Below, piece by piece: positions 1 through 64,000 of a stretch of DNA of 64,000 nucleotides (position 1 is its first letter; every line of letters starts with the position of its first letter). The stretch spans positions 380 to 64,379 of the forward strand of contig NZ_BMIK01000010.1 in NCBI RefSeq assembly GCF_014642075.1, given 5' to 3'. The notes beneath the pieces are model-generated. The model saw nothing but the letters and a program-made list of their open reading frames with translations, was not told the origin of the DNA and ran no database searches. Position numbers and translations under genes: made by a program. The DNA comes from Parapedobacter defluvii (GTDB lineage Bacteria > Bacteroidota > Bacteroidia > Sphingobacteriales > Sphingobacteriaceae).

Positions 1-3000
1 TGATGGCGTGCGATGACCGTTGCAGAAGCATTCGGCTTCAGGCTCGCTATCGGGCTGCCCGATACAATCTCCGCATTGTCGTCCGTGACCGTGACATCCG
101 TCAGCGTCACATTGCCCGTGTTGCGGACAATAATTTCAAAATTGAGGTAATCTCCTAATTCGTATGGCCCTTCGCTTGTGACACCTTTCGTTAACGACAG
201 CGCAGGGGCGGCCGGTACTTCCACCTCGGTCGGTACGCCCGGATTGCCCGGCGTGCCCGGGTTGTCCACATCCGGCGTTGATGGAACAGGATCGATCGGT
301 CCGCCCGGCTGGCTTGGGTCCACCGGATCGAACGGCGGCGTGCCCGTCACCGTGGCCAGGTTCTCAACCTCGCCCGCGTCCTTCTCCTCCTGCGTTACCG
401 TGTAGGTGGCCGTACCCGTGGCCACTTCGCCCGGAGCGAGCGTGGCCGGGGTAACCGTAATCGCACCCTCGATCTTCGGGTCGCTTACAGTAATGTCATC
501 CATCGTCACGTTCCCCGTGTTGGTTACCGTGAACGTATAGGTTACCGTGTTGCCATCGGCAGATAGTACCCCAGTCTTCACGAACGACAGTGATGGGTTG
601 GCGGGTATCCCTACCTCCGTCGGCACACCCGGACCGCCCGGCGTGCCGGGATTATCCACATCCGGGGTCGATGGCACGGGTGTGATCGGTTCGGATGGGT
701 CAGCCGGGTTCGTCGTTGGCGGCGTGCCCGTCACCGTGGCAAGGTTCTCAACCTCGCCCGCGTCCTTCTCCTCCTGCGTTACCGTGTAAGTAGCCGTACC
801 CGTGGCCACTTCGCCCGGAGCTAGGGTCGTCTCGTCTAAAGTTATTGAGCCCGCGATCTTCGGGTCGCTTACAGTAATGTCATCCATCGTCACGTTCCCC
901 GTGTTGGTTACCGTGAATGTATAGGTGATCGTATTGCCGTCGGCAGACAGTACCCCCGTCTTCACAAACGAAAGCGATGGGTTGGCGGGTATCCCTACCT
1001 CCGTCGGCACACCCGGACCGCCCGGTGTTCCGGGATTGTCCACATCCGGGGTCGATGGCACGGGTGTGATCGGCGTGGCCGGATCGGCAGGGTCCGTCGT
1101 TGGCGGCGTACCCGTCACCGTGGCAAGGTTCTCCACCTCGCCCGCGTCCTTCTCCTCCTGCGTTACCGTGTAAGTGGCCGTACCCGTGGCCACTTCGCCC
1201 GGAGCTAGGGTCGTCTCGTCTAAAGTTATTGAGCCCGTGATCTTCGGGTCGCTTACAGTAATGTCATCCATCGTCACGTTCCCCGTGTTGGTTACCGTGA
1301 ATGTATAGGTGATCGTATTGCCGTCGGCAGACAGTACCCCAGTCTTCACGAACGACAGTGATGGGTTGGCGGGTATCCCTACCTCCGTCGGCACACCCGG
1401 ACCGCCCGGCGTACCGGGATTGTCCACATCCGGGGTCGATGACACAGGGTCTGTGGGTTCAGCCGGATTATCCGGATCGGTCATCGGAGGCGTGCCCGTA
1501 ACCGTGGCAAGGTTCTCCACCTCGCCCGCGTCCTTCTCCTCCTGCGTTACCGTGTAGGTGGCCGTGCCCGTGGCCACTTCGCCGGGAGCCAGTTCGGTCA
1601 CATCGAGGGTGATCGCTCCCACGATTTTAGGATCGTTGACGGTGATGTCCGTCAGCGTCACGTTGCCCGTGTTGGTCACCGTGAATGTGTATTCGATGGT
1701 ATTACCATCGGCAGAAAGGTCGCCCGTCTTCACGAACGACAGTGATGGGTTGGCAACCGGATCAGGAGTTACCGACGATTCATTGTTTTCAGGAGTAGGG
1801 TCATACTCTTGTGCAGAAACAACCGCTACGTTCTTGTATTCCCCAACTTCGTTCACTGTGGCCACAACAGCCAAGGAAACTTCTTCGTCGACACCAAGAT
1901 CGCCGACCACCCAAACGCCGGTCGCCTCATCATACGTTCCCTCGCCCGTATGGCTCACATAGGTATAACCCGAAGGCAACATATCCAGCACTTCGATGCC
2001 TGTGGCGTCGTCAAAGCCGTTATTTATTACCGTGATGGTAAAAGTCACATCAGTTCCGATATCCGGAGTCGCATTGGAGATTTCTTTCTCTACAGCTACA
2101 TCCGCACTGGGAACAGTTAGCACCGCCGCATCCGAGAAAGCCGGACAAATGTGCGCATCATGGGTAATCTCAACACGGTATTGGTAGGTGTGCAAATCAA
2201 TCGTTACATTGGTAATGGTCAGCGATGCCGTACTTGTTCCCTCATATGGTTCGCTTTCGGCGAGGTTTGTCCAGGTACTTCCCCCATCTACACTCACCTG
2301 CCATTGGTAAATTAGACCAGCACTCACATCGCTGGCTGGCGGAACCGTATAATCGGGATTACCATTTTCAAACGCGGTTGTCTGAAGGGCGCTGGCATCA
2401 ACAACAAAGGTTGCCTCCGTACCTGCATTTGCGGTAACGTCATCGGGCGATGTTTCCACACTTATTTGGGTAGCAACAACAGCATTCGTATAACCTCCGG
2501 TATAGGAAGCAGCTTCCACACGACCCTGCGCATCCACAGCTGGTGGGTTCCCTTCGCCATAAAAGCCACCGTCGGCGCCTATAGCATCAAGCGAACCATA
2601 GTATTCCACCGCATCCGGACAACCGTCGTTATCCGAATCGGAATCCAAGCGATCCGGAATCCCATCGCCATCGGTGTCACATTCCAAAACGGCCTCATCG
2701 CTTGACGTAGCGCCAAAAAATCGCTGATGGAAGGAAGTCGTCGTCGTCCAAGAAAATGAAGGGTCAGTATTGATACGGACAACCGTTCCTTCGGGATTGG
2801 GATAGCCGTCGACCCCGATGCCAGTCACCCCATACAATTCGTTACCGTTCACTTTGGCGAGCCCCCAAGTATACCGGGGCAACGTACCCAATACCGTATG
2901 TGAAAGATAATCGTAGTTCTCGTTAACGACAACCTCGATCAGCAATGGATATGTAGGGTTCGTGGTTGGATCAAACCACAAGACGTAAACTTTGCCATCG

Positions 3001-6000
3001 ATATAAATAAAATCGCCATTTGAGTTCCCCGAACTGAAATCGGCCCAAACGGACGTTGTATACGTGCCGCCCACGACATCAATTTTCCGTACCAAGGCAT
3101 CACCTCCTCCACCGGCCAGCAAATTGCCATCCGGCAAAAAGGAAAGACCATTCCCACTAAAGCCCAGGTCAGGAACGATGTCTGTAACCGTACAGTTATT
3201 GGGATCGATTTTGATCAATCGATTTGTATTAGTAATGCCCCAGATATCGCCATTGGCATCCATCGCGATGTCGCCGACAAAACCTCCCTCGATGGTAATT
3301 CCCGAACAAAGGGTTACAAAGGTATTTGTGGCCGTGTTGTATTCCAGCAATTCACCTTGGTCGGTATTGACCACCATGACGGGATTGGGCACATACGGGC
3401 ATTCATCAATATCTAAAATGCCGTCATTATCATCGTCCAAATCACAAGCGTCCGCAATGCCATCGCCATCCGAATCGGGGTTGGTCGGCGAGATGGCGCA
3501 CGGATCGAACATGTTTATTGTTACCGAATTACTGGTTACGGGATCCAGCTGTTCACCAGGATCGGTCGGATCATTGCCGCTTACCGTCGCGGTGTTCACC
3601 ACGGTTGTGCCTATCACATCCGATTCCTCTACCACATATTGAGCCTTCAGCATCACCGATTCACCGGGAGCCAATACGCCTACCGCCGTAGGCCACGGAG
3701 CACTTGCGTCGGTATTCGCATTGTCTATACTCCCCCCCAATAGCGGATCATTAACCACGATGTTCTCGATGGTTACATTACCGGTATTGGTTACCGTAAA
3801 AAAGTACTCGACCAACTGACCTACAGAAGCAAAACCAGTAAAATTAGTTGACTTCGCGATGGAAAGCGATGGGTTGGCCAACGCTACCAATACCTCATCG
3901 GTATTATTAGATTCATCCGGATCGTCCTCATTTGCATCAGCTGTTGCTGTATTATCATAGGTCCCTGATGCGGCTGCGATTGCCGTAATTTCCATATTCA
4001 AGGATTCGCCACTGTTTAACGAGGGAATTTCCCAATTGGGTGCAGTCCATGTCCCCTCTTCAACCGTTACTGCGGTAACCGTATACCCGTTAGGCACTAC
4101 GTCATTGACCACCACGTCCGTTGCTCGCGAAGGCCCATCATTCTGCACTGTTATGGTAAAAGTCAACGACGATCCTACCGCAGGGCGATCATTGCTTACC
4201 AATTTTGTTATAACCAAATCTGCACTTGCTGCAATTGGAGCCGTAACTCCGGCATCGTCTTGGTTATTTGTCGTATTACTGTCAAACTCATTCCCGGAAA
4301 TAACTGCCTGATTGAGGTAATCTCCGGTCGCATTGATTTCAGCGACAATTTCAAGCGTCTCCTCATTACTACCGGCTGTGGCAGGCAGGTTACCGATTGT
4401 CCATACCCCTGTAGACGCATCATACGCACCTGTCGATGCATTTGCAGAGATGAACGTGTACCCGGATGGCAACAAGTCGCTCACCAACACTCCGGTAGCG
4501 TCCGAAGGTCCGTTGTTACTGGCCGTAATCGCAAACGTAACAGGAGTCTGCACTTGCCAAGGCCCCGCCGAGACTTCCTTTGTAATAGCAAGGTCTGTGA
4601 CCATCGCCAATTGCGAATACAGCTTGATGTTGTTGGTTTGGGTCAGGTTGACAGATTCAGGATCCAACGCCGCTACATCCGAATACTCCATACCGATCCC
4701 TTGCGCTTCGAAAAACGGATCGGTCGGTGGTATATCGGGATCGGGGTTTGTAGCGTCGATATCCGTATAATCATTTGGTCGTAATATCGTAGACCAAACA
4801 TACACATTACCACTGTTTTCGGTGATGGCTCCCGTGGCCGTAGCACTTACCACGATTGTTGCCTCGCAATCGGCAGGCATATCCACTATCGCTTCGAAGA
4901 CACCATCCACAAAAGTCGGTGTACCGACTAGCGTAGCACAGTCCGAAGTAAATGAAATCGATGTCGGATCGGTATCGATGGTCACCCCGTCAGGCACGTA
5001 CAACCTAAACCTTGCTCCCTGTGTAACGGGTCCGAGGTCCGGATCGGTATTGGTGGCCACAGCACTCGGCCCGTGGTTATGGATAACGCTCGTATATGTC
5101 CACTCATCGCCCACCGAAATATTGCCCGTAACGTTGGATGTAATGCTCGATACTTCCAGATCGGCGATGTTGACTACCACGTTGGTATTCACCGTCTCTT
5201 TTTCGCCCAAGATGAACGTCCACGTGTCCAACGAACGCTCGTTGCCAAAATTATTGGAAAAAGCATGCCCATTGGTGTTACTGTGTTCCCCCAGGCTATT
5301 GGTCGGCGGCAGGTGGCTGTTATTCTTTGGATCGGGGTTATTCGAAGCTCCAGAAACATTCGGTATATCAGAGTCATCCCAGTACACCAAATCTGAAATA
5401 ACGTTGTTTAAGTTATCTTTATCAAGCAATTCGATGACGATTCCGTTCTCATTGTATTCCACATCGAAGTAAGGAAAGTGCACTTCGGCACCCTGCAATT
5501 GAACGGATATCGTTGCAGGCACATTTCCTTCGGGCAACGGATCGCCATCTCCATCCTTTCCATCCCAAAACACCTGATTGGTGCCCGTAACAGCAGCCCC
5601 TCGAAGAGACCGTTCAGGAAAGGCATCGGTAGGGCTTTCGATTACTATCGTGTACTGGCCTTGTGCCCCAGCTTTAAAAGTGATATACCCTCCTTTGTTG
5701 CTTACCTGCCCCGGTGTCCCATCCACCCCAGAGACTTCGACATCACTCACATCGGGTTCAACCGGCTCATCCCATAGCCAAGTCTCCCCTCCTGGCACAG
5801 CGCCACTGGCTACAGCGGGTAGATCGTCCGCCGGCAAGGTATAAAATAACTTATGGGTTATGTTGCGGTCATCGTCCTCCGTATTCGGATTGTGTACCCG
5901 ACCATTTAAGTATGAAGAAGAAGACTCAGGCAAACTTTTGTATAACAATTCACCGCTTACAGGATCAACGAATCCCAGGTTGTTAGCAAAGAACGTAAAA

Positions 6001-6746
6001 CCTATTCCATTACTCCCGTTATTATTTACACGATAAATATACCCATCTTTGGTCAAAACATACGTAACGCCATAGTAACCCGATTGTGAACTGTTTATAT
6101 GCATGTTCAATACATTTGTATAAACACGTCCGGGCACCCAGTTTCCTGCGGATTCTACCGACACATCCCAAGCGGCAATCAATAACGTACCGGCTCCGGA
6201 AGTGCTTTGAGACCAATTTCCGATTGCAGCAATATTTGCTACACTCGGTGTAGTGGAGCTATTCACATCTCCAACCGGATAGAAATCGATGCGCCAAATT
6301 CCCTCCTGATTGCTAGCGGCTGTTCTATTGAATGTAGTATATCGGTCTCCCCCGTTGCCTTGCGAAGATAGTCTGGGCCCCGCCAATTCAGCAGCTCTAT
6401 TAGCAATCTGCCCGGTTGCGTTACCGATTTCGCTTTCATATTCAGTACCATCTGGCGCTGTGAACACAACTTTCCCATTTCCTAAGCCCTGCGCGCTGGA
6501 AGCTGCGTGTAAAACTTCTCCAACTCGAACATAGGCATAGTGAGTCCCTACCGATTTAAAAGGCCAAGAATTCATGGTAACTCCTAAAGACCCTGTATAG
6601 TTATTACTATACAGAAATGCCCTTCCACCCGAAGCCCCACTCGGATACAAATCCTTCGATCCGTCAGCGAAAGCCGAATTAATTGAAAATAAAAAACAAA
6701 GCAGTAGGCAAGAAAGCCCTAACAGAAAATGGTAGATTTTTTTCAT
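1..6746 (-). CDS. Giant secreted DUF11/DUF7507 repeat protein, C-terminus cut by window edge
   Basis: Open frame from ATG at 6746 to the left edge (2248 residues, no stop). An N-terminal signal peptide (MKKIYHFLLG, cleavage near AFA at about 24-26) predicts export. After about 600 residues of unrecognised sequence come several DUF11-type beta-sandwich repeats (motifs such as VTFTITVINNG). Two Asp-rich calcium-binding, thrombospondin-3-like stretches lie near residues 1095 and 1370 (DSDGDGIADACD; DTDGDGIPDRLD). Between them is a propeller-like region with NGDIWGITN-type strands. An Ig-like stretch follows, then near-identical 128-residue DUF7507 units (NPSLSFVKTG...YTFTVTNTGNVT). Such proteins in Bacteroidota are usually surface adhesins or gliding/T9SS cargo; the sorting tail would lie outside the window. 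Divergent from a two-component system that may regulate it (inference). Confidence 0.9.
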   Translation of the reverse strand, partial: MKKIYHFLLGLSCLLLCFLFSINSAFADGSKDLYPSGASGGRAFLYSNNYTGSLGVTMNSWPFKSVGTHYAYVRVGEVLHAASSAQGLGNGKVVFTAPDGTEYESEIGNATGQIANRAAELAGPRLSSQGNGGDRYTTFNRTAASNQEGIWRIDFYPVGDVNSSTTPSVANIAAIGNWSQSTSGAGTLLIAAWDVSVESAGNWVPGRVYTNVLNMHINSSQSGYYGVTYVLTKDGYIYRVNNNGSNGIGFTFFANNLGFVDPVSGELLYKSLPESSSSYLNGRVHNPNTEDDDRNITHKLFYTLPADDLPAVASGAVPGGETWLWDEPVEPDVSDVEVSGVDGTPGQVSNKGGYITFKAGAQGQYTIVIESPTDAFPERSLRGAAVTGTNQVFWDGKDGDGDPLPEGNVPATISVQLQGAEVHFPYFDVEYNENGIVIELLDKDNLNNVISDLVYWDDSDIPNVSGASNNPDPKNNSHLPPTNSLGEHSNTNGHAFSNNFGNERSLDTWTFILGEKETVNTNVVVNIADLEVSSITSNVTGNISVGDEWTYTSVIHNHGPSAVATNTDPDLGPVTQGARFRLYVPDGVTIDTDPTSISFTSDCATLVGTPTFVDGVFEAIVDMPADCEATIVVSATATGAITENSGNVYVWSTILRPNDYTDIDATNPDPDIPPTDPFFEAQGIGMEYSDVAALDPESVNLTQTNNIKLYSQLAMVTDLAITKEVSAGPWQVQTPVTFAITASNNGPSDATGVLVSDLLPSGYTFISANASTGAYDASTGVWTIGNLPATAGSNEETLEIVAEINATGDYLNQAVISGNEFDSNTTNNQDDAGVTAPIAASADLVITKLVSNDRPAVGSSLTFTITVQNDGPSRATDVVVNDVVPNGYTVTAVTVEEGTWTAPNWEIPSLNSGESLNMEITAIAAASGTYDNTATADANEDDPDESNNTDEVLVALANPSLSIAKSTNFTGFASVGQLVEYFFTVTNTGNVTIENIVVNDPLLGGSIDNANTDASAPWPTAVGVLAPGESVMLKAQYVVEESDVIGTTVVNTATVSGNDPTDPGEQLDPVTSNSVTINMFDPCAISPTNPDSDGDGIADACDLDDDNDGILDIDECPYVPNPVMVVNTDQGELLEYNTATNTFVTLCSGITIEGGFVGDIAMDANGDIWGITNTNRLIKIDPNNCTVTDIVPDLGFSGNGLSFLPDGNLLAGGGGDALVRKIDVVGGTYTTSVWADFSSGNSNGDFIYIDGKVYVLWFDPTTNPTYPLLIEVVVNENYDYLSHTVLGTLPRYTWGLAKVNGNELYGVTGIGVDGYPNPEGTVVRINTDPSFSWTTTTSFHQRFFGATSSDEAVLECDTDGDGIPDRLDSDSDNDGCPDAVEYYGSLDAIGADGGFYGEGNPPAVDAQGRVEAASYTGGYTNAVVATQISVETSPDDVTANAGTEATFVVDASALQTTAFENGNPDYTVPPASDVSAGLIYQWQVSVDGGSTWTNLAESEPYEGTSTASLTITNVTIDLHTYQYRVEITHDAHICPAFSDAAVLTVPSADVAVEKEISNATPDIGTDVTFTITVINNGFDDATGIEVLDMLPSGYTYVSHTGEGTYDEATGVWVVGDLGVDEEVSLAVVATVNEVGEYKNVAVVSAQEYDPTPENNESSVTPDPVANPSLSFVKTGDLSADGNTIEYTFTVTNTGNVTLTDITVNDPKIVGAITLDVTELAPGEVATGTATYTVTQEEKDAGEVENLATVTGTPPMTDPDNPAEPTDPVSSTPDVDNPGTPGGPGVPTEVGIPANPSLSFVKTGVLSADGNTITYTFTVTNTGNVTMDDITVSDPKITGSITLDETTLAPGEVATGTATYTVTQEEKDAGEVENLATVTGTPPTTDPADPATPITPVPSTPDVDNPGTPGGPGVPTEVGIPANPSLSFVKTGVLSADGNTITYTFTVTNTGNVTMDDITVSDPKIAGSITLDETTLAPGEVATGTATYTVTQEEKDAGEVENLATVTGTPPTTNPADPSEPITPVPSTPDVDNPGTPGGPGVPTEVGIPANPSLSFVKTGVLSADGNTVTYTFTVTNTGNVTMDDITVSDPKIEGAITVTPATLAPGEVATGTATYTVTQEEKDAGEVENLATVTGTPPFDPVDPSQPGGPIDPVPSTPDVDNPGTPGNPGVPTEVEVPAAPALSLTKGVTSEGPYELGDYLNFEIIVRNTGNVTLTDVTVTDDNAEIVSGSPIASLKPNASATVIARH
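361..1740 (-). repeat. Tandem 384-bp coding repeats
   Basis: The same landmark (TTCTC[A/C]ACCTCGCCCGCGTC on the plus strand) occurs at 361, 745, 1129 and 1513, so the period is exactly 384 bp, or 128 codons. The units at 745-1128 and 1129-1512 are almost identical at the DNA level. The unit to the left of 361 starts the same way and then diverges. The unit from 1513 diverges beyond about 1740. The high identity suggests recent unequal recombination or gene conversion, so copy number may vary between strains and short-read assemblies may collapse it. Confidence 0.93.
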
Positions 6747-6779
6747 AGAGATCCAGATATAAATCAATCAAAACTTGAG

Positions 6780-6789
6780 GGGATATCCC
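6780..6789. promoter_or_regulatory. Perfect 10-bp palindrome in divergent intergenic region
   Basis: GGGATATCCC lies 34 bp upstream of the giant repeat-protein gene, inside the 241-bp divergent spacer 6747-6987. It could be an operator for the neighbouring response regulator, but a single 10-bp palindrome is weak evidence. Confidence 0.25.
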
Positions 6790-6893
6790 AATTTTTGATT
6801 TCAGGGACAAGAGTACAGGTTTCTCTTTTTTTTTAGCAGGCACACGCATAATAACAACAAAAAATTGCCATCAAACCCTATTAAAATAGCATA

Positions 6894-6943
6894 TTTTTGC
6901 TACAAACAATACTTCATGATCGCTTAACGAATCATTAACTTTG
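6894..6943 (+). promoter_or_regulatory. Promoter of first LuxR-type two-component operon
   Basis: A -7 element TAACTTTG (6936-6943) matches the Bacteroidota consensus TAnnTTTG. A box TTTTTGCTAC begins at 6894, exactly 42 bp before the -7 element. The same two elements with the same 50-bp span recur at 9864-9913 in front of the paralogous operon. No good -33 TTTG sits 19-21 bp upstream of the -7, which suggests that the upstream box binds an activator (inference). Confidence 0.6.
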
Positions 6944-6987
6944 CCCAAGTAAAATTACCAGTCATTCCTACAATAACAGCGAAGCAA

Positions 6988-7629
6988 ATGCATCATTCAA
7001 CAGAAAAACCACCTGCCATCGTATTTGACGATCATTTACTCTTTGCTGAATCTTTTGCTGCCATCCTTGAACGCCTTGGCATTTTTCACTCCGTACAGGT
7101 TTTTTCCAGAGAAAGTGATTATGTCAGCTTCCTAGTGCAGAATTACAACAAACCCATTTACCTATTTCTGGACTACTACCTGCCCGAAAAAAATGCCTTG
7201 TCGCTCATCAACGAAACACGTCGTCTGAATAAAAAAGCACGGATCATCATTATCAGCAGCGTAACCACACCCGCAATTATCGAAAACATAATTACGTATC
7301 AACCCGAGGGTTTCTTGAGTAAAACTTCCAGTATAACGACTGTATTGGAATGCCTGCAAGAAATAAAAAAAGGAAACACCTATATTTGTCCGGATATACG
7401 GCATATTGTTAGTAATGGAAATACGACGATCGATCGTATTCCTTTTACGGCAAGAGAACTGGAAATGCTCGCCCTCTTCGCCAGCGGCTTGTCCATTGCA
7501 GAAACTGCCAACCGAACCAATCTCAGTAGACATACCATCGTGTCTCACCGCCGCAAGATGATGCATAAAATCGACGCCAAATCGATCGCGGAGCTACTCG
7601 CTTATGCACGGCGCTGCGGGCTCATTTAA
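6988..7629 (+). CDS. LuxR/NarL-family response regulator
   Basis: 213 residues. An N-terminal receiver domain (about 9-125) has the acidic pair in IVFDDH, the phosphoacceptor Asp in LFLDYYLP (about residue 63), a Ser in IIISS and a Lys in LSKTSS. A C-terminal LuxR-type helix-turn-helix (about 150-210) begins FTARELEMLALFASGLS and continues with RHTIVSHRRKMM. Length and domain order are normal for the NarL family. The cognate kinase follows at 7667 after a 37-bp gap, and a paralogous pair starts at 9956. Targets are unknown; the divergent giant repeat-protein gene is the nearest candidate (inference). Confidence 0.93.
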   Translation: MHHSTEKPPAIVFDDHLLFAESFAAILERLGIFHSVQVFSRESDYVSFLVQNYNKPIYLFLDYYLPEKNALSLINETRRLNKKARIIIISSVTTPAIIENIITYQPEGFLSKTSSITTVLECLQEIKKGNTYICPDIRHIVSNGNTTIDRIPFTARELEMLALFASGLSIAETANRTNLSRHTIVSHRRKMMHKIDAKSIAELLAYARRCGLI

Positions 7630-7635
7630 TTTATT

Positions 7636-7643
7636 TAACTTTG
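7636..7643 (+). promoter_or_regulatory. Possible internal promoter (-7 element) before the first kinase gene
   Basis: TAACTTTG, a full match to TAnnTTTG, lies 23 bp before the kinase ATG at 7667. No -33 TTTG is evident, so it may be chance, or it may give extra kinase expression independent of the upstream regulator. Confidence 0.3.
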
Positions 7644-7666
7644 CCGTTAAATTTTTTACACTCCCC

Positions 7667-9589
7667 ATGCATAATATGATCAGCTTATTGACTACCCTTG
7701 CCCTATCTGCATTCTTGCTGATAATGATACCGTCAAATGTACAGGCACAGGAGCAATTCAATGACATCAATCAAGCCTACCACCAGGGACAACTAACGGA
7801 TACTTCATACCTCAAACGTGTTGATTCACTTACCAGCCATTTGCTGGCACAGGGAGTATTTTTCCCGGTTGACACGCTGCTTCATCATCTCAAACTCTAT
7901 CAAAATATTGCTTGGAATCGAAACGTTCCAGGACATTTCCGGGTCGATTATTATTTAATCCAATTGAATAACGCACACATGGCCAATCTTCGGGGGGCTG
8001 CCATGTATTTTGCGGAAAAAGTAACCCAAGAGGCCGATCGGCAAAACGATCCCCGGCCGCTTATCGAACTTGCCGTAAAGACCTATATTTTTTCCATTCA
8101 AAAAAATTACAAAAAAATCATTCAAACTTACAAAAAGAGCGAGCAAGCGGTACACAACGTGTTGCATATCCTACAAAGCGACACAACCGCTTTCAAAGCT
8201 GGTTTGGATGCCCTCCAAGTACTTTCTGCTGTTATGAATGCGTACGCTAACCTAAAAGACACGGCTCAGGTAATGGAAGTCTATACGTTGGCGACTCAAA
8301 TCGGTAAACAGCTCACACAACGTTACCCAGTAAACCGTGGTAACATGCTGCTCGCGGATTTTGCCCTGTTGGAGTTTGATTTCGTACTAGCCAGTATACA
8401 GCAAGATTACGGAAAGGCCGAAAGGTTACTTGATGAAATAACCGCCTTAAAAGAGACATATAGCGATCAGGCAACAGGATTCATCGATTACAACCTGATG
8501 GAATGGCGCACCGGCCATTACATACATATTGGCAACTTGGATAGTGCTGCCATCTATGTAAAACGTTATGAAACCACTCCTACATTTTCAGACACGCAAC
8601 CGGCGGTGGTCAACACCTACAAGGCAAGATTGGCAGCCTTGCAGAATAATTACAAACAGGCGTACGAGTTGCTTGGAAAAGCATTGGAAGAAAACGGCAA
8701 GGCTCAATCAACCCTTATGGAAGAACTCGATGATTTGCTCTACGCTTACACCGAAGCTGAATCCAATAAATTGGCGTTGGAGCATGCAGAGCGTGAAAAA
8801 CGAAAACACATCCAATGGATAGTTGCCATATCGGCATTGGCGATTGCGGTTGTATTAGGTGTATACTTATACATGAGAAAAGAGAAGCAACAAGCCAAAA
8901 ACCGTATCGCTAGCCTTCAGGAAATAGCAAATGCTCAAATTGCTAGCATGGAAGAAATCAAAGCACAGGCTATCCAAGAAGAACAGAAACGGCTGGCGCG
9001 CGAACTGCATGACGGGCTTTCATCTACCTTAGCCGGCATCAAACACCAACTTGATTTATTGTGCCTAACCAATCCTTCCGATCCACTTGTATCCCGCCTG
9101 GCCAGCATCGAAAACCAAGTGAATGATGCTTATGCAATCGCCCGGGGCAAAAGCCATCAATGGTACCAAGATGCTGAACTATTCCAGGAGACCCTATTTA
9201 AAACCCGAATCGAAAAACTACTGGATACTGCTTTCCGGGCGACAAACGGAGTTAGTACCAACGTTCAGGTTGATGACTATGTCCTTGGTAACGTACAAAC
9301 CGAGATGAAGATTGAATTGCTTCGGATCATCCAAGAGTCCATTACCAATATCCTCAAACATGCGAAAGCAAAGACCGTCTCGGTTTTACTGTATGGAGAG
9401 GGCGACCATTTGATCTTGACCATATCGGACGATGGCCGTGGATGGGGATCTTCATCAAGAAATATAAGTGGTCTTGGCATCCGATCAATCTACGAACGCG
9501 CTAAAAATCTAGGTGGAACGGCAAACATCAGAACCTCTACTACCGCCGGCACGGAGGTCGAAGTGTCTATTCCGTTGTCATCGTCTTAA
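7667..9589 (+). CDS. Sensor histidine kinase (HisKA_3/NarX-like) with large periplasmic helical domain
   Basis: 640 residues from the ATG chosen because a signal peptide follows directly (MHNMISLLTT...VQAQ); an upstream in-frame ATG at 7604 would overlap the regulator gene and hide the signal. Residues about 27-380 are predicted periplasmic and all-helical, TPR-like in feel but without a family I can name. One membrane segment (IQWIVAISALAIAVVLGVYL) is followed by a coiled coil. The HisKA_3 dimerisation helix has the phospho-His in ARELHDGLSS, and the ATPase domain has an N-box (QESITNILKHA) and G-boxes (DDGRGWG, GLGIRSI). It should phosphorylate the response regulator encoded just upstream. 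Its last 23 bp overlap a small gene on the other strand. Confidence 0.9.
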   Translation: MHNMISLLTTLALSAFLLIMIPSNVQAQEQFNDINQAYHQGQLTDTSYLKRVDSLTSHLLAQGVFFPVDTLLHHLKLYQNIAWNRNVPGHFRVDYYLIQLNNAHMANLRGAAMYFAEKVTQEADRQNDPRPLIELAVKTYIFSIQKNYKKIIQTYKKSEQAVHNVLHILQSDTTAFKAGLDALQVLSAVMNAYANLKDTAQVMEVYTLATQIGKQLTQRYPVNRGNMLLADFALLEFDFVLASIQQDYGKAERLLDEITALKETYSDQATGFIDYNLMEWRTGHYIHIGNLDSAAIYVKRYETTPTFSDTQPAVVNTYKARLAALQNNYKQAYELLGKALEENGKAQSTLMEELDDLLYAYTEAESNKLALEHAEREKRKHIQWIVAISALAIAVVLGVYLYMRKEKQQAKNRIASLQEIANAQIASMEEIKAQAIQEEQKRLARELHDGLSSTLAGIKHQLDLLCLTNPSDPLVSRLASIENQVNDAYAIARGKSHQWYQDAELFQETLFKTRIEKLLDTAFRATNGVSTNVQVDDYVLGNVQTEMKIELLRIIQESITNILKHAKAKTVSVLLYGEGDHLILTISDDGRGWGSSSRNISGLGIRSIYERAKNLGGTANIRTSTTAGTEVEVSIPLSSS

Positions 9590-9731
9590 CGATATCTTCC
9601 TGTACTTCCTGGAGATACCTTTCAATCCGTTCAAATCCGATGGCATCCAACAACTCATTTACACCAAAGAATTCAATCGCATTTAAAATGTCCATTTTGT
9701 TAAATGGCATGCTATCATCACTTGTTGTCAT
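9567..9731 (-). CDS. Putative 54-residue protein, unknown function
   Basis: ATG at 9731 to TAG at 9567 encodes MTTSDDSMPFNKMDILNAIE and continues with a heptad-like hydrophobic pattern (FFGVNELLDAIGFERIERYL) to an acidic end. The composition looks like a real folded helical protein, unlike the low-complexity plus-strand reading of the same DNA. It lies in the 366-bp space between the two two-component operons and overlaps the end of the upstream kinase gene tail-to-tail by 23 bp. No strong Shine-Dalgarno is visible, only an A-rich stretch, which is common in Bacteroidota. I do not recognise a family. It could be a small regulator of the neighbouring kinases (speculation). Confidence 0.55.
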   Translation of the reverse strand: MTTSDDSMPFNKMDILNAIEFFGVNELLDAIGFERIERYLQEVQEDIVKTMTTE

Positions 9732-9863
9732 TTTTCACTTAATTAGTACGAATACTTATCTAAAGAACAACTATCGTACAAGGTACCCATATTTAATCGG
9801 ATTCCTCCTAACTTCATTAGAAAAACACCTAAATAGGCGAATAAAATTGGTTAAAATCACCTT

Positions 9864-9913
9864 TTTTTGCTACCAACCTTTTTCGCACGATGCAAAATGA
9901 ATACGTAACTTTG
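9864..9913 (+). promoter_or_regulatory. Promoter of second LuxR-type two-component operon
   Basis: TTTTTGCTAC at 9864 and TAACTTTG at 9906-9913, spaced exactly as in the promoter at 6894-6943; AAC follows the first box one base later in both. The second regulator's ATG is at 9956, giving a leader of roughly 35 nt. The intervening DNA is less conserved, so the two boxes look like the functional parts. Confidence 0.6.
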
Positions 9914-9955
9914 TGTCGATTAACAACAATCAATTAACTTTATAGTTAACAACCA

Positions 9956-10594
9956 ATGCACCAAAAACAAAATCGTTTAGCTGTCATTTTTGACGATCAT
10001 TTGTTATTTGTTGAATCATTTGCAGCCATGTTGGAACAGTTGGCCTTGTTTGACACCGTTATGGGCTTTACAGGAGAGAAGGCGTACAAAAGCTACCTCA
10101 CAAAATATTATCACACCCTTACTTATTGCTTTCTTGATTATTATTTGCCCAACCGGAACGCGCTGCCCCTGATCGAAGAAACTCGACGCATCAACAAACA
10201 ATCGCGTATAATCATCGCGAGCAGCGTCACCTCGCCCGCGGTTATTGATCATATCCGTACATTTCTGCCTAACGGGTTCATCAGCAAATCTTCCAGCTCA
10301 GACATCATTGTGGAATGTATCAGGCATATAGAACGCAGCGAACCTTATTTGTGTCCGGAGATCCGAGCACGGATTCCCCAACCGGATCTCCCGCCGGCTG
10401 CTATCCGATTTACTGCCAGAGAGATTGAAGTCCTTCAGTTGTTTGCATTGGGTCTGTCTGTCGCTGAAACCGCTGAAAAAACGAACCTGAGTAAACATAC
10501 CATAATTTCTCATCGCCGAAAATTGATGCAGAAAACAAATTCTACATCCATCACCCAATTATTGGCGTATGCCCGTCTGCATGAATTGATCTAA
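9956..10594 (+). CDS. LuxR/NarL-family response regulator (paralogue of 6988 gene)
   Basis: 212 residues, closely similar along its length to the regulator at 6988. The receiver domain has VIFDDH, the phosphoacceptor Asp in CFLDYYLP, IIASS and the Lys of ISKSSS. The LuxR-type DNA-binding domain begins FTAREIEVLQLFALGLS and continues KHTIISHRRKLM. The recognition helix differs little from its paralogue, so the two may bind overlapping sites. The partner kinase begins at 10623, 28 bp downstream, with no terminator between. Confidence 0.93.
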   Translation: MHQKQNRLAVIFDDHLLFVESFAAMLEQLALFDTVMGFTGEKAYKSYLTKYYHTLTYCFLDYYLPNRNALPLIEETRRINKQSRIIIASSVTSPAVIDHIRTFLPNGFISKSSSSDIIVECIRHIERSEPYLCPEIRARIPQPDLPPAAIRFTAREIEVLQLFALGLSVAETAEKTNLSKHTIISHRRKLMQKTNSTSITQLLAYARLHELI

Positions 10595-10622
10595 TTGTTA
10601 CCACGAAAACTAATTGCAATTC

Positions 10623-12581
10623 ATGAACATTAAAATTGACCGCATCAAAATAGTTGTTGAGCTTCAAGCCCTGTTTTTCTTTCTGACGATGGGAATGGGA
10701 CAAATGGTAAGCGCCCAACAGATATCGCGGGAAAAGCTTGCCTTCGAAAAACTGAATAATGACTACCATTTACAACGATTGACGGCTGATCAATACCTAA
10801 CTAAGGCCGATTCTTTAGTTCACCAACTACTATCTGAAGGCAAGCGTTTTGAGACCAACGAATTGGTCGACCTGCTCCGTCTCTATGAAGAAATCGCATG
10901 GAACGACCCCAAACATGGCCGTGACCGTGTCAACTACTTCTACCTGTTTTTCAACAATGCACGAATGGCGAAACAAAAGGGAGCTTCCATTTATTATGCC
11001 GAAAAGATTGCGGAAGCCTATAAAGGCATTGGCGAAGAACATCCGCTGATCGCGCAACTGCAACTAACCAAAATCTACCAAGAACTAAGGTTATACGATA
11101 AAGTTATCGCCGTATTCAACACCGAGCGCAACTACCTGGAAAGCTTACCGGGGCTCTTGCGACAAGGGCTTGTCGACAACTCCGTTGGACTAAACGCCAT
11201 GTATATCCTATCACCTGTTACGATGGGATATATCAAAATGAATGATACGCTATCCGTATACAAAACAGCATTGCTGGCCAAAGAAATCGGCACCATACTG
11301 AAAAGGAGCGACACACTCAGTAGGCCGCAATTGTTGTACAATGATTTATTGATGATTGACATCGAACTCTCCGTTGCCAACTTCGAACGTCGATACGACG
11401 ATGCCGGAGAACTCCTAAACCGCATGGAGCAACTGAAAACCATATACAAAGACCAAGCGACCAACTTTATCGACATTAATCTGATACGCTTCCGTATCGA
11501 ACACTACCTGCGATTGGCTAACAAGGACAGCCTAGGGTACTATATTGAAAAATACGCGTCTTCACCAAATTTCGGCAAAAGCCAAAGCGCCGAAGTTTCT
11601 GAATTCAAGGCCAAATTAGCGATCCTAACTAACGACTACCGGAGTGCCTACGAATGGCTTTCCGATGCGCTGCAATATGAGCGCGATGTGCATGCAAACC
11701 TGATGGCCGAATCGAGCAATCTGCTTTATGCGTTTACGCAAGCCGAACACAACGCCATTGCCCTTCAACGGGCCGAACAAGTGAAACAAGAACGCACACG
11801 CTGGCTGGTTATCATCTCTGCCATTGCAGCGATAAGCGTATTGACTATTTACCTGACTATGCTGCGCCGCAGCCGCAAGGCAAAAGAACAGATTGATGCG
11901 CTCAACAATGCCGCCAACCTACAGGTAATCGCAATGGAGGAGGCAAAGCGTCAAGCGATAAAGGACGAGCAGCAGCGGCTTGGGCAAGACCTTCACGACG
12001 GCCTTTCCGCGTCCATGGCCGCCATCCGCCACAAATTAGAGATACTGGCCATGGATGCCGGTGATGCGGTACTGAAAAGCGAACTGAGCACCCTGCAATC
12101 GGAGGTCACCCTTGCTTACGAAGCAGCCCGAAACAAAAGCCACGAATGGTTCAACGCCAGCGAGGAGCAAGACGAACAATCTTTTGAACAACGGATTAAA
12201 CTATTAGTAGACAGCGCATTACCTGAAAGCCGATACAACAAATCCATTCACATCGATGACGGCGCATTGTCTCACGTGGGTATGGACACGCGGATTGCGT
12301 TGCTCCGAATCGTACAAGAAGCTGTAACCAATATCATCAAGCATGCCAAAGCAAAAGAAGTCAATATCTTAATTTATCAAGAAACAGACAACCTCGTGTT
12401 GTCCATAAAAGATAACGGACGGGGAGGGGAAATTCACAAATTGAAAAACAGTAGGCCATCGTTAGGCTTAAAATCCATTTGGCGTCGTGTGGAATACCTA
12501 AACGGCAAGGCAGACCTCCATTCCGGCAACAACGGAACAGAAATTGTAGTAACTATACCGCTCAAAATAAACCAACATTGA
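10623..12581 (+). CDS. Sensor histidine kinase (HisKA_3/NarX-like), paralogue of 7667 gene
   Basis: 652 residues from ATG 10623 (a TTG three codons earlier is less likely). A signal-like hydrophobic N-terminus ends near MVSAQQ. Then comes a helical extracytoplasmic region of about 360 residues that aligns with the first kinase (both have LLRLYEEIAWN or LLHHLKLYQNIAWN, and DQATNFIDIN or DQATGFIDYN). One membrane segment (TRWLVIISAIAAISVLTIYL), a coiled coil, the H-box GQDLHDGLSAS and an ATPase domain (QEAVTNIIKHA, DNGRGGE) follow. The sensor halves have diverged more than the catalytic halves, which suggests different signals feeding similar outputs. Confidence 0.9.
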   Translation: MNIKIDRIKIVVELQALFFFLTMGMGQMVSAQQISREKLAFEKLNNDYHLQRLTADQYLTKADSLVHQLLSEGKRFETNELVDLLRLYEEIAWNDPKHGRDRVNYFYLFFNNARMAKQKGASIYYAEKIAEAYKGIGEEHPLIAQLQLTKIYQELRLYDKVIAVFNTERNYLESLPGLLRQGLVDNSVGLNAMYILSPVTMGYIKMNDTLSVYKTALLAKEIGTILKRSDTLSRPQLLYNDLLMIDIELSVANFERRYDDAGELLNRMEQLKTIYKDQATNFIDINLIRFRIEHYLRLANKDSLGYYIEKYASSPNFGKSQSAEVSEFKAKLAILTNDYRSAYEWLSDALQYERDVHANLMAESSNLLYAFTQAEHNAIALQRAEQVKQERTRWLVIISAIAAISVLTIYLTMLRRSRKAKEQIDALNNAANLQVIAMEEAKRQAIKDEQQRLGQDLHDGLSASMAAIRHKLEILAMDAGDAVLKSELSTLQSEVTLAYEAARNKSHEWFNASEEQDEQSFEQRIKLLVDSALPESRYNKSIHIDDGALSHVGMDTRIALLRIVQEAVTNIIKHAKAKEVNILIYQETDNLVLSIKDNGRGGEIHKLKNSRPSLGLKSIWRRVEYLNGKADLHSGNNGTEIVVTIPLKINQH

Positions 12582-12588
12582 ATCTCAA

Positions 12589-14079
12589 TCACCACCTACC
12601 TCCTGCTCCACCTCCGCCACTGCTACCTCCGCCGAAGCTGCCGCTGCTGCCCCCGCCGGAGGAAGAGCCGCTTCCTGAGGATGACGATGAACGGTGTACC
12701 TTTTTCGGGATTACAACCGTGCCCAGCGAAACCCGGTAATCACAAAATGCACATTCCTCGATGCGTTCACCTTCACCCGGAGCACTGTAGGTTGCTGCTT
12801 TGATGGTTTTCACATATGGCTTTTTCAAGGTGCGGTAGTGGCATGAAGGACATTCGGAGAAGTTTTTCTTACGTAATCCGTCCCATCCCACTGTCTTAAT
12901 TTCACCGGTTTGCACATGCTCCCAGATTTGGTAGCTGCGCGACAGGATTTTCTCTTCACTGAGTTGCCCGTTGTCTAACAAGTCTGTTTTTGTTTTCAAC
13001 TGATCGCGGTCCAGCCGTTTCCAATTGCCCGAATCATCGGGCGGTATAAACCTCACCTGCATTGCATTCCTGCGCTTCAGAAATACGAGCAGGCCAACCA
13101 ATGACAGGGGCGATAGCAACAGGGGTAGTATCATCCAGCGGTGATAAGTTGCCAGTGCTGAAAGGCGGTTTTTGTCATCGCGGTATGCCTTTCGGATGTA
13201 CTCCTCACCTTTTGAATACTTGATCGCAATCGCCAGGCTACCACCCACCGCCAGGTACCACGGAATCAGGTTTGCCTGAAAAATGACTTCCGGTTGCATC
13301 CCCGTAAACCACAAGGCAAATACCCCGATAAACAAGATCATCAGCATGCATCCGCATCCACCAACCGCAGCTATTCCATTCTGCCCGACGGATTTATATC
13401 GCTTATTCTTTACGACCTTTCTTTCCGCAACATATCCGATCCACTTCATCGCGATAAAGGTCAATACGATGATCATCAACGAATAGCCCCCTACATCCTG
13501 GTAGCGGTAGAAAAACGACTGTTGCCGCATTTCTGCCTGTAATTCATCCGTGCTTTCGGGGTTCAGGAGGATATCCCGGATGGCCGAAATCGCTGCCAGC
13601 ATACCCGCATCGTAGTTGCCCAGCCGGAATTCGGGCACTAAATATTGCTCCCCGATCCGTTTCAGCAGCGCATCGGGCAGCACCGCCTCCGTTCCATAGC
13701 CCGTAATGAACCGGTAGGCCCTACGTTCCGTTGCAATGAACAAGAGCAGTCCATTGTCGTTTTCCCGTTTACCGATGCCCCAGGTCTGGAAAAGCTCCAG
13801 CGCAAATTCAAAATCATCGTCGCCCACAAAATCAGAAATCGCCACAATCGCCACTTCTGCCGTTGTCTGTCCCTCTATTTCACGTGCCAACGCATTCAGG
13901 GAATCTACCGTATAACCACTCAGTATGTTTTCGGGATTACTGACGAAAAAATCCTGTCCCTGTTGTTTCGGATTCGGTATCGCTGTTAGGCTGTATTGAG
14001 CAACCGCCACCGGGCACATCATCGCGCATAATAGCAACCCATGAATAAGCGTGAACGTTATTTGCCGGATTAACATCAT
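12589..14079 (-). CDS. TPM-domain membrane protein with zinc ribbon and Gly/Ser-rich tail (YgcG-like)
   Basis: 496 residues from ATG 14079 (in-frame TTG at 14085 rejected). A signal peptide ends near AVAQ. A TPM domain (about 45-180; LNALAREIEGQTTAEVAIVA, DNGLLLFIATERRAYRFITG) predicts a periplasmic or membrane-anchored domain of the kind linked to photosystem repair and phosphatase-like proteins. Four hydrophobic segments lie at about 205-345. A cytoplasmic CxxC pair set (SECPSCHYR and EECAFCDYR, about 425-460) looks like a zinc ribbon. The last 35 residues are Ser/Gly-rich and end GGAGGRW, as in many TPM proteins. The function of this family is poorly defined. It is convergent with the second kinase gene, 7 bp apart. 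Confidence 0.85.
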   Translation of the reverse strand: MMLIRQITFTLIHGLLLCAMMCPVAVAQYSLTAIPNPKQQGQDFFVSNPENILSGYTVDSLNALAREIEGQTTAEVAIVAISDFVGDDDFEFALELFQTWGIGKRENDNGLLLFIATERRAYRFITGYGTEAVLPDALLKRIGEQYLVPEFRLGNYDAGMLAAISAIRDILLNPESTDELQAEMRQQSFFYRYQDVGGYSLMIIVLTFIAMKWIGYVAERKVVKNKRYKSVGQNGIAAVGGCGCMLMILFIGVFALWFTGMQPEVIFQANLIPWYLAVGGSLAIAIKYSKGEEYIRKAYRDDKNRLSALATYHRWMILPLLLSPLSLVGLLVFLKRRNAMQVRFIPPDDSGNWKRLDRDQLKTKTDLLDNGQLSEEKILSRSYQIWEHVQTGEIKTVGWDGLRKKNFSECPSCHYRTLKKPYVKTIKAATYSAPGEGERIEECAFCDYRVSLGTVVIPKKVHRSSSSSGSGSSSGGGSSGSFGGGSSGGGGAGGRW

Positions 14080-14082
14080 CGC

Positions 14083-14090
14083 CAAAGATA
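14083..14090 (-). promoter_or_regulatory. -7 element of the TPM gene promoter
   Basis: TATCTTTG on the minus strand matches TAnnTTTG and ends only 4 bp before the ATG at 14079, so the transcript would have almost no leader. No clear -33 element is seen. Confidence 0.4.
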
Positions 14091-14140
14091 AAGATTCCCA
14101 AGGCGAAGGGAATAGCCGAAAACAGGGGTATTTCAGCTAG

Positions 14141-14170
14141 TTGGAATTGCGCATAGAATTGATACCTTCG
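14141..14170 (+). promoter_or_regulatory. Candidate promoter of methyltransferase gene
   Basis: TTG (14141-14143), 19 bp, then TACCTTCG (14163-14170): one mismatch to the -7 consensus with normal spacing. It abuts the ATG at 14172, so either the transcript is leaderless (starting at the second ATG, 14175) or this match is fortuitous. Confidence 0.3.
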
Positions 14171-14171
14171 C

Positions 14172-14978
14172 ATGATGTCACTGCACCCGGATTATTTAGA
14201 AAAGAACCGGAATTCCTGGAATAAACGGGCTGAACTGCATTTCAATTCCCGGTTTTATGATGTAAAGGGTTTTTTGAAAGGAAAATCATCATTGAAATCA
14301 ATAGAGCTTGGATTATTGGGCGACGTGCGAGGAAAAAAGGTATTGCACCTTCAATGCCATTTCGGGCAGGATTCGCTTTCCCTCGCCAGAATGGGCGCGG
14401 AAGTAACCGGCATCGATCTATCGGATAAAGCCATCGATTACGCCCGTAAACTAGCTCAGCAAATACAGCACGATGCAACATTCATTTGCTGCGACATCTA
14501 TGATTTACCCAATCATTTACATGAAAAATTTGATATCGTTTTCGCATCGTATGGAACAATCGGCTGGCTCCCGGATTTGAACCAATGGGCATACATTGTT
14601 TCTCATTTCATGAAAGCCGATGGAAAATTCGTCTTTGTAGAATTTCATCCCTATATCTGGATGTTTGACGATGACCTGAACGAAATCACCTACAATTACT
14701 TCAAAGACACTCCGATTGTAGCTATTAAAGATCTTTCCTACACAGACGGAAAACCCGACGGTCAACTCACGGATATTTCCTGGAACCACAGCTTAAGCGA
14801 AGTAATCCGTTCACTGATCGGCAGTGGATTGCAAATTCAATCGTTTGAAGAATTTGATTATTCGCCCTACGACATTTTTGTCGGTTCCATGGAAGCCGAG
14901 AACGGAAAATTCCGCATCAAAAAATGGGGAAATAAAATCCCCCTCGTCTACTCACTTGTTGCAACGAAATCCCAATAA
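14172..14978 (+). CDS. SAM-dependent class I methyltransferase
   Basis: 268 residues. The Rossmann-type SAM-binding motif I is VLHLQCHFGQDSLSLARMGA (about 55-75), followed by the acidic strand end GIDLSD and the motif II/III region ATFICCDIYDL. This is the Methyltransf_11/25-like fold; the substrate cannot be told. Two adjacent ATGs (14172 and 14175) can both serve as start. It stands alone between a divergent TPM gene and a convergent phosphodiesterase operon, so context gives no clue to the substrate. Confidence 0.85.
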   Translation: MMSLHPDYLEKNRNSWNKRAELHFNSRFYDVKGFLKGKSSLKSIELGLLGDVRGKKVLHLQCHFGQDSLSLARMGAEVTGIDLSDKAIDYARKLAQQIQHDATFICCDIYDLPNHLHEKFDIVFASYGTIGWLPDLNQWAYIVSHFMKADGKFVFVEFHPYIWMFDDDLNEITYNYFKDTPIVAIKDLSYTDGKPDGQLTDISWNHSLSEVIRSLIGSGLQIQSFEEFDYSPYDIFVGSMEAENGKFRIKKWGNKIPLVYSLVATKSQ

Positions 14979-15013
14979 CGGTGGGACGCTGCCCGATCGG
15001 AACGGGCGTTCAC

Positions 15014-15041
15014 AAAAAACCCGGAGAATACTCCCCGGGTT
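15014..15041 (-). terminator. Rho-independent terminator of the phosphodiesterase operon
   Basis: On the minus strand, arms AACCCGG (15041-15035) and CCGGGTT (15024-15018) pair around a 10-nt loop and are followed by a run of six Ts. It lies 44 bp after the stop of the minus-strand gene at 15085. The plus-strand reading lacks a T-run, so it mainly serves the minus-strand operon. Confidence 0.8.
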
Positions 15042-15084
15042 CTCAGGTTACCAAGCTTCGACTGCTTGTACGCAGCGAGAGGTG

Positions 15085-15972
15085 TTAGTTTTTCGTAGTA
15101 AGAAAGTTGACCAATGCCTGTGGGTAGTCTGTCTGCACGATGTTCACGAGTGGCATCCGGTCAAAAAAACCTTCGAAATCACCCTCTTTTTCTAGGGCGG
15201 TACGGTCGGCATTGCCCAGTGAATTGGCCCATACCCGTACTCCTCTATCCCGCATGTCCCGGGCGAGCTCATCGCTGTAAAACGAATCATCAATATGGAT
15301 CACCCGCACACGCGGTTCGTTCAGGAGGGTATAGACCATCTCTGCATTGCGCGCACGCGGCATCACCTTAATTTCAGGATTGCGGGAAAGGCAACGGGGC
15401 ACCCATGTCGGATCGTACAGAAAAAACAATACCTGCCGCTCCATATGGAGTTGCTCCACAATTTGGTAACATGCTTCCGCAGCCTCCTCTGTATCCGCCT
15501 TGAAATCGATATCCACCAGCACATCACCTTTCACTGCCTCCAATGCTTCCTGAAATGTCGGGATACGCCACGCCGTAGGTTTTCCGTCAAACAGCAGATG
15601 GAGCCTTTTCAATTCACTTAGCGTCAGGTCTGCTACATTACCTTTCCCATCGGTTGTACGGTCTACCGTCCGGTCATGTAATACCACCAAGTGTCCATCT
15701 TTGGATTGCCTGACATCCAGCTCCAGAACCGCTGCCCCGGCCTGTACCGCCGCTTTAAAAGCAGGCAGCGAATTTTCAGGATGAGACACGTGGTTTCCCC
15801 TATGGGAAGCCACCAGCACCTGATCGGGTTGGTATAGAAAGATACGAAGCAGCGAATCCGTGCGGATCTGACCATACCCCACCGAAGTGAAAAATAGGAC
15901 TAGCAACCCCGTCGACAGGAAACCGCGTCTTTCGGCTTTCCGGCCGTAATTCATTTGAAATCTGTACATCAT
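15085..15972 (-). CDS. Glycerophosphodiester phosphodiesterase, secreted
   Basis: 295 residues from 15972 (an in-frame Met at 15954 is an alternative start). A hydrophobic signal ends near VGYGQ. The GDPD TIM-barrel motifs are present: SHRGNHVSHPENSLPAF (His57, Glu66) and ELDVRQSKDG (Glu84, Asp86), then HDRTVDRTT (His99). The family hydrolyses glycerophosphodiesters to glycerol-3-phosphate and an alcohol, using divalent metal. Here it is the last gene of an operon with SusD and SusC (8-bp gap), so it probably acts in the periplasm or at the surface on an imported phosphodiester such as a glycerophosphoryl glycan, teichoic-acid fragment or phospholipid head group (inference). Confidence 0.92.
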   Translation of the reverse strand: MMYRFQMNYGRKAERRGFLSTGLLVLFFTSVGYGQIRTDSLLRIFLYQPDQVLVASHRGNHVSHPENSLPAFKAAVQAGAAVLELDVRQSKDGHLVVLHDRTVDRTTDGKGNVADLTLSELKRLHLLFDGKPTAWRIPTFQEALEAVKGDVLVDIDFKADTEEAAEACYQIVEQLHMERQVLFFLYDPTWVPRCLSRNPEIKVMPRARNAEMVYTLLNEPRVRVIHIDDSFYSDELARDMRDRGVRVWANSLGNADRTALEKEGDFEGFFDRMPLVNIVQTDYPQALVNFLTTKN

Positions 15973-15980
15973 TATTGATT

Positions 15981-17540
15981 TTAATAACCTGTATTCTGTG
16001 GGAATTCACCTGTGCTCAAATCAAGCTGCTGTTGGGGAATGGGCCTTATTGCATGGTAGTCTGCAATGTTTGAGGCACCATTCGCGTTGTACCGTTTCAC
16101 ACGTTCAACGAGTTTTCCCGTGCGTGCTAAGTCCATCCACCGCTTCTCTTCGCCTCCAAGTTCGCGGGCACGCTCGTCCAGCACAATATCCAAATTAATG
16201 TCAGCCGCATCGACGGGTTCCAGCGATGTACCTGGTTTCGATGCCCGCCGCCGTACCGCATTCAGGTATTCCGCTGATTTGACCGGATTTCCGGCAAGCA
16301 GGTATCCTTCAGCTGCCAATAAATAGGTTTCTGACAAGCGGTAGACAAAAAAATCCCGGAATCCGGCAAGGTCCTGCACACTCGCACGGGTGGGGTCGTC
16401 GTGCTTCTTGATCCCCCAGTGCATGTTGACTCCATTGGGTGCCGTGGTAGAGAATACGCCGGGTGCAATTTCCCACACCACCGTGTCGCCTATTGCCTTA
16501 CCTGCGGGCAACGTTGCGGGGTTGTTGTAAAACCAATGGCGACGGAAGGTAACGTCGAAACGGGTATCATTTTCCTCAAACAATCCGATGAAGAACGGCG
16601 TGGGCCTGAACCGGGCATACGGGCGTCCTCCCTGGTTCACATCGCGCGCCAGTCCGGCAAATTGGTCGTATGCAGGCGTAAAAAATGCATGGCCCTGATT
16701 ACCGGATCCATTGTTAAGCACCTCTTTCGTATACTGCACAGCGAATACAATTTCCTTGTTTTCCTGATTGTTATAGTCAAATACCGATGCGTAGCTATCC
16801 AACAGGCCGTAGGGCCCTTCATCGATCACCTGTTCAGCGGCTTGTGCGGCAGCGGCATTTTCGCCGAGTAGCAGCAATACGGCAGCCAGTTGGTGCAGAG
16901 CAGCGCCTCTGGACACCCTGCCGTACGCAGCAGGCGTCCAGTCCAAATGATCCACTGCAAACTGGGTATCCTCCTTCATGTGCTGCCAAATCTCTGTCTT
17001 CGGCGTACGCCCCGCGTCGGTGATGACACCTTTGGTTTCCTTATCTGTCCACACCACGTCACCAAACTGCAGGGTAAGCCAATAGTAAAAGTGCGCACGC
17101 AAAAATCGCACCTCTGCACGGTACTGGTCCTTCAGCTTGTCGGGAATATCCACGGCATCAACACGTTCCAATACGGCATTCGCCCCGTTGATGGCCCGGT
17201 AACAGCGGGACCACACATCGTATAGGTAGGACAGGGACGGGTCCAGCTCCGTGCTGTATAAATCCATCGATTTATATCCACCATCCTTTCCATGCATAAA
17301 TAGATCAGTGCCGAACGTGGTCAATGTAAACCCCTGCTGGGATCCATACAGGTCGCGCAGCACAGAATAGACACCGTTTACCCCGTCGCGGATGCCATTA
17401 GGGGTATTATACAGCATGTCCGGTGTAGCTTCAGACAACGGCTTTTCTTCCAGGCTGCAAGAAAACGCTGTAAAACTCACTATCAGGCAAATCAGCACCC
17501 GATACAGGGTGGATATTGTTAAATTACGTTGTTTTGACAT
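15981..17540 (-). CDS. SusD/RagB-family outer-membrane lipoprotein
   Basis: 519 residues. The lipobox FTAFSC places the lipidated Cys near residue 28. The typical SusD N-terminus (SEATPDMLYNTPNGIRDGVN), the TPR-like helical core (AEVRFLRAHFYYWLTLQFGD) and the C-terminal signature (YLLAAEGYLLAG, LDERARELGGEEKRWMDLAR) are all present. SusD proteins sit on the cell surface, cap the SusC channel and bind the ligand. It lies 12 bp after susC and 8 bp before the phosphodiesterase gene. The ligand is unknown; the partner enzyme suggests a glycerophosphodiester-containing molecule. Confidence 0.95.
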   Translation of the reverse strand: MSKQRNLTISTLYRVLICLIVSFTAFSCSLEEKPLSEATPDMLYNTPNGIRDGVNGVYSVLRDLYGSQQGFTLTTFGTDLFMHGKDGGYKSMDLYSTELDPSLSYLYDVWSRCYRAINGANAVLERVDAVDIPDKLKDQYRAEVRFLRAHFYYWLTLQFGDVVWTDKETKGVITDAGRTPKTEIWQHMKEDTQFAVDHLDWTPAAYGRVSRGAALHQLAAVLLLLGENAAAAQAAEQVIDEGPYGLLDSYASVFDYNNQENKEIVFAVQYTKEVLNNGSGNQGHAFFTPAYDQFAGLARDVNQGGRPYARFRPTPFFIGLFEENDTRFDVTFRRHWFYNNPATLPAGKAIGDTVVWEIAPGVFSTTAPNGVNMHWGIKKHDDPTRASVQDLAGFRDFFVYRLSETYLLAAEGYLLAGNPVKSAEYLNAVRRRASKPGTSLEPVDAADINLDIVLDERARELGGEEKRWMDLARTGKLVERVKRYNANGASNIADYHAIRPIPQQQLDLSTGEFPQNTGY

Positions 17541-17552
17541 GGTTTCTAGTTT

Positions 17553-20500
17553 TTAGAACGTCGCATTGATACCGAATGAATAAAGTTTGGCAGACGGATA
17601 CATGGCCCGTTCGCCGGAGGTTTCGAACTCCGGGTCATACCCTTCATACGGGGTGAACGTGAATGGATTCTCCGCTGTTACGTGGATACGCAGTCCCTGA
17701 ATGCCCCAACGATCCGTCCAGCTTACGGGAAAGCGGTAGGCCAGCGCGAGGTTGCGCACCCGTACGAAGCTGGCATCTTTGTAAGCCAGCGTGGAGCCGA
17801 GGTATACCGATTCCTGGTTAACATCGGGACGTGGATTGGCGTTGGTCGGATTTTCAGGTGTCCAGTAATCCACATTTAAGTTATTATACCGACCGGCCAG
17901 GCGGTTGCTGTTGTTGTACCAGCTTGAACTGGTCAGGTATCCCTGTCGGGCATGCAGAACCGCAGAGAGCTCCCACTCCCGGTAAACCAAGCGGGTGGTC
18001 AAGCCCCCTACCCAATCCGGGGTCTGCGATCCCAGAATCACCCGATCGTCTGCGTCCAGCTTACCATTTCCGTCCACATCTTCCACCTTGATCATTCCCG
18101 GTCGGAATCCATAGGATGCCGCCTTTTCCGCCTCATCGAGCTGCCAGATACCGATTTTACGGTAGTCGTAGAAGGAATGGATCGGATGGCCGATAAACCA
18201 ACCATTTCCGACATCGTCTGCTCCCGTGCCGAAGAGGTCAACGATTTCATTGCGGTTGCGCGAGAAATTAAGTCCCACTTCCCACGAAAAATCATTTTTC
18301 TCGATTACCGTTCCATTCACCGTCAGTTCTATCCCCTTGTTGCTGAGTGCTCCGATGTTCTGCAGCACTTCCTCAAACCCCGTACTGCCCGGCAGACTCC
18401 GGTAGAGCAGCAGATCTTTGGTATCCGCCTGATAGGCCTCAACGGTGCCCGAGAGCCTGTTCTTCCACAGACCGAAATCCAGGGCGAGGTTCAGCTGGCT
18501 GGTCGTCTCCCACTTGAGATCCGGATTGGAGATGGTGCTTGGCAGGAAGCCGGCACCGCCGGAACTTCCAAATGCATAAGCAGTCTTATCCAGCAGGCTG
18601 AATGTTTGGTAGGGTTCAATGCCCGTGTTGCCGGTTACCCCGTAGCTAAGGCGCAGTTTCAGGTCGCTCAGCCATTTGCTATCAGCAAGGAACTGTTCGT
18701 CACTGATCCGCCATCCCAATGCCGCCGACGGGAAAAAACTCCATTTATTACCCGGAGCAAAACGGGATGAGCCATCGGTACGTGCAGTCACGGTCGCAAA
18801 GTATTTGCCCCGGAAATCATAGTTCACCCGGGCCATGTAAGACAGCAGCTGCCATTTCTGGTAGTTGCTTCCTACGCTTCGGATTTCCCCGGCCGTGTTG
18901 AGCGCGTGATACAGTTGCGAGTCATACGGTAAATTCGCTACGTTTGTAGACGCAGTTTTCGCCTGTTGTTCCTGGTAACTCTGCAATGCAGTAGCCTGCA
19001 CCCGGTGGTTTTCACCAAACCGGCGGTCAAAATCGAGGATGTTCTCCACGGTAAACGAGAAAATATCCGAATCACTCACACCCGCCTGGTTCAGCCCACC
19101 CTGGGTAACGGTGGTTTGTGATCCATAAAAATAACCCCGTTTGCCGTACTCAAGTTCAGGCCCTACATTCAGCCGGTATTTGAATCCCTTAGCCAATTGG
19201 TATTCACCGAATACACTTGCGAAAAGCCGTGTTCTAAAACGTTCGTCAAGCTGGTTTTCGAGATCCGAAAGTGGATTCACCCGTTGCCCCTCGTCATTTG
19301 TCGGCCGGAAGCGTGCGTTTCCTTCTTCATCATAGGGCACACCCAGTGGATTAAGCCTAACGATGTTGTCGTAAATATCATTGGTCTGCACGGTCTGTTT
19401 TGACCGGCTTGCAAAAGAAGATACACCGAATTTGAGCCGGTCATTCACCCGGTGATCCAGGTTAACGCGCAGGCCACCTCTGCGGTAAAACACACCCTCC
19501 AACAAGCCATCTTCACCGTAATAGTTCAGTGAGACCGCAAACTGGGTACGTTCGCCACCACCGTTGAAAGCCAGCTGATGGTTCTGTTTGTTGCCATTCT
19601 GATAGGCAAAATCCTGCCAATCGGTCGATACGCCATTTGCAAGGGACTGCAGGGCGATATCGTCGAACAATGTTTTGTCGGCAGGATAGGAACCATCGGC
19701 CGAAGCTGTCCGGTTTGCTTCACGGCGCAATTGCGCAAACTGCTCACCGTCCATCAAATCCAGCTTATTACTCAATTGGGATATTCCATAATATCCATCG
19801 TAGCTGATACGGGTTTTACCCAGTTCACCGCGCTTGGACGTAATCAGCACCACACCATTAGACGCCCGGGAACCGTATATCGCGGTTGCCGAGGCATCTT
19901 TGAGAACTTCAATCGAAGAAATATCCTGGGGATTAATTTCGTTGAGCCCCCCTGCCATGGGAATACCATCCAGCACGATCAATGGACTATTGGATCCCGA
20001 GATGGATTTTTCTCCCCGGATCCGGATATCAATTCCTCCTCCGGGCTCATTACCGCTGTTGAAAATATCAACGCCCGCTGCCTTGCCCTTCAGCGCTTGT
20101 ATGGGATTCGTGGTTGGTATCTCACTGATTTCGGCACCCCGTACCGAGGCAACGGACCCCGTCAGGTCACCGCGCTGCTGCGTACCGTACCCTACCACAA
20201 CCACTTCCTGCAAGGCACCCTGCTCATCAGCAAGTACGAAATCGACCGTTGTACGACCGTCTTCCTTGACCACAACCGCTGACTTTTCCTGTTTTACATA
20301 CGCAATAAATGAAGCAGAAACCGTGTAGCTTCCCGGTTGTACGGCAAGACTGTAATTCCCTTCCCGGTCGGTACTGGTACTCAGTCCCAATTCGCCGATG
20401 CGGACCGTAGCTCCCGACAGCGGTTCGCCGCGGCTGTCCGTAACCTTTCCGGCCACCCGGCCGTTGCGCTGTTTACGCAGTAATGTAACCGTACCAATCA

Positions 20501-20828
20501 CCTCCTCCTTGTAGGTTAACCCGGTGTTGATAAGCAAATTATCAAGCACCTCCTTAAGTGATGCATTCGTAAACTGCACCGGCCCCACCTGTGGGTTGGC
20601 ATCAGCCAGCAATTTTGACTCATACGCAAAGAACACCGTTTCTTTCCGTTCCAGTTGCGAGAGTGCATTTCGTAAAGTGGTCCGCCCGAAACTGATGTCC
20701 AGCCGTTTGCCGAGCACCTGCCCATCAGACGGATATGCAAGCAAAAGTTGGACAGTTGAAAGCAACCACATGTAAATGATCGTAGAAATCCGCATGATTT
20801 TTATTCCATGTCTGATTTGAATATTCAT
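17553..20828 (-). CDS. SusC/RagA TonB-dependent transporter with STN signalling domain
   Basis: 1091 residues from ATG 20828, chosen because the upstream in-frame ATG at 20885 would place three repeated sequence elements inside the gene. After the signal peptide comes an STN (secretin/TonB short N-terminal) domain, about 35-95 (LKEVLDNLLINTGLTYKEE). A carboxypeptidase-like domain (GKVTDSRGEPLSGATVRIGE) and the SusC plug (EEVVVVGYGTQ, PLIVLDGIPM, VLKDASATAIYGSRASNGV) follow, then the beta-barrel. The STN domain is the part that talks to a FecR-type anti-sigma factor, and fecR/fecI-like genes lie directly upstream, so substrate binding probably turns on its own transcription. Confidence 0.96.
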   Translation of the reverse strand: MNIQIRHGIKIMRISTIIYMWLLSTVQLLLAYPSDGQVLGKRLDISFGRTTLRNALSQLERKETVFFAYESKLLADANPQVGPVQFTNASLKEVLDNLLINTGLTYKEEVIGTVTLLRKQRNGRVAGKVTDSRGEPLSGATVRIGELGLSTSTDREGNYSLAVQPGSYTVSASFIAYVKQEKSAVVVKEDGRTTVDFVLADEQGALQEVVVVGYGTQQRGDLTGSVASVRGAEISEIPTTNPIQALKGKAAGVDIFNSGNEPGGGIDIRIRGEKSISGSNSPLIVLDGIPMAGGLNEINPQDISSIEVLKDASATAIYGSRASNGVVLITSKRGELGKTRISYDGYYGISQLSNKLDLMDGEQFAQLRREANRTASADGSYPADKTLFDDIALQSLANGVSTDWQDFAYQNGNKQNHQLAFNGGGERTQFAVSLNYYGEDGLLEGVFYRRGGLRVNLDHRVNDRLKFGVSSFASRSKQTVQTNDIYDNIVRLNPLGVPYDEEGNARFRPTNDEGQRVNPLSDLENQLDERFRTRLFASVFGEYQLAKGFKYRLNVGPELEYGKRGYFYGSQTTVTQGGLNQAGVSDSDIFSFTVENILDFDRRFGENHRVQATALQSYQEQQAKTASTNVANLPYDSQLYHALNTAGEIRSVGSNYQKWQLLSYMARVNYDFRGKYFATVTARTDGSSRFAPGNKWSFFPSAALGWRISDEQFLADSKWLSDLKLRLSYGVTGNTGIEPYQTFSLLDKTAYAFGSSGGAGFLPSTISNPDLKWETTSQLNLALDFGLWKNRLSGTVEAYQADTKDLLLYRSLPGSTGFEEVLQNIGALSNKGIELTVNGTVIEKNDFSWEVGLNFSRNRNEIVDLFGTGADDVGNGWFIGHPIHSFYDYRKIGIWQLDEAEKAASYGFRPGMIKVEDVDGNGKLDADDRVILGSQTPDWVGGLTTRLVYREWELSAVLHARQGYLTSSSWYNNSNRLAGRYNNLNVDYWTPENPTNANPRPDVNQESVYLGSTLAYKDASFVRVRNLALAYRFPVSWTDRWGIQGLRIHVTAENPFTFTPYEGYDPEFETSGERAMYPSAKLYSFGINATF

Positions 20829-20852
20829 AAAAAGATTAGCTCTTCCTCGATA

Positions 20853-20895
20853 TTCACGTTGATATTCAACCTGATTATATTGCATATCAACCTGA
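20853..20895 (-). promoter_or_regulatory. Repeated TCAACCTGA elements upstream of susC
   Basis: TCAACCTGA occurs at 20866-20874 and 20887-20895 (plus strand), exactly 21 bp apart, i.e. two helical turns. A related TTCACGTTGA lies at 20853-20862. The array ends 25 bp before the chosen susC start and could bind a regulator or form part of the ECF-dependent promoter. Confidence 0.4.
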
Positions 20896-20999
20896 ATTTA
20901 TCTAAGTTTGAATGATTTTGTTAATTACCCTTTAACAGAATGCACGTGGCAGGTCAGACAGGTTCCAAGCTTTTTTGACGAACCATCGTGCGCAATCTA

Positions 21000-21024
21000 C
21001 CGGGTCTGCAGGTTGCGGACCCGG
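21000..21024. terminator. Hairpin after the anti-sigma gene
   Basis: CCGGGTC (21000-21006) pairs with GACCCGG (21018-21024) around an 11-nt loop, immediately after the anti-sigma stop codon. The T-run lies on the plus-strand side, so for the minus-strand operon it is a hairpin without a U-tract. It may attenuate readthrough between the regulators and susC. The rest of the 201-bp gap 20829-21029 holds only the repeated elements described separately. Confidence 0.4.
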
Positions 21025-21029
21025 CTTTT

Positions 21030-22004
21030 TTAATACAACCTGATTATCCCATTGGCTTCCCTCCTATATTGGCTTTGGTGGATTGAACAAATAACTTTCA
21101 TGACCTGGTCAAGGCTGTAGGTTGAAGGTATGGTCAAATTAAACCGGTGTTCCCCGATCGCCGGGTTGTCCAGAACGAGGGTTGCCCCGAAATAATTCCG
21201 TAACACAAGCTTCAGTTCGGCTACCGTAGCATCCTGCAGGCGGACGACACCCTGTTGCCAATCGCTTTCCCATGTCTCTGCATTCCGTACCACGGCAACC
21301 GAGCCGTCAACACGGCTCATCACCATCCGCTCGCCGGGCAGCAGTTCGGGAGCCAGCACGTTACCCAAACTATCCCGCACCCGCACTTTACCCTCCGTCA
21401 CCTCCACTGCCGATTCAGGCAGTGTCCCGTAATTACGCACACTGAAAACGGTACCAAGCACCTCGGTCGTCAATGCACCACTCCTTACAGTAAAAGGCTT
21501 AGCCGGATTGTGAGTTACTTCGAACGACGCCTCCCCTTCATCCAGCAGTACCCGGCGTTGCTGCCGTTTATCAAAGTCTTTAGGTACCCGGATTACGGTA
21601 TTCGCATTCAACCATACCACAGAACTATCCGGCAAAACAATCCGCTTCACCTGCCGTACCCCGGTTTCCAGTGTCAGGTAATGCACCGTTTCTTCCGCTC
21701 CCATCGGCAACACCATCCGGAATATCCAATACGCAAAGGTGGCAATCAGGAATACCGAGGCGGCAGCAACCAGCCTGCGTGGCATTAACCGCCGTTGCTT
21801 CCGTTCACCGGGTCTGAGCTGTGCATCGATTTTGGAAAACAGCGAGTCAGCCACCTGCTTTTCCGTCTCTTCATCCGGGAAGATATCGCTATCTGTTAAT
21901 AGCGGAAAGCCGTCATACCAGCGGTCTATCGCGCGTTTTTCTTTTGGTGTGGGGGTACCGGCCAAATACCGGCCAAGGAGCTGTTTAAATGTTTTCTTAT
22001 CCAA
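21030..22004 (-). CDS. FecR-family anti-sigma factor
   Basis: 324 residues. The cytoplasmic N-terminus (DUF4880-like, RYLAGTPTPKEKRAIDRWYD) is followed by one membrane segment (about 78-95, AAASVFLIATFAYWIF). The periplasmic FecR domain has VKRIVLPDSSVVWLNANTVI and SGALTTEVLGTVFSVRNY, and a C-terminal STN-like end (TYSLDQVMKVICSI). It should hold the ECF sigma factor inactive until the STN domain of the SusC transporter signals ligand. It lies 75 bp after the sigma gene. Confidence 0.94.
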   Translation of the reverse strand: MDKKTFKQLLGRYLAGTPTPKEKRAIDRWYDGFPLLTDSDIFPDEETEKQVADSLFSKIDAQLRPGERKQRRLMPRRLVAAASVFLIATFAYWIFRMVLPMGAEETVHYLTLETGVRQVKRIVLPDSSVVWLNANTVIRVPKDFDKRQQRRVLLDEGEASFEVTHNPAKPFTVRSGALTTEVLGTVFSVRNYGTLPESAVEVTEGKVRVRDSLGNVLAPELLPGERMVMSRVDGSVAVVRNAETWESDWQQGVVRLQDATVAELKLVLRNYFGATLVLDNPAIGEHRFNLTIPSTYSLDQVMKVICSIHQSQYRREANGIIRLY

Positions 22005-22079
22005 CGTTTGCTTCGTCTTTACCTTATTACATCCCGTAAAGGCAAAAACTACTTTTCGAAAACGTTACCTATTTATTAA

Positions 22080-22664
22080 TTAATCATTAAGAAGGGAAAG
22101 AAAAAGACCCAAGCAGGTAAGGTATTCACCAGGATGCTCCTGGGTTATCTTTTTGCGCAGCCGGATGACGACTTCATGGAGGTTGTTTGATACCGTCTGT
22201 TCTGCAATCCCCAGCAGTTCGGCTATCTCGCGGATACTGCGGTTATCGCATCGGAGCAGAAAGGATTGCCTCATTTTTTCCGGCACATCTTCCAGCGCCA
22301 GCTGCAGAGACCGGTCAAGTTCGGCTTCACGTACGGGATCGGTACCGGCCTCCAGCAGGATGTCAAGCTGCTGCATTGCCCTCTCAATTACCCGCTGTCT
22401 TACTTTTTCCTTTTTGTAATATGAGAGGACCTGCATTTTCACACAACCCAGCAAGAACGCCTCCATTGAAGTGGTTAAGGAAAGACGTTGGCGTTTCTGC
22501 CACACACGTACAAATACATCCTGCACAATGTCCTGGGCGGCCGCATCGTCATCTACGCGGCTGCGCGCATGCGTATACAGCAGTTTCCAATAGCGGCGAT
22601 AGAGATCCCCATAAGCATGGGGGTCGCCGGTTTGCAATAAGGTTGTCCACTCAGTGTTTGTCAT
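22080..22664 (-). CDS. ECF RNA polymerase sigma factor (FecI-like)
   Basis: 194 residues from ATG 22664; an in-frame ATG at 22679 lies inside the -7 promoter element and is rejected. Sigma-70 region 2 (YRRYWKLLYTHARSRVDD, DIVQDVFVRVWQKR) and region 4 (EIAELLGIAEQTVSNNLHEV) are present, with no extra C-terminal domain. First gene of the sigma, anti-sigma, SusC, SusD, phosphodiesterase group on the minus strand. Likely directs transcription of the susC operon when released by its anti-sigma factor. Confidence 0.94.
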   Translation of the reverse strand: MTNTEWTTLLQTGDPHAYGDLYRRYWKLLYTHARSRVDDDAAAQDIVQDVFVRVWQKRQRLSLTTSMEAFLLGCVKMQVLSYYKKEKVRQRVIERAMQQLDILLEAGTDPVREAELDRSLQLALEDVPEKMRQSFLLRCDNRSIREIAELLGIAEQTVSNNLHEVVIRLRKKITQEHPGEYLTCLGLFLSLLND

Positions 22665-22676
22665 ATCACGTTGCCG

Positions 22677-22684
22677 CAAAGCTA
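22677..22684 (-). promoter_or_regulatory. -7 element of the ECF sigma gene promoter
   Basis: TAGCTTTG on the minus strand is a full TAnnTTTG match and ends 12 bp before the ATG at 22664. No convincing -33 element. It implies a leader shorter than about 10 nt. Confidence 0.45.
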
Positions 22685-22724
22685 CAAAAGTGATATTAAC
22701 GGAAGGTTAAGACTCCGATGTGAT

Positions 22725-23243
22725 TCAGGATAGCTTAAGCTCCAACTTCATCATTAAATCAATCTGCTCATCGGCACCCAGTTTAAAGATATGTTTGCCG
22801 AATTCAACGAAACCGTTCTTTTTGTAAAAAGCAACGGCCCGATGATTTTCTTCCCAAACACCCAACCAAACATACCTGGCATCTTTCTCTTCGGCAACCT
22901 CAACAGCTTGCTGATACAACAACTGGCCCACCTTCTTACCTTGGAAATCTTTTCGCACATAGATCCGTTCGATCTCCAGTGCACCCGGCTCCTGCGGTTC
23001 GCTCTGTGCATTCCCAACATTTATCTTTAAGTACCCGGCTATTTCATGGTCCTTTTCAGCAAAGTAAAATTCAGAATTCTCACATTGCAGTTCCGATTTC
23101 AGCGTTTCGATGGAAAACCGCTCAGTAAGGTATTTTTCCATATTCTCCGTGCTGTTTACGGCCGAAAATGTATCGGAAAAAGTCTGCCGGGCAATTTGCT
23201 GCAACTGCACTGCGTCACTTATCGTTGCTTTCCTGATGTTCAT
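22725..23243 (-). CDS. GNAT-family N-acetyltransferase
   Basis: 172 residues from ATG 23243 (MNIRKATISD is the usual GNAT opening; a further ATG at 23303 adds a non-conserved tail). The acetyl-CoA loop is in the segment YVRKDFQGKKVGQLLYQQAV, and the C-terminal GNAT strand is WLGVWEENHRAVAFYKKNGF. The substrate is unknown. The 208 bp between it and the next gene (23244-23451) hold a small hairpin-like CCAATAAATTGG near 23366 but no gene I can support. It is not obviously part of either flanking utilisation locus. Confidence 0.9.
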   Translation of the reverse strand: MNIRKATISDAVQLQQIARQTFSDTFSAVNSTENMEKYLTERFSIETLKSELQCENSEFYFAEKDHEIAGYLKINVGNAQSEPQEPGALEIERIYVRKDFQGKKVGQLLYQQAVEVAEEKDARYVWLGVWEENHRAVAFYKKNGFVEFGKHIFKLGADEQIDLMMKLELKLS

Positions 23244-23451
23244 AAGTTCGTATCTATTCTTATCGGTCTCTTCCGATTCAGGGGACGAATATAGGAACAT
23301 CATTCAAAAACCACATAATGCCATGGAAACCCATGTCTCAAACAAAACACGTTGTCTCAACAAATCCAATAAATTGGTTACACTACTCAAAGTAGCTGCG
23401 AGCGCCGTATCGGGCCAGCAAATGGATATTGGCCGCGAAGGCGATCTGGAG

Positions 23452-24330
23452 TTATAGCGGTCCATTCATCGCTTTTTTAATCCGCGCCAATGCCTCTTCA
23501 TAAAACTGCAGGCTTTCTTTTATTTCCTGCATATTGTCCGTCGGATTGCGCTCATACTCGATTGACAGGAAGCCGGAAAAACCTTGGTCGACCAATTCGG
23601 CCAGCATCGCCTCCACCTCATTCACTCCCGTGCCCCAGACCACATCTTCGGCGTCCATGCCTGCTACGGAAACATCCTTGAAATGCAGCTCCATCAACCG
23701 GCCGCGCACCGTTTGCAAACCCGCCACCGGATCCAGTCCGGAGCGAACCCAGTGCCCTACGTCTGCACACACACCTATCCGCTCACTTTTCCCTTGGATC
23801 CGGTTCATCAACGTATCCGGATTCCAATATTGGGAGGGCGCCGCATGGTTATGGATCGCCACATTGATCTGATATTGATCGCACAATGCCGAAACCAATT
23901 CCAAGTACCTCGGATCGGGTTCGGAAACGATGTTCTCGATCCCCATCGCCTTTGCAAATTCGAACAGCGCCGTCCATTCCGCTTCTGAATCCGGACTGAT
24001 TACACCGAAATCAATCAATTTTACCTCTTTTGATGCCAGGTAATCCAGCACCTTTTCCCGTTGATCGTCATCCATCGCAGGAGACATGGTACCCTCCACC
24101 CCTCTGCCAATGGGCTGGCCGGGATAACCGCCGATGTAGTGAATTCCCAACTCCCTTGCCTTGTCTACCGCCTCAAAAAACGTGTGATTGCGGAAGGTAT
24201 AGGCCAGGATGGCCATTTTCCAGGGCACATCCGACCGGCCAGCGTCCGAACGCTTTTCTGGCTGGGTACACGCACCGCCTGTCAGCAAAAAAAGCATCAT
24301 CAGGGTTACAAATAAAATACGTTGTTTCAT
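23452..24330 (-). CDS. Sugar phosphate isomerase/epimerase-like TIM-barrel lipoprotein
   Basis: 292 residues. Lipobox LTGGAC gives lipidated Cys near residue 21. The rest is an AP-endonuclease-2/xylose-isomerase-like barrel: ILAYTFRNHTFFEAVDKARELGI, GYPGQPIG, AIHNHA, GVCADVGHW and ELHFKDV, with the His/Asp/Glu residues of a metal site. Family members isomerise or cleave sugars, for example 3-keto-sugar enzymes. Lipidation with a periplasmic or surface location is common for such proteins in Bacteroidota. Last gene of the LacI-controlled locus, 17 bp after the alpha-galactosidase gene. No terminator is apparent after it. Confidence 0.85.
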   Translation of the reverse strand: MKQRILFVTLMMLFLLTGGACTQPEKRSDAGRSDVPWKMAILAYTFRNHTFFEAVDKARELGIHYIGGYPGQPIGRGVEGTMSPAMDDDQREKVLDYLASKEVKLIDFGVISPDSEAEWTALFEFAKAMGIENIVSEPDPRYLELVSALCDQYQINVAIHNHAAPSQYWNPDTLMNRIQGKSERIGVCADVGHWVRSGLDPVAGLQTVRGRLMELHFKDVSVAGMDAEDVVWGTGVNEVEAMLAELVDQGFSGFLSIEYERNPTDNMQEIKESLQFYEEALARIKKAMNGPL

Positions 24331-24347
24331 AGTTTTGTTATAAATTT

Positions 24348-26405
24348 TTAATCGTTTTGAATCGTATATTTCAGCAGCAGCGAGCTGCAGGGATCGGGCA
24401 ACGATAATTCCAGTCCCTGGGACAGCTCATGTCCGGTCTTCATAACCACGTCGTGGGTATCGCTATTTTCAATTGCATACCTTTTGCCGGGCGATACACC
24501 CGAAAGCTTGACCGTGATCGTACTGTCCGGTGCCTCCTGTCTGCGGAAGCCGACGATGTATCCGCTGTTGTCAGACGGCCGATGCAGTTGATACGCCATC
24601 CAGATGCTGTCGGTAGTCATATCGTCGTGCGTTGTCAGTGGATAATAATCCTCGTAAAAATAGGGTCTCACCGCACTGAATTCCGTCTGGCAACGCAGCA
24701 TTTCGGTGATGGACGATGCACGGTCCGTCACCTTCCAGTTATAGACGACAGACGTTCCCAAGCTCGATCGGAAGGTAAATCGATCATCCTTGTCGACGCC
24801 CGTACCCGTCTGTGGCAGGAAAAAATTCAGGCCGTAGGTATGTGTCTGGTACCCCACCGGTTCGCCATAATGGTAATCCGTGCGCCACATCGGTGCACTT
24901 CGTTTCATGGATTCGAAATCGATGCGCCTACCTCCGCTGGCACAGTTGTCTATGATACCTTCCGGAAACCGTTCCAACAGGTAATCCCAAAATGCATACA
25001 ACCCTTCGATGTGACGGATTTCGTGTATCCCCCGCCTACCGGGCTCATCATTTTCCGCCCAGAAATTATCCACCCCCATATTGAAATCCTGCCGGTAGTA
25101 ATCGATGCCGTTGGCTTCCATGAAATCGCCAATAAACCCGCACAGCCAATCCCGGGCTTCTTTGTTTCCGAGGTCAAAGAGGTAGGCATCGGTACCCTTT
25201 GCATCCAACATCCATTTCCGCAGGTTGATTCCCCAATCCGATTCCTTGATCACCCGCTCCGGTTCAAACCACACCATGAACTTGGCTCCTACTCGGTGTG
25301 CGGCATCTGAAATCGGTTTCAAGCCATCGGGAAAGCGTGCGCTGTCGATGGTCCAATTGCCGACGGTATTTGACCAGTTTTTATTATTTTCCACATCCCC
25401 TGCGTGGGCATACCAACCTGCATCAAGCCAGAAAACTTCAGGGGTAAGCTTGAATTGTTTATACCGGTTGATAATTGCCAGTGCATAGTCCGTTGTCAGG
25501 CAGGTATATTCATTGCAGGGAAACGGATCGCCGTAGTTAAAGCTCGCCGAAATGGGATAACGTGCCGGCTTTCCGTGTATTTTCGGCGTTTGCTGCTCGA
25601 TGATAAAACGGCGGAACAGGTTATGCCCCACCATCCGGTCTCCACCTTTCCAGAACAACAGGCAGATACTCGGCGTACGGATAGATTCGTCGGCATGCAG
25701 GTACGTGTCCAGCCATTTCATGCCGGACATGAGCGAAACGCCGTTCCCCGCATTACCCGTGAAATCCGCATACCAGGTTCCCGACCAACCAACAGCCACC
25801 ATTGCACCCTGGCCGGAAGCGGATTCGATATTGAAAAAAGGAAACGCATTATCCGAGGAACGGCCGCTCTCCGGTGAAATCTGCAGGGTTTCACCGGGGG
25901 CCAATACCTTTTTCCGCGGGTGGAAATCTGCTTTCGACACGTGTGTTCCATCGGCATAGTGCAGCGTGATGCGGTCGGATGAATCATAGTGAAAATCCAT
26001 GTCAATCACTTTGACCGCTTGCAGTGTAGGCGAATCAGTTGCACCACCGTTGGTAAAACGGAGTACCCATTCCACGGCGTTATACGCCGGATATGCCTTC
26101 AGTTGGCACATCACCTGAAGTTTGGTCCGTTTGTCAGTCCATGTATAGGTCTGTTCGACCACACCCGGTTCACTTTCAGCGACACGTTCGGCAGAAAAAT
26201 TCCACTTCCCGATGAACTTGCTCGAATGAACCCCATCGTAAACAAACGAAAACGGTGGAATCAGGCCCTTCTTGAAATGGCTGCCTACCCACTCTACCAC
26301 ATCGGTGGATTGTCCGGTAAACTTAGCCACGTTTTGCCCATGCGCGTAATGAGGAGAAAGTCCCCACACCCGCAGGCATACATATATACCTATCTTTTTC
26401 AGCAT
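24348..26405 (-). CDS. GH36-type alpha-galactosidase
   Basis: 685 residues with an N-terminal export signal ending near AHGQ. After a beta-supersandwich N-domain the catalytic barrel shows VFWLDAGWY (about 325), MVWFEPERV (377-385), the nucleophile Asp440 in DYYRQDFN, NCASGGRRID (487-496) and the acid/base Asp510 in MWRTD; the 70-residue spacing of the two Asp matches characterised GH36 enzymes. The family removes alpha-linked galactose from galactomannan, raffinose-type sugars or other alpha-galactosides. It is in an operon with an MFS transporter upstream and a TIM-barrel lipoprotein downstream; likely periplasmic. Related activities (alpha-N-acetylgalactosaminidase) are not excluded. Confidence 0.9.
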   Translation of the reverse strand: MLKKIGIYVCLRVWGLSPHYAHGQNVAKFTGQSTDVVEWVGSHFKKGLIPPFSFVYDGVHSSKFIGKWNFSAERVAESEPGVVEQTYTWTDKRTKLQVMCQLKAYPAYNAVEWVLRFTNGGATDSPTLQAVKVIDMDFHYDSSDRITLHYADGTHVSKADFHPRKKVLAPGETLQISPESGRSSDNAFPFFNIESASGQGAMVAVGWSGTWYADFTGNAGNGVSLMSGMKWLDTYLHADESIRTPSICLLFWKGGDRMVGHNLFRRFIIEQQTPKIHGKPARYPISASFNYGDPFPCNEYTCLTTDYALAIINRYKQFKLTPEVFWLDAGWYAHAGDVENNKNWSNTVGNWTIDSARFPDGLKPISDAAHRVGAKFMVWFEPERVIKESDWGINLRKWMLDAKGTDAYLFDLGNKEARDWLCGFIGDFMEANGIDYYRQDFNMGVDNFWAENDEPGRRGIHEIRHIEGLYAFWDYLLERFPEGIIDNCASGGRRIDFESMKRSAPMWRTDYHYGEPVGYQTHTYGLNFFLPQTGTGVDKDDRFTFRSSLGTSVVYNWKVTDRASSITEMLRCQTEFSAVRPYFYEDYYPLTTHDDMTTDSIWMAYQLHRPSDNSGYIVGFRRQEAPDSTITVKLSGVSPGKRYAIENSDTHDVVMKTGHELSQGLELSLPDPCSSLLLKYTIQND

Positions 26406-26426
26406 AACGATCTGTTTTTATTCATT

Positions 26427-27602
26427 TTATCTTAGATTACCTGACAGGTAAGTGCGTTGCACGGGCTTAATCAGCCAAACCATATAAAACCAAACCAATG
26501 CGATCACCGCGATGGCGGCCAGCTGCGTACCGAAATGGTCGGACGCCACACCTAAAGCAGGCGTCACTACTGCACCACCGGACACCCCCATGATCAGCAG
26601 CGCCGACACTTCGTTGGCCTTATCCGGCATCCGCTTCATGGACAGGGAGAATACAATGGCAAACAGGTTGGCATAGCCCAAACCGAAGATGCTGACAGAC
26701 ACGAGCATCCCCCAAAGGCTATCCAACAGAAACATCCCCAGTAGGCCTACAATGGCCACAAACACACTATACGTATAAAATTTAACCTCTGCGTAGTTGA
26801 GCAATAGCATCCCGCCCACAAATGCCCCCAGCGTGCGGGCGAAGAAATACACGCTGTTGCCCAGGCCCGCTTCACTCAGCGGCAGGCCGCATTTTTCCAT
26901 CAGCAACTTAGGAAAAGTCGCATTCATCCCCACATCTACCCCTACCAGCACCAATATGCCGATGAAAAACCAGGCGATGTACCGGTCCCTGAACAGCCCG
27001 AGTGTGGCACCGAAAGACACGGATGCTCCGCTTCTAGACGGCTGGATCGGCGTAAGCCATAACCACAACAGTGCAATCAGCGACGTAAGCGCATACACCG
27101 GAAACACCAGTTTCCACCCATAGACGGTGCCCGCTGCCCAGGTTGTAAGGATGGGTCCCAAAAACGAACATACCGCTTTCACGAACTGCCCCAGGGTGAG
27201 CGTACCGGTGAGTTTTTTGGTGCTTACCACATCGGTGACCAACGGATTCAGGGCAACCTGCAAAAACGTATTCCCGATGCCTACGAACGCAAACGCCACC
27301 AGTATGTGCGAAAAATCATACGAAATTACCGGGATTCCCAGTGCAATCACGTGCAGGAAAAAGCTCAGCAGCACCGTATGCTTCCGGCCGACCTTGTTGA
27401 TCAGCATTACGGTAGGCACCGAGAGGAGGAGAAACCACACGTAACATGAGATGGTCAGTCTATTTGCCACCGTATCGGTCATCGAGTCAAAGTCCTGCTT
27501 GACGTAATTAATCGCCAGGCCGATGATGTCTACGAAGCCCATGACAAAGAAGCCGAACATTACGGGGAGGACGTGTATACCGCTTATTTTCTTTTGTTCC
27601 AT
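26427..27602 (-). CDS. MFS sugar transporter (FucP-like)
   Basis: 391 residues with about 12 hydrophobic segments. The N-terminal VLPVMFGFFVMGFVDIIGLA and the loop MLINKVGRKHTVLLS resemble the FucP/hexose-proton symporter group of Bacteroidota. It would carry the monosaccharide or small oligosaccharide released in the periplasm across the inner membrane. Gaps of 14 bp to the upstream glycosidase and 21 bp to the GH36 gene show a shared transcript. The exact sugar cannot be read from the sequence. Confidence 0.88.
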   Translation of the reverse strand: MEQKKISGIHVLPVMFGFFVMGFVDIIGLAINYVKQDFDSMTDTVANRLTISCYVWFLLLSVPTVMLINKVGRKHTVLLSFFLHVIALGIPVISYDFSHILVAFAFVGIGNTFLQVALNPLVTDVVSTKKLTGTLTLGQFVKAVCSFLGPILTTWAAGTVYGWKLVFPVYALTSLIALLWLWLTPIQPSRSGASVSFGATLGLFRDRYIAWFFIGILVLVGVDVGMNATFPKLLMEKCGLPLSEAGLGNSVYFFARTLGAFVGGMLLLNYAEVKFYTYSVFVAIVGLLGMFLLDSLWGMLVSVSIFGLGYANLFAIVFSLSMKRMPDKANEVSALLIMGVSGGAVVTPALGVASDHFGTQLAAIAVIALVWFYMVWLIKPVQRTYLSGNLR

Positions 27603-27616
27603 CTGCTGCGGTCTTC

Positions 27617-29146
27617 TTATTGTTGGCGACAGAGTACAACGGAATGGGGAGCGATGTCTATCGGGAGCTTCCCACTTTTCACATCGGCGTGCGACGCTGG
27701 CGCAAGCATGCGATCGTCAGCGGGAAGTGTTTGCTCCTCATAGCGGTAAATCGCAAAATTCCCTTCAACCGACGAATTGACTACCGCCAGGGATTTTACC
27801 GAATCCGTGGCATTGGCAAATACGTAGGTCCATTTTCCCTCCGGGTCGCGGAACGCCGTACCGATGGCAAAATCATCACGAAGGTCGATGGGGTGTATTG
27901 CCGACCCGGGCTTTACAAACCGGCTGAGCAGCGCATAGGCATGGTACTGCGGCCGCACCTCATAATCTTCCTTGATCCGGTCATAAGTCGAGTCTGTCTT
28001 GTATGCTTCCTTCACATACTTCCATAACCCCAGTTGCTGCATCTGCTGGTAATCGGCATCGCGGCCGTAGTACTGGTCAATCAGACTCCAATAGCTGATG
28101 CCTGCCGCCCCTGCATTCAGGAAATTGAGGGCGAGGCGCGTCATCAGCACGCCCCGTTCGTATCGGTCGATGTCCCGTTGCCGGGTGGCGCCCACGGTTT
28201 GGTTCGAACCGAACTCACCCACCAGGTGGCGTTTCCCCGCGCGTGCGGAAATTTCCACGTTGTTCCGTTCCCAGCGGGCAATTGTATCATTCGGCGTGTC
28301 GTAGCCGAATATATATGTATGGGAATTGAACACATCGGCTATGTCCGCCAGGTGCTCCGCGCAATCTTCCAGGTAAAAGGTCCGGGTATCGGTGTTATCG
28401 GATAAGTTAAACCGCACCTGGTCGCGGATGCCGTCTTTTTTGAAACGGGCATCCAGTACCTCCGCCATTTTGATGTATTCAGTTGACGTCAGCAGCGGAC
28501 CGCCGTCGGGCTCATTCATCGGCGTGATTTCATTCACACATGTGTAATGGCGGTCGTCAACGAGGTGTTTGATGAGGGCGGAGTAATTTTCAGCCCATTC
28601 GTCGTAGTCGGTAGGCCCCGTGATCCACACATCTTTCTTTGCCGGGTCGGCCATGAAGCTCGTCTTCACGTGTGCATAGGCCGGATCCAGCAACGATACC
28701 GATACCGGACATCCCCATACCACGATGCAGACGTCCATGCCCTGTTCCTGAGCCAGATCGAGTACCTTATAAAGGGATTGCATTTCCGGCGAATCGAAGG
28801 TGAACCGGCTCCGGTCGGTCACATGGGGGTCGTCATTATCATTGACCGGCTCATACCATTGGGGCAGCGCCATCACGCGGAACTTCTGCAGCTCCATGGC
28901 TTTCACCCTGCGTACTACATGCTGCCAATCTTCCGGCTTCGCCCCGTCGTTCCGTGTCAGGTTCTGGGCAAAAAAGTGGGGGTCAAATTCAGCGCCTACA
29001 GCTTCCAGTGTGACCGGGGTAGCTTCGCCCACCGTTACGTCGGTATAGGAGGTGGAGGTGCCATGCTGGCATGAAGCAAGTGCCAGCATACATAACAGTC
29101 CGCCTGCGAAAGCAAACCGGCCGTGTTGTTTATTTCTTCTTTCCAT
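27617..29146 (-). CDS. Clan GH-A glycoside hydrolase lipoprotein (GH30/GH5-like, family not assigned)
   Basis: 509 residues. Lipobox LALASC (Cys26) predicts a surface or periplasmic lipoprotein. A TIM barrel with the clan GH-A pair is visible: acid/base Glu212 in TPMNEPD and nucleophile Glu311 in HLVGEFGS, 99 residues apart. A C-terminal beta-sandwich (about 415-509, IGTAFRDPEGKWTYVFANAT) resembles the side domain of GH30 or GH39 enzymes. I cannot fix the family or substrate. Position between the GmhA-like isomerase and the permease suggests action on the same mannose- or galactose-containing glycan as the rest of the locus. Confidence 0.75.
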   Translation of the reverse strand: MERRNKQHGRFAFAGGLLCMLALASCQHGTSTSYTDVTVGEATPVTLEAVGAEFDPHFFAQNLTRNDGAKPEDWQHVVRRVKAMELQKFRVMALPQWYEPVNDNDDPHVTDRSRFTFDSPEMQSLYKVLDLAQEQGMDVCIVVWGCPVSVSLLDPAYAHVKTSFMADPAKKDVWITGPTDYDEWAENYSALIKHLVDDRHYTCVNEITPMNEPDGGPLLTSTEYIKMAEVLDARFKKDGIRDQVRFNLSDNTDTRTFYLEDCAEHLADIADVFNSHTYIFGYDTPNDTIARWERNNVEISARAGKRHLVGEFGSNQTVGATRQRDIDRYERGVLMTRLALNFLNAGAAGISYWSLIDQYYGRDADYQQMQQLGLWKYVKEAYKTDSTYDRIKEDYEVRPQYHAYALLSRFVKPGSAIHPIDLRDDFAIGTAFRDPEGKWTYVFANATDSVKSLAVVNSSVEGNFAIYRYEEQTLPADDRMLAPASHADVKSGKLPIDIAPHSVVLCRQQ

Positions 29147-29173
29147 CGTAATTTAGCTTTTAGCTGGTTATTT

Positions 29174-29749
29174 TTATGAATGTCCCAATTTTATTTCAAT
29201 TGCCTGTATCAGGGTATGGATGACCTTGATGTGGATTTCCTGAATCCGGTCGGAATACGCCGCCGCCGGACTGGCCAATACATGATCTGCCAGCGCAGCC
29301 AACCGGTTTTCACCCACCTGTGTCAGCGCCACCACCCGCATGCCCTGCTGCTTCGCCGAAGCAGCCGCCCGCACTACATTGCCCGAGTTGCCGCTCGTAC
29401 TGATGGCTAACAGGAGATCCCCCGGATTTCCCAACGCTTCCACCTGCCGGGAGAATATTTCCTCGAAGGAATAATCGTTGCCCACACAGGTAATGTAGGC
29501 TGCATCGTTGATGGCAATCGCCGGATACGGTCGCCGGTTGTTGCGGTACCGACCAGTCAGCTCTTCGGCAAAATGCGACGCATCACACAGCGACCCGCCA
29601 TTACCGCAACTGATGATCTTACCCCCGGCCCTCAATGTTTCGGCCATGTCTGTAGCCACCTTGTCAATCAATGCGGCTGTTTCCCAACTGACAAACTGGT
29701 CCAGTACCGCTTTGGACTCGGTAAGGCTGTTATAAATAAACTCCTTCAT
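29174..29749 (-). CDS. GmhA-like SIS-domain phosphoheptose isomerase
   Basis: 191 residues, the usual GmhA length. The SIS sugar-phosphate site is clear: CGNGGSLCDASHFAEELTGR (about 48-67), CVGNDYSFEEIFSRQ, AISTSGNSGNV and the C-terminal RIQEIHIKVIH. GmhA converts sedoheptulose 7-phosphate to D-glycero-D-manno-heptose 7-phosphate, the first step to the heptose of lipopolysaccharide. Here it sits in a glycan-utilisation operon between a ROK kinase and a glycosidase, with no other heptose-pathway gene in view, so it may act on another sugar phosphate (inference). It lies 104 bp after the ROK gene and 27 bp before the next enzyme. Confidence 0.88.
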   Translation of the reverse strand: MKEFIYNSLTESKAVLDQFVSWETAALIDKVATDMAETLRAGGKIISCGNGGSLCDASHFAEELTGRYRNNRRPYPAIAINDAAYITCVGNDYSFEEIFSRQVEALGNPGDLLLAISTSGNSGNVVRAAASAKQQGMRVVALTQVGENRLAALADHVLASPAAAYSDRIQEIHIKVIHTLIQAIEIKLGHS

Positions 29750-29831
29750 AATTTTTCATTCGAATAAATTGTTTTTAAGCGGCAATGAAGCTGTCATGAT
29801 TTTTCACAGTTATTTGTTGAAAAGGTGTTCA

Positions 29832-29845
29832 AGAGCTCGCAAGCT
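29832..29845. other. Small intercistronic hairpin
   Basis: GAGCT CGCA AGCTC forms a 5-bp stem with a tetraloop 8 bp after the ROK stop codon, without a T-run. It may protect or process the mRNA between the ROK and GmhA-like genes. The rest of this 104-bp gap shows nothing else. Confidence 0.3.
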
Positions 29846-29853
29846 CGGTTTAA

Positions 29854-30864
29854 TTATTTCACTGTGCGATTTTTGAAAATCATGACGGTTTCATTTTTGG
29901 TCAATAGATCTGCCGCGACCGACAGTGCCGAATAAGAACCGATCTGCTCACCCAGCTGAGATCCTACTACGCTGCATACCTTGCTGGAATTGGACAGCGC
30001 CTCCTGGCCGATGGTTTCCAGCATCCGCGGCTCCATCAGTTCCTTGCAGCGCGTGTACACACCCCCGATGACGATCAATTCCGGATTGAGGATATCGATG
30101 ATGATAGACAGCCCCTCCCCGAGCTTCCGGGCCGAAATATCGAATACCTTTAAGGCCAGTGTATCTCCTTTTACAGCTTCTTCGGCTACCTTCTGCGCGG
30201 TAAGAACTTCCAGTTCATCCGCACCGCACCAAGGCACAGCGATTCCCATCTGTATTTTTTCGGTCACGAGCATCCGGGCCACCTGCGTAATGCCCGCCCC
30301 GCTGCAAAAACCCTCAAATGACCCCCCTTTGCCATACCCCACGGGGCCGAAGCTCGACAAGCGTATGTGGCCTACTTCCCCTGCGTTGTCATTGGTGCCC
30401 GCATACAGGCGGCTATCCAGGATCAGTCCGGCACCGAGCCCCGTACCAAACGTCATGAATACCATGTTCCGAGTACCACGGCCCGCCCCACACTTCCACT
30501 CCGCCAGTGCACAGGCGTTTGCATCGTTCTGTAAGCCCGCACGCACGCCAATACGCTGTTCGACGATGGATACAATCGGAATACCGTCCCAACCCGGAAG
30601 ATTGGGCGGCGACATGATCAGCCCCTTATTCGTATCCAGCGGTCCGCCGCAGCTGATGCCGATTGCTCCCACCTGCGCTTGGGTCAACCCATGCTTTGCC
30701 ATCATGCCTTCTATAGCCGAACAAATCGCAGACACGGTTTCATCCACCCCGGCGGTGGGGAACCGGTCTTCATCCACTAATGTAATCCCCGCTTCGCTGT
30801 AGTGACCATACGTAACCGCGCATTTCGTTCCTCCGATATCAATTCCTAACAAGTATTCCTTCAT
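29854..30864 (-). CDS. ROK-family sugar kinase lacking the zinc-site cysteines
   Basis: 336 residues from ATG 30864 (a TTG two codons earlier is less likely). The ATP-binding DIGGTK motif is at 9-14, the catalytic Asp114 is in QNDANACALAEW, and GTGLGAG is at 140-146. The ROK zinc His is kept (GEVGH166), but the usual CxCGxxGC is replaced by VGYGKGGSFE, so no cysteine-bound zinc is expected. ROK proteins are mostly glucokinases, fructokinases, mannokinases or N-acyl-hexosamine kinases; no DNA-binding domain is present, so it is not a repressor. It starts 6 bp after the beta-mannosidase stop, so mannose is a reasonable substrate (inference). Confidence 0.88.
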   Translation of the reverse strand: MKEYLLGIDIGGTKCAVTYGHYSEAGITLVDEDRFPTAGVDETVSAICSAIEGMMAKHGLTQAQVGAIGISCGGPLDTNKGLIMSPPNLPGWDGIPIVSIVEQRIGVRAGLQNDANACALAEWKCGAGRGTRNMVFMTFGTGLGAGLILDSRLYAGTNDNAGEVGHIRLSSFGPVGYGKGGSFEGFCSGAGITQVARMLVTEKIQMGIAVPWCGADELEVLTAQKVAEEAVKGDTLALKVFDISARKLGEGLSIIIDILNPELIVIGGVYTRCKELMEPRMLETIGQEALSNSSKVCSVVGSQLGEQIGSYSALSVAADLLTKNETVMIFKNRTVK

Positions 30865-30870
30865 TTCCAA

Positions 30871-33276
30871 TCAGTTAATAGCATATATATTTGTTTTCCC
30901 TAGTAATTCGTAGTATGTATCCAAGTTAAACGGAGGTTCGCCGTATAGGTAGTGATTGGTATACGGCTTTCCGTCAATTTCACAGCGGATCAGCAGCATC
31001 CCTTGCCCCTGTAACGCCGGCAATTCCGAGATCACAGATTTGCCGTTTGCCGGTACCGTAAAGTCGCCCTGATAAAGCGTTTTTCCGGAAGCAATGTCCG
31101 TTACGGTCACATACCCCCCAGAATCCTTCCGCGTATCGTTGACGACAACCAGCGGGTGCTTACCCGCTTTGGCATCGTTGATAAACACGCAGACGTTTTC
31201 CTGCACGTTCTTCAGGAAATGGAAGGCCAGCTTTTTGGAATTGTAGTAATCCGTCACGGCATCCGACAGGATGGGCCAGCCGTCGCGGATGTTCCACCAG
31301 ATGATGCCCGATCGTTCGGGCTTATCGCCCCGCCACTTCTCGACGAAAAATTTCATCGCTTCGGCCTGTACCGCCTGCGAAGCGCGGATGAAGTTGTCCA
31401 GGTCCGCAGGCACCGATCCAAACAAGATCTTCACCTGGTTGGTCATCAAGTCATTACGTCCGCCCTGCTTCGGCTCATCGGGAAACGGCCGTACCGCCTT
31501 GGTCATCCACTCGTCGTTCCACAGTCCCACTTTCCCATCCAGCCAGGGATTGACTGCATCCTTGGTGAACATCTTTTCCAGTGTACTCCGGTTGGGGAGG
31601 CCGTGGTAGCCGATTTCACTCACAAACCGGGCCTTGGCCTGGGTATAATACGCATCTTTGTAGTAGCCCCGCGGCCCCCAGAGGTGATTTTCGGGCAGCA
31701 GGTCGTCGTGACTGCCTTCGTCATAGACCTGCTGGCTGTAATAAGGCGAGCTGGGCAGAAACGGACGGGTGGGATCCATTTCATAAATCACCCGCGGCAG
31801 CACCTCCCTGCTTACGCGATCCCTGTTCGGGTCGATGTTGAAATTAATCAATGTCCAGCGCAGTGCCACATCATCTTCGTTGTTTCCGGCCCACAGCACC
31901 AGCGAGGGGTGGTTTCTGAGCTTGGTCACCACCGCGGTGGCCTCTTCTTCGATCATACGGGCGAAATCATCGCGTTGGGGATAGAACGTGCATCCCATCG
32001 CAAAATCCTGCCACACCATGATGCCATTTTCGTCGCACAGGTCAAAAAACCGATGATCCTCGTACACGTTGCCGCCCCAACACCGCACCATATTGCAATT
32101 GGCTTCCACCATCAGTTGGAAAGCATCGTCCAGCAAAGCGGCATCCCGGCTGTGCAGCGCATCCAGGGGCACCCAGTTCGTGCCCCGCGCAAATACCGGC
32201 TCGCCGTTTACCACAAAACAGAACCGCCCGTAGTCGTTTTCCATATCGTTGTGTTCGGTTCTATCCAGGTGCACGGTACGTATGCCCACACGGCACTCCG
32301 CTTCCGAAAGCACGTTGCCTTCCTCGTCTTCCAGCGCCACGTTGGCGTCGTACAGGGCCGGGTCGCCGTAGCCCCGTGGCCACCAGAACGCCACGTCCTG
32401 CAACTCAATGATGCCCCGGAACGCGTGCGAAGTGACCCGCACCTTTTCCTCATGGACTACCTTCCCGCCACGGCTCAACGAGATACGCGCCTGCGTACGG
32501 TCGAGCTTTTCAAACGGAATGGCCAGTTGCACATCCACGAAAACCCGGGCTGTTTTGGCTTCCAGGTCAATGCTGGAGGTCATCCACTGGGTATTGACGA
32601 TGTGTGCCTCGTTGATCACCTCAAGGGAAACATCGCGCCATAAACCTGCGCTTACCAGGCGTGGCATGATATCCCATCCATACGCATGCGGCGCCTTCCG
32701 GATGTAGGTAGACTCTGTAGCCGCGAAGTTGCCCACGCTGAACGTACCCAGCATATACTGCTGGGCTTCGATCACCGCCGAACGGATAATGACCTGTAGG
32801 GTGTTTTCTCCACCAGCCTTGAGCACGTCGGTCACGTCGTATGCATGTTCAATGAACATGTTGCTTGCCGAGCCGATGTGGGTTCCGTTGAGCCAGATTT
32901 CCGCCAGGCAATCGATGCCGCCGAAAACAAGCCGCACCCGCTCACCGGGCTTCACCCCGGGTGTGGAGAAGGTCTTTGTGTAGCACCACTGGTATCCCTC
33001 GTATTTCCGTAGGGCGTAGACGTTACTGCCAATCATGGGATCGGCAATCAGGCCAGCCTTGAGCAGATCCAACTCCACATTGCCCGGCACCGTCGCAGCG
33101 ATCCGCTGGGCGGCTACCACCCCCGCCAGTTCCTCCGGACTGGTAATGGGGCGTTTCGGCTGAGGGAAAAAGGAAAGCTCCCACGTCCCATTGAGCGGAG
33201 TATCGTCCGCCCTCAATCCAAGTGAGCTCATGCCGATCAGCATTACAGCCAAGCCCAATTTTACGTACTTCTTCAT
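30871..33276 (-). CDS. GH2 beta-mannosidase, exported
   Basis: 801 residues from ATG 33276; an in-frame GTG at 33294 would overlap the upstream gene. A signal peptide ends near GLRA. The order is sugar-binding jelly roll (IDCLAEIWLNGTHIGS), immunoglobulin-like domain, then TIM barrel with the beta-mannosidase hallmark MVRCWGGNVYEDHRFFDLCD. Acid/base Glu467 is in AGNNED and nucleophile Glu554 is in VSEIGYHG. It removes single mannose residues from the non-reducing end of beta-mannosides, probably in the periplasm. It follows the GH5-like gene and precedes a ROK kinase, fitting a mannan-type degradation series. Confidence 0.92.
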   Translation of the reverse strand: MKKYVKLGLAVMLIGMSSLGLRADDTPLNGTWELSFFPQPKRPITSPEELAGVVAAQRIAATVPGNVELDLLKAGLIADPMIGSNVYALRKYEGYQWCYTKTFSTPGVKPGERVRLVFGGIDCLAEIWLNGTHIGSASNMFIEHAYDVTDVLKAGGENTLQVIIRSAVIEAQQYMLGTFSVGNFAATESTYIRKAPHAYGWDIMPRLVSAGLWRDVSLEVINEAHIVNTQWMTSSIDLEAKTARVFVDVQLAIPFEKLDRTQARISLSRGGKVVHEEKVRVTSHAFRGIIELQDVAFWWPRGYGDPALYDANVALEDEEGNVLSEAECRVGIRTVHLDRTEHNDMENDYGRFCFVVNGEPVFARGTNWVPLDALHSRDAALLDDAFQLMVEANCNMVRCWGGNVYEDHRFFDLCDENGIMVWQDFAMGCTFYPQRDDFARMIEEEATAVVTKLRNHPSLVLWAGNNEDDVALRWTLINFNIDPNRDRVSREVLPRVIYEMDPTRPFLPSSPYYSQQVYDEGSHDDLLPENHLWGPRGYYKDAYYTQAKARFVSEIGYHGLPNRSTLEKMFTKDAVNPWLDGKVGLWNDEWMTKAVRPFPDEPKQGGRNDLMTNQVKILFGSVPADLDNFIRASQAVQAEAMKFFVEKWRGDKPERSGIIWWNIRDGWPILSDAVTDYYNSKKLAFHFLKNVQENVCVFINDAKAGKHPLVVVNDTRKDSGGYVTVTDIASGKTLYQGDFTVPANGKSVISELPALQGQGMLLIRCEIDGKPYTNHYLYGEPPFNLDTYYELLGKTNIYAIN

Positions 33277-33290
33277 TGCTTGCTTTTTTA

Positions 33291-34544
33291 TCACTTTCGC
33301 ATCCGCTCATTCACCTTCCTAATCTCCTGCAGCATGTATTCCCGCGGGCCGTTATCCGGTGATACATTGATCCCTTCCTCGGTATCATGCGGCGGGTAAT
33401 CAAATACCCACATGGCCGAGAGCGGTACCTCATTGTCTTCGATCGCCTCCAGTAATTCCATGAATTTCTCGCGGGTTTCAGTACCGTACTTGGCCTCCTG
33501 TGCGCCCCACTCGCCGAGGAACAACGGCTTTTTAAGCTCGCCGGCCGCCTCCATGCTGGCGCGGATCAGGCCCTCCACACCGACCGAGGCGTCGGAAAAA
33601 TACCCCTCTTCGGCCGATGCAGGATACACATGGGTGCAAAGCACATCGATCGGATCGGGGTTCTGCACCCCCAGCATTTCGATAAATTGGGAACGGGTAT
33701 CTTTTGTCCAACTTTGGTTTTTCCAAAGATTGCGTGCCGCCGGCCGCTGAATTGCATTGCCCGTAATGACGATGCGGGTGCCGTCGTATTTACGTACTTC
33801 CCGGGCAAACGCCCGCATCATCACCAGCAGATCGGCTGTATATAATTTATCCTCCTTCGAACGCGTAGTTGGGGTACCCAGTTCGGGAACGATGGGTGGC
33901 AGGTTGTCGTTATCGCCCGGCAGGTCCACCAGCAGGTTCACCTCGTTGCCCTGCTCCCAGCCCCATATCGCCGGCGAATCGCGGTACCGCACCACCACAT
34001 CGCGGATAAATTTCTGCATGAGTTCATGGGTCTTGCTACCCGTATCTCCCCACCGGTTCACCGGCTCACCCACCAGGTCGGGTACGGTGGGTGTATGCCA
34101 GAAAAACGACGGAATCAATCCGATGCCAAACTCTTCAGCGGCCGCTACGAATGCATCCAACTGCTGGAAATAAGCATCCCGGTTGTTTAAGTAGCGGTCC
34201 CAATTTTTTGGCCAATAGCCATTTATGGCAAACCGGATAAAGGGAATATTACGTTCCTTCAGGTACGCCAAACCGGTCCGGTATGATGTGTTGTTTTGCT
34301 GCCCGTCGTCTAACGTCCGGATAAAAGCATTGAAGTAATTGACGCCGATCGCCCGGTAGGGCTCCCCATTGAGCAACAGTTGCCCTGATGCCGATACAGA
34401 CAGACCGGGATAGTGTTCTGCTTTCGGCGGTACGTTGGTATCGTCGTCAGGTGGCGTGCTGTCCGGACCTTTGCTGCAGGAATAACTTCCCCCAAAAGCC
34501 AGCAATCCAACCAAAATTAAGCTCCATTTTTTATACATCTTCAT
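33291..34544 (-). CDS. GH5-like glycosidase lipoprotein, possible endo-beta-mannanase
   Basis: 417 residues. Lipobox GGSYSC (Cys23) and a Pro/Asp-rich linker suggest a surface lipoprotein. The clan GH-A barrel has acid/base Glu201 in WEQGNEVN and nucleophile Glu345 in LFLGEWG. The N-terminal lead (LLLNGEPYRAIGVNYFNAF) is typical of GH5 mannanases and cellulases. In this locus, next to beta-mannosidase and alpha-galactosidase genes, endo-beta-mannanase is the best guess, but GH5 is broad and a bacterial exopolysaccharide target is possible. It is separated from susD by a long hairpin. Confidence 0.82.
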   Translation of the reverse strand: MKMYKKWSLILVGLLAFGGSYSCSKGPDSTPPDDDTNVPPKAEHYPGLSVSASGQLLLNGEPYRAIGVNYFNAFIRTLDDGQQNNTSYRTGLAYLKERNIPFIRFAINGYWPKNWDRYLNNRDAYFQQLDAFVAAAEEFGIGLIPSFFWHTPTVPDLVGEPVNRWGDTGSKTHELMQKFIRDVVVRYRDSPAIWGWEQGNEVNLLVDLPGDNDNLPPIVPELGTPTTRSKEDKLYTADLLVMMRAFAREVRKYDGTRIVITGNAIQRPAARNLWKNQSWTKDTRSQFIEMLGVQNPDPIDVLCTHVYPASAEEGYFSDASVGVEGLIRASMEAAGELKKPLFLGEWGAQEAKYGTETREKFMELLEAIEDNEVPLSAMWVFDYPPHDTEEGINVSPDNGPREYMLQEIRKVNERMRK

Positions 34545-34565
34545 TTCTCCTTATGATCAATGAAT

Positions 34566-34607
34566 ACACTCACGTTTGCGGAAGCGAGCCTCCACAAACG
34601 TGAGTGT
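34566..34607. other. Long intercistronic hairpin after susD
   Basis: ACACTCACGTTTG (34566-34578) is perfectly complementary to CAAACGTGAGTGT (34595-34607). Inner bases extend pairing to about 18-19 bp including wobble pairs. It starts 5 bp after the susD stop and has no T-run, so it looks like an mRNA-stabilising or processing element, or a partial attenuator, that sets susC/susD apart from the downstream enzymes. Confidence 0.75.
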
Positions 34608-34612
34608 TCCAA

Positions 34613-36490
34613 TTAATATCCCGGATTTTCTACCAAATTCGGGTTTGCAGCAATGCGCCCTTGTCCGATGGGAAAATAATAATTCTTTTCGGGGAACGTC
34701 GGCGTTTTTGCACGGCCATCGATGTTATCGATAAAATCCAGACGGTATTTCCCGGTTGCCGCATCGTACATATACCGCAACCCGGCATACGTACGGGTAA
34801 GCTCCGTAACCGCTGTCCGCCAACGGCGCAGATCCCAATACCGGTGGTTCTCGAACACCAGCTCCACCTTCCGTTCGTGGCGTATTTTCTCACGGTCTAT
34901 GCCTCCCAGTTCGGCAATGCCGGCACGTCTGCGGATCTGGTTGATCGCATCCAACGCTTCCCCTGCACGTCCCAGTTCAAAAGCCGCTTCAGCATAATTC
35001 AACAGAATCTCCGCATAACGGAAGATCAGGTAATCCGTGGTCGATTCGCAGAACCAGGTGAAATTATCCGCCTCGGGATCCAGGTATTTCATCACCCCGA
35101 AACCCGTGCTGGGCGTATTGCCCTCCTTGAACCGCACCAGCTGGTCGCCTACTGCCGCTACCCCTTCGTACGAATCGTAACGCCCATCAACGAGATCGCC
35201 GCTGCGCGAAATGATACCGTTATGCATATCGATGGTATTATCACCCAGCACGCCACCCACCGCACCTGGCCATGCAGTACCGTTTGTCCAGATCGAGGCA
35301 AAGAAACGCGGATCGCGGTCGCCCCAGAGTTCTTCCATCGTCCACAGGCGGCTTTTGGCATACGTACGATCAATCACGCCCGAGGTGCCGTCTTTGCGTT
35401 CGAATTCCTCGACCATATCCAGGTATGGTCCGTGGTAATTGCCCACCCCCCACACATTCGGGCGCGGACATTCCACCATATCCCATGACCACCGGTTGGA
35501 GCCACCGGCCTGGAAACCCGGTCCGGAATGCCGCTTCACCATGATCGCTTCCCGGTTGTCCTTTTTCAAGAAGATATTCTTGAAATTCTGTACTTTATCA
35601 GCATCGTCGTCATACAGCCCGTGCGCGCTTTCGGTCATGATGGCCTTGGAAGCATCGTAGCTGATCTGAAAATACGCTTCCGCTTCGCCTGCCGGAATGC
35701 CCAGTAAGCCGTTGAGTTGCTGGGTACCGAACTTCGCGATACTCCCGGCATACAACGCCGCCCTTCCGCGGAGTGCCAGCGCCGCCCATTTGCTGGCGCG
35801 TCCGGCCTCTGCTGCGGAAGGCAGGATTGTCGCAATCTCCCCGGTCTCGCTGATGATGAAATCGTACAGCTCTTTTTCTGAATTCCGCTTGGGATACAGC
35901 TCGGTAGAGTCCGCATCCAGCGCCTGCACCTTCGTAATCAACGGAACACCCCCATACCGCTTCACCATGGCGAAGTAGCAGAATGCCCGTAAAAAGCGTG
36001 CCTCGGCGATACGCTCCTCCACATTCGAAATGGACGATTCGGCGGCCCGCTCAATAAAATTATTCAGGTTCCGGATGGTATAGTAGGCATTTCCCCACCA
36101 TTGCAGCTCGGTACCGTTCGCCTGTATACCGTTCTCTTTCACGCCCAGTAAATGTGCCTGTGCGCCGAAGTTATACTTGGCTTCATCCGTGATTTCAATC
36201 GTACGGACGGGGCCCTCCATCTGGGCACTGAACCCCATGATGGTACCGAAGCTATTGTCGTCGCGGTTCATCGGCGCACCGTCCCACGTATTCATCAGGT
36301 TGATCGCGTCGCCAACCATCACGGGTGTACAGGCATAGAGCTCCGCCAGGTGCGCATCCAGCAAATAAGGATCGTTCCATACCACGGCATCCGTATACCG
36401 ATCCGTGGGAACCTGATCCAATACTTTATAACAGGAGGTCATGGCCGTTGTAGCCAACGCCAATAGGACCAATTTATAGTTTGTCTTCAT
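34613..36490 (-). CDS. SusD/RagB-family outer-membrane lipoprotein
   Basis: 625 residues from ATG 36490. Lipobox TAMTSC gives lipidated Cys near residue 20. SusD features are the N-terminal LDQVPTDRYTDAVVWNDPYL, the helical core (EARFLRAFCYFAMVKRYGGV) and the C-terminal FRYAEILLNYAEAAFELGRA with KVELVFENHRYWDLRRWR. It caps the SusC transporter encoded 12 bp upstream and binds the glycan of this locus at the cell surface. Confidence 0.95.
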   Translation of the reverse strand: MKTNYKLVLLALATTAMTSCYKVLDQVPTDRYTDAVVWNDPYLLDAHLAELYACTPVMVGDAINLMNTWDGAPMNRDDNSFGTIMGFSAQMEGPVRTIEITDEAKYNFGAQAHLLGVKENGIQANGTELQWWGNAYYTIRNLNNFIERAAESSISNVEERIAEARFLRAFCYFAMVKRYGGVPLITKVQALDADSTELYPKRNSEKELYDFIISETGEIATILPSAAEAGRASKWAALALRGRAALYAGSIAKFGTQQLNGLLGIPAGEAEAYFQISYDASKAIMTESAHGLYDDDADKVQNFKNIFLKKDNREAIMVKRHSGPGFQAGGSNRWSWDMVECPRPNVWGVGNYHGPYLDMVEEFERKDGTSGVIDRTYAKSRLWTMEELWGDRDPRFFASIWTNGTAWPGAVGGVLGDNTIDMHNGIISRSGDLVDGRYDSYEGVAAVGDQLVRFKEGNTPSTGFGVMKYLDPEADNFTWFCESTTDYLIFRYAEILLNYAEAAFELGRAGEALDAINQIRRRAGIAELGGIDREKIRHERKVELVFENHRYWDLRRWRTAVTELTRTYAGLRYMYDAATGKYRLDFIDNIDGRAKTPTFPEKNYYFPIGQGRIAANPNLVENPGY

Positions 36491-36502
36491 ATCCAAAATC
36501 AA

Positions 36503-39500
36503 TTAAAATGAAAGATTACATCCCACACTCATGGTAAATTGCTGGGGATAATAAATACCCACGCCGTATCCTTCGGGCATCTCCGGGTCTACGCCATACT
36601 TGTTGAGTGAGCTCACCGTATAGAGGTTGGCACCGGCCACGTAAACACGGAACCTGCTGATGCCCGCTTTTGACAGGATTGCCGTAGGCAGCTCATAGCC
36701 CAGCGACATGTTTTTGAGGCGTGCATAAGCCGTGTTATGATTCCGGTAGTCCGAATAAAAATCGTTGGTGGATGAGCCTGCCGGTCTCGGAAGCAGTGCA
36801 TCCGCACGGTTATTGTCGCGGTTGTTCCAATAATTACCGTAGTACAGCACCGTGGGAGCACTTTCCAGCATGACGTTGGTCGTGTAGTCGAATGCTCCCT
36901 GTACAAGAGCCGAGAAATCAAACCGTTTGTATCTTAGCACCAGGTTCAACCCGAATGTCCAATGGGGTTCGGCCCCTTTGCCGATCTCCGCCTGATCGCG
37001 CCAGTTGATGACGTTATCGCCGTTCAGGTCCTTGTATTTCACATCACCGGGCCTGAGCGAAGCGTTGTCCTGGTTCAGGGCATCAAATGACAGGGGCCAG
37101 TTGTCAATCTCCTCCTGACTGGTAAACAACCCATCAAATACGTAACCGAAGCGCCTATCGGTATATTCCCCGCTCCGTTTATACAGCCGTATTTCATCGG
37201 GGTCGGTATAAGCAGGTTCGTCGATGGACAGCCACTTAGATCGTGAGTAAGCGATATTTCCGGTGACGTCATATTTCCACTCGCCCGCTGTACCGGCAGT
37301 TCCGAGCCTCAGTTCCACCCCCTGTGCACGTTGGCTGTTCAGGTTTTCCACCGGCAGCTCTGCACCGAAAGTAGTCGGCAGCGATTGCGTCCGGCTGCCC
37401 GGAATGCCTTTCCGTTCACGGCGGAATACCTCGAATTCACCGTATAGCTTTTGGTGCCATAACGAGAAGTCGAGCCCCGCATTGTAAATAGCCATCTGTT
37501 CCCAGGTCAAGCCGGTGTTGGCCAGTCCCGTAGGGATCAACCCCGAATACAGTGTGTTGCCCAGCGTATAGGTACCGTCAAACCGGTAGCCCGCCAGGTA
37601 GGCAAAATTTGCCACCGCATCGTATCCCGACGATCCGTAGCTCGCCCGGAGTTTCAGAATGTCAAACACGTCGTATTTGTTCAGGAAATTCTCCTTCGCG
37701 ATGTTCCATCCCAATGATACGCTGGGGAAATAGCCCCACCGCTGCCCTTGGGCAAACCGGGAAGACGCGTCGGCCCGGAGAATCGTTTCCACCATGTAGC
37801 GGTCGCGGTAGCTATAATTCAGACGGCCGATCCACGAGACACGGCCATTTGCGAAGCTGGAAGAGTTATTGGCCGAAGTGGTACGGTCGCCCGCGAACAG
37901 CTCTTCAATGGCCATGGACTGGAATCCACCGCGCGACGCATCAAATCCTCGTCCCCTTTCGTAGATGTACTCATACATAAACATCCCCGATACGTTGTGG
38001 GCATCCAGAAACGACCGGTCGTAGTTTAACGAATATTGCTGCACCAGCCGGTTGTCTGTGCTTGCAGCTCTGCTGAGGAACATCGGGTCCTGTGAGCTGC
38101 GCACATACGTATAGTCACCGGTCTCGGCGCTGTACGTATAGAACCGTTCCTGGTTCTTTACCACCTTTTGGTCGAAGGAATTTGCCCGGTAGATCATCAC
38201 CCCTTTGGCATTCAATCCGGGTACCGCAGTGAAATCGTACTTCAGCTCCCCACGGAGTTGCGTGATGCTGTTCACTTTATCCTGTGCCCCACTCAACTCC
38301 GCATTGGTACCGAAGATCGGGTTACCATACGTAATACCCGCATAAGGCATCCTATTCGGGTCGGGCAATTCCATGGCAAAAGACGGATCCGCCGCATAGA
38401 TCAGATCGCGCCAAAAGTTATTGTTGGTGCCCACCCCGTCGGCCCCCGAAGGATACATGCGGTGCTCATTGAAATACTGGATATCCATGGCCGCCGAAAG
38501 CTGTTGGGTTACCTTGGCCTCCACGTTGGCCTGGAAATTATAGCGGTCGTAATTTCCGCCGTTGGTTTTCAGGATGGTTTCCTGCCGGTTAGCACCGAAA
38601 TACCCATAATATTTAACCGCTTCGGTACCCCCCGAAAGGGAAAAATTATGGTTCTGCTGCGGTGCATACCTGCGGATGGCGGCATCAAACCAGTTTGTGT
38701 TCAAATACTTCGGATCCGACCCATCCCGGAATTTCTGAATTTCCGCTTCGGTAAACGGCACCTGGTCGGCCGGCTTCTCGGCGTTGAGCCATTTATCCAC
38801 CTCAAACTGTGCACGCTCGGCCGATGTCGCCGGCCGGATCACCCGCGTAGATCCCTGCAGTGTAAACGAACTGTTGACCTGCACGTTGGGTTTGCCCTGT
38901 TTTCCGCGTTTGGTTGTTACAAGAAGCACCCCGTTTCCTGCCCGTGCCCCATAAATGGACGCAGCACCATCTTTCAGGATGGACACGGTCTCGATCTGGT
39001 TCGGATCCAACGTGTTGATGTTGGTTTCAATCCCATCCACGATCACCAGCGGACTCCCAAAGCCACGGATGTTCAAGCTGGCATCATCGGCACCCGGGAT
39101 TCCGGACGTCTGCTTGGAGATCAGCCCCGGCAACTGCCCTGCCAGTGTGTGGGTCACATTGACCTGCGGGGCTACCGTAATCTTATCGGTTTTGATCTGC
39201 GAAACCGAACCGGTCACCGTAGCGACCCGCTGCTGGCCATATCCTACCACTACCACTTCATCCAGTACGGCAAGATCTTCTGTTAACGTAACGGCCAGGC
39301 TCCGTCCCGCCACGGCATCTACCCGCTGCGTGGCATAGCCAATCGAGGAAATTTCCAGCGTGGCGTTCCTGCCCACTGTTAAGGCAAATCCGCCATCTTC
39401 GTTGGTTGCCGTGCCGTTGGTAGGCACCCCGAGTTCGACTACGCGGGCACCGACCAGCGGTTCGTTCCGTTCATTGGTCACCGTTCCGCTGACCGTAATG

Positions 39501-39589
39501 CGTTCCGGTTGGACCTGTGCGTGCGCCGGGCCATTCTGGAATAGCCACAGGCAAATGAGTACAAGACTCCATTTTAAATTATCCATCAT
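36503..39589 (-). CDS. SusC/RagA TonB-dependent transporter
   Basis: 1028 residues; signal peptide ends near AHAQ. A carboxypeptidase-like domain (GTVTNERNEPLVGARVVE) precedes the plug (DEVVVVGYGQQ, PLVIVDGIETNI, ILKDGAASIYGARAGNGV) and barrel. No STN domain, in keeping with LacI rather than ECF control. A LacI-type operator half-overlaps the ribosome-binding region (39592-39604). Two ATGs stand side by side (39589, 39586). It would import the oligosaccharide made by the surface GH5-like enzyme. Confidence 0.96.
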   Translation of the reverse strand: MMDNLKWSLVLICLWLFQNGPAHAQVQPERITVSGTVTNERNEPLVGARVVELGVPTNGTATNEDGGFALTVGRNATLEISSIGYATQRVDAVAGRSLAVTLTEDLAVLDEVVVVGYGQQRVATVTGSVSQIKTDKITVAPQVNVTHTLAGQLPGLISKQTSGIPGADDASLNIRGFGSPLVIVDGIETNINTLDPNQIETVSILKDGAASIYGARAGNGVLLVTTKRGKQGKPNVQVNSSFTLQGSTRVIRPATSAERAQFEVDKWLNAEKPADQVPFTEAEIQKFRDGSDPKYLNTNWFDAAIRRYAPQQNHNFSLSGGTEAVKYYGYFGANRQETILKTNGGNYDRYNFQANVEAKVTQQLSAAMDIQYFNEHRMYPSGADGVGTNNNFWRDLIYAADPSFAMELPDPNRMPYAGITYGNPIFGTNAELSGAQDKVNSITQLRGELKYDFTAVPGLNAKGVMIYRANSFDQKVVKNQERFYTYSAETGDYTYVRSSQDPMFLSRAASTDNRLVQQYSLNYDRSFLDAHNVSGMFMYEYIYERGRGFDASRGGFQSMAIEELFAGDRTTSANNSSSFANGRVSWIGRLNYSYRDRYMVETILRADASSRFAQGQRWGYFPSVSLGWNIAKENFLNKYDVFDILKLRASYGSSGYDAVANFAYLAGYRFDGTYTLGNTLYSGLIPTGLANTGLTWEQMAIYNAGLDFSLWHQKLYGEFEVFRRERKGIPGSRTQSLPTTFGAELPVENLNSQRAQGVELRLGTAGTAGEWKYDVTGNIAYSRSKWLSIDEPAYTDPDEIRLYKRSGEYTDRRFGYVFDGLFTSQEEIDNWPLSFDALNQDNASLRPGDVKYKDLNGDNVINWRDQAEIGKGAEPHWTFGLNLVLRYKRFDFSALVQGAFDYTTNVMLESAPTVLYYGNYWNNRDNNRADALLPRPAGSSTNDFYSDYRNHNTAYARLKNMSLGYELPTAILSKAGISRFRVYVAGANLYTVSSLNKYGVDPEMPEGYGVGIYYPQQFTMSVGCNLSF

Positions 39590-39591
39590 TG

Positions 39592-39604
39592 TTAAATCGG
39601 TTAA
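39592..39604. promoter_or_regulatory. LacI-type operator in front of susC
   Basis: TTAAATCGGTTAA resembles the strong operators at 42270-42288 and 43433-43452 and lies 3-15 bp upstream of the susC ATG, in the 68-bp gap after the GH78 gene. A repressor here would act as a roadblock or cover the translation start region. Confidence 0.55.
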
Positions 39605-39657
39605 TAATTGTGTAAACTCGAATGTATTTTATTCCCTTCCTATTTAATTGTTCCTGT

Positions 39658-42291
39658 TTAATGGCTCGTAAAGACAAATTCGTGGCGGCCGCTGCCCACT
39701 GTCTGCGCTTTATCGGTGTATACGGTGGCCGTTGCGTTATCCGGGATCGTTACCGATAGCCTGATCTGTTTTCCCTCCCGTCTCCATTCGGATTTGATGA
39801 GTCCCTTCACTGAACGGTATTCACCCTTCGCCCAGGAAAGGTCAGCAATGAAATCCGGTTTAATGAGAATGTGTTCAAACCCTCTATTGTTGGGATCGTA
39901 GTTTATCCCCGCCAGTGTATTGACCATCCACGCACTGATGTCGCCCAGGAAGACATGGTTTACCGACGCATCGCGGAACTCGGGCGACAGTACCCAGGTC
40001 TCCGCCAGTGTGGTGAATCCCAGCTTGATCCAGTTGCCCCATGAGGGAGCCGTTTCCTGTGTCGCCATGCGGTAAGCCGTTTCGGCATAACCATGTGCCG
40101 AGAGCATGCGGGGCACGTACTTACTGCCCAGCACGCCGAAGTCGAGGTGATAGTTGTTGTCAACAATCAGCCTGTTCAGGTTTTCCGCCACTTTTTTCTC
40201 GTATTCCTCCGGAACGATTTCCAGCGCAAGCGCCACTGCCTGAGCCGTTTGCGACCCATTGGCATAGCGGGTTTGTTCCGCGTCGAAATATTTCCTGTTG
40301 ATCAGCGCCTTTAGTTCTTCTGCCTTTTTGCGGTAAGGCGTACCGTCGTGGCCGGTCAGATCGCTGAAGCGGGCCATGAGCACCTGATCCCAGTAGTAGA
40401 AACAGGTCGTGGTGTACTCGGTGGGTGTCTGTGTATGGTAGTATACCCAGTCGCCGATGCCGTAGGTTACCGTGCCTTCTTCGTTTTCACGGTTCCGAAG
40501 GTATTCCAGGTATTTTTCGCAGGCATCGTATACTTTGTGAATGGCCCTCGTATCTCCGTAGTAACGTTCCAGCGCATCCGGGATGATGAACAATGCTGCA
40601 TCCCAAACCGGGCCGATCCAGTCGTCATAGCCCCATCCCGCACTGGGGATGATGCCGGAAATGTTACCTTCCGGGCGTTGGTTGTCGATGAAGTCATCCA
40701 GCCACTTTTCATAGAATTTAATGCCATCGAAATTAAGCAACGCCAGATCGATGGCAATGTGACCATCGGCTGTCCATCCATTTTTTTCGCGCTGCGGGCA
40801 ATCGGTGGGTATGCTATGCAGGTTGCTTACGTAAGACTGGTTGGTGGCCGACCATATCTTGTTGAGCAACTCGTTGGAGCAGCTGAACTGGCCCACCCGC
40901 TCCAGGTCGGTGTGGATAAATAAGGCAGTCACATCCGCTTTGTCCAGCTTAATGGGACGGTCTGACCGCACCTCCACATACCGGAACCCGTGATAGGTAA
41001 ACGCTGGGGTGAACGTTTCCTCCCCTTCACCACTCATGAAATATGTATCGGTCTGAAACTCGATGTCCTTTATTGGTTTATAGTAAATATCGAGGTTACG
41101 CATTTCAATACGGCCATTGTCTTTCAGCAGTTCACCGTGGGTCAATGTTACTTTGGTTCCCTCCTCGCCACGCACGTTGATGCGGCATACACCCGTAAGA
41201 TTGATCCCCATGTCAAAGACAAACACCGTATCGCCGAAAGCCTGCATGGCCACTGCCGGGAGTTCATCCGTTATCCGCATCGGCGGCATGGTCTGTGACA
41301 CCAGCCGCGGCGAAGGAGCCCGCGTGGGTACCGCCGGTTGCCACGCGACGTCGTCAAACCGTAGGTCGTTCCAACCCTGCCATTGCTTCCGTGCATCGTA
41401 GGTTTCTCCGCTGTAAATGTTGTTGTACACATGGGGGCCGGTTGCCGTTTTCCACGTATCATCGGTAGGAATTACGGTTATCGTGCCATCCGTATGCTGT
41501 ATGTGGATTTCCATCACCATGCGCGCGCGGTCGCGCCAACGCGCCTTGTCAAAATCCCAGGTAGCCACCGGGGCAGCCGCGTTGTAAAATCCATTGCCCA
41601 GCACGGTTGCCACCACATTCTCGCCCATCCGGAGCGCGGAAGTTACGTCTAATGTCGTATACAGGTTACGCTTGTCGTAATGGGTATATCCGGGATCCAG
41701 TTGTGCGGTACCCGCTTCCTTGCCATTCAGGTAGAGTTTATAATAAGCCGCCGCACTCACATACAGCCGTGCAGCAGCAATTTCCTTATGGATGCTGAAT
41801 ACCTTCCGGAACATCGGCGCAGGCCCGAAGGACGCATCGTGTTGATCCGTTATCCATTGGGCGGTCCAGTCTGTTTCCTGCATTTTGGCGGTTTCGAAGC
41901 TATCGATTGCCGAAACCACGCGCTGCCCCCGGTTGTCCCAGGCTGTCACCCGCCAATAGTACCTTGCATGCGGGCGCAATTGCTCCGCTCCCGAGTACAC
42001 CGCTTTACTCTGCCCACTTTCCACCCTTCCGGACGTCCATAACGGCTTTTCCTGCAGCAATGCTTCCTTCGCATCTGCCAATTCCAGTTGATAGGCTGTT
42101 TGCATCCCGCCAGCTGATCCCTCATATCCCCAGGTAAATCTGGGTGATGACACGTCGATATGGATCGGCGATCGCAAGTATTCACAGCGCAGCGCTGAAA
42201 TCGACCAGGAATGCCCTGTACAAGCTGTCAAAACCAGTAAATAAAAGAGTACTAGGTATGCAAAAGCACTACTTAAACGGTTAAGTAACAT
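39658..42291 (-). CDS. GH78-type alpha-L-rhamnosidase lipoprotein
   Basis: 877 residues from ATG 42291, chosen because it gives a lipoprotein signal (LLVLTAC, Cys24). The N-terminal fibronectin-like domain has the GH78 hallmark LRCEYLRSPIHIDVSSPRFT. A Bac_rhamnosid_N domain follows (AAARLYVSAAAYYKLYLNGK), then a beta domain, then the (alpha/alpha)6 barrel with TDCPQREKNGWTADGH, in which Glu502 is the likely general acid. A C-terminal beta domain ends the protein. It removes alpha-L-rhamnose. It is the first gene after lacI, and its first codons form a perfect LacI operator. A rhamnosidase is not expected for plain galactomannan. Confidence 0.9.
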   Translation of the reverse strand: MLLNRLSSAFAYLVLFYLLVLTACTGHSWSISALRCEYLRSPIHIDVSSPRFTWGYEGSAGGMQTAYQLELADAKEALLQEKPLWTSGRVESGQSKAVYSGAEQLRPHARYYWRVTAWDNRGQRVVSAIDSFETAKMQETDWTAQWITDQHDASFGPAPMFRKVFSIHKEIAAARLYVSAAAYYKLYLNGKEAGTAQLDPGYTHYDKRNLYTTLDVTSALRMGENVVATVLGNGFYNAAAPVATWDFDKARWRDRARMVMEIHIQHTDGTITVIPTDDTWKTATGPHVYNNIYSGETYDARKQWQGWNDLRFDDVAWQPAVPTRAPSPRLVSQTMPPMRITDELPAVAMQAFGDTVFVFDMGINLTGVCRINVRGEEGTKVTLTHGELLKDNGRIEMRNLDIYYKPIKDIEFQTDTYFMSGEGEETFTPAFTYHGFRYVEVRSDRPIKLDKADVTALFIHTDLERVGQFSCSNELLNKIWSATNQSYVSNLHSIPTDCPQREKNGWTADGHIAIDLALLNFDGIKFYEKWLDDFIDNQRPEGNISGIIPSAGWGYDDWIGPVWDAALFIIPDALERYYGDTRAIHKVYDACEKYLEYLRNRENEEGTVTYGIGDWVYYHTQTPTEYTTTCFYYWDQVLMARFSDLTGHDGTPYRKKAEELKALINRKYFDAEQTRYANGSQTAQAVALALEIVPEEYEKKVAENLNRLIVDNNYHLDFGVLGSKYVPRMLSAHGYAETAYRMATQETAPSWGNWIKLGFTTLAETWVLSPEFRDASVNHVFLGDISAWMVNTLAGINYDPNNRGFEHILIKPDFIADLSWAKGEYRSVKGLIKSEWRREGKQIRLSVTIPDNATATVYTDKAQTVGSGRHEFVFTSH
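42270..42288. promoter_or_regulatory. LacI operator inside the start of the GH78 gene
   Basis: On the minus strand TTACTTAACCGTTTAAGTA forms codons 2-8 of the GH78 gene and is identical over 19 bp to the operator at the lacI promoter (43433-43451, opposite orientation). Arms TTACTTAA/TTAAGTAA surround CCGT; here the last arm base differs. Confidence 0.75.
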
Positions 42292-42319
42292 ATTAAAAAT
42301 ATAGCTAATAATTATCTCA

Positions 42320-42365
42320 ATAAATCGGTATATCAACCTACTTAATCGGTTAACTAACTGGTTAA
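42320..42365. promoter_or_regulatory. Cluster of LacI-like sites in the GH78 promoter region
   Basis: ACTTAATCGGTTAACT (42340-42355) is a good palindromic match to the operator. ATAAATCGGTATAT (about 42319-42332) and TAACTGGTTAA (42355-42365) are weaker. They fill the 79-bp gap between the lacI stop and the GH78 start, where the promoter must lie. Confidence 0.55.
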
Positions 42366-42370
42366 AAAAA

Positions 42371-43396
42371 CTAACTACGAAACTCCAGCGAACAGGACAG
42401 CATCACCCGCTTGGGTTCATACGGCTGTTTCTTTCTGGATTTTGCCTTCCCCTTCGCATCCTCCATCTGTTCAATCAGTGAATTCACCGCTGTCCTACCG
42501 ATTTCCCCTACCGGCATGCGTGCCACGTTAATCTGTGGTGCCAACACTTTAAAAATGGGCACTTCATGGATACAAGCCATTTCAAAATCCGGCTTTATCC
42601 CCTTTTCATAAAAATACTGGAACGCCTCCAATGCCAGGATGTGGGTTGTAAAGAAGAAACCATCCACATCGGGCACCTCCGTGAAAATGTTGTTCAGCAC
42701 CCGGTGGATATTCTTTTCGTATCCGGCAAAATCGACTTCTCCGTATAGCCGCGGATCCAACTGTAGTCCCGACTCGCGCAGCGCATCCTCTACCCCTTCG
42801 CGGCGTTGGCCCATCGTTGTCAAATACGAGTTGGTGGTCAGCAACGCTATTTTTTTGCATCCCTTGTTAATCAAATGCTTAGTCAGCATGTAACAACTAT
42901 CGCGGTTATTGATGATGATGTAGCTCGCATTCAGTTCGGGAAAATAACGGTCTATGGTGGTCAATGGGTACCCCTCGTCGATCAGCCGCTGCACTTCTAC
43001 CTTCGACCGTTTGGTAGGGGCCAAAATAATCCCATCGACGCGTTTCGCTTTGAACAACCGGATAATCTCATCTTCCCGATCGATATCGGACTCCGAGCTG
43101 CTGATCATCAGTGAATATCCCTGGTTACGCGCCCTGGATTCGATTTCCCGGGCCACTTCGGAATAAAATGTATCTGAAATTGAAGGCAATATCAGGCCAA
43201 TGGTTTTGGTTTCACCCGTATTGAGGCTCCGCGCGATCATGTTGGGCTGGTAATGCAGCGATGCCGCATACGCCAGTACTTTTTCGGCCGTCGCCCGGCT
43301 GATGTTCTTCTGCTCGGCCTGCCCGGAAAGCACCCAAGATACCGTCGTCTTGGAAAGACCCAAATGTTCAGCGATATGTTTCAGCGAGGGTTTCAA
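42371..43396 (-). CDS. LacI/GalR-family transcriptional regulator
   Basis: 341 residues. The N-terminal LacI helix-turn-helix (KHIAEHLGLSKTTVSWVLSG) and hinge (YQPNMIARSLNTGETKTIGL) are followed by a periplasmic-binding-protein-like effector domain (ILPSISDTFYSEVAREIESR, DGIILAP, GVEDALRESGLQLD). Tandem operators lie in its own promoter and in front of GH78 and susC, so it most likely represses the whole locus and itself until a sugar from the glycan binds. The effector cannot be read from the sequence. Confidence 0.94.
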   Translation of the reverse strand: MKPSLKHIAEHLGLSKTTVSWVLSGQAEQKNISRATAEKVLAYAASLHYQPNMIARSLNTGETKTIGLILPSISDTFYSEVAREIESRARNQGYSLMISSSESDIDREDEIIRLFKAKRVDGIILAPTKRSKVEVQRLIDEGYPLTTIDRYFPELNASYIIINNRDSCYMLTKHLINKGCKKIALLTTNSYLTTMGQRREGVEDALRESGLQLDPRLYGEVDFAGYEKNIHRVLNNIFTEVPDVDGFFFTTHILALEAFQYFYEKGIKPDFEMACIHEVPIFKVLAPQINVARMPVGEIGRTAVNSLIEQMEDAKGKAKSRKKQPYEPKRVMLSCSLEFRS

Positions 43397-43410
43397 ACCG
43401 GCACAATTTA

Positions 43411-43424
43411 TTAAATCGGATTTA
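43411..43424. promoter_or_regulatory. Secondary LacI-type site in the lacI leader
   Basis: TTAAATCGGATTTA, partly palindromic (TAAAT/ATTTA), lies 15 bp upstream of the lacI ATG and 8 bp from the main operator. A weaker second site for autorepression. Confidence 0.45.
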
Positions 43425-43432
43425 TATTGGAT

Positions 43433-43452
43433 TTACTTAACCGTTTAAGTAA
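43433..43452. promoter_or_regulatory. Main LacI operator at the lacI promoter
   Basis: TTACTTAACCGTTTAAGTAA has perfect 8-bp arms (TTACTTAA/TTAAGTAA) around CCGT. It starts 6 bp downstream of the -7 element on the minus strand, covering the expected transcription start: a classic autorepression position. Confidence 0.8.
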
Positions 43453-43458
43453 ACAGTG

Positions 43459-43489
43459 CAATGTTAATTTATTTTTTTGATACCTCAAA
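43459..43489 (-). promoter_or_regulatory. Promoter of lacI
   Basis: Reading the minus strand, TTTG (43489-43486), 19 bp, then TAACATTG (43466-43459). This matches TTTG-N19-21-TAnnTTTG with one mismatch and is the best -33/-7 pair in the window. The surrounding 43453-43509 DNA is A/T-rich with long T-runs and a small TTTGA/TCAAA hairpin. Confidence 0.65.
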
Positions 43490-43529
43490 TTTTTTTTTGA
43501 CTTTTTTTACTATTGGGCTTTTCCGCTTC

Positions 43530-43824
43530 CTACTGCCGCTCGCCGGACCATGTTCCGCTCATGGGCGGATTGGTGATGGTATTGGTCTTTTCCGGTAAAC
43601 TCACTGCCCGTTGCTACTGTTCCGATGGTTGCCTTAAAACTACCATCCTTGCTCACATTGCCCTCCATGCCAAATATAGTACCCAATCGTGTGGATTGCC
43701 CCGTCCCGGAAATCTCTCCATCATCGGATACCGTCACATTCCACGTTCCCTGATCAGTTCCCGTATACTGTCCGGACCATTTCCCGGCAAAAGAAGATAT
43801 GGCGATATAAATGAAAAAGGTCAT
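43530..43824 (-). pseudogene. Small beta-rich protein with apparent frameshift
   Basis: From ATG 43824 (8 bp after the GH53 stop) the frame reads MTFFIYIAISSFAGKWSGQY...GTVATGSEFTG up to about 43593. The continuing frame then gives an unrelated charged tail to a stop at 43510, whereas the +1 frame gives TNTITNPPMSGTWSGERQ and stops at 43530. That ending matches the Gly/Thr-rich style of the first part (GTWNV, GTWSG). The shift falls at GGAAAAGACC (43593-43584), a short A-run. This is either a sequencing or assembly error, a recent mutation, or a programmed slip. The N-terminus is also short and lacks a clear signal peptide. I do not recognise a named family. Confidence 0.5.
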
Positions 43825-43831
43825 CAGATTA

Positions 43832-44863
43832 TTACTCCCTGAAAGCGTCGAGCGCCGCTGTCGGCTTCCCGGCTTGATCAAATGCGCCTAACGTATATCC
43901 CTTCCATCCTCCGTAACACTGCGGTTCCCAGTAGAATACGCCCAGCCCCTTTCCCGCCGGCAGTGTACGTACCTTTTTTATCAAGTCTTCCAGAAACAAT
44001 TTGGCGGTCGGCGCCTGGTCCCAACTCATGCCCACTTCGCAGATCATCACCTCACTTTCATAGCGATTCACCATATCGCTTATGTTGGCCAGACACTGTT
44101 CATTCCGCTGCTGCCACTCGTAGGGCGAAGGGTAAAGTGACATGCCCACCACGTCCCATTTGCCTCCATTGGCCTTCAATCCGTCGAACAGCCAGCGGAA
44201 TAGGTTGTTGTCATAGCCGTTTTGCACATGCACGATCACCTTCGTCCCGGGAAATACTGTTTTCACCGCGTCATAGCCAGCATTGCTCAGTGCAGCATAG
44301 TTAGCCATGTTGGTAGCCGCCTTTCCGGTTTCCCACAACATACCGTTGCCCGTCTCATTAGCCACCTGTACCCATTCGGGCGTGATGCCCGCCGCTTTCA
44401 GTGCGCCTAGCACGTCCGTGGTATGCTCGGATACCGCCGCCGTCAGTCCATCCAGGTCCTTCCCTTCCCACGCCGCGGGCAGTTGTTGCTGCCCCGGGTC
44501 GGCCCACGTGTCGCTGTAGTGGAAGTCAATCAGCAGCCGCATGCCCAAGCTGTGTGCGCGGCGTGCTTTCACCAGGAGGTCGTCCTTACCGCACCAGCCA
44601 TCCACAGGATTTACCCATACGCGGAGGCGGATAGCATTCACGCCCAACTGCTTTAATAGGCGCAAGCCATCCTGTTCCACCCCCGCCGCGTTGTAAAATT
44701 TGCGGCCCGCCGCTTCCATTTCGGTGATCCAGCTCACATCCGCCCCACGGGCAAATGGAGCAGCCTGGGGTTCGGGTGTTACCTCCGGATCGCTTTTACA
44801 AGCCCCTAACAGCAGTATTCCCAACAGCCAAACCACATATTTCCTGATGTTGCCTCGGTTCAT
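43832..44863 (-). CDS. GH53 arabinogalactan endo-beta-1,4-galactanase lipoprotein
   Basis: 343 residues. Lipobox LLLGAC (Cys22). The GH53 barrel is unmistakable: ARGADVSWITEMEAAGRKF, AIRLRVWVNP, LIDFHYSDTWADPG, acid/base Glu170 in VQVANETGNG, VVGMSLYP and nucleophile Glu276 in VMICEVGMSWD. It cuts beta-1,4-galactan side chains of pectin, probably at the cell surface given the lipid anchor. It ends the SusC-SusD-SusE-GH53 order that is typical of galactan utilisation loci in Bacteroidota. Confidence 0.95.
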   Translation of the reverse strand: MNRGNIRKYVVWLLGILLLGACKSDPEVTPEPQAAPFARGADVSWITEMEAAGRKFYNAAGVEQDGLRLLKQLGVNAIRLRVWVNPVDGWCGKDDLLVKARRAHSLGMRLLIDFHYSDTWADPGQQQLPAAWEGKDLDGLTAAVSEHTTDVLGALKAAGITPEWVQVANETGNGMLWETGKAATNMANYAALSNAGYDAVKTVFPGTKVIVHVQNGYDNNLFRWLFDGLKANGGKWDVVGMSLYPSPYEWQQRNEQCLANISDMVNRYESEVMICEVGMSWDQAPTAKLFLEDLIKKVRTLPAGKGLGVFYWEPQCYGGWKGYTLGAFDQAGKPTAALDAFRE

Positions 44864-44876
44864 TTTACCAACCCTT

Positions 44877-45959
44877 TTAATCCACCGTGTATCGGAATGC
44901 CTTCGGATCGCTTAAGTCCAGTGTCAAGGTATGTGTGCCCACGTGCGGATACGGGAACCCGCTGGCATCCGCCCGGTACAGTGTACATTGGCCTTCCTCA
45001 GGACCCACTCCGAAGAAAAATCCCCAGTCGCCATTTACCAGTATCTTGATGCCCCATTGCTCCGCTTCGGTGGTCGTGATGGAGGCTGTCCACACGTTGC
45101 GCCCGCTGTCGTATGTAAGCGGTGTCGCATCCGTACTCCAACCGTTAAAATCGCCCGTTACCGAAAGTGACTGAACGACGGTTTCACTCCACGTCAATGC
45201 ATTCACATCGGCTTGCAGGTATAAATAGCCCCCATTACTTGTCCAAAGGTTCCATCGGTCGGCACCGGCATGCAACCGATATTGATTACCATCTTCGGGG
45301 TACGAGCCGTATATCGTTTCGGCGGCGGCGCTCTCCTCACTTGTCAGGTAGAAATTGTACCACTGGTCCACACGCACGAAACCATCGTAGCGACCATCCT
45401 CCTCACGCGAACATAACTTCCAGGGGAACGCTGAGAAATCGTTGGTGGCCATAAATAGGTAATCGGCCGCCCCCAAAGGTAGATAAGGCGTAACAGCGAT
45501 ACGAAGCACATTACTGTATTTAGGAGCCACATTGGCAGCCAATTGCGACAGCACGCGGACGTAGAGCGGTGTACTCTCATCCGGCTCAAAGCCTAGTGCC
45601 AGCGCCAGTTCGTTGAATTTCGTATGGGTGTATGACAACGAAGCACTGCCCACCTCCTGGCTCCTCGCTACCGTAGTGAATGCTTCGTCCAACGAAAATT
45701 GCACCGTTGTCTTGATTGCGACGCTCTTCGCGTCATAACCACCCGTAAGCTGCATTTCCCCTGTATTCCAAAGCAGCTGCAGCGCCAATTCATCCTTTTG
45801 ATCTTCGCTGAGCACCACGGATTCGGTGGTTGCCGACAATTCAGCATCCGAAAATCCCGTAGCCACGACGACATCTCCAGATTTCTCACAAGCCATTGCA
45901 GCAATTGCGCAGGTGAATAGCCGTCCTGCGCGGTATATTTTTTCAATCGTTTTCATCAT
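44877..45959 (-). CDS. SusE-like surface glycan-binding lipoprotein
   Basis: 360 residues; two adjacent start Mets; lipobox IAAMAC (Cys near 24). The N-terminal SusE-type domain (LSEDQKDELALQLLWNTGEM, VQFSLDEAFTTV) and two C-terminal starch-binding-like beta domains (VTGDFNGWSTDATPLTYD) are visible. Such proteins bind the target polysaccharide next to SusC/SusD but are not catalytic. 10 bp after susD and 13 bp before GH53, so cotranscribed. Likely ligand: beta-1,4-galactan. Confidence 0.85.
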   Translation of the reverse strand: MMKTIEKIYRAGRLFTCAIAAMACEKSGDVVVATGFSDAELSATTESVVLSEDQKDELALQLLWNTGEMQLTGGYDAKSVAIKTTVQFSLDEAFTTVARSQEVGSASLSYTHTKFNELALALGFEPDESTPLYVRVLSQLAANVAPKYSNVLRIAVTPYLPLGAADYLFMATNDFSAFPWKLCSREEDGRYDGFVRVDQWYNFYLTSEESAAAETIYGSYPEDGNQYRLHAGADRWNLWTSNGGYLYLQADVNALTWSETVVQSLSVTGDFNGWSTDATPLTYDSGRNVWTASITTTEAEQWGIKILVNGDWGFFFGVGPEEGQCTLYRADASGFPYPHVGTHTLTLDLSDPKAFRYTVD

Positions 45960-45969
45960 TCATCATCGG

Positions 45970-47550
45970 TTAGTATCCAGTATGTTGTATCAGGTTCGGA
46001 TTGGCAGCCAGGTCGGTTGCCGGAATGGGATACAGATCGAACCGTGCATCCGTGGCCGACCCTTCCACCGTACCGCCTTTCCATTGCCACAAGTAATCGT
46101 CACCCGTAAACCGGCCGAAACGGATCAGATCTGTGCGGCGTACGCACTCCCAGAACAGTTCACGACCCCGTTCGGCCAGCAGGAAATCCAGCGTCAGTGC
46201 CGCTGCGCCAATGTTTCCACCGGTATTGCCGTAGGCACGCTCGCGCAGTTGGTTTACATAGCCCAGCGCTGTTGCCGCATCACCACCCGCGCCTCCCCGT
46301 ACCGTTGCTTCCGCATACATCAGGTAAACATCCGCCAGACGAAACAGCGGAAAATCGGTATTGACCAGCCCGTCATCGGTCGTGTATGACCCATCATCAT
46401 TCAGGTTGGTGTATTTTACGATGGTATACCCCTGGCTAGACGATGACGGATCATCCACATCGAGCGTCTGCCCGTCGGTCCAAAACGCGCCGCGGCGGTC
46501 CACTTCTCCCGTCGTATCCGGAAAAAGCGCCACAAACTCGCGCAGCGTGCGGATACTCTGCCAGCCGGACGTGACACCGTAGTCGGGGCTGTTCATCGAC
46601 CCGAGGATCGGACCGTTAACCAAATACGTCATCCCACCCCAGGTGGTCGTCTTTGCGGCATCCGATTGGATCGGAAAGATGATCTCGTTCTGTGTGCGGC
46701 GGTCGTTGTCGGCGTTGAAAAGCTTGCCGTAGTCGGCCTCCAAGGCGAAACCGCTGCCAATCACCTTATTACAGTATGTGATGCAGTCGGCGTTGCGTTC
46801 TGTTCCAGTATATACCGAGGCATTAAGGTAGTTTTTGGCCAGTAATGTCCAGGCTGCTGCACGGCTCGCACGGCCGTATTCATTGGCAAAGGGTTCAGGC
46901 AATATTGTTTCGATGGCCTTCAACTCCGTTTCGACATAGTCAAATAATTCCGCACGCGTTATCCGTGGCGGGAAAAAGGCGCTCACCTGGTCGTTTTCGG
47001 TTACAAACGGTACATGGCCGAAGAGATCCATCGCATGCGAATAAGCCAGTGTACGCAGGAAACGTGCCTCGGCAGCAAATACCCGGATCTCCTGCTGTTC
47101 CGCTTCGGAAAATCCTGCGATTTTATCGTCACCTGCATTGCGCAGGAACTCGTTGCAGATCGCGATGGTATAGTAAATCCGGTAATACATGGAGCTCACC
47201 CACGTGTCGGATGCGCCCCAGCGCATGTATTGGATATCTACTAGGTTATCACCGCCCGCCCAAGTATAGATCACCTCATCGGTCGGGATTTCCTGCAGGT
47301 TGAAATATGACCGCAGGTAGCCATACGCGGCCGTCGGGCTGGCCATATCCGCATTTCCGTCGCCCTTTTCATTGCCGCCCACTGCATACGATGCATAGAG
47401 TTTTGCAAGGACGGACTTGTAGTTTTCCACCGATGTATACACGGATTCTGACGTGGTTTCCACCGTGGGTAACTGATCCAACTGGCTCACGCAACTGCCG
47501 AACAATCCCAGCAGGCCGATCAAGCAAAGTATTTTTATCGTGTTCATCAT
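45970..47550 (-). CDS. SusD/RagB-family outer-membrane lipoprotein
   Basis: 526 residues. Lipobox LFGSC gives lipidated Cys near residue 20. Family features: TTSESVYTSVENYKSVLAKL, AAEARFLRTLAYSHAMDLFG, LFRLADVYLMYAEATVRGGA and LLAERGRELFWECVRRTDLI. It lies 5 bp after susC and directly upstream of the SusE-like gene. Partner to the SusC transporter of the galactan locus. Confidence 0.95.
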   Translation of the reverse strand: MMNTIKILCLIGLLGLFGSCVSQLDQLPTVETTSESVYTSVENYKSVLAKLYASYAVGGNEKGDGNADMASPTAAYGYLRSYFNLQEIPTDEVIYTWAGGDNLVDIQYMRWGASDTWVSSMYYRIYYTIAICNEFLRNAGDDKIAGFSEAEQQEIRVFAAEARFLRTLAYSHAMDLFGHVPFVTENDQVSAFFPPRITRAELFDYVETELKAIETILPEPFANEYGRASRAAAWTLLAKNYLNASVYTGTERNADCITYCNKVIGSGFALEADYGKLFNADNDRRTQNEIIFPIQSDAAKTTTWGGMTYLVNGPILGSMNSPDYGVTSGWQSIRTLREFVALFPDTTGEVDRRGAFWTDGQTLDVDDPSSSSQGYTIVKYTNLNDDGSYTTDDGLVNTDFPLFRLADVYLMYAEATVRGGAGGDAATALGYVNQLRERAYGNTGGNIGAAALTLDFLLAERGRELFWECVRRTDLIRFGRFTGDDYLWQWKGGTVEGSATDARFDLYPIPATDLAANPNLIQHTGY

Positions 47551-47555
47551 GGTCG

Positions 47556-50537
47556 TTAGAATTGAAGGTTAACACTCAGTGAATAGGTACGCGGCCGTGG
47601 ATAGAACGTGCTATCGAATCCATTCGGCATTTCAGGGTCGTTGCCGGTGTATTTGCTCTGTACAAATACGTTCTGCACAATGGCTCCCAGTCGCAGCCGG
47701 GCACTGCCGGCGATACGCCCCACGTCATAGCCCAGTGTGATGTTCTCCATCCGGAGAAACGACGCATTTTCCACGTAGTAATCCGAATAATACTGGCGTG
47801 CACGGAAACCCGTGTTGAGGAAATCGCTGTGCAGGTTGTTCAGTGCAAACGGCACATATTGCAGCGTTTCCCAGGCACCAAGATCCATTTTGGTATTGTT
47901 GAAGACGTAATTGCCCACGTTGGCGCGGAGGGTGGTACCCACTGTCCAACGTTTGTATGTGAGCTGCGTATTGAAGCCCAGGAACCACTCGGCAGCAGGC
48001 GACTCATAGCGGTAGAGATCGCTCTCATTAATGATGCCGTCACCATTCAGATCGGCATACACGTTCTCCAAGGGTTTACCCTGCTCGTCGTACACCTGCT
48101 TATATACATAAAACATGTTCGGTTCGTAACCCGTGGTCAAAATCTGGATGCCCCGCCCGCTTACCCAGGGCCCTACGTAGGAACCCACGGACTTATCGTC
48201 CTCCACCATCGAAAGGTTGGTCACCCGTGTATGCTGCTGCGTGGCGTTAAAACCCACCTCCCAGGTGAGCGTTTCGCGGCTTATGGGTGTTGCATTGACC
48301 TGGAATTCAAAACCACGGCTTTCGATGTTACCTACGTTGGTAGTGGCGGTCTGGTCGAAATTCGTACCTGCGGGCACCGATACATTGGCCAGCAGGTCGT
48401 GCGTTTTGCGTGTATAATATTCCACCGCACCGGTGATGCGGTTGCCCCACAGGCCGAAGTCTATGCCGTAGTTAAAGGCACGGGTCGTTTCCCAGCGCAG
48501 GTCATATACATAGACCGATGGGCGGAGTACCCGATAGAAGCTCTCGCCAAACCGGTATTGGGCGAAGTCATCACCCCGATTGTAAATCGACAGGTATCCG
48601 TAGTTACCGATCCCATCCTGCTGGCCTGTTACGCCATAGCTGGCACGCAGCTTCAGGTCGCTGAGGGTATGGCTGCCGCTGAGGAAATCCTCTTCAGAAA
48701 GCCGCCACGCCAGCGCCAGCGACGGAAAGGTTCCCCAGCGGTTTTCCGGGCTGAAGCGTGAGGTGCCGTCGCGGCGGATGGTTGCGGTGACCAGATAGCG
48801 CCCCCCATATTGGTAGTTGATCCGCCCGTAGACCGACAGCAGCGTATGCCGCTGGTCTGACGCCATGGCGGTTGATTGCACGTCTCCGGCCTCGTTGAAG
48901 TAAATTACCGACGGACTTTTTGCACTCCAGTACTGGAAGTCATACCCTGCGGTTACCTCCAGGGAACTATTTTCCAGCGGCGCCGTGTAGTTAAGGTACG
49001 CCGTCAGCAAGCGATTCTGCGTATTTTGTGCATATTCATTGAACGAGCCACCCACCGTATAGGCGTTGGCCGCCGATGCGGGAATACGGTTCTCTCCTTC
49101 CCCGTGTGCATAGTCATAACCCAGTGTTACATGGGCCTTCAGCGCAGGCAGGAAATGAAACTTGTAGTCGATGTCCAGGTTACCCGTGGAGCGCCCCACC
49201 CGGCTTTTGTGGGTTTCCTGTTCGAGTAAGCCTACCGGATTGAGGTTGGCACCCGTTGCCGGCACACCCGCATTGTCCAGGCTTTCGTAAAACCCGCCAA
49301 ATGCCTCACTGCCCGAATGCACCGGCTGCGTGGGGTTGAATGCCACGGCCGACCAGATAGCATCGGTATTCGCAAAGCGATTGTTATTGAGCGCTCCCTT
49401 TACGTTGAGGTTTAGCGTAAGGTGTGCGTCAAAAAACGTGGGCGACAGCGACAGGGCACCGGTTACCCGGTCGGTCCGATCCGTACGCAGCGTACCCTGT
49501 TGGTCAAAGAACCCGACCGAAGCTCGGAAGGGTACTGCGTTGGTCACGCTGCCCGATAGGCTTACGTTGTTGTCCGTACCGAAGGCCGATTGAAATACCT
49601 GCCCTACCCAGTCGGTACGCTGCCCACCTAGCAGCGTCTGTTGCGCGGCCGTACCCTGCTCTTGTATGACCTGCTCGAAGCGTTGGGGCGAAAGCATATC
49701 GGCCACCTTCTGCTGCTGTTGCATGGACAGAACCGAAGAAAAACCTATCCGCAATGTCCCGGTAGTGCCCTTTTTAGTGGTAATCAGCACCACACCGTTG
49801 GAAGCGCGCGAACCATAAATCGCCGTTGCCGAGGCGTCTTTCAGAATGGTCATGCTCTCAATGTCGTTGGGGTTAATGAGACTCATGAAATTGCTTCCGT
49901 TTCCGCTGATGCCTCCATTTTCTAGCGGCACGCCGTCCAGCACGATCAGCGGATCGTTGCTGGCGCTCAGCGATGCCCCTCCACGGATCCGGATGGTACT
50001 CCCTGCCGTCGGCGACCCGCTGTTGGACATCACTTGCACCCCCGAAGCTTTACCGTTGATCAGTTGTTCGGCCGAGCCCACCAAGCCCGCGTTAAAATCC
50101 TTGCTTGCCACGTTGGCTACCGATCCGGTCAGGTCCTTTTTGGTTTGGCTGCCGTAACCTACCACGACCACTTCTTCCAGGTCCTGGCTGCTCGGCAACA
50201 GCACCACGTCGATCTGCTGGCGGTCGGCCTCCACCGTCTGGGTGAGGTAACCGATGGAAGAAAAAACCAGCTGATGCGCACCGGCAGGTACCGTTATGCG
50301 GTATCTCCCCTCGGCATCGGTAACGGCTTGCGCCACTGTGCCCGCCACCGCGATACCCACTCCCGCCAGCGGTGTGCCTTGATCGTCGCGTACCGTGCCC
50401 TGCACAGTAAGCTGTTGCTGTTGCTGGGCCCGTACGGTTACGGGAGTCGCTGCCAGCGGAATTCCCACGGTTAAGGTGCTGGCCAGCAACGCCAACCAAT
50501 ACGTGTTTGTACGATGTTTACGTCGATATTCCCTCAT
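47556..50537 (-). CDS. SusC/RagA TonB-dependent transporter
   Basis: 993 residues; signal peptide ends near VRAQQ. A carboxypeptidase-like domain (GTVRDDQGTPLAGVGIAVAG) is followed by the plug (EEVVVVGYGSQT, PLIVLDGVPLENG, ILKDASATAIYGSRASNG) and barrel. No STN domain; control is instead by the HTCS upstream. Gap of 35 bp to the preceding glycosidase gene, so probably in its transcript. Expected cargo: galacto-oligosaccharides. Confidence 0.96.
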   Translation of the reverse strand: MREYRRKHRTNTYWLALLASTLTVGIPLAATPVTVRAQQQQQLTVQGTVRDDQGTPLAGVGIAVAGTVAQAVTDAEGRYRITVPAGAHQLVFSSIGYLTQTVEADRQQIDVVLLPSSQDLEEVVVVGYGSQTKKDLTGSVANVASKDFNAGLVGSAEQLINGKASGVQVMSNSGSPTAGSTIRIRGGASLSASNDPLIVLDGVPLENGGISGNGSNFMSLINPNDIESMTILKDASATAIYGSRASNGVVLITTKKGTTGTLRIGFSSVLSMQQQQKVADMLSPQRFEQVIQEQGTAAQQTLLGGQRTDWVGQVFQSAFGTDNNVSLSGSVTNAVPFRASVGFFDQQGTLRTDRTDRVTGALSLSPTFFDAHLTLNLNVKGALNNNRFANTDAIWSAVAFNPTQPVHSGSEAFGGFYESLDNAGVPATGANLNPVGLLEQETHKSRVGRSTGNLDIDYKFHFLPALKAHVTLGYDYAHGEGENRIPASAANAYTVGGSFNEYAQNTQNRLLTAYLNYTAPLENSSLEVTAGYDFQYWSAKSPSVIYFNEAGDVQSTAMASDQRHTLLSVYGRINYQYGGRYLVTATIRRDGTSRFSPENRWGTFPSLALAWRLSEEDFLSGSHTLSDLKLRASYGVTGQQDGIGNYGYLSIYNRGDDFAQYRFGESFYRVLRPSVYVYDLRWETTRAFNYGIDFGLWGNRITGAVEYYTRKTHDLLANVSVPAGTNFDQTATTNVGNIESRGFEFQVNATPISRETLTWEVGFNATQQHTRVTNLSMVEDDKSVGSYVGPWVSGRGIQILTTGYEPNMFYVYKQVYDEQGKPLENVYADLNGDGIINESDLYRYESPAAEWFLGFNTQLTYKRWTVGTTLRANVGNYVFNNTKMDLGAWETLQYVPFALNNLHSDFLNTGFRARQYYSDYYVENASFLRMENITLGYDVGRIAGSARLRLGAIVQNVFVQSKYTGNDPEMPNGFDSTFYPRPRTYSLSVNLQF

Positions 50538-50572
50538 GTCATTTTTGGTTTATATGGATATCATTTAATTAC

Positions 50573-53146
50573 TCATTCCAGCCATACATTGCCGATGGTC
50601 AGCGATGCATCGGACGCCACCTCTCCCAGTGTGTGCAGCACCAGTGATTCCACGGTTGCCACGTCAAAAGACCGCTGTACGGTTGGTGAAAAATAGCGTT
50701 CCAGGAAAACCGGATACGGTGCGGGCAGCAACGGGGTATCCCCTAGTTGCAGTGTACTGAGCGGAATCCTCACTAACGGTGCGCCGTCCAGTGCGATATT
50801 CGCACGGTAGGTATACCCGTCGTCCGTGGTAAGCCCCACAGACAAACTATCCAATGCATGGACTCCCGGCAGGGCGACGCACAGGTATGTGGCATCAGCC
50901 AGTCGGTCCCTACGGTTTGCTACTACATCGGCTACATAGCGTTTCCAGAAGAAGCGCACCCCGCTGTCGCGCTTAGCAAACGTATAGCGCCAAGCCTTGG
51001 GTGCCGCAGGATGATCCAACCGACTGTTTACCGTGTTGCCGCCCCATTCAGGCATGGCATACGTTTCCAGTGACTCGCGATCGGCCGCTGCGTCAAGTAA
51101 CACCACCGGATAGGCCGATGGCACTACCTGCGTGGTCCAGTAAAGCGGCTCGGGATAATCCCAGTCGAGCGGTGTCCCCGATCGATTGTCGGGGAATGTC
51201 GTTGCTTGCCCCTTGGCATATACCGTCATCGTATAACGTATCACGCCCTGTTTTACCATTTCACGTGGCAGGTTACCTTCGTACCGGTATCCGCTCCCAT
51301 GCTTCAGTAACACACGCGGGTTGTTGGCGGACCAAAACGAAACCCGATCCGTATGAAGCACGACCGAATCCGGCAATGACGGCCCCACAACGGTTGCGCG
51401 GATGGTTAATGACTCGTCGGCAGTGACCACAGTGGCAGGCGTATGCACCACGGAAAAGTGTGCCGCATGTGCTTCCGGTGCCACAAATTCACCCAGGTTA
51501 ATGGAATGCCAACGCGTATCCGCCTGCCAACGCCGCGTAGCTGCATCAACAACCTCCGGCCGGCACAATAGGTATACGCCCGGTGTCACCTGCAACGCTC
51601 CCCCTTCCGCATGGGCGGCAACCGGCACATCGTCTGCTCCCAACGGCACTACATGGAATTCCCCGGTCAGATCCGGCAATCGCAGTCGCATGGGCCACCT
51701 GTTCCAGGCGATGGTTACCGCCTCCCGGCTCAGTGAAGGTTTCGCGAACGGATCGGCTATCGGCACCGCATCGGGCATCACTTCCAAACGCCATACCCCC
51801 GGCTCCAGTTGATCCAGGAAGTACGCTCCTGTGCCCGCATAGTCCACAATCGGTGAACTCCCGCAGCCCGCAACAGTGGTCAGCTTTTCGGGCGCTACAG
51901 GCCGCTCAGTCGTATGGTTGCTATTCAAATATATCTTTTCGCTGTTCAGCACACTCAGGTCCTGCTTGTGGCTCACGAGGAAATCGCCAAACAGGGTGTC
52001 AGCCGGATAGGAACCGAATGATTCGCCCCGGCCAACCCGCCGGGTTACTTCCGCTGCTATTTTCATGCTGATGGCTTTTCCCGGCGTATATGCCAGGTTC
52101 AGGTAGTGCGTCTGGTAATCGGTGTTATAGCGTGCCAGATCGATCGGATCGTAAGCAAACTGCGTGATCCACTGAAAACCCTGGCTACGGAATGTCCGTG
52201 CCATCGCCGGATACAGATAGGTGTATGCTGCATCGGCAGGATCGAACTCATAGACGATTTTTGCTTTACTGCCAAAACCTTCCACCGAAGAAAACGGAAT
52301 CTCGTACTGGTCGAGGTAAGGCAGGAAATTACCCTTGCGGGTAAAGCCCGCTACCAGGCCGATGGGGTACCACTGATAGGTAGCTCCCTGTATAGCCGTA
52401 TTGAAATACGCCCCCACATGGTCCATGTTATGGCTTACATTATAAAACACAGGCTTCATATTTCCGGTTTGCTTGATAGCCGCCAGCATGCGGTTGATAT
52501 AGGTACGTGTTTGCGCCGGATCGCCGGTATGACAGGGTTCGTTGTTAATCTCGAAGCCCACCACATAAGGGTCATCGCGGTAAGCGAATCCGGTATAGGG
52601 GTTTTTATGCTGGATGAACTGGCTCACGTACCGTTCCTGCGCACGTACCGCATCGGGGTTGCTGTGCACGTCGCATTTATCGTAAAGGTAAGAAAACCCA
52701 CCCGTGGGCCGGTTCCGCTCGGGATAGCCGTTGCCAAAATCCGTTTGACAGGTGATCACCGTACGGATACCCCGTTTGCGCAGTTTGGAGATAAGGTAGT
52801 CCAGCAGGTCCAGATGCTCATTTTCCAGTAGGTTGCCCACGCTGTCTGTGATTTCCACATCCCATACGTGGATACGGTACGCATTGAATCCAAGGCGCGT
52901 GAAGTGGTATACATCGCGATCAATTGCTTGCTTATGGTCTTTGCCCAGGTAGTCGATTGCGCGGTAGCCGTGCGCAAAAGGCAGGCAATAATTCACCCCA
53001 TAAAACGCTGCTTCCTGTCGGGTGTCCGACCACCGCATCACCCCTTGATCGTCCACATAGATGGTAGGCACAGACGTATCCTGCGCACGCAACATGGCGA
53101 CAATAAAAAAACTGAAAAAAGCAATAACGGAAGTACATCTTATCAT
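50573..53146 (-). CDS. Large exported clan GH-A glycoside hydrolase of the galactan locus
   Basis: 857 residues from ATG 53146, the start that puts a signal peptide (FFSFFIVAMLRAQ) at the N-terminus; an ATG at 53233 would overlap the regulator-site repeats. The barrel (about 28-400) has acid/base Glu203 in FEINNEPCH and nucleophile Glu300 in IVYEFDPAD. The C-terminal half is beta-rich accessory domains. The length, context and clan fit a beta-galactosidase of the GH147 type described in pectic galactan loci, but I cannot confirm the family by eye. It would trim imported galacto-oligosaccharides to galactose. First gene downstream of the HTCS-type direct repeats. Confidence 0.75.
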   Translation of the reverse strand: MIRCTSVIAFFSFFIVAMLRAQDTSVPTIYVDDQGVMRWSDTRQEAAFYGVNYCLPFAHGYRAIDYLGKDHKQAIDRDVYHFTRLGFNAYRIHVWDVEITDSVGNLLENEHLDLLDYLISKLRKRGIRTVITCQTDFGNGYPERNRPTGGFSYLYDKCDVHSNPDAVRAQERYVSQFIQHKNPYTGFAYRDDPYVVGFEINNEPCHTGDPAQTRTYINRMLAAIKQTGNMKPVFYNVSHNMDHVGAYFNTAIQGATYQWYPIGLVAGFTRKGNFLPYLDQYEIPFSSVEGFGSKAKIVYEFDPADAAYTYLYPAMARTFRSQGFQWITQFAYDPIDLARYNTDYQTHYLNLAYTPGKAISMKIAAEVTRRVGRGESFGSYPADTLFGDFLVSHKQDLSVLNSEKIYLNSNHTTERPVAPEKLTTVAGCGSSPIVDYAGTGAYFLDQLEPGVWRLEVMPDAVPIADPFAKPSLSREAVTIAWNRWPMRLRLPDLTGEFHVVPLGADDVPVAAHAEGGALQVTPGVYLLCRPEVVDAATRRWQADTRWHSINLGEFVAPEAHAAHFSVVHTPATVVTADESLTIRATVVGPSLPDSVVLHTDRVSFWSANNPRVLLKHGSGYRYEGNLPREMVKQGVIRYTMTVYAKGQATTFPDNRSGTPLDWDYPEPLYWTTQVVPSAYPVVLLDAAADRESLETYAMPEWGGNTVNSRLDHPAAPKAWRYTFAKRDSGVRFFWKRYVADVVANRRDRLADATYLCVALPGVHALDSLSVGLTTDDGYTYRANIALDGAPLVRIPLSTLQLGDTPLLPAPYPVFLERYFSPTVQRSFDVATVESLVLHTLGEVASDASLTIGNVWLE

Positions 53147-53177
53147 ACAGTTTACACAGATTGGTTTATAACTACCG

Positions 53178-53185
53178 CAAAAGTA
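53178..53185 (-). promoter_or_regulatory. -7 element of the galactan operon
   Basis: TACTTTTG on the minus strand fits TAnnTTTG and gives a leader of about 25 nt to ATG 53146. No good -33 element is present, as expected of an activator-dependent promoter. Confidence 0.6.
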
Positions 53186-53209
53186 GCATGAGGGGGGCAA
53201 GGAATGTGT

Positions 53210-53243
53210 GACAAATCGGACAGAAAACGACAAATATCGGACA
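53210..53243. promoter_or_regulatory. Direct-repeat binding site for the HTCS regulator
   Basis: GACAAATCGGACA (53210-53222) and GACAAATATCGGACA (53229-53243) on the plus strand. The CGGACA cores are exactly 21 bp apart, i.e. on the same DNA face. The site starts 25 bp upstream of the -7 element of the galactan operon and lies just after the HTCS gene. AraC-type DNA-binding domains commonly bind such direct repeats. Confidence 0.65.
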
Positions 53244-53260
53244 ACAAGAAAACTTGGAGC

Positions 53261-56200
53261 CTATGATTCCCGTTCGGACGCAAATTCCCGTGGGGTCCGC
53301 CCAAAAGCAGCCTGGAAACATTTGGAAAAATATGAGGGATTGGAAAAGCCCACCATGTACATCACTTCGGCCACGGTAAACTTATGCTGCCCCAGTAACA
53401 TGGCGGCTTTCTTCATCCGGATGGACCGGATGTACTCCACAGGGGTGAGACCGGTGAGGTGCTTCACCTTCCGGTAAAGCTGCTTGGTGCCGGTATCAAG
53501 CTGATCGCTTAACGCCTGAACGTTCAGTTCCGGATCGTCGATCTGATCTTCGATGATGCGTGTCACCTCTACGAGAAACTGTTCATCCGGCGATACCGCC
53601 GTAGGTATTTGCGGTGTCGCGATTGCACCAACGCGCAGCTTGCGGTCGGTTGCCTGCTTTTTTTCGATCAGCTGCACGATGCGCGAACGCAGGATAGCCA
53701 CGTCAAACGGTTTCGCCATGAAGACATCGATTCCTCTGCCGATACTATCCAGTTCCGTCTGCTTGTCGTCCTTCGCCGTCAGCAGGATAATGGCTACATC
53801 AACCAACGGCACATGGCTGCGGATCTGGCGGCTCATCTCCAATCCATCCATCAATGGCATCATCGCATCTGCGATGACCACATCGGGTTTCCACTCCATG
53901 CACTGCCGTAGCCCGTCCTTTCCATCGTGGGCCACCCGTACGTCATAATTAGCCAACAGCAGCTGTGCCAAAAATTCGGTGATCTCCCGGTTATCGTCCA
54001 CGACGAGAATCCGGTGTCTTTCCGCTGTGGCACCCGATGTTTCGGCGCCTCTCTCCCCAGCGCCGGCAGGCGGCTGAATGCCCGCCGCAACAGGCAGCCC
54101 AATGCGTACCGAGGTACCCTTTCCTTCCGTCGCCGTTATGGTCATCGAGCCTCCGTGCTGTTCGGCATACTGTTTAGCCAGATACAACCCGATACCCGAA
54201 CCGGCATGCCGGTTAGTTGTATTTGCCGCCCGGTAAAACCGCTCAAACACATACGGCAGGTCTTTTTCCGGGACACCGATACCCGTGTCGCTGACAGTGA
54301 TGATTATCTCTCCCTGCTCGGCAGCCAGTGATACCATGATGCGGTCGCCGGCATGTGTATACTTAAATGCATTGGCCAATACATTATTCAGGACCGACCG
54401 GATCTTCACGACATCAGCCATTCCCCGCAGTTCCTCCAGCTCGGTTTTCAGGGTATAGGTGCGGCCCAGCGTGTCGGCTGACCCCTGAAATGCGGCAAAC
54501 ACATTCCTTACCAACGACACCCATTCCACATCAGACCGCATGAGCCCTTCGTCGCCCGCCCCTTCCAACCGGTTAAACTCCATCACTTGCTGGATCAGCG
54601 TATTCAGTTGCAGGGCATTGCGTTGTATACCTTCCAATTGCGGATGAATACCCTTATGCCTCGCATCCATCAGGAGTTGACTGGTCGGGCCGAGAATGAG
54701 GCTCAATGGCGTCTTGAATTCGTGGGAAACATCCGTAAAGAAATTGATTTTCAGATTGGTCAACTCCAGTGTTTTCTGCTTTTCGATGCGTTCGATTTTC
54801 AGGTTATGCCGTACGCGGAAAAAGTTGACGACCCATACGATCAGCCCGATTGCCAGTGCCAGGTAGATAGCCTGGGCAGCCCCGGTCTCATACCAGGGAG
54901 GCCGGATGCGCACGGTAAACCGAAGCGGTGCACCTGTGGGGTCACCCGAGAGATCCAGCTTCCGTACAGCCAGTTGGTAGGTACCCGGTTGGAGGTTGGT
55001 ATATGTCAACTGATTAGACGCGCGATCCATCAATACCCATTCGGCATCTACACCTTCCATTTTATACAAAAATTGTTTGCTTTCATCCGGCGCATACACA
55101 AAGTCAGCAAAGCGGAATACGAGGTTGTTTTGATCGTGTGTCAACTCCATATGGTCGCGGTAGCGGATATTGCTCCCCGAGGTGCCTACCGGACGGTCAT
55201 TGGCCAGCAATGCGGTAAATGACAGTGTGGCCGCCGCCGTTGCGGCATGCGGCGCATCCGCGGGTAACGCAGTGATACTGTTTACCGCCCCAAGCAATAC
55301 CTGGCTACCCGCCGCATCGTAAAAGGCCGCCGTGAAATCCGACTCTCCCTTGATGCGTTTCACTTCGAGCGTACCACGGTCCAGTGTCCAGAGCGCACCG
55401 GAAGTTGAAATCCAAATGTGCGCTCCCACCTGTTCCATACACAGGATTTCACCGGTACCGAACGTACTAATAGGTACTGTTTGGCAGGTTCCATGCTGCG
55501 GGTCCAAGCGGTAAACCGCATTGTCTCCCCCCACCCAAACAATTCCCTCGGCATCCTGCATCATATAGGTCGGCAATTGGATCGGTCGTCCGGCGCCGTC
55601 CGTTACGGCACTCACCCGGTAGTTGTCGGGCTGGATACGGTGCAGCCCCTTCTTATAGACGAGTGCCCAGATATCCCCCTTGACATCCTGAAACAATTGG
55701 TTCACGAAATCACCCGCTAGCCCATCTGCTGCGGTCAACTGATGCTGCGCAATGTAATCGCCGGATGCCGCCATCAGGCGTTGCTTATCGACGACGAAGA
55801 TTCCGCCGAGGTAAGTAGCAATCCATAACCGCCGGTTTCGGTCTTCAAACAAATCGTACGCCCAGTTGGCATTTGCCGTCCGCGTTTGGTTGACGATCGT
55901 GTAGCGGTCAAAACCGTGTGTTGCCTCGTTGTACCGGTTTACGCTACCATCGGTGGCAATCCAAATCTGCCGGTCAATATCTTCGTAGATATCACGGATG
56001 CGATTGTGCGACAGCGGATAACGGGAGTCACCCATGCGGTACCATGCCGGTGCCGTTCGCCTAGCACCGAGGGTATCCGTACGGATGATTCCATTGGTGC
56101 CACCCAGCCAATAACGGCCGCGCGAATCGCGGAGGATGTTATAGAAGCGATTCCCCTCGCCTATTCCGGTAACCTCGTAAATCGGGATGGTTTGGAATAC

Positions 56201-57178
56201 CGGACGGCCGCTTGTTACGGAGGTACCATAGTCTGTACCAAACCACCAATTGCCTTCGCGGTCGGTGAAGATGGCCCAAACGATGTTGTTGGCAAGCGAT
56301 CTGTCGTTGCGGGCGTCGTGCACCACCGTTACTGCGGACTGCTTACCCGGATCATAAATGTATATCCCTGCATCTGTTCCCGCCAATAGCATCCCATGGC
56401 GGTCCATGGCAAGCGATTTGACAGACTGGTTGTGAAGGGGAATGGCCTCCGTTGTCTCCGTGGTAGTTGGGTCATATCGGTAAAGCGCACCCTCGGCCCC
56501 TACCCATACCGTGCCTTCCGCCGTGTCTACCCATAGTGAATTGACAAAAAAATTGCTCCGGCTATGCTGAGTGGATAAGCTAACAGCACCGATTGATTGC
56601 ACGCCATCCTGCTTTCGGTATAAGCCATTATACGTGCCGATGTATAAATCGCTTTCCAGTTTTGCCAATGCATATACGGTCAGTTTCGGTTGGTCGTCGT
56701 TGGTCGCATCACCGGTGAAAGACTCCAGTCGTTTGCTGTCTAGCTCATAACGGTACAAACCCTTAAGCGAACCGATCCACAGGTCGTTGTCGTCCAGCAG
56801 AAGTGTCCGCACATCCGATGGAAATGACACAGTGCTTGGCAGGTACCTATCGCTTTGGTAGTCGTAAAACAATACACCGTAGTCGGTTCCCAAACACAGC
56901 AGGCGGCTGTTCAATACCACGATGTTATATACATATGTGTTTGTACTGTCGTTGCGACCGTGATGTGCCTGGGTTACGTAACCATCGTAGCTTACCAAGC
57001 CTTTGTTAGTGCCAAACCACATCATGCCCAGGCTATCCTGCGCGAATGCACTCACGGTAGTCGCCCCGGCCCCGGCAATTACGTTTTGGAAAGACCGGTA
57101 ACCCAACGGCTGTGTCAGGCCGGGAACTGTCTGTAGTAATCCCCAAATCAAGAAAATCAACCGTCTGTTCAGTTCCAT
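53261..57178 (-). CDS. Hybrid two-component system (HTCS) sensor/regulator
   Basis: 1305 residues; signal peptide ends near GLTQ. Two seven-bladed propellers of Reg_prop repeats (about 25-670) and a Y_Y_Y domain (about 675-740; YKMEGVDAEWVLMDRASN) form the periplasmic sensor. One membrane segment is near 769 (IYLALAIGLIVWVVNFF). The histidine kinase has the H-box DVSHEFKTPLSL (His near 818) and an ATPase domain with SDTGIGVPEKDL and AGSGIGLYLAKQ. The receiver domain has phosphoacceptor Asp near 1104 (VVIADAMMPLMDG). The C-terminal AraC helix-turn-helix includes VAEVMYMVGFSNPSYFSKCF. HTCS proteins bind a released oligosaccharide in the periplasm and activate their utilisation locus. Confidence 0.96.
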   Translation of the reverse strand: MELNRRLIFLIWGLLQTVPGLTQPLGYRSFQNVIAGAGATTVSAFAQDSLGMMWFGTNKGLVSYDGYVTQAHHGRNDSTNTYVYNIVVLNSRLLCLGTDYGVLFYDYQSDRYLPSTVSFPSDVRTLLLDDNDLWIGSLKGLYRYELDSKRLESFTGDATNDDQPKLTVYALAKLESDLYIGTYNGLYRKQDGVQSIGAVSLSTQHSRSNFFVNSLWVDTAEGTVWVGAEGALYRYDPTTTETTEAIPLHNQSVKSLAMDRHGMLLAGTDAGIYIYDPGKQSAVTVVHDARNDRSLANNIVWAIFTDREGNWWFGTDYGTSVTSGRPVFQTIPIYEVTGIGEGNRFYNILRDSRGRYWLGGTNGIIRTDTLGARRTAPAWYRMGDSRYPLSHNRIRDIYEDIDRQIWIATDGSVNRYNEATHGFDRYTIVNQTRTANANWAYDLFEDRNRRLWIATYLGGIFVVDKQRLMAASGDYIAQHQLTAADGLAGDFVNQLFQDVKGDIWALVYKKGLHRIQPDNYRVSAVTDGAGRPIQLPTYMMQDAEGIVWVGGDNAVYRLDPQHGTCQTVPISTFGTGEILCMEQVGAHIWISTSGALWTLDRGTLEVKRIKGESDFTAAFYDAAGSQVLLGAVNSITALPADAPHAATAAATLSFTALLANDRPVGTSGSNIRYRDHMELTHDQNNLVFRFADFVYAPDESKQFLYKMEGVDAEWVLMDRASNQLTYTNLQPGTYQLAVRKLDLSGDPTGAPLRFTVRIRPPWYETGAAQAIYLALAIGLIVWVVNFFRVRHNLKIERIEKQKTLELTNLKINFFTDVSHEFKTPLSLILGPTSQLLMDARHKGIHPQLEGIQRNALQLNTLIQQVMEFNRLEGAGDEGLMRSDVEWVSLVRNVFAAFQGSADTLGRTYTLKTELEELRGMADVVKIRSVLNNVLANAFKYTHAGDRIMVSLAAEQGEIIITVSDTGIGVPEKDLPYVFERFYRAANTTNRHAGSGIGLYLAKQYAEQHGGSMTITATEGKGTSVRIGLPVAAGIQPPAGAGERGAETSGATAERHRILVVDDNREITEFLAQLLLANYDVRVAHDGKDGLRQCMEWKPDVVIADAMMPLMDGLEMSRQIRSHVPLVDVAIILLTAKDDKQTELDSIGRGIDVFMAKPFDVAILRSRIVQLIEKKQATDRKLRVGAIATPQIPTAVSPDEQFLVEVTRIIEDQIDDPELNVQALSDQLDTGTKQLYRKVKHLTGLTPVEYIRSIRMKKAAMLLGQHKFTVAEVMYMVGFSNPSYFSKCFQAAFGRTPREFASERES

Positions 57179-57197
57179 TGGTTTCTAGCGTCGCACG

Positions 57198-57205
57198 CAA
57201 AGATA
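57198..57205 (-). promoter_or_regulatory. -7 element of the HTCS gene
   Basis: TATCTTTG on the minus strand, a full consensus match, ends 19 bp before the ATG at 57178. A CCCGTAAAAAGGG inverted repeat (57214-57226) sits just upstream. Confidence 0.5.
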
Positions 57206-57358
57206 CCTATAATCCCGTAAAAAGGGTTGTCAACTTAAAACAACTCAACCGGAACCCGCCGTAAGTAAATACTTTTTAAACCTAAAAAGAAATTACGAAT
57301 TTACAATACATTGATTAAAATCCCATTCCCTTGGAAGAGCTCACGATAAATGTTAATC

Positions 57359-57388
57359 TTGTACAAAATCCCAAATGGGATACCTTTC
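57359..57388 (+). promoter_or_regulatory. Promoter with overlapping palindrome for the DUF6528-like gene
   Basis: TTG (57359-57361), 19 bp, then TACCTTTC (57381-57388, one mismatch), 11 bp before ATG 57400. A perfect inverted repeat ATCCCA-AA-TGGGAT (57368-57381) fills the spacer and touches the -7 element, where a repressor would block polymerase. Confidence 0.5.
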
Positions 57389-57399
57389 GATAAAAGACG

Positions 57400-58317
57400 A
57401 TGAAAAAATTTTGCACGATGATAATCGGGTGCCTGCTGCTGATGCAGGCACCCGTATGGGCGGGGACAAACGATATGCCCCTGCTCCGACCCAATGATCT
57501 GGTGGTGTGCGGGGACGACAAAATCCAAGTTTATGATGACGCGGCAGCACGCCGTGGAGAAGCGATCCTGACCTGGTCCTGGCAGGCCAACGAGGCGAAA
57601 GGTCAGCTGCCCGAGGAATATTTCGGCATGCTTCGTTCGCTGGATGACTGCAAGCCCGTTCGCGGTAATACGCAGTTGCTTGTCACCTCCTCATCGGGCG
57701 CAACGTTGCTGCTGGATGTAGCCACCAAACGGATACTGTTTTATGCCAAAACGCCTATGGCACATTCGGCCGACCTGCTGCCGGGAGGCTTCGTCGCCGT
57801 AGTCAACTCGACGCACACTGCTGGTAACAGCCTGGAACTGTATGATGGGCGTATACCGGAAAAGGTGCTTTATAAAGATACGCTGTATTCCGGGCATGGA
57901 GCCGTGTGGGTAACCGAGCAGCAGGAACTTTTCGCCCTCGGTTTCGACAGCCTGCTGGTATACCGGCTGCAAGATGTGCGCACTGCAACGCCACGGCTGG
58001 AAAAAGTCCGCGTCTTTCCCCTACCCGATGAAGGCGGACATGAGCTGTCGCTCACATCGTCAAACCAACTGTTGGTGAGTACCCACCATCATGTCTGGCT
58101 GATGGACATGCAAACGGGCCGATTCACTCCATTAGAGCCGCTAAAAGACCATGCAAACATCAAGTCGGCCAACTACGATGCCGCAACCGGCGCACTAGTC
58201 TATACCATTGCCGAGGAAAGCTGGTGGACGCACCATGTTTACGGAGTGAACCCCGATTTCCGCATCGAGATACCCGATATGCGGGCATATAAGGTACGCG
58301 TGGTGCCGAAGCCCTGA
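57400..58317 (+). CDS. Exported DUF6528-like beta-propeller protein
   Basis: 305 residues with a signal peptide (MKKFCTMIIGCLLLMQAPVW). The body shows propeller-type strands and the order I associate with DUF6528: LVVCGDDKIQVYD, LDDCKPVRGN, LVTSSSGATLLLDVATKRIL, AHSADLLPGGFVAVV, SGHGAVWV. The function is unknown; homologues are often found near sugar-utilisation genes in Bacteroidota and other bacteria. Divergent from the HTCS gene (221-bp spacer) but read from its own promoter, so membership of the galactan locus is uncertain. Confidence 0.75.
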   Translation: MKKFCTMIIGCLLLMQAPVWAGTNDMPLLRPNDLVVCGDDKIQVYDDAAARRGEAILTWSWQANEAKGQLPEEYFGMLRSLDDCKPVRGNTQLLVTSSSGATLLLDVATKRILFYAKTPMAHSADLLPGGFVAVVNSTHTAGNSLELYDGRIPEKVLYKDTLYSGHGAVWVTEQQELFALGFDSLLVYRLQDVRTATPRLEKVRVFPLPDEGGHELSLTSSNQLLVSTHHHVWLMDMQTGRFTPLEPLKDHANIKSANYDAATGALVYTIAEESWWTHHVYGVNPDFRIEIPDMRAYKVRVVPKP

Positions 58318-58331
58318 GCCCAATGTCCGAT

Positions 58332-58390
58332 GGTTGCCGGCCAGCTTTTCGACAAGCGATGGAATTACGTTTTCGGATGAGCCGGCAACC
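58332..58390. terminator. Inverted repeat between convergent genes
   Basis: GGTTGCCGGC (58332-58341) and GCCGGCAACC (58381-58390) are perfect 10-bp complements around a 39-bp loop that holds a small GCTT/AAGC stem-loop. It lies 14 bp after the plus-strand stop and touches the minus-strand stop, so it may terminate both transcripts, though without a T-run. Confidence 0.45.
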
Positions 58391-59223
58391 TACTTCATAA
58401 CGACAAGTTCGCCGTTCTCGTAGATCTGGATTTCTGCCTCAAGCTCTCCGCGCTCCAATTCAAAGTAATAGTAATTACCTTCCGGCGTTTCAATGAAATC
58501 AACGTCATCCACACGGTACAACCGGTATTCGGAGCCTCCCAGAACATCCGTAATTTCTTCAGGCACATCCGTGATACGCATATCTGTCTCGGTGCGCAAC
58601 CAATCGCCACCCGTAGTGAAATAGGCCTCGCGATTCACACTGCCGTGGATAAACTCCACTTCAATCCGGCCATTGTCTTCATCCACGTCCAACACTTTGT
58701 AATCCGGATACCGATCGGCCAAAAACTGGGTAATCTTATCCGAAAGCACCACGGGTAGGTAATTATTGTCCGTGTCATCATCCGGGAAAGCCTTCACCAG
58801 CGTACCATCCGCCAGGTAATACAAGTCATACTCCGTATTACCCCGCTCCACTTCCAGCACGAAGATGGTTTCGAAGCCCTCCCGTTCCACCACATCCACA
58901 TCATCCACAGTCCACGCGCTAAAATCACCCGCTTCGTGCGCCTTTTTTACCTCTGCCGGCAGATCTGCGTATGGCAAGTCGGTTTCGGTAAGTTTCCAGC
59001 TACCTCGATCGTCAAACCAAGCCTCCTTCTCCAGGCTGCCTACCTTAAATTCCGCGATGAAGTAAGTGCCTTCCCGCTCCCATTCCACGGCAGTCGCATC
59101 CGGATATTTTTTCCGGAAATTCTCTTCCGCCCTGTTTTGCGGAGCCACCGCATCGTCATTAGTACAACTTGTCAACATCATCCCCGCCACAGCGGCCACA
59201 GTAAAATAGCGATTTACGTACAT
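58390..59223 (-). CDS. PepSY-like (DUF2874) lipoprotein with two repeats
   Basis: 277 residues. Lipobox MMLTSC (Cys near 20). Two copies of a PepSY-like/DUF2874 unit, about 30-150 and 160-275, are seen: the first has RKKYPDATAVEWEREGTYFI and SWKLTETDLP, the second has DRYPDYKVLDVDEDNGRIEV and WLRTETDMRI. The protein is very acidic. These small periplasmic or surface domains are common in Bacteroidota and resemble beta-lactamase-inhibitor folds; their role is not established. A strong Shine-Dalgarno (GGAGAGG) precedes the ATG at 59223, unusual for this window, and an 18-bp inverted repeat lies just upstream. Confidence 0.85.
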   Translation of the reverse strand: MYVNRYFTVAAVAGMMLTSCTNDDAVAPQNRAEENFRKKYPDATAVEWEREGTYFIAEFKVGSLEKEAWFDDRGSWKLTETDLPYADLPAEVKKAHEAGDFSAWTVDDVDVVEREGFETIFVLEVERGNTEYDLYYLADGTLVKAFPDDDTDNNYLPVVLSDKITQFLADRYPDYKVLDVDEDNGRIEVEFIHGSVNREAYFTTGGDWLRTETDMRITDVPEEITDVLGGSEYRLYRVDDVDFIETPEGNYYYFELERGELEAEIQIYENGELVVMK

Positions 59224-59243
59224 AAGCCTCTCCTTCTAATTTT

Positions 59244-59261
59244 TTTTGCAACTATGCAAAA
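59244..59261. promoter_or_regulatory. Inverted repeat upstream of the PepSY-like gene
   Basis: TTTTGCA-ACTA-TGCAAAA, perfect 7-bp arms, lies 20 bp upstream of the PepSY-like ATG. Candidate operator. The rest of the 221-bp divergent spacer 59224-59444 holds the promoter of the next plus-strand gene. Confidence 0.4.
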
Positions 59262-59386
59262 GCCACGCCAATGTGTATCCACTCCTGCCGTTACAATCGC
59301 AGAATAATTGACAATGCTGGTTAAGTGGTATCCTGTTCATTGCTGTTTTTGTAGCAAAACAAGAGCTTTCCAGGTTGAATTGGCAA

Positions 59387-59394
59387 TATCTTTG
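59387..59394 (+). promoter_or_regulatory. -7 element of the NrdI-thioredoxin gene
   Basis: TATCTTTG, a full consensus match, 50 bp before ATG 59445. A TTTC at 59367-59370 lies 16 bp upstream of it as an imperfect -33 element. Confidence 0.45.
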
Positions 59395-59444
59395 ATCTAC
59401 AACGCGTAAACAAATCGCAAGGAACCAGGGTTTACTACGATACC

Positions 59445-60083
59445 ATGCTCATCATATTTGCCAGCAGGACCGGAAATGTCAGGCGCTTTGTAAACAAAGC
59501 TGCGGAGCTTTCCGTGCTGGGCCTCCGTACCTGCGAACTCCCCGAAATTCCGTCCTTCCAACGGGCTCACCTGGTTACTTATACGGACCCAATGGGCGCA
59601 ATACCTCCTATGGTGAAAAGTTTCCTTGAACAACATCACCGTAAAATACTTTCCGTCTCGGGGAGCGGCAATCGGAATTGGGGACGCGACTTCGCGGCTG
59701 CGGTGGATAAGATACACCAACAATATGGCATTCCCATAAACCTCAAATTCGAGCTATCCGGGACTCACAATGAAATACAAACCTTCATCGATTACATCAA
59801 TAATAAATCTGAACCCATCGAAACGAATCTGCGCATCCTCAAATTCCAGACCGACAGCTGCGCTACCTGCGCGACGGTAGCCGGTGCATTAGATAACTAT
59901 GGCATCCCTTACCGGGACATCAATCCGTTCGACCATCCCGACCTAGCCGCACAATACCGTGTGAGGTCAGTCCCCACCGTCATCGTCATTGAGGGCGAGC
60001 GTGAAATTCTCCGGATGGTAGGATATAAGCCCGAAATCATCGAGCAGATCCGCGGCTTGATCAAAACCGGTATCCAACCGTGA
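59445..60083 (+). CDS. NrdI-like flavodoxin fused to a thioredoxin-like domain
   Basis: 212 residues in one frame. Residues 1-122 are NrdI-like: the FMN phosphate loop FASRTGNVRRF, TYTDPMGAIP and the family signature SGSGNRNWGRDF (72-83). Residues 127-212 are a thioredoxin-like domain with CxxC at Cys139-Ala-Thr-Cys142, the cis-proline Pro177 in RSVPT and a C-terminal helix. NrdI activates the manganese cofactor of class Ib ribonucleotide reductase with reduced FMN, and a small redoxin (NrdH) usually re-reduces the reductase. Here both activities are in one chain and no nrdE or nrdF is within the window. The end overlaps the convergent outer-membrane gene by 23 bp. Confidence 0.85.
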   Translation: MLIIFASRTGNVRRFVNKAAELSVLGLRTCELPEIPSFQRAHLVTYTDPMGAIPPMVKSFLEQHHRKILSVSGSGNRNWGRDFAAAVDKIHQQYGIPINLKFELSGTHNEIQTFIDYINNKSEPIETNLRILKFQTDSCATCATVAGALDNYGIPYRDINPFDHPDLAAQYRVRSVPTVIVIEGEREILRMVGYKPEIIEQIRGLIKTGIQP

Positions 60084-60651
60084 GCACAGCCCCGGCAGTC
60101 ATCAGCCGTTGGTGATATTTCTCCTTATTAAAGGGAATCAATGCATATTGCTTTACCGTAGGGGTGAGTGACAAAGACCAATTGCCCAATGCATACCGGC
60201 CACCTACGCCCACGGAAAAGCCGATACCCCCCTGACTGTCCACAGACTCCCATTTTTCGGGCTGTATGTCAATAGAAGGCCCACCCTGTATGAAAAACCA
60301 CCGTCCTACATTCCACTCAACGACCAAAGGAAGGGATAGTGTAGTGATCCGACCGTCGGTTCTGTGCTGCTCAGGCATAGGCGCGCTAACCATTGTTAGG
60401 TTATGCCGGGCATAGTCAAGGCCTGACACCAACGTTAACCGTTCGGTCAACCCGTAGCCCAACCGCACACCGGTAAGCATTGATAACCTGCCCTCGCTGC
60501 TACCCCCACCGTCTACGCTTTGAAAGCGGTGCAGCGCGTTGCCGGCAAGGCCGAAACGAACGCCTACTTCAATTTCGGATTGGGCGTACAGCGTCTGTAA
60601 GCAGGATAGCGTAACAGCAATTAACGCCAGCACGGCATACGTTCTTTTCAT
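60061..60651 (-). CDS. Small outer-membrane beta-barrel protein
   Basis: 196 residues from ATG 60651; signal peptide ends near TLYAQ. Alternating strands (EIEVGVRFGLAGNAL, GVRLGYGLTERLTLVSGLDY, FFIQGGPSIDI, GISFSVGVGGRY-like turns) and a final aromatic residue (VLTVGYRF) are typical of PorT/OmpW-size barrels. Probably cotranscribed after the similar barrel gene at 60702 (50-bp gap). Function unknown. Confidence 0.8.
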   Translation of the reverse strand: MKRTYAVLALIAVTLSCLQTLYAQSEIEVGVRFGLAGNALHRFQSVDGGGSSEGRLSMLTGVRLGYGLTERLTLVSGLDYARHNLTMVSAPMPEQHRTDGRITTLSLPLVVEWNVGRWFFIQGGPSIDIQPEKWESVDSQGGIGFSVGVGGRYALGNWSLSLTPTVKQYALIPFNKEKYHQRLMTAGAVLTVGYRF

Positions 60652-60701
60652 CGTGATCTGAATAAAGCTTTGAAACATCTGGAATCTGATTGAACGTGAT
60701 T

Positions 60702-61328
60702 TTAAAACCGGATACCCAGCATAAAAGCAAGCACATTGTTCCGGTAGCTGTCATTGGGCATGTTGGGATCTTCGCCGTTGGCGAAATTCGCAAACCCGGT
60801 CGTGTAACGGGCGTTCACCACCAAGTCCACACGGCTGTCCGGCAGCCGCAGGCAGTATTCCAATCCATATACCCCGGCTATATCGGTGTCCTTCACATTA
60901 TACGCTTCGTAGTTCTCCCCCTCACCCACTTTGTTTTTGGCACTTAATTTAAAACCCACCTGCGGACCGACAAAAATGTCCAAATCAATGGGTTTAAAGC
61001 GGTATTTCAACAGGACCGGCACACTCAGGTAATTCATGTTCAGTTCGGCATCCCGGTAACGGATGTCGCCAATTGCAAATGCGTCACTTTTGTATTTGCC
61101 ACCCAATTGTTGGAAATTGACCTCAGGCTGTACATAGAAGTTGCCAAATACGGGGAAGTTGACATGCACACCACCGATGAAACCTGCCTTTCCATCAAAT
61201 GTATCGCCCGAGATCCTGGACATGTTCCACCCTGCCTGGACGCCGAAACCAATTTTTTCCGGCCGTTTCTGTGCATTGGCAATCCAGATGATAAACATAA
61301 AAACAAACGAAACTAACGTGCTTTTCAT
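60702..61328 (-). CDS. PorT-family outer-membrane beta-barrel protein
   Basis: 208 residues. Signal peptide ends near IANAQ. The opening FGVQAGWNMSRISGD, the mid strand NFYVQPEVNFQQLGGKY, the SVPVLLKYRF motif and the final MLGIRF are characteristic of the PorT/outer-membrane barrel family of Bacteroidota. Function unknown; distant relatives include PorT of the type IX secretion system, but this context does not support that role. Two copies of ATACGTAAAGT overlap and precede its start. Confidence 0.85.
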   Translation of the reverse strand: MKSTLVSFVFMFIIWIANAQKRPEKIGFGVQAGWNMSRISGDTFDGKAGFIGGVHVNFPVFGNFYVQPEVNFQQLGGKYKSDAFAIGDIRYRDAELNMNYLSVPVLLKYRFKPIDLDIFVGPQVGFKLSAKNKVGEGENYEAYNVKDTDIAGVYGLEYCLRLPDSRVDLVVNARYTTGFANFANGEDPNMPNDSYRNNVLAFMLGIRF

Positions 61329-61375
61329 ACGTAAAGTGTTATTGAAGTGCCTAAATTGATTTGAATACGTAAAGT
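61327..61375. repeat. Two 11-bp direct repeats upstream of the PorT-like gene
   Basis: ATACGTAAAGT occurs at 61327-61337 and 61365-61375, 38 bp apart, in the divergent spacer 61329-61548; the first copy touches the start codon. On the minus strand the second reads as TTAACTTTACGTAT, close to a -7 element. A regulatory role is possible. Confidence 0.35.
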
Positions 61376-61548
61376 TAAACCTTGTTTCAAAACTTGGTCT
61401 TTATAAACTAACGTGCGTCGGAACAACAATGCTACAAAACAATCTCCCAATAATCGAGTTATGCTAGAAAAATAATTTGTGCCGCTGACATACCCTTGTC
61501 ATCTCGCTGCCGATCTTTGTTAAGACGTACTCACAAAATCAAAACAGT

Positions 61549-62409
61549 ATGAACATCGTTGTAGGTGCTACCGGGCAAATAGGCTCATATGTCATTGACG
61601 AACTAACCAAAAGCGGATCCCCCACTCGTGCAGTCGTAAGAAATCCCGAAAAACTTGCCGACATACGCGTTGAATTCCGTAAGGCTGATCTATTTGATGG
61701 TGAACAACTTGCTAACGCATTGGAAGGGGGAACAGCAGTCCTCGTCTTGACCCCGGAAAGCCAAACTTCGGACGACATTATCGGAGACACCGAACGGATT
61801 GTTGCCAATTACCGAAAGGCCATCGAACAAGCGGGAATAACGAGAATCGTCGGTCTATCCACCATTGGAGCACATATCGACGGCAAGACCGGAAATCTTT
61901 TCATGTCCCGGATACTGGAACATGGGCTCGGCGATTTAGATGCAACCGTCGTATTTATACGGCCGTCATATTATTTCAGCAACTGGCTGGTTTATCTGGA
62001 TACCATCACACAACAGGGAATTCTGCCAACTTTTTTTCCAGAAGGTCTGTCGATTGAAATGAACTCACCGCTTGACGTGGCCAAGTGCATCGCGCGTGCA
62101 ATGACCGAAGAACGCCCGCCCAAAAGTAAGACGGTCATTGAACTGACGGGACCGCAACCGTACACTTCGCGTGATGTTGCCGATGTGTTTGCGAAATTGC
62201 TGAATAAGCCGGTGGTTCCACAATCCATACCCCGAGAAAAATGGCACGAGACGTTGATTGCTGCCGGTTTTTCCGAAAACACGGCAATCAATATGGCCGA
62301 TATGACCCAAGCTGTGATCGACAAGCTGACCGTTCCCGAGCAACCGGGCAACACCCTACCCCTTCCGACCTCTTTGGAGCGCTATCTAAGTGGACAGCTA
62401 AGGAAGTAA
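61549..62409 (+). CDS. NAD(P)-binding NmrA-like oxidoreductase or regulator
   Basis: 286 residues of atypical short-chain dehydrogenase fold. The nucleotide-binding motif GATGQIGSYV is at residues 6-15, followed by the NADP-friendly RAVVRNPEK. The segment VLVLTPESQTSDD and the absence of the catalytic YxxxK put it with NmrA/QOR2-type proteins, which bind NAD(P) and often act as quinone reductases or redox sensors. It stands alone, with its own terminator at 62523-62544. Confidence 0.85.
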   Translation: MNIVVGATGQIGSYVIDELTKSGSPTRAVVRNPEKLADIRVEFRKADLFDGEQLANALEGGTAVLVLTPESQTSDDIIGDTERIVANYRKAIEQAGITRIVGLSTIGAHIDGKTGNLFMSRILEHGLGDLDATVVFIRPSYYFSNWLVYLDTITQQGILPTFFPEGLSIEMNSPLDVAKCIARAMTEERPPKSKTVIELTGPQPYTSRDVADVFAKLLNKPVVPQSIPREKWHETLIAAGFSENTAINMADMTQAVIDKLTVPEQPGNTLPLPTSLERYLSGQLRK

Positions 62410-62522
62410 ACAGCCAAGTCTTAACCGCAGTACGACCACCTCGCCATAATCAATTAAATAAAGAAACCATTTCTTCGTACCAACTCCTGCTCTTTGGAAA
62501 ACGGTGATGATTTCCAGTAAAA

Positions 62523-62544
62523 CCCCGAAATCCGGGGATTTTTT
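62523..62544 (+). terminator. Rho-independent terminator of the NmrA-like gene
   Basis: CCCCG (62523-62527) pairs with CGGGG (62533-62537) around AAATC, then A and six Ts (62539-62544). Located 113 bp after the stop at 62409; the 137-bp gap 62410-62546 shows nothing else. Confidence 0.8.
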
Positions 62545-62561
62545 GCATGGATCACAAGGCT

Positions 62562-62569
62562 TACTTTTG
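62562..62569 (+). promoter_or_regulatory. -7 element of the small membrane-protein gene
   Basis: TACTTTTG (TAnnTTTG) ends 7 bp before ATG 62577. TTTG from the terminator tail lies 16 bp upstream (62542-62545) and may serve as -33. The transcript would be leaderless or nearly so. Confidence 0.45.
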
Positions 62570-62576
62570 TAATGGC

Positions 62577-62996
62577 ATGGCAGCGGAACCATTCGTTTTA
62601 TTAGGCCTCGGCTTTTGGCTGATCTTACTGATCGTAGCTTTTCGTTTGCTCGACAGGTATCAGAAAAAACGCCCTCCGTGGACGGTTATTACCGTGTTGC
62701 TCCATTCCAACTGTATAGCCATACTCGTGCTCTGCAACATGGGATTGACAACGTTGCTGTACCAACCGATTTTGGAACTTTTTGACATCAACACGAGCGG
62801 TTTTATCAATTTGAATGGGATATTTACTGCCGGTATTATCTGGTCAATTCTGTGTTTACTTTTTTGGGTGATTGTTGGTAAAGCCAAGGAACAATTAGGC
62901 CGCTATTACAGAACCCTGCGCACCTCACTGATGATCTTCGCTTTGCTACCGCTGTTTCTCTGTTTTTTATTTTTGTTTCTGGCGGGTCTCAACTAG
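62577..62996 (+). CDS. Small four-helix membrane protein, unknown
   Basis: 139 residues from ATG 62577; a longer frame from 62547 would begin in the terminator tail and upstream of the promoter. Four hydrophobic segments are at about 6-23, 37-60, 82-105 and 116-137, with basic loops (RLLDRYQKKRP, KAKEQLGRYYRTLR). No motif or family recognised. No operon partners: ECF sigma gene follows after 119 bp. Confidence 0.7.
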   Translation: MAAEPFVLLGLGFWLILLIVAFRLLDRYQKKRPPWTVITVLLHSNCIAILVLCNMGLTTLLYQPILELFDINTSGFINLNGIFTAGIIWSILCLLFWVIVGKAKEQLGRYYRTLRTSLMIFALLPLFLCFLFLFLAGLN

Positions 62997-63115
62997 CGTT
63001 AGCGTAAATTAGAAGCCGTTCCGTAAAGTCTTTATCCCCCCGTGGAAACGGGATTTTTGCTTGGTGTTTCTTTTTATTACACAAATCTGCTAATTTGGGC
63101 GAACTAACGCGAATC

Positions 63116-63751
63116 ATGTTAAACTATAGTACATTGGACGAGAAGGCGCTACTTATGTTGTTACAGCAACAAGACGACCATGCCGCATTTTCGGAATTGT
63201 ACGATCGTTTTTCACACTTCATGCTAGCCTATGCCCAAAAAATCACACAGAACCAAGACGAGGCCAAGGATATCGTGCAAACTATCTTTGTTAACCTCTG
63301 GAGCAATAGAACACAGCTCTCCGTAAAGGGCTCTCTTTTCAATTATTTGATAACCAGCGTCCGATATGGGTTTTACAAACTGATACGCAGCAAACAGGTT
63401 GTCAGCAAATACGAAGCAGATCTCCAGCAATATTTGTCGGAAGAACGCGATACCACGGATGAATATATACAAGAACGGGAGTTAATGGAGCGACTGGAAC
63501 GACTGGCAGAAAGCTTCCCTGATACAATGGGAAAAGTTTTCGTACTGACTTACTTCCACCAGTTAGGTCCTGAAGAAATCGCCGAGCGCCTTCATATCTC
63601 CGTGCGTACTGTTCAAAATTTATTGAGTCAGGCCGGAAGACGGGCCCGCCTCGGCATCGGACTCGCGATAGCGCTAACATTAATGGCTCCACAATTGACT
63701 GAAAAACAAACCATTGAAAATAAAATTAAAAAATTCTTGATATTGCCGTGA
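63116..63751 (+). CDS. ECF RNA polymerase sigma factor
   Basis: 211 residues from ATG 63116 (an earlier in-frame ATG at 63095 overlaps likely promoter DNA). Region 2 (FSELYDRFSHFMLAYAQKIT, DIVQTIFVNLWSNR) and region 4 (EEIAERLHISVRTVQNLLSQ) are clear. The C-terminus carries a hydrophobic stretch (GIGLAIALTLMAPQL) beyond region 4. An anti-sigma gene follows at 63806. By analogy with the 22080 gene it probably opens another SusC/SusD locus beyond the right edge (inference). Confidence 0.93.
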   Translation: MLNYSTLDEKALLMLLQQQDDHAAFSELYDRFSHFMLAYAQKITQNQDEAKDIVQTIFVNLWSNRTQLSVKGSLFNYLITSVRYGFYKLIRSKQVVSKYEADLQQYLSEERDTTDEYIQERELMERLERLAESFPDTMGKVFVLTYFHQLGPEEIAERLHISVRTVQNLLSQAGRRARLGIGLAIALTLMAPQLTEKQTIENKIKKFLILP

Positions 63752-63805
63752 AAAAGTAGGCAGATCGGGTTCTTGTAGTTGGAGGGGTATAAATCCTTTA
63801 CGATT

Positions 63806-64000
63806 ATGAACGAACCCACAGACCTCATTGACAAATATCTGGCCGGAAAATGCACAGCTGAGGAGCGCGCATTGCTGCTGGCCCATTTTAATCGCTATTT
63901 CGATCAACAGCAGGATTCGCTCTCCGCTGAGGATCTCAATTTACTCAGTCAGCAGACGTGGTCAGCCATCAACAACCAAATCCGCGAGTCAAACGAACCG
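63806..64000 (+). CDS. FecR-family anti-sigma factor, N-terminus only
   Basis: ATG 63806 opens a frame that runs to the right edge (65 residues). The sequence MNEPTDLIDKYLAGKCTAEE and the later LLSQQTWSAINNQI match the cytoplasmic DUF4880-like head of FecR proteins, which precedes the membrane segment and FecR domain. It follows the ECF sigma gene by 54 bp, the standard arrangement. Cut by the window edge. Confidence 0.8.
   Translation, partial: MNEPTDLIDKYLAGKCTAEERALLLAHFNRYFDQQQDSLSAEDLNLLSQQTWSAINNQIRESNEP

Follow-up and report, generated by a model that had tools for sequence, protein, structure and literature searches.

The window, that is the whole stretch of 64,000 nucleotides of Parapedobacter defluvii DNA analysed here, carries the gene of an HTCS regulator and, on the same strand, genes for a glycoside-hydrolase-like (GH) protein, for SusC-, SusD- and SusE-like proteins and for a GH53 protein. 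A direct repeat lies between the regulator and the GH gene. The relevant features are the following:

53261..57178, minus strand: HTCS regulator, 1305 aa, with Reg_prop propeller, Y_Y_Y, HisKA, HATPase, REC and AraC-type HTH
53792..53803, minus strand: REC alpha3-beta4 loop, HTCS residues 1126-1129, VDVA replacing the usual S/C-H-I-P
53229..53243, minus strand: predicted operator box 1 (promoter-distal), TGTCCGATATTTGTC, from sequence, pattern scan and ortholog comparison
53208..53222, minus strand: predicted operator box 2 (the one nearer the promoter), TGTCCGATTTGTCAC, spaced 21 bp from box 1, from sequence, pattern scan and orthologs
53178..53185, minus strand: -7 promoter element TACTTTTG (TAnnTTTG), with the first base of box 2 at a distance of 37 bp
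53144..53146, minus strand: probable ATG of the first operon gene, judged by a signal-peptide-like start and alignments of relatives
50573..53146, minus strand: glycoside-hydrolase-like protein, 857 aa, first gene of the presumed operon (Pfam Cellulase 23.0 bits, cut-off 23.5)
47556..50537, minus strand: SusC-like TonB-dependent transporter (domain search)
45970..47550, minus strand: SusD-like protein
44877..45959, minus strand: SusE-like protein
43832..44863, minus strand: GH53 protein (endo-galactanase family)

The box pair is situated downstream of the HTCS stop codon and ahead of the probable ATG (53146) of the GH gene, and the genes GH-susC-susD-susE-GH53 are all co-oriented. The repeat therefore falls into the promoter region of this run, which we presume to be one operon, and not into that of the HTCS gene. 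Autoregulation of the HTCS through such a repeat was considered and rejected, since the upstream region of the HTCS gene itself holds no such pair. A DUF6528 gene (57400-58317 of the window) is divergent from the HTCS gene. Further away, positions 30871-43396 are occupied by a second glycan cluster with genes for a LacI-type regulator, an alpha-L-rhamnosidase, SusC/SusD and GH5-like and GH2 proteins.

The first-pass annotation had described the site as a repeat of GACAAAT(AT)CGGACA whose CGGACA cores are two helical turns apart. The cores are real: on the plus strand CGGACA (TGTCCG on the other strand) is found at 53217-53222 and again, exactly 21 bp further on, at 53238-53243. The longer repeat holds only in part, for the GACAAAT portions are 19 bp apart because box 1 contains two additional bases. 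The second halves of the window boxes are 2 bp out of register, which counts against reading them as an operator; the longer box TGTCC(G/A)AT(T/A)TGTG stands in the 21-bp register in most orthologs. Similarly, the -7 element had been recognized correctly (53185-53178), but the 25 bp given for its distance needs a slight correction, as 24 nt separate it from a 13-bp box 2 (53222-53210). TACTTTTG agrees with TAnnTTTG, the -7 element that together with TTTG at -33 forms the consensus of primary-sigma promoters in Bacteroidota (PMC7366714; here as below, citations refer to parts of the source). The annotated absence of a -33 element was borne out, as the window promoter has neither TTTG nor TTG when spacers of 17 to 21 nt are considered. 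The site is also next to the HTCS gene as described, namely 3' of it and upstream of the GH gene.

A pattern built from the known site and its orthologs, TGTCCGATNTNTG-N8-TGTCCGATNTNTG, has a single match in the window (53210-53243, minus strand, one mismatch) and none in 100 dinucleotide shuffles. As for other sites in the window, there is one match only, with three mismatches and within susC, which is chance level. The variant TGTCCGAT-N13-TGTCCGAT occurs once without mismatch in the 5.8-Mb genome. The short CGGACA cores alone prove little, because CGGACA-N15-CGGACA with at most one mismatch is about as frequent in the genome as its reversed control (46 versus 45 matches). A genome scan for the box pair with up to two mismatches gave 15 matches versus 2 for the reversed control, an excess that partly consists of a class of palindromes. 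Searching the contigs of the genome for related loci returned four distant kinase matches only.

We then compared orthologous loci. The GH gene is present in 59 of 300 other genomes of the same family (60 of 301 with the window's own). Among the 60 genomes holding it, 29 loci were read in addition to the window; a further locus, L098, was taken from G063. The gene order HTCS-GH-susC is found in 18 of the 29 loci, and all 18 carry the box pair at 21 bp, with a distance from box 2 to the -7 element of 37 bp in 17 and 38 bp in one. In the remaining 11 loci the GH gene is more distant, and the flank first examined contains no HTCS. Nine of these 11 and one further locus (together L089-L098, all from other genera) were examined over a longer stretch; none of the ten has the TGTCC pair, and a different HTCS or none stands near their GH gene. 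The gap before susC in nine of these ten loci shows a 21-bp repeat in two (L090 and L092) and none in the other seven among the matches listed; six gaps have no repeat at lags 15-29, and for L089 the four matches listed are 27-28 bp repeats only. L092 has CGATAGCACAAA twice, 21 bp apart, between HTCS and susC, and the copy in L090 is looser. In both, which come from other genera, the operon is of the galactan type and the HTCS beside it is a different one in divergent orientation.

In a second family, an HTCS search yielded 26 places in 22 of 201 genomes, 13 of which have a GH or SusC match directly after the HTCS gene. Twelve of the 13 belong to the HTCS lineage of the window, and the pair is found at 21 and 37 bp in all 12, although GGTC replaces TGTC in box 2 in three of them. 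The thirteenth locus, L268, is of a different HTCS lineage; its boxes read TGTTAC and keep the spacings of 21 and 37 bp. Four HTCSs of the same lineage (L249, L250, L251, L260), whose examined flank shows neither a GH nor a SusC match, do not have the site within the 700 nt covered. L246 is the same locus as L099 and was counted once. In searches with the whole HTCS or the sensor, two or three candidates were scored for each genome, and their counts are therefore lower bounds (at least 2 of 296 and at least 4 of 295 genomes). Taken together, the set comprises 31 orthologous loci in two families (the window, 18 and 12), where the pair is always 21 bp apart and box 2 lies 37 bp from the -7 element in 30 and 38 bp in one. 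The repeat is thus conserved upstream of orthologous operons, in 18 of 18 same-family and 12 of 13 second-family loci, and the first-pass prediction of an HTCS binding site gains support from this comparison of sequences.

One alignment used for box conservation contained rows chosen by a pattern that requires TGTC, and the conservation it displays is partly forced by this selection. When 20 loci (11 without near-duplicates) were anchored by the -7 element only, with no box demanded, and self-matches were computed for lags 12-35 at all offsets, the best one was again at lag 21 and offset 37 (9.4 of 12). In the same anchoring, the information content per position is 1.38 and 1.18 bits for the boxes and 1.03 bits for the spacer, compared to 0.27 bits in the upstream and 0.44 bits in the downstream flank. 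In the -33 region of the 20 loci (spacers of 17-21 nt), TTTG occurs in one (spacer 20) and TTG only in two more (spacers 20 and 21).

Operators of this type have been predicted before. Ravcheev et al. proposed motifs for 16 of the 36 HTCSs of B. thetaiotaomicron in 2013 and none for the other 20; all were direct repeats with an average distance of 21 bp, interpreted as sites for dimers that contact one DNA face at positions two helical turns apart (PMC3878776). The statement that such sites are rarely defined for this regulator class was thus too strong. The Bacteroides operators share with ours the two boxes about 21 bp apart (exactly 21 bp here) and the position near HTCS genes and upstream of PUL operons, as seen here next to the HTCS gene and ahead of the SusC/SusD gene run. 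They differ in that the present loci come from other families and use the box given above. A distance from the repeat to the promoter or its -7 element was not found in the parts of PMC3878776 considered here, and we found no printed rule tying HTCS repeats to the -7 element in the open-access literature. Binding of HTCS fragments to PUL promoters has been demonstrated by EMSA for BT0366 (PMC5061871) and for BT4124 and BT4663 (PMC11253607).

GH53, SusC/D/E-like genes and an HTCS occur together in the window as in the pectic-galactan PUL BT4667-BT4673 of B. thetaiotaomicron (PMC5238430, PMC3243724), whose regulon HTCS_Pga (BT4673, pectic galactan) is among those named in PMC3878776. The first gene is different, as the published PUL has a GH2 (PMC5238430) and the window a GH5-like protein of 857 aa. 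On pectic galactan, a BT4673 mutant grew to 21.6% of the density of the wild type (PMC3243724), which fits an activator.

The regulator itself unites a propeller sensor, HisKA, HATPase, REC and an AraC-type HTH in one chain, as is characteristic of HTCSs, and has an intact HisKA His819 and REC Asp1104. The closest solved structures to its sensor are the HTCS-type sensors 3ott/3va6 (E 1.3e-204), which we take to be BT4673. One feature is unusual, namely the REC alpha3-beta4 loop, where the window HTCS does not have the S/C-H-I-P motif. Neither the window protein nor any of the 19 orthologs scored has the His of this lock motif (the orthologs have T in 14, I in 4, S in 1). Of the other HTCSs, 116 allowed scoring and 10 did not, and the His is there in 106 of the 116. 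In the second family, all 16 close HTCSs (L245-L260) lack it and all 10 more distant ones (L261-L270) have it; the loops of L248, L249, L266 and L269 were read off the sequence by eye. The Asp of DBD helix 6 and the Lys of the recognition helix, whose columns were placed by the 39-residue distance D1344-K1383 of BT4124, are retained in the window protein and the 19 orthologs. AlphaFold models of REC-DBD had a pTM of 0.50 for the window protein and 0.54 for an S/CHIP control and did not discriminate between a locked and an unlocked state. Because the His is absent from the lineage, the sequences predict that DNA binding is less tightly locked in the HTCS lineage of the window.

The lock has been described for other HTCSs: phosphorylation improves the binding of BT4124 and BT4663 response-regulator fragments to susCD promoters, and motif changes in both allow DNA binding without phosphorylation (PMC11253607). 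BT2391, with a non-consensus motif, is a repressing HTCS (PMC11253607). It could accordingly be argued that the window HTCS, with VDVA in place of S/CHIP and the His missing across the orthologs scored in both families, binds independently of phosphorylation and perhaps acts as a repressor. We regard this as unlikely. His819 and Asp1104 are intact, growth is reduced in the mutant lacking BT4673, which is the HTCS of the analogous galactan PUL, and box 2 sits at a fixed distance just upstream of a core promoter whose -33 element is missing, as would fit an activator. This alternative shares the assignment of the boxes as the operator of the HTCS and departs from ours in the mode of action.

Another possibility is that the boxes are bound by a different factor, a reader of the TGTCCGATATCGAACA-type palindromes of the genome. 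Such double palindromes, with the same first letters and two copies 21 bp apart, are located at C4:235279 (L077:1780-1819) and C7:41100 (L078:1601-1637), the former upstream of an FtsX/MacB-type permease gene. Since TGTCCGAT words form part of double palindromes in this genome, another factor could recognize a portion of a box. Furthermore, an extra GGACA/TGTCC word is present up to 45 bp upstream of box 1 in 8 of the 31 loci (L012, L013, L014, L015, L018, L019, L023, L252), and in L019 it forms the palindrome TGTCCAAATTGGACA; these words possibly represent a third contact or the site of another factor. However, neither box completes a palindrome in any of the 31 loci, for which reason a reading of the boxes themselves as palindromes was rejected, and the box pair follows one HTCS lineage through two families. 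Recognition by such a factor in place of the HTCS is thus very improbable. That the repeat arose by chance and has no function is hardly credible at all, for even though the words are short and the cores no commoner than their reversed control, both spacings are fixed in 31 loci while the flanks diverge.

We also examined whether the geometry recurs at promoters of other HTCSs, regardless of the letters of the boxes. Non-orthologous HTCS loci, recognized by their lower identity, comprised 86 of the same family (80 fetched plus six from the own genome) and 40 of other families. For the former, 80 of 82 picks among the matches listed, long open frames in order of E-value, were fetched, leaving out window orthologs, short frames, one duplicate and one galactan-type HTCS (L091); in L072, an own-genome locus of this set, the response regulator is a separate frame. 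The latter set covers 40 of the 41 places found in genomes other than that of the window. As controls served 20 hand-chosen stretches, each 20 kb long and set at round coordinates, from ten genomes, unscreened for HTCSs. All TAnnTTTG in promoter-side gaps of 60-800 bp were aligned, requiring 75 nt upstream of the -7 element. Sites with over 60% identity were removed, which reduced the same-family set from 109 to 108. For each lag and offset, the match between the upstream and the downstream box was then scored.

For the 108 same-family sites, the highest z, 4.9, is found at lag 21 and offset 32, a modest result given that the maximum of 300 permutations was 4.6. In the other-family set (46 sites), the peak is at lag 21 and offset 42 (z 4.9, permutation maximum 4.6), and offset 37 reaches 4.4. 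For the union of 154 TAnnTTTG sites in 126 other HTCS loci, the top cell is lag 21, offset 37, with a z of 6.1 and again a permutation maximum of 4.6; this cell has a z of 1.4 in the control (64 sites). The best control cell, at lag 15, has a z of 4.1 and thereby exceeds the 95% limit of the control permutations (3.6), so that values near 4 are not decisive alone. Looking at SusC promoter regions near other HTCSs, TAnnTTTG is present in 18 of 46. Eight of these 18 show a self-match of at least 10 of 14 at lag 21 or 22 and offset 31-40, compared to none at lags 14-20 and 23-31; with a laxer -7 element, TnnnTTTG, one SusC region also scores at lag 29. The letters of the boxes vary with the HTCS locus, and the spacing of 21-22 bp recurs.

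Among the six other HTCS-type loci in the own genome, only L071 combines a repeat (lag 22) with a fitting TAnnTTTG (offset 36-37). L072 and L074 have repeats at lags 21 and 20, respectively, in regions without TAnnTTTG, and a 20-22 bp repeat was not clearly seen at L073, L075 and L076. L072 additionally contains, at 12797-12933, a cluster of direct and inverted GTGAGTCCGA-like repeats near the HTCS-type gene with the separate response-regulator frame. From the sequences compared, the register of 37 bp between box 2 and the -7 element looks general among HTCS promoters.

We conclude that the two boxes are very probably the operator of the adjacent HTCS, judging by their conservation and position, and that the HTCS is the probable protein binding both of them. 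This reading is well supported and belongs to a kind already described. We are less sure of the mode of action. An HTCS dimer would set one of its AraC-type DNA-binding domains on each box, and the spacing of 21 bp would place both domains on one face of the helix. With 37 bp to the -7 element, box 2 would span the missing -33 region and the DNA immediately before it. Contact of the periplasmic sensor with a galactan fragment would lead to phosphorylation of REC, which would let both domains bind and assume the -33 contact. The proximal domain would then sit where sigma would contact -33 and aid the polymerase at a weak promoter, so that the housekeeping sigma is recruited to the GH-susC-susD-susE-GH53 operon in a class-II-like activation. 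Accordingly we infer activation rather than repression; galactan would be the inducing signal and transcription would start a few bases after 53178. The proposed mode resembles activation by AraC. At araBAD of E. coli, AraC-type domains bind the direct half-sites araI1 and araI2, which are about 21 bp apart and the proximal of which touches the -35 region; the window regulator has a different architecture and the promoter a different sigma factor (-7 TAnnTTTG).

The comparison with other HTCS loci leads us to a broader proposal, to which we give roughly even chances. HTCS promoters of Bacteroidota may share a blueprint that is independent of the letters, with boxes 21-22 bp apart and the start of the proximal box about 37 bp before TAnnTTTG. 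The dimer would replace the missing -33 contact, and lineages would change only the letters. In the galactan lineage, the loss of S/CHIP would leave the dimer poised on the operator before the signal arrives.

HTCSs are a major class of regulators of glycan use in Bacteroides (PMC11253607). What seems to go beyond the predicted repeats of 2013, as far as the parts of PMC3878776 considered here extend, is the apparently general register of 37 bp and an HTCS lineage without the His of the REC-DBD lock. The value of the present locus lies in its being a very clean case, with a fixed 37-bp register and a regulator lineage that does without the usual lock. If the fixed distance from the repeat to the -7 element is true, operators could be found by their geometry without knowledge of the letters, and the mode of activation becomes testable. 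The lineage lacking the S/CHIP His would offer a natural test of the published model of the REC-DBD lock.
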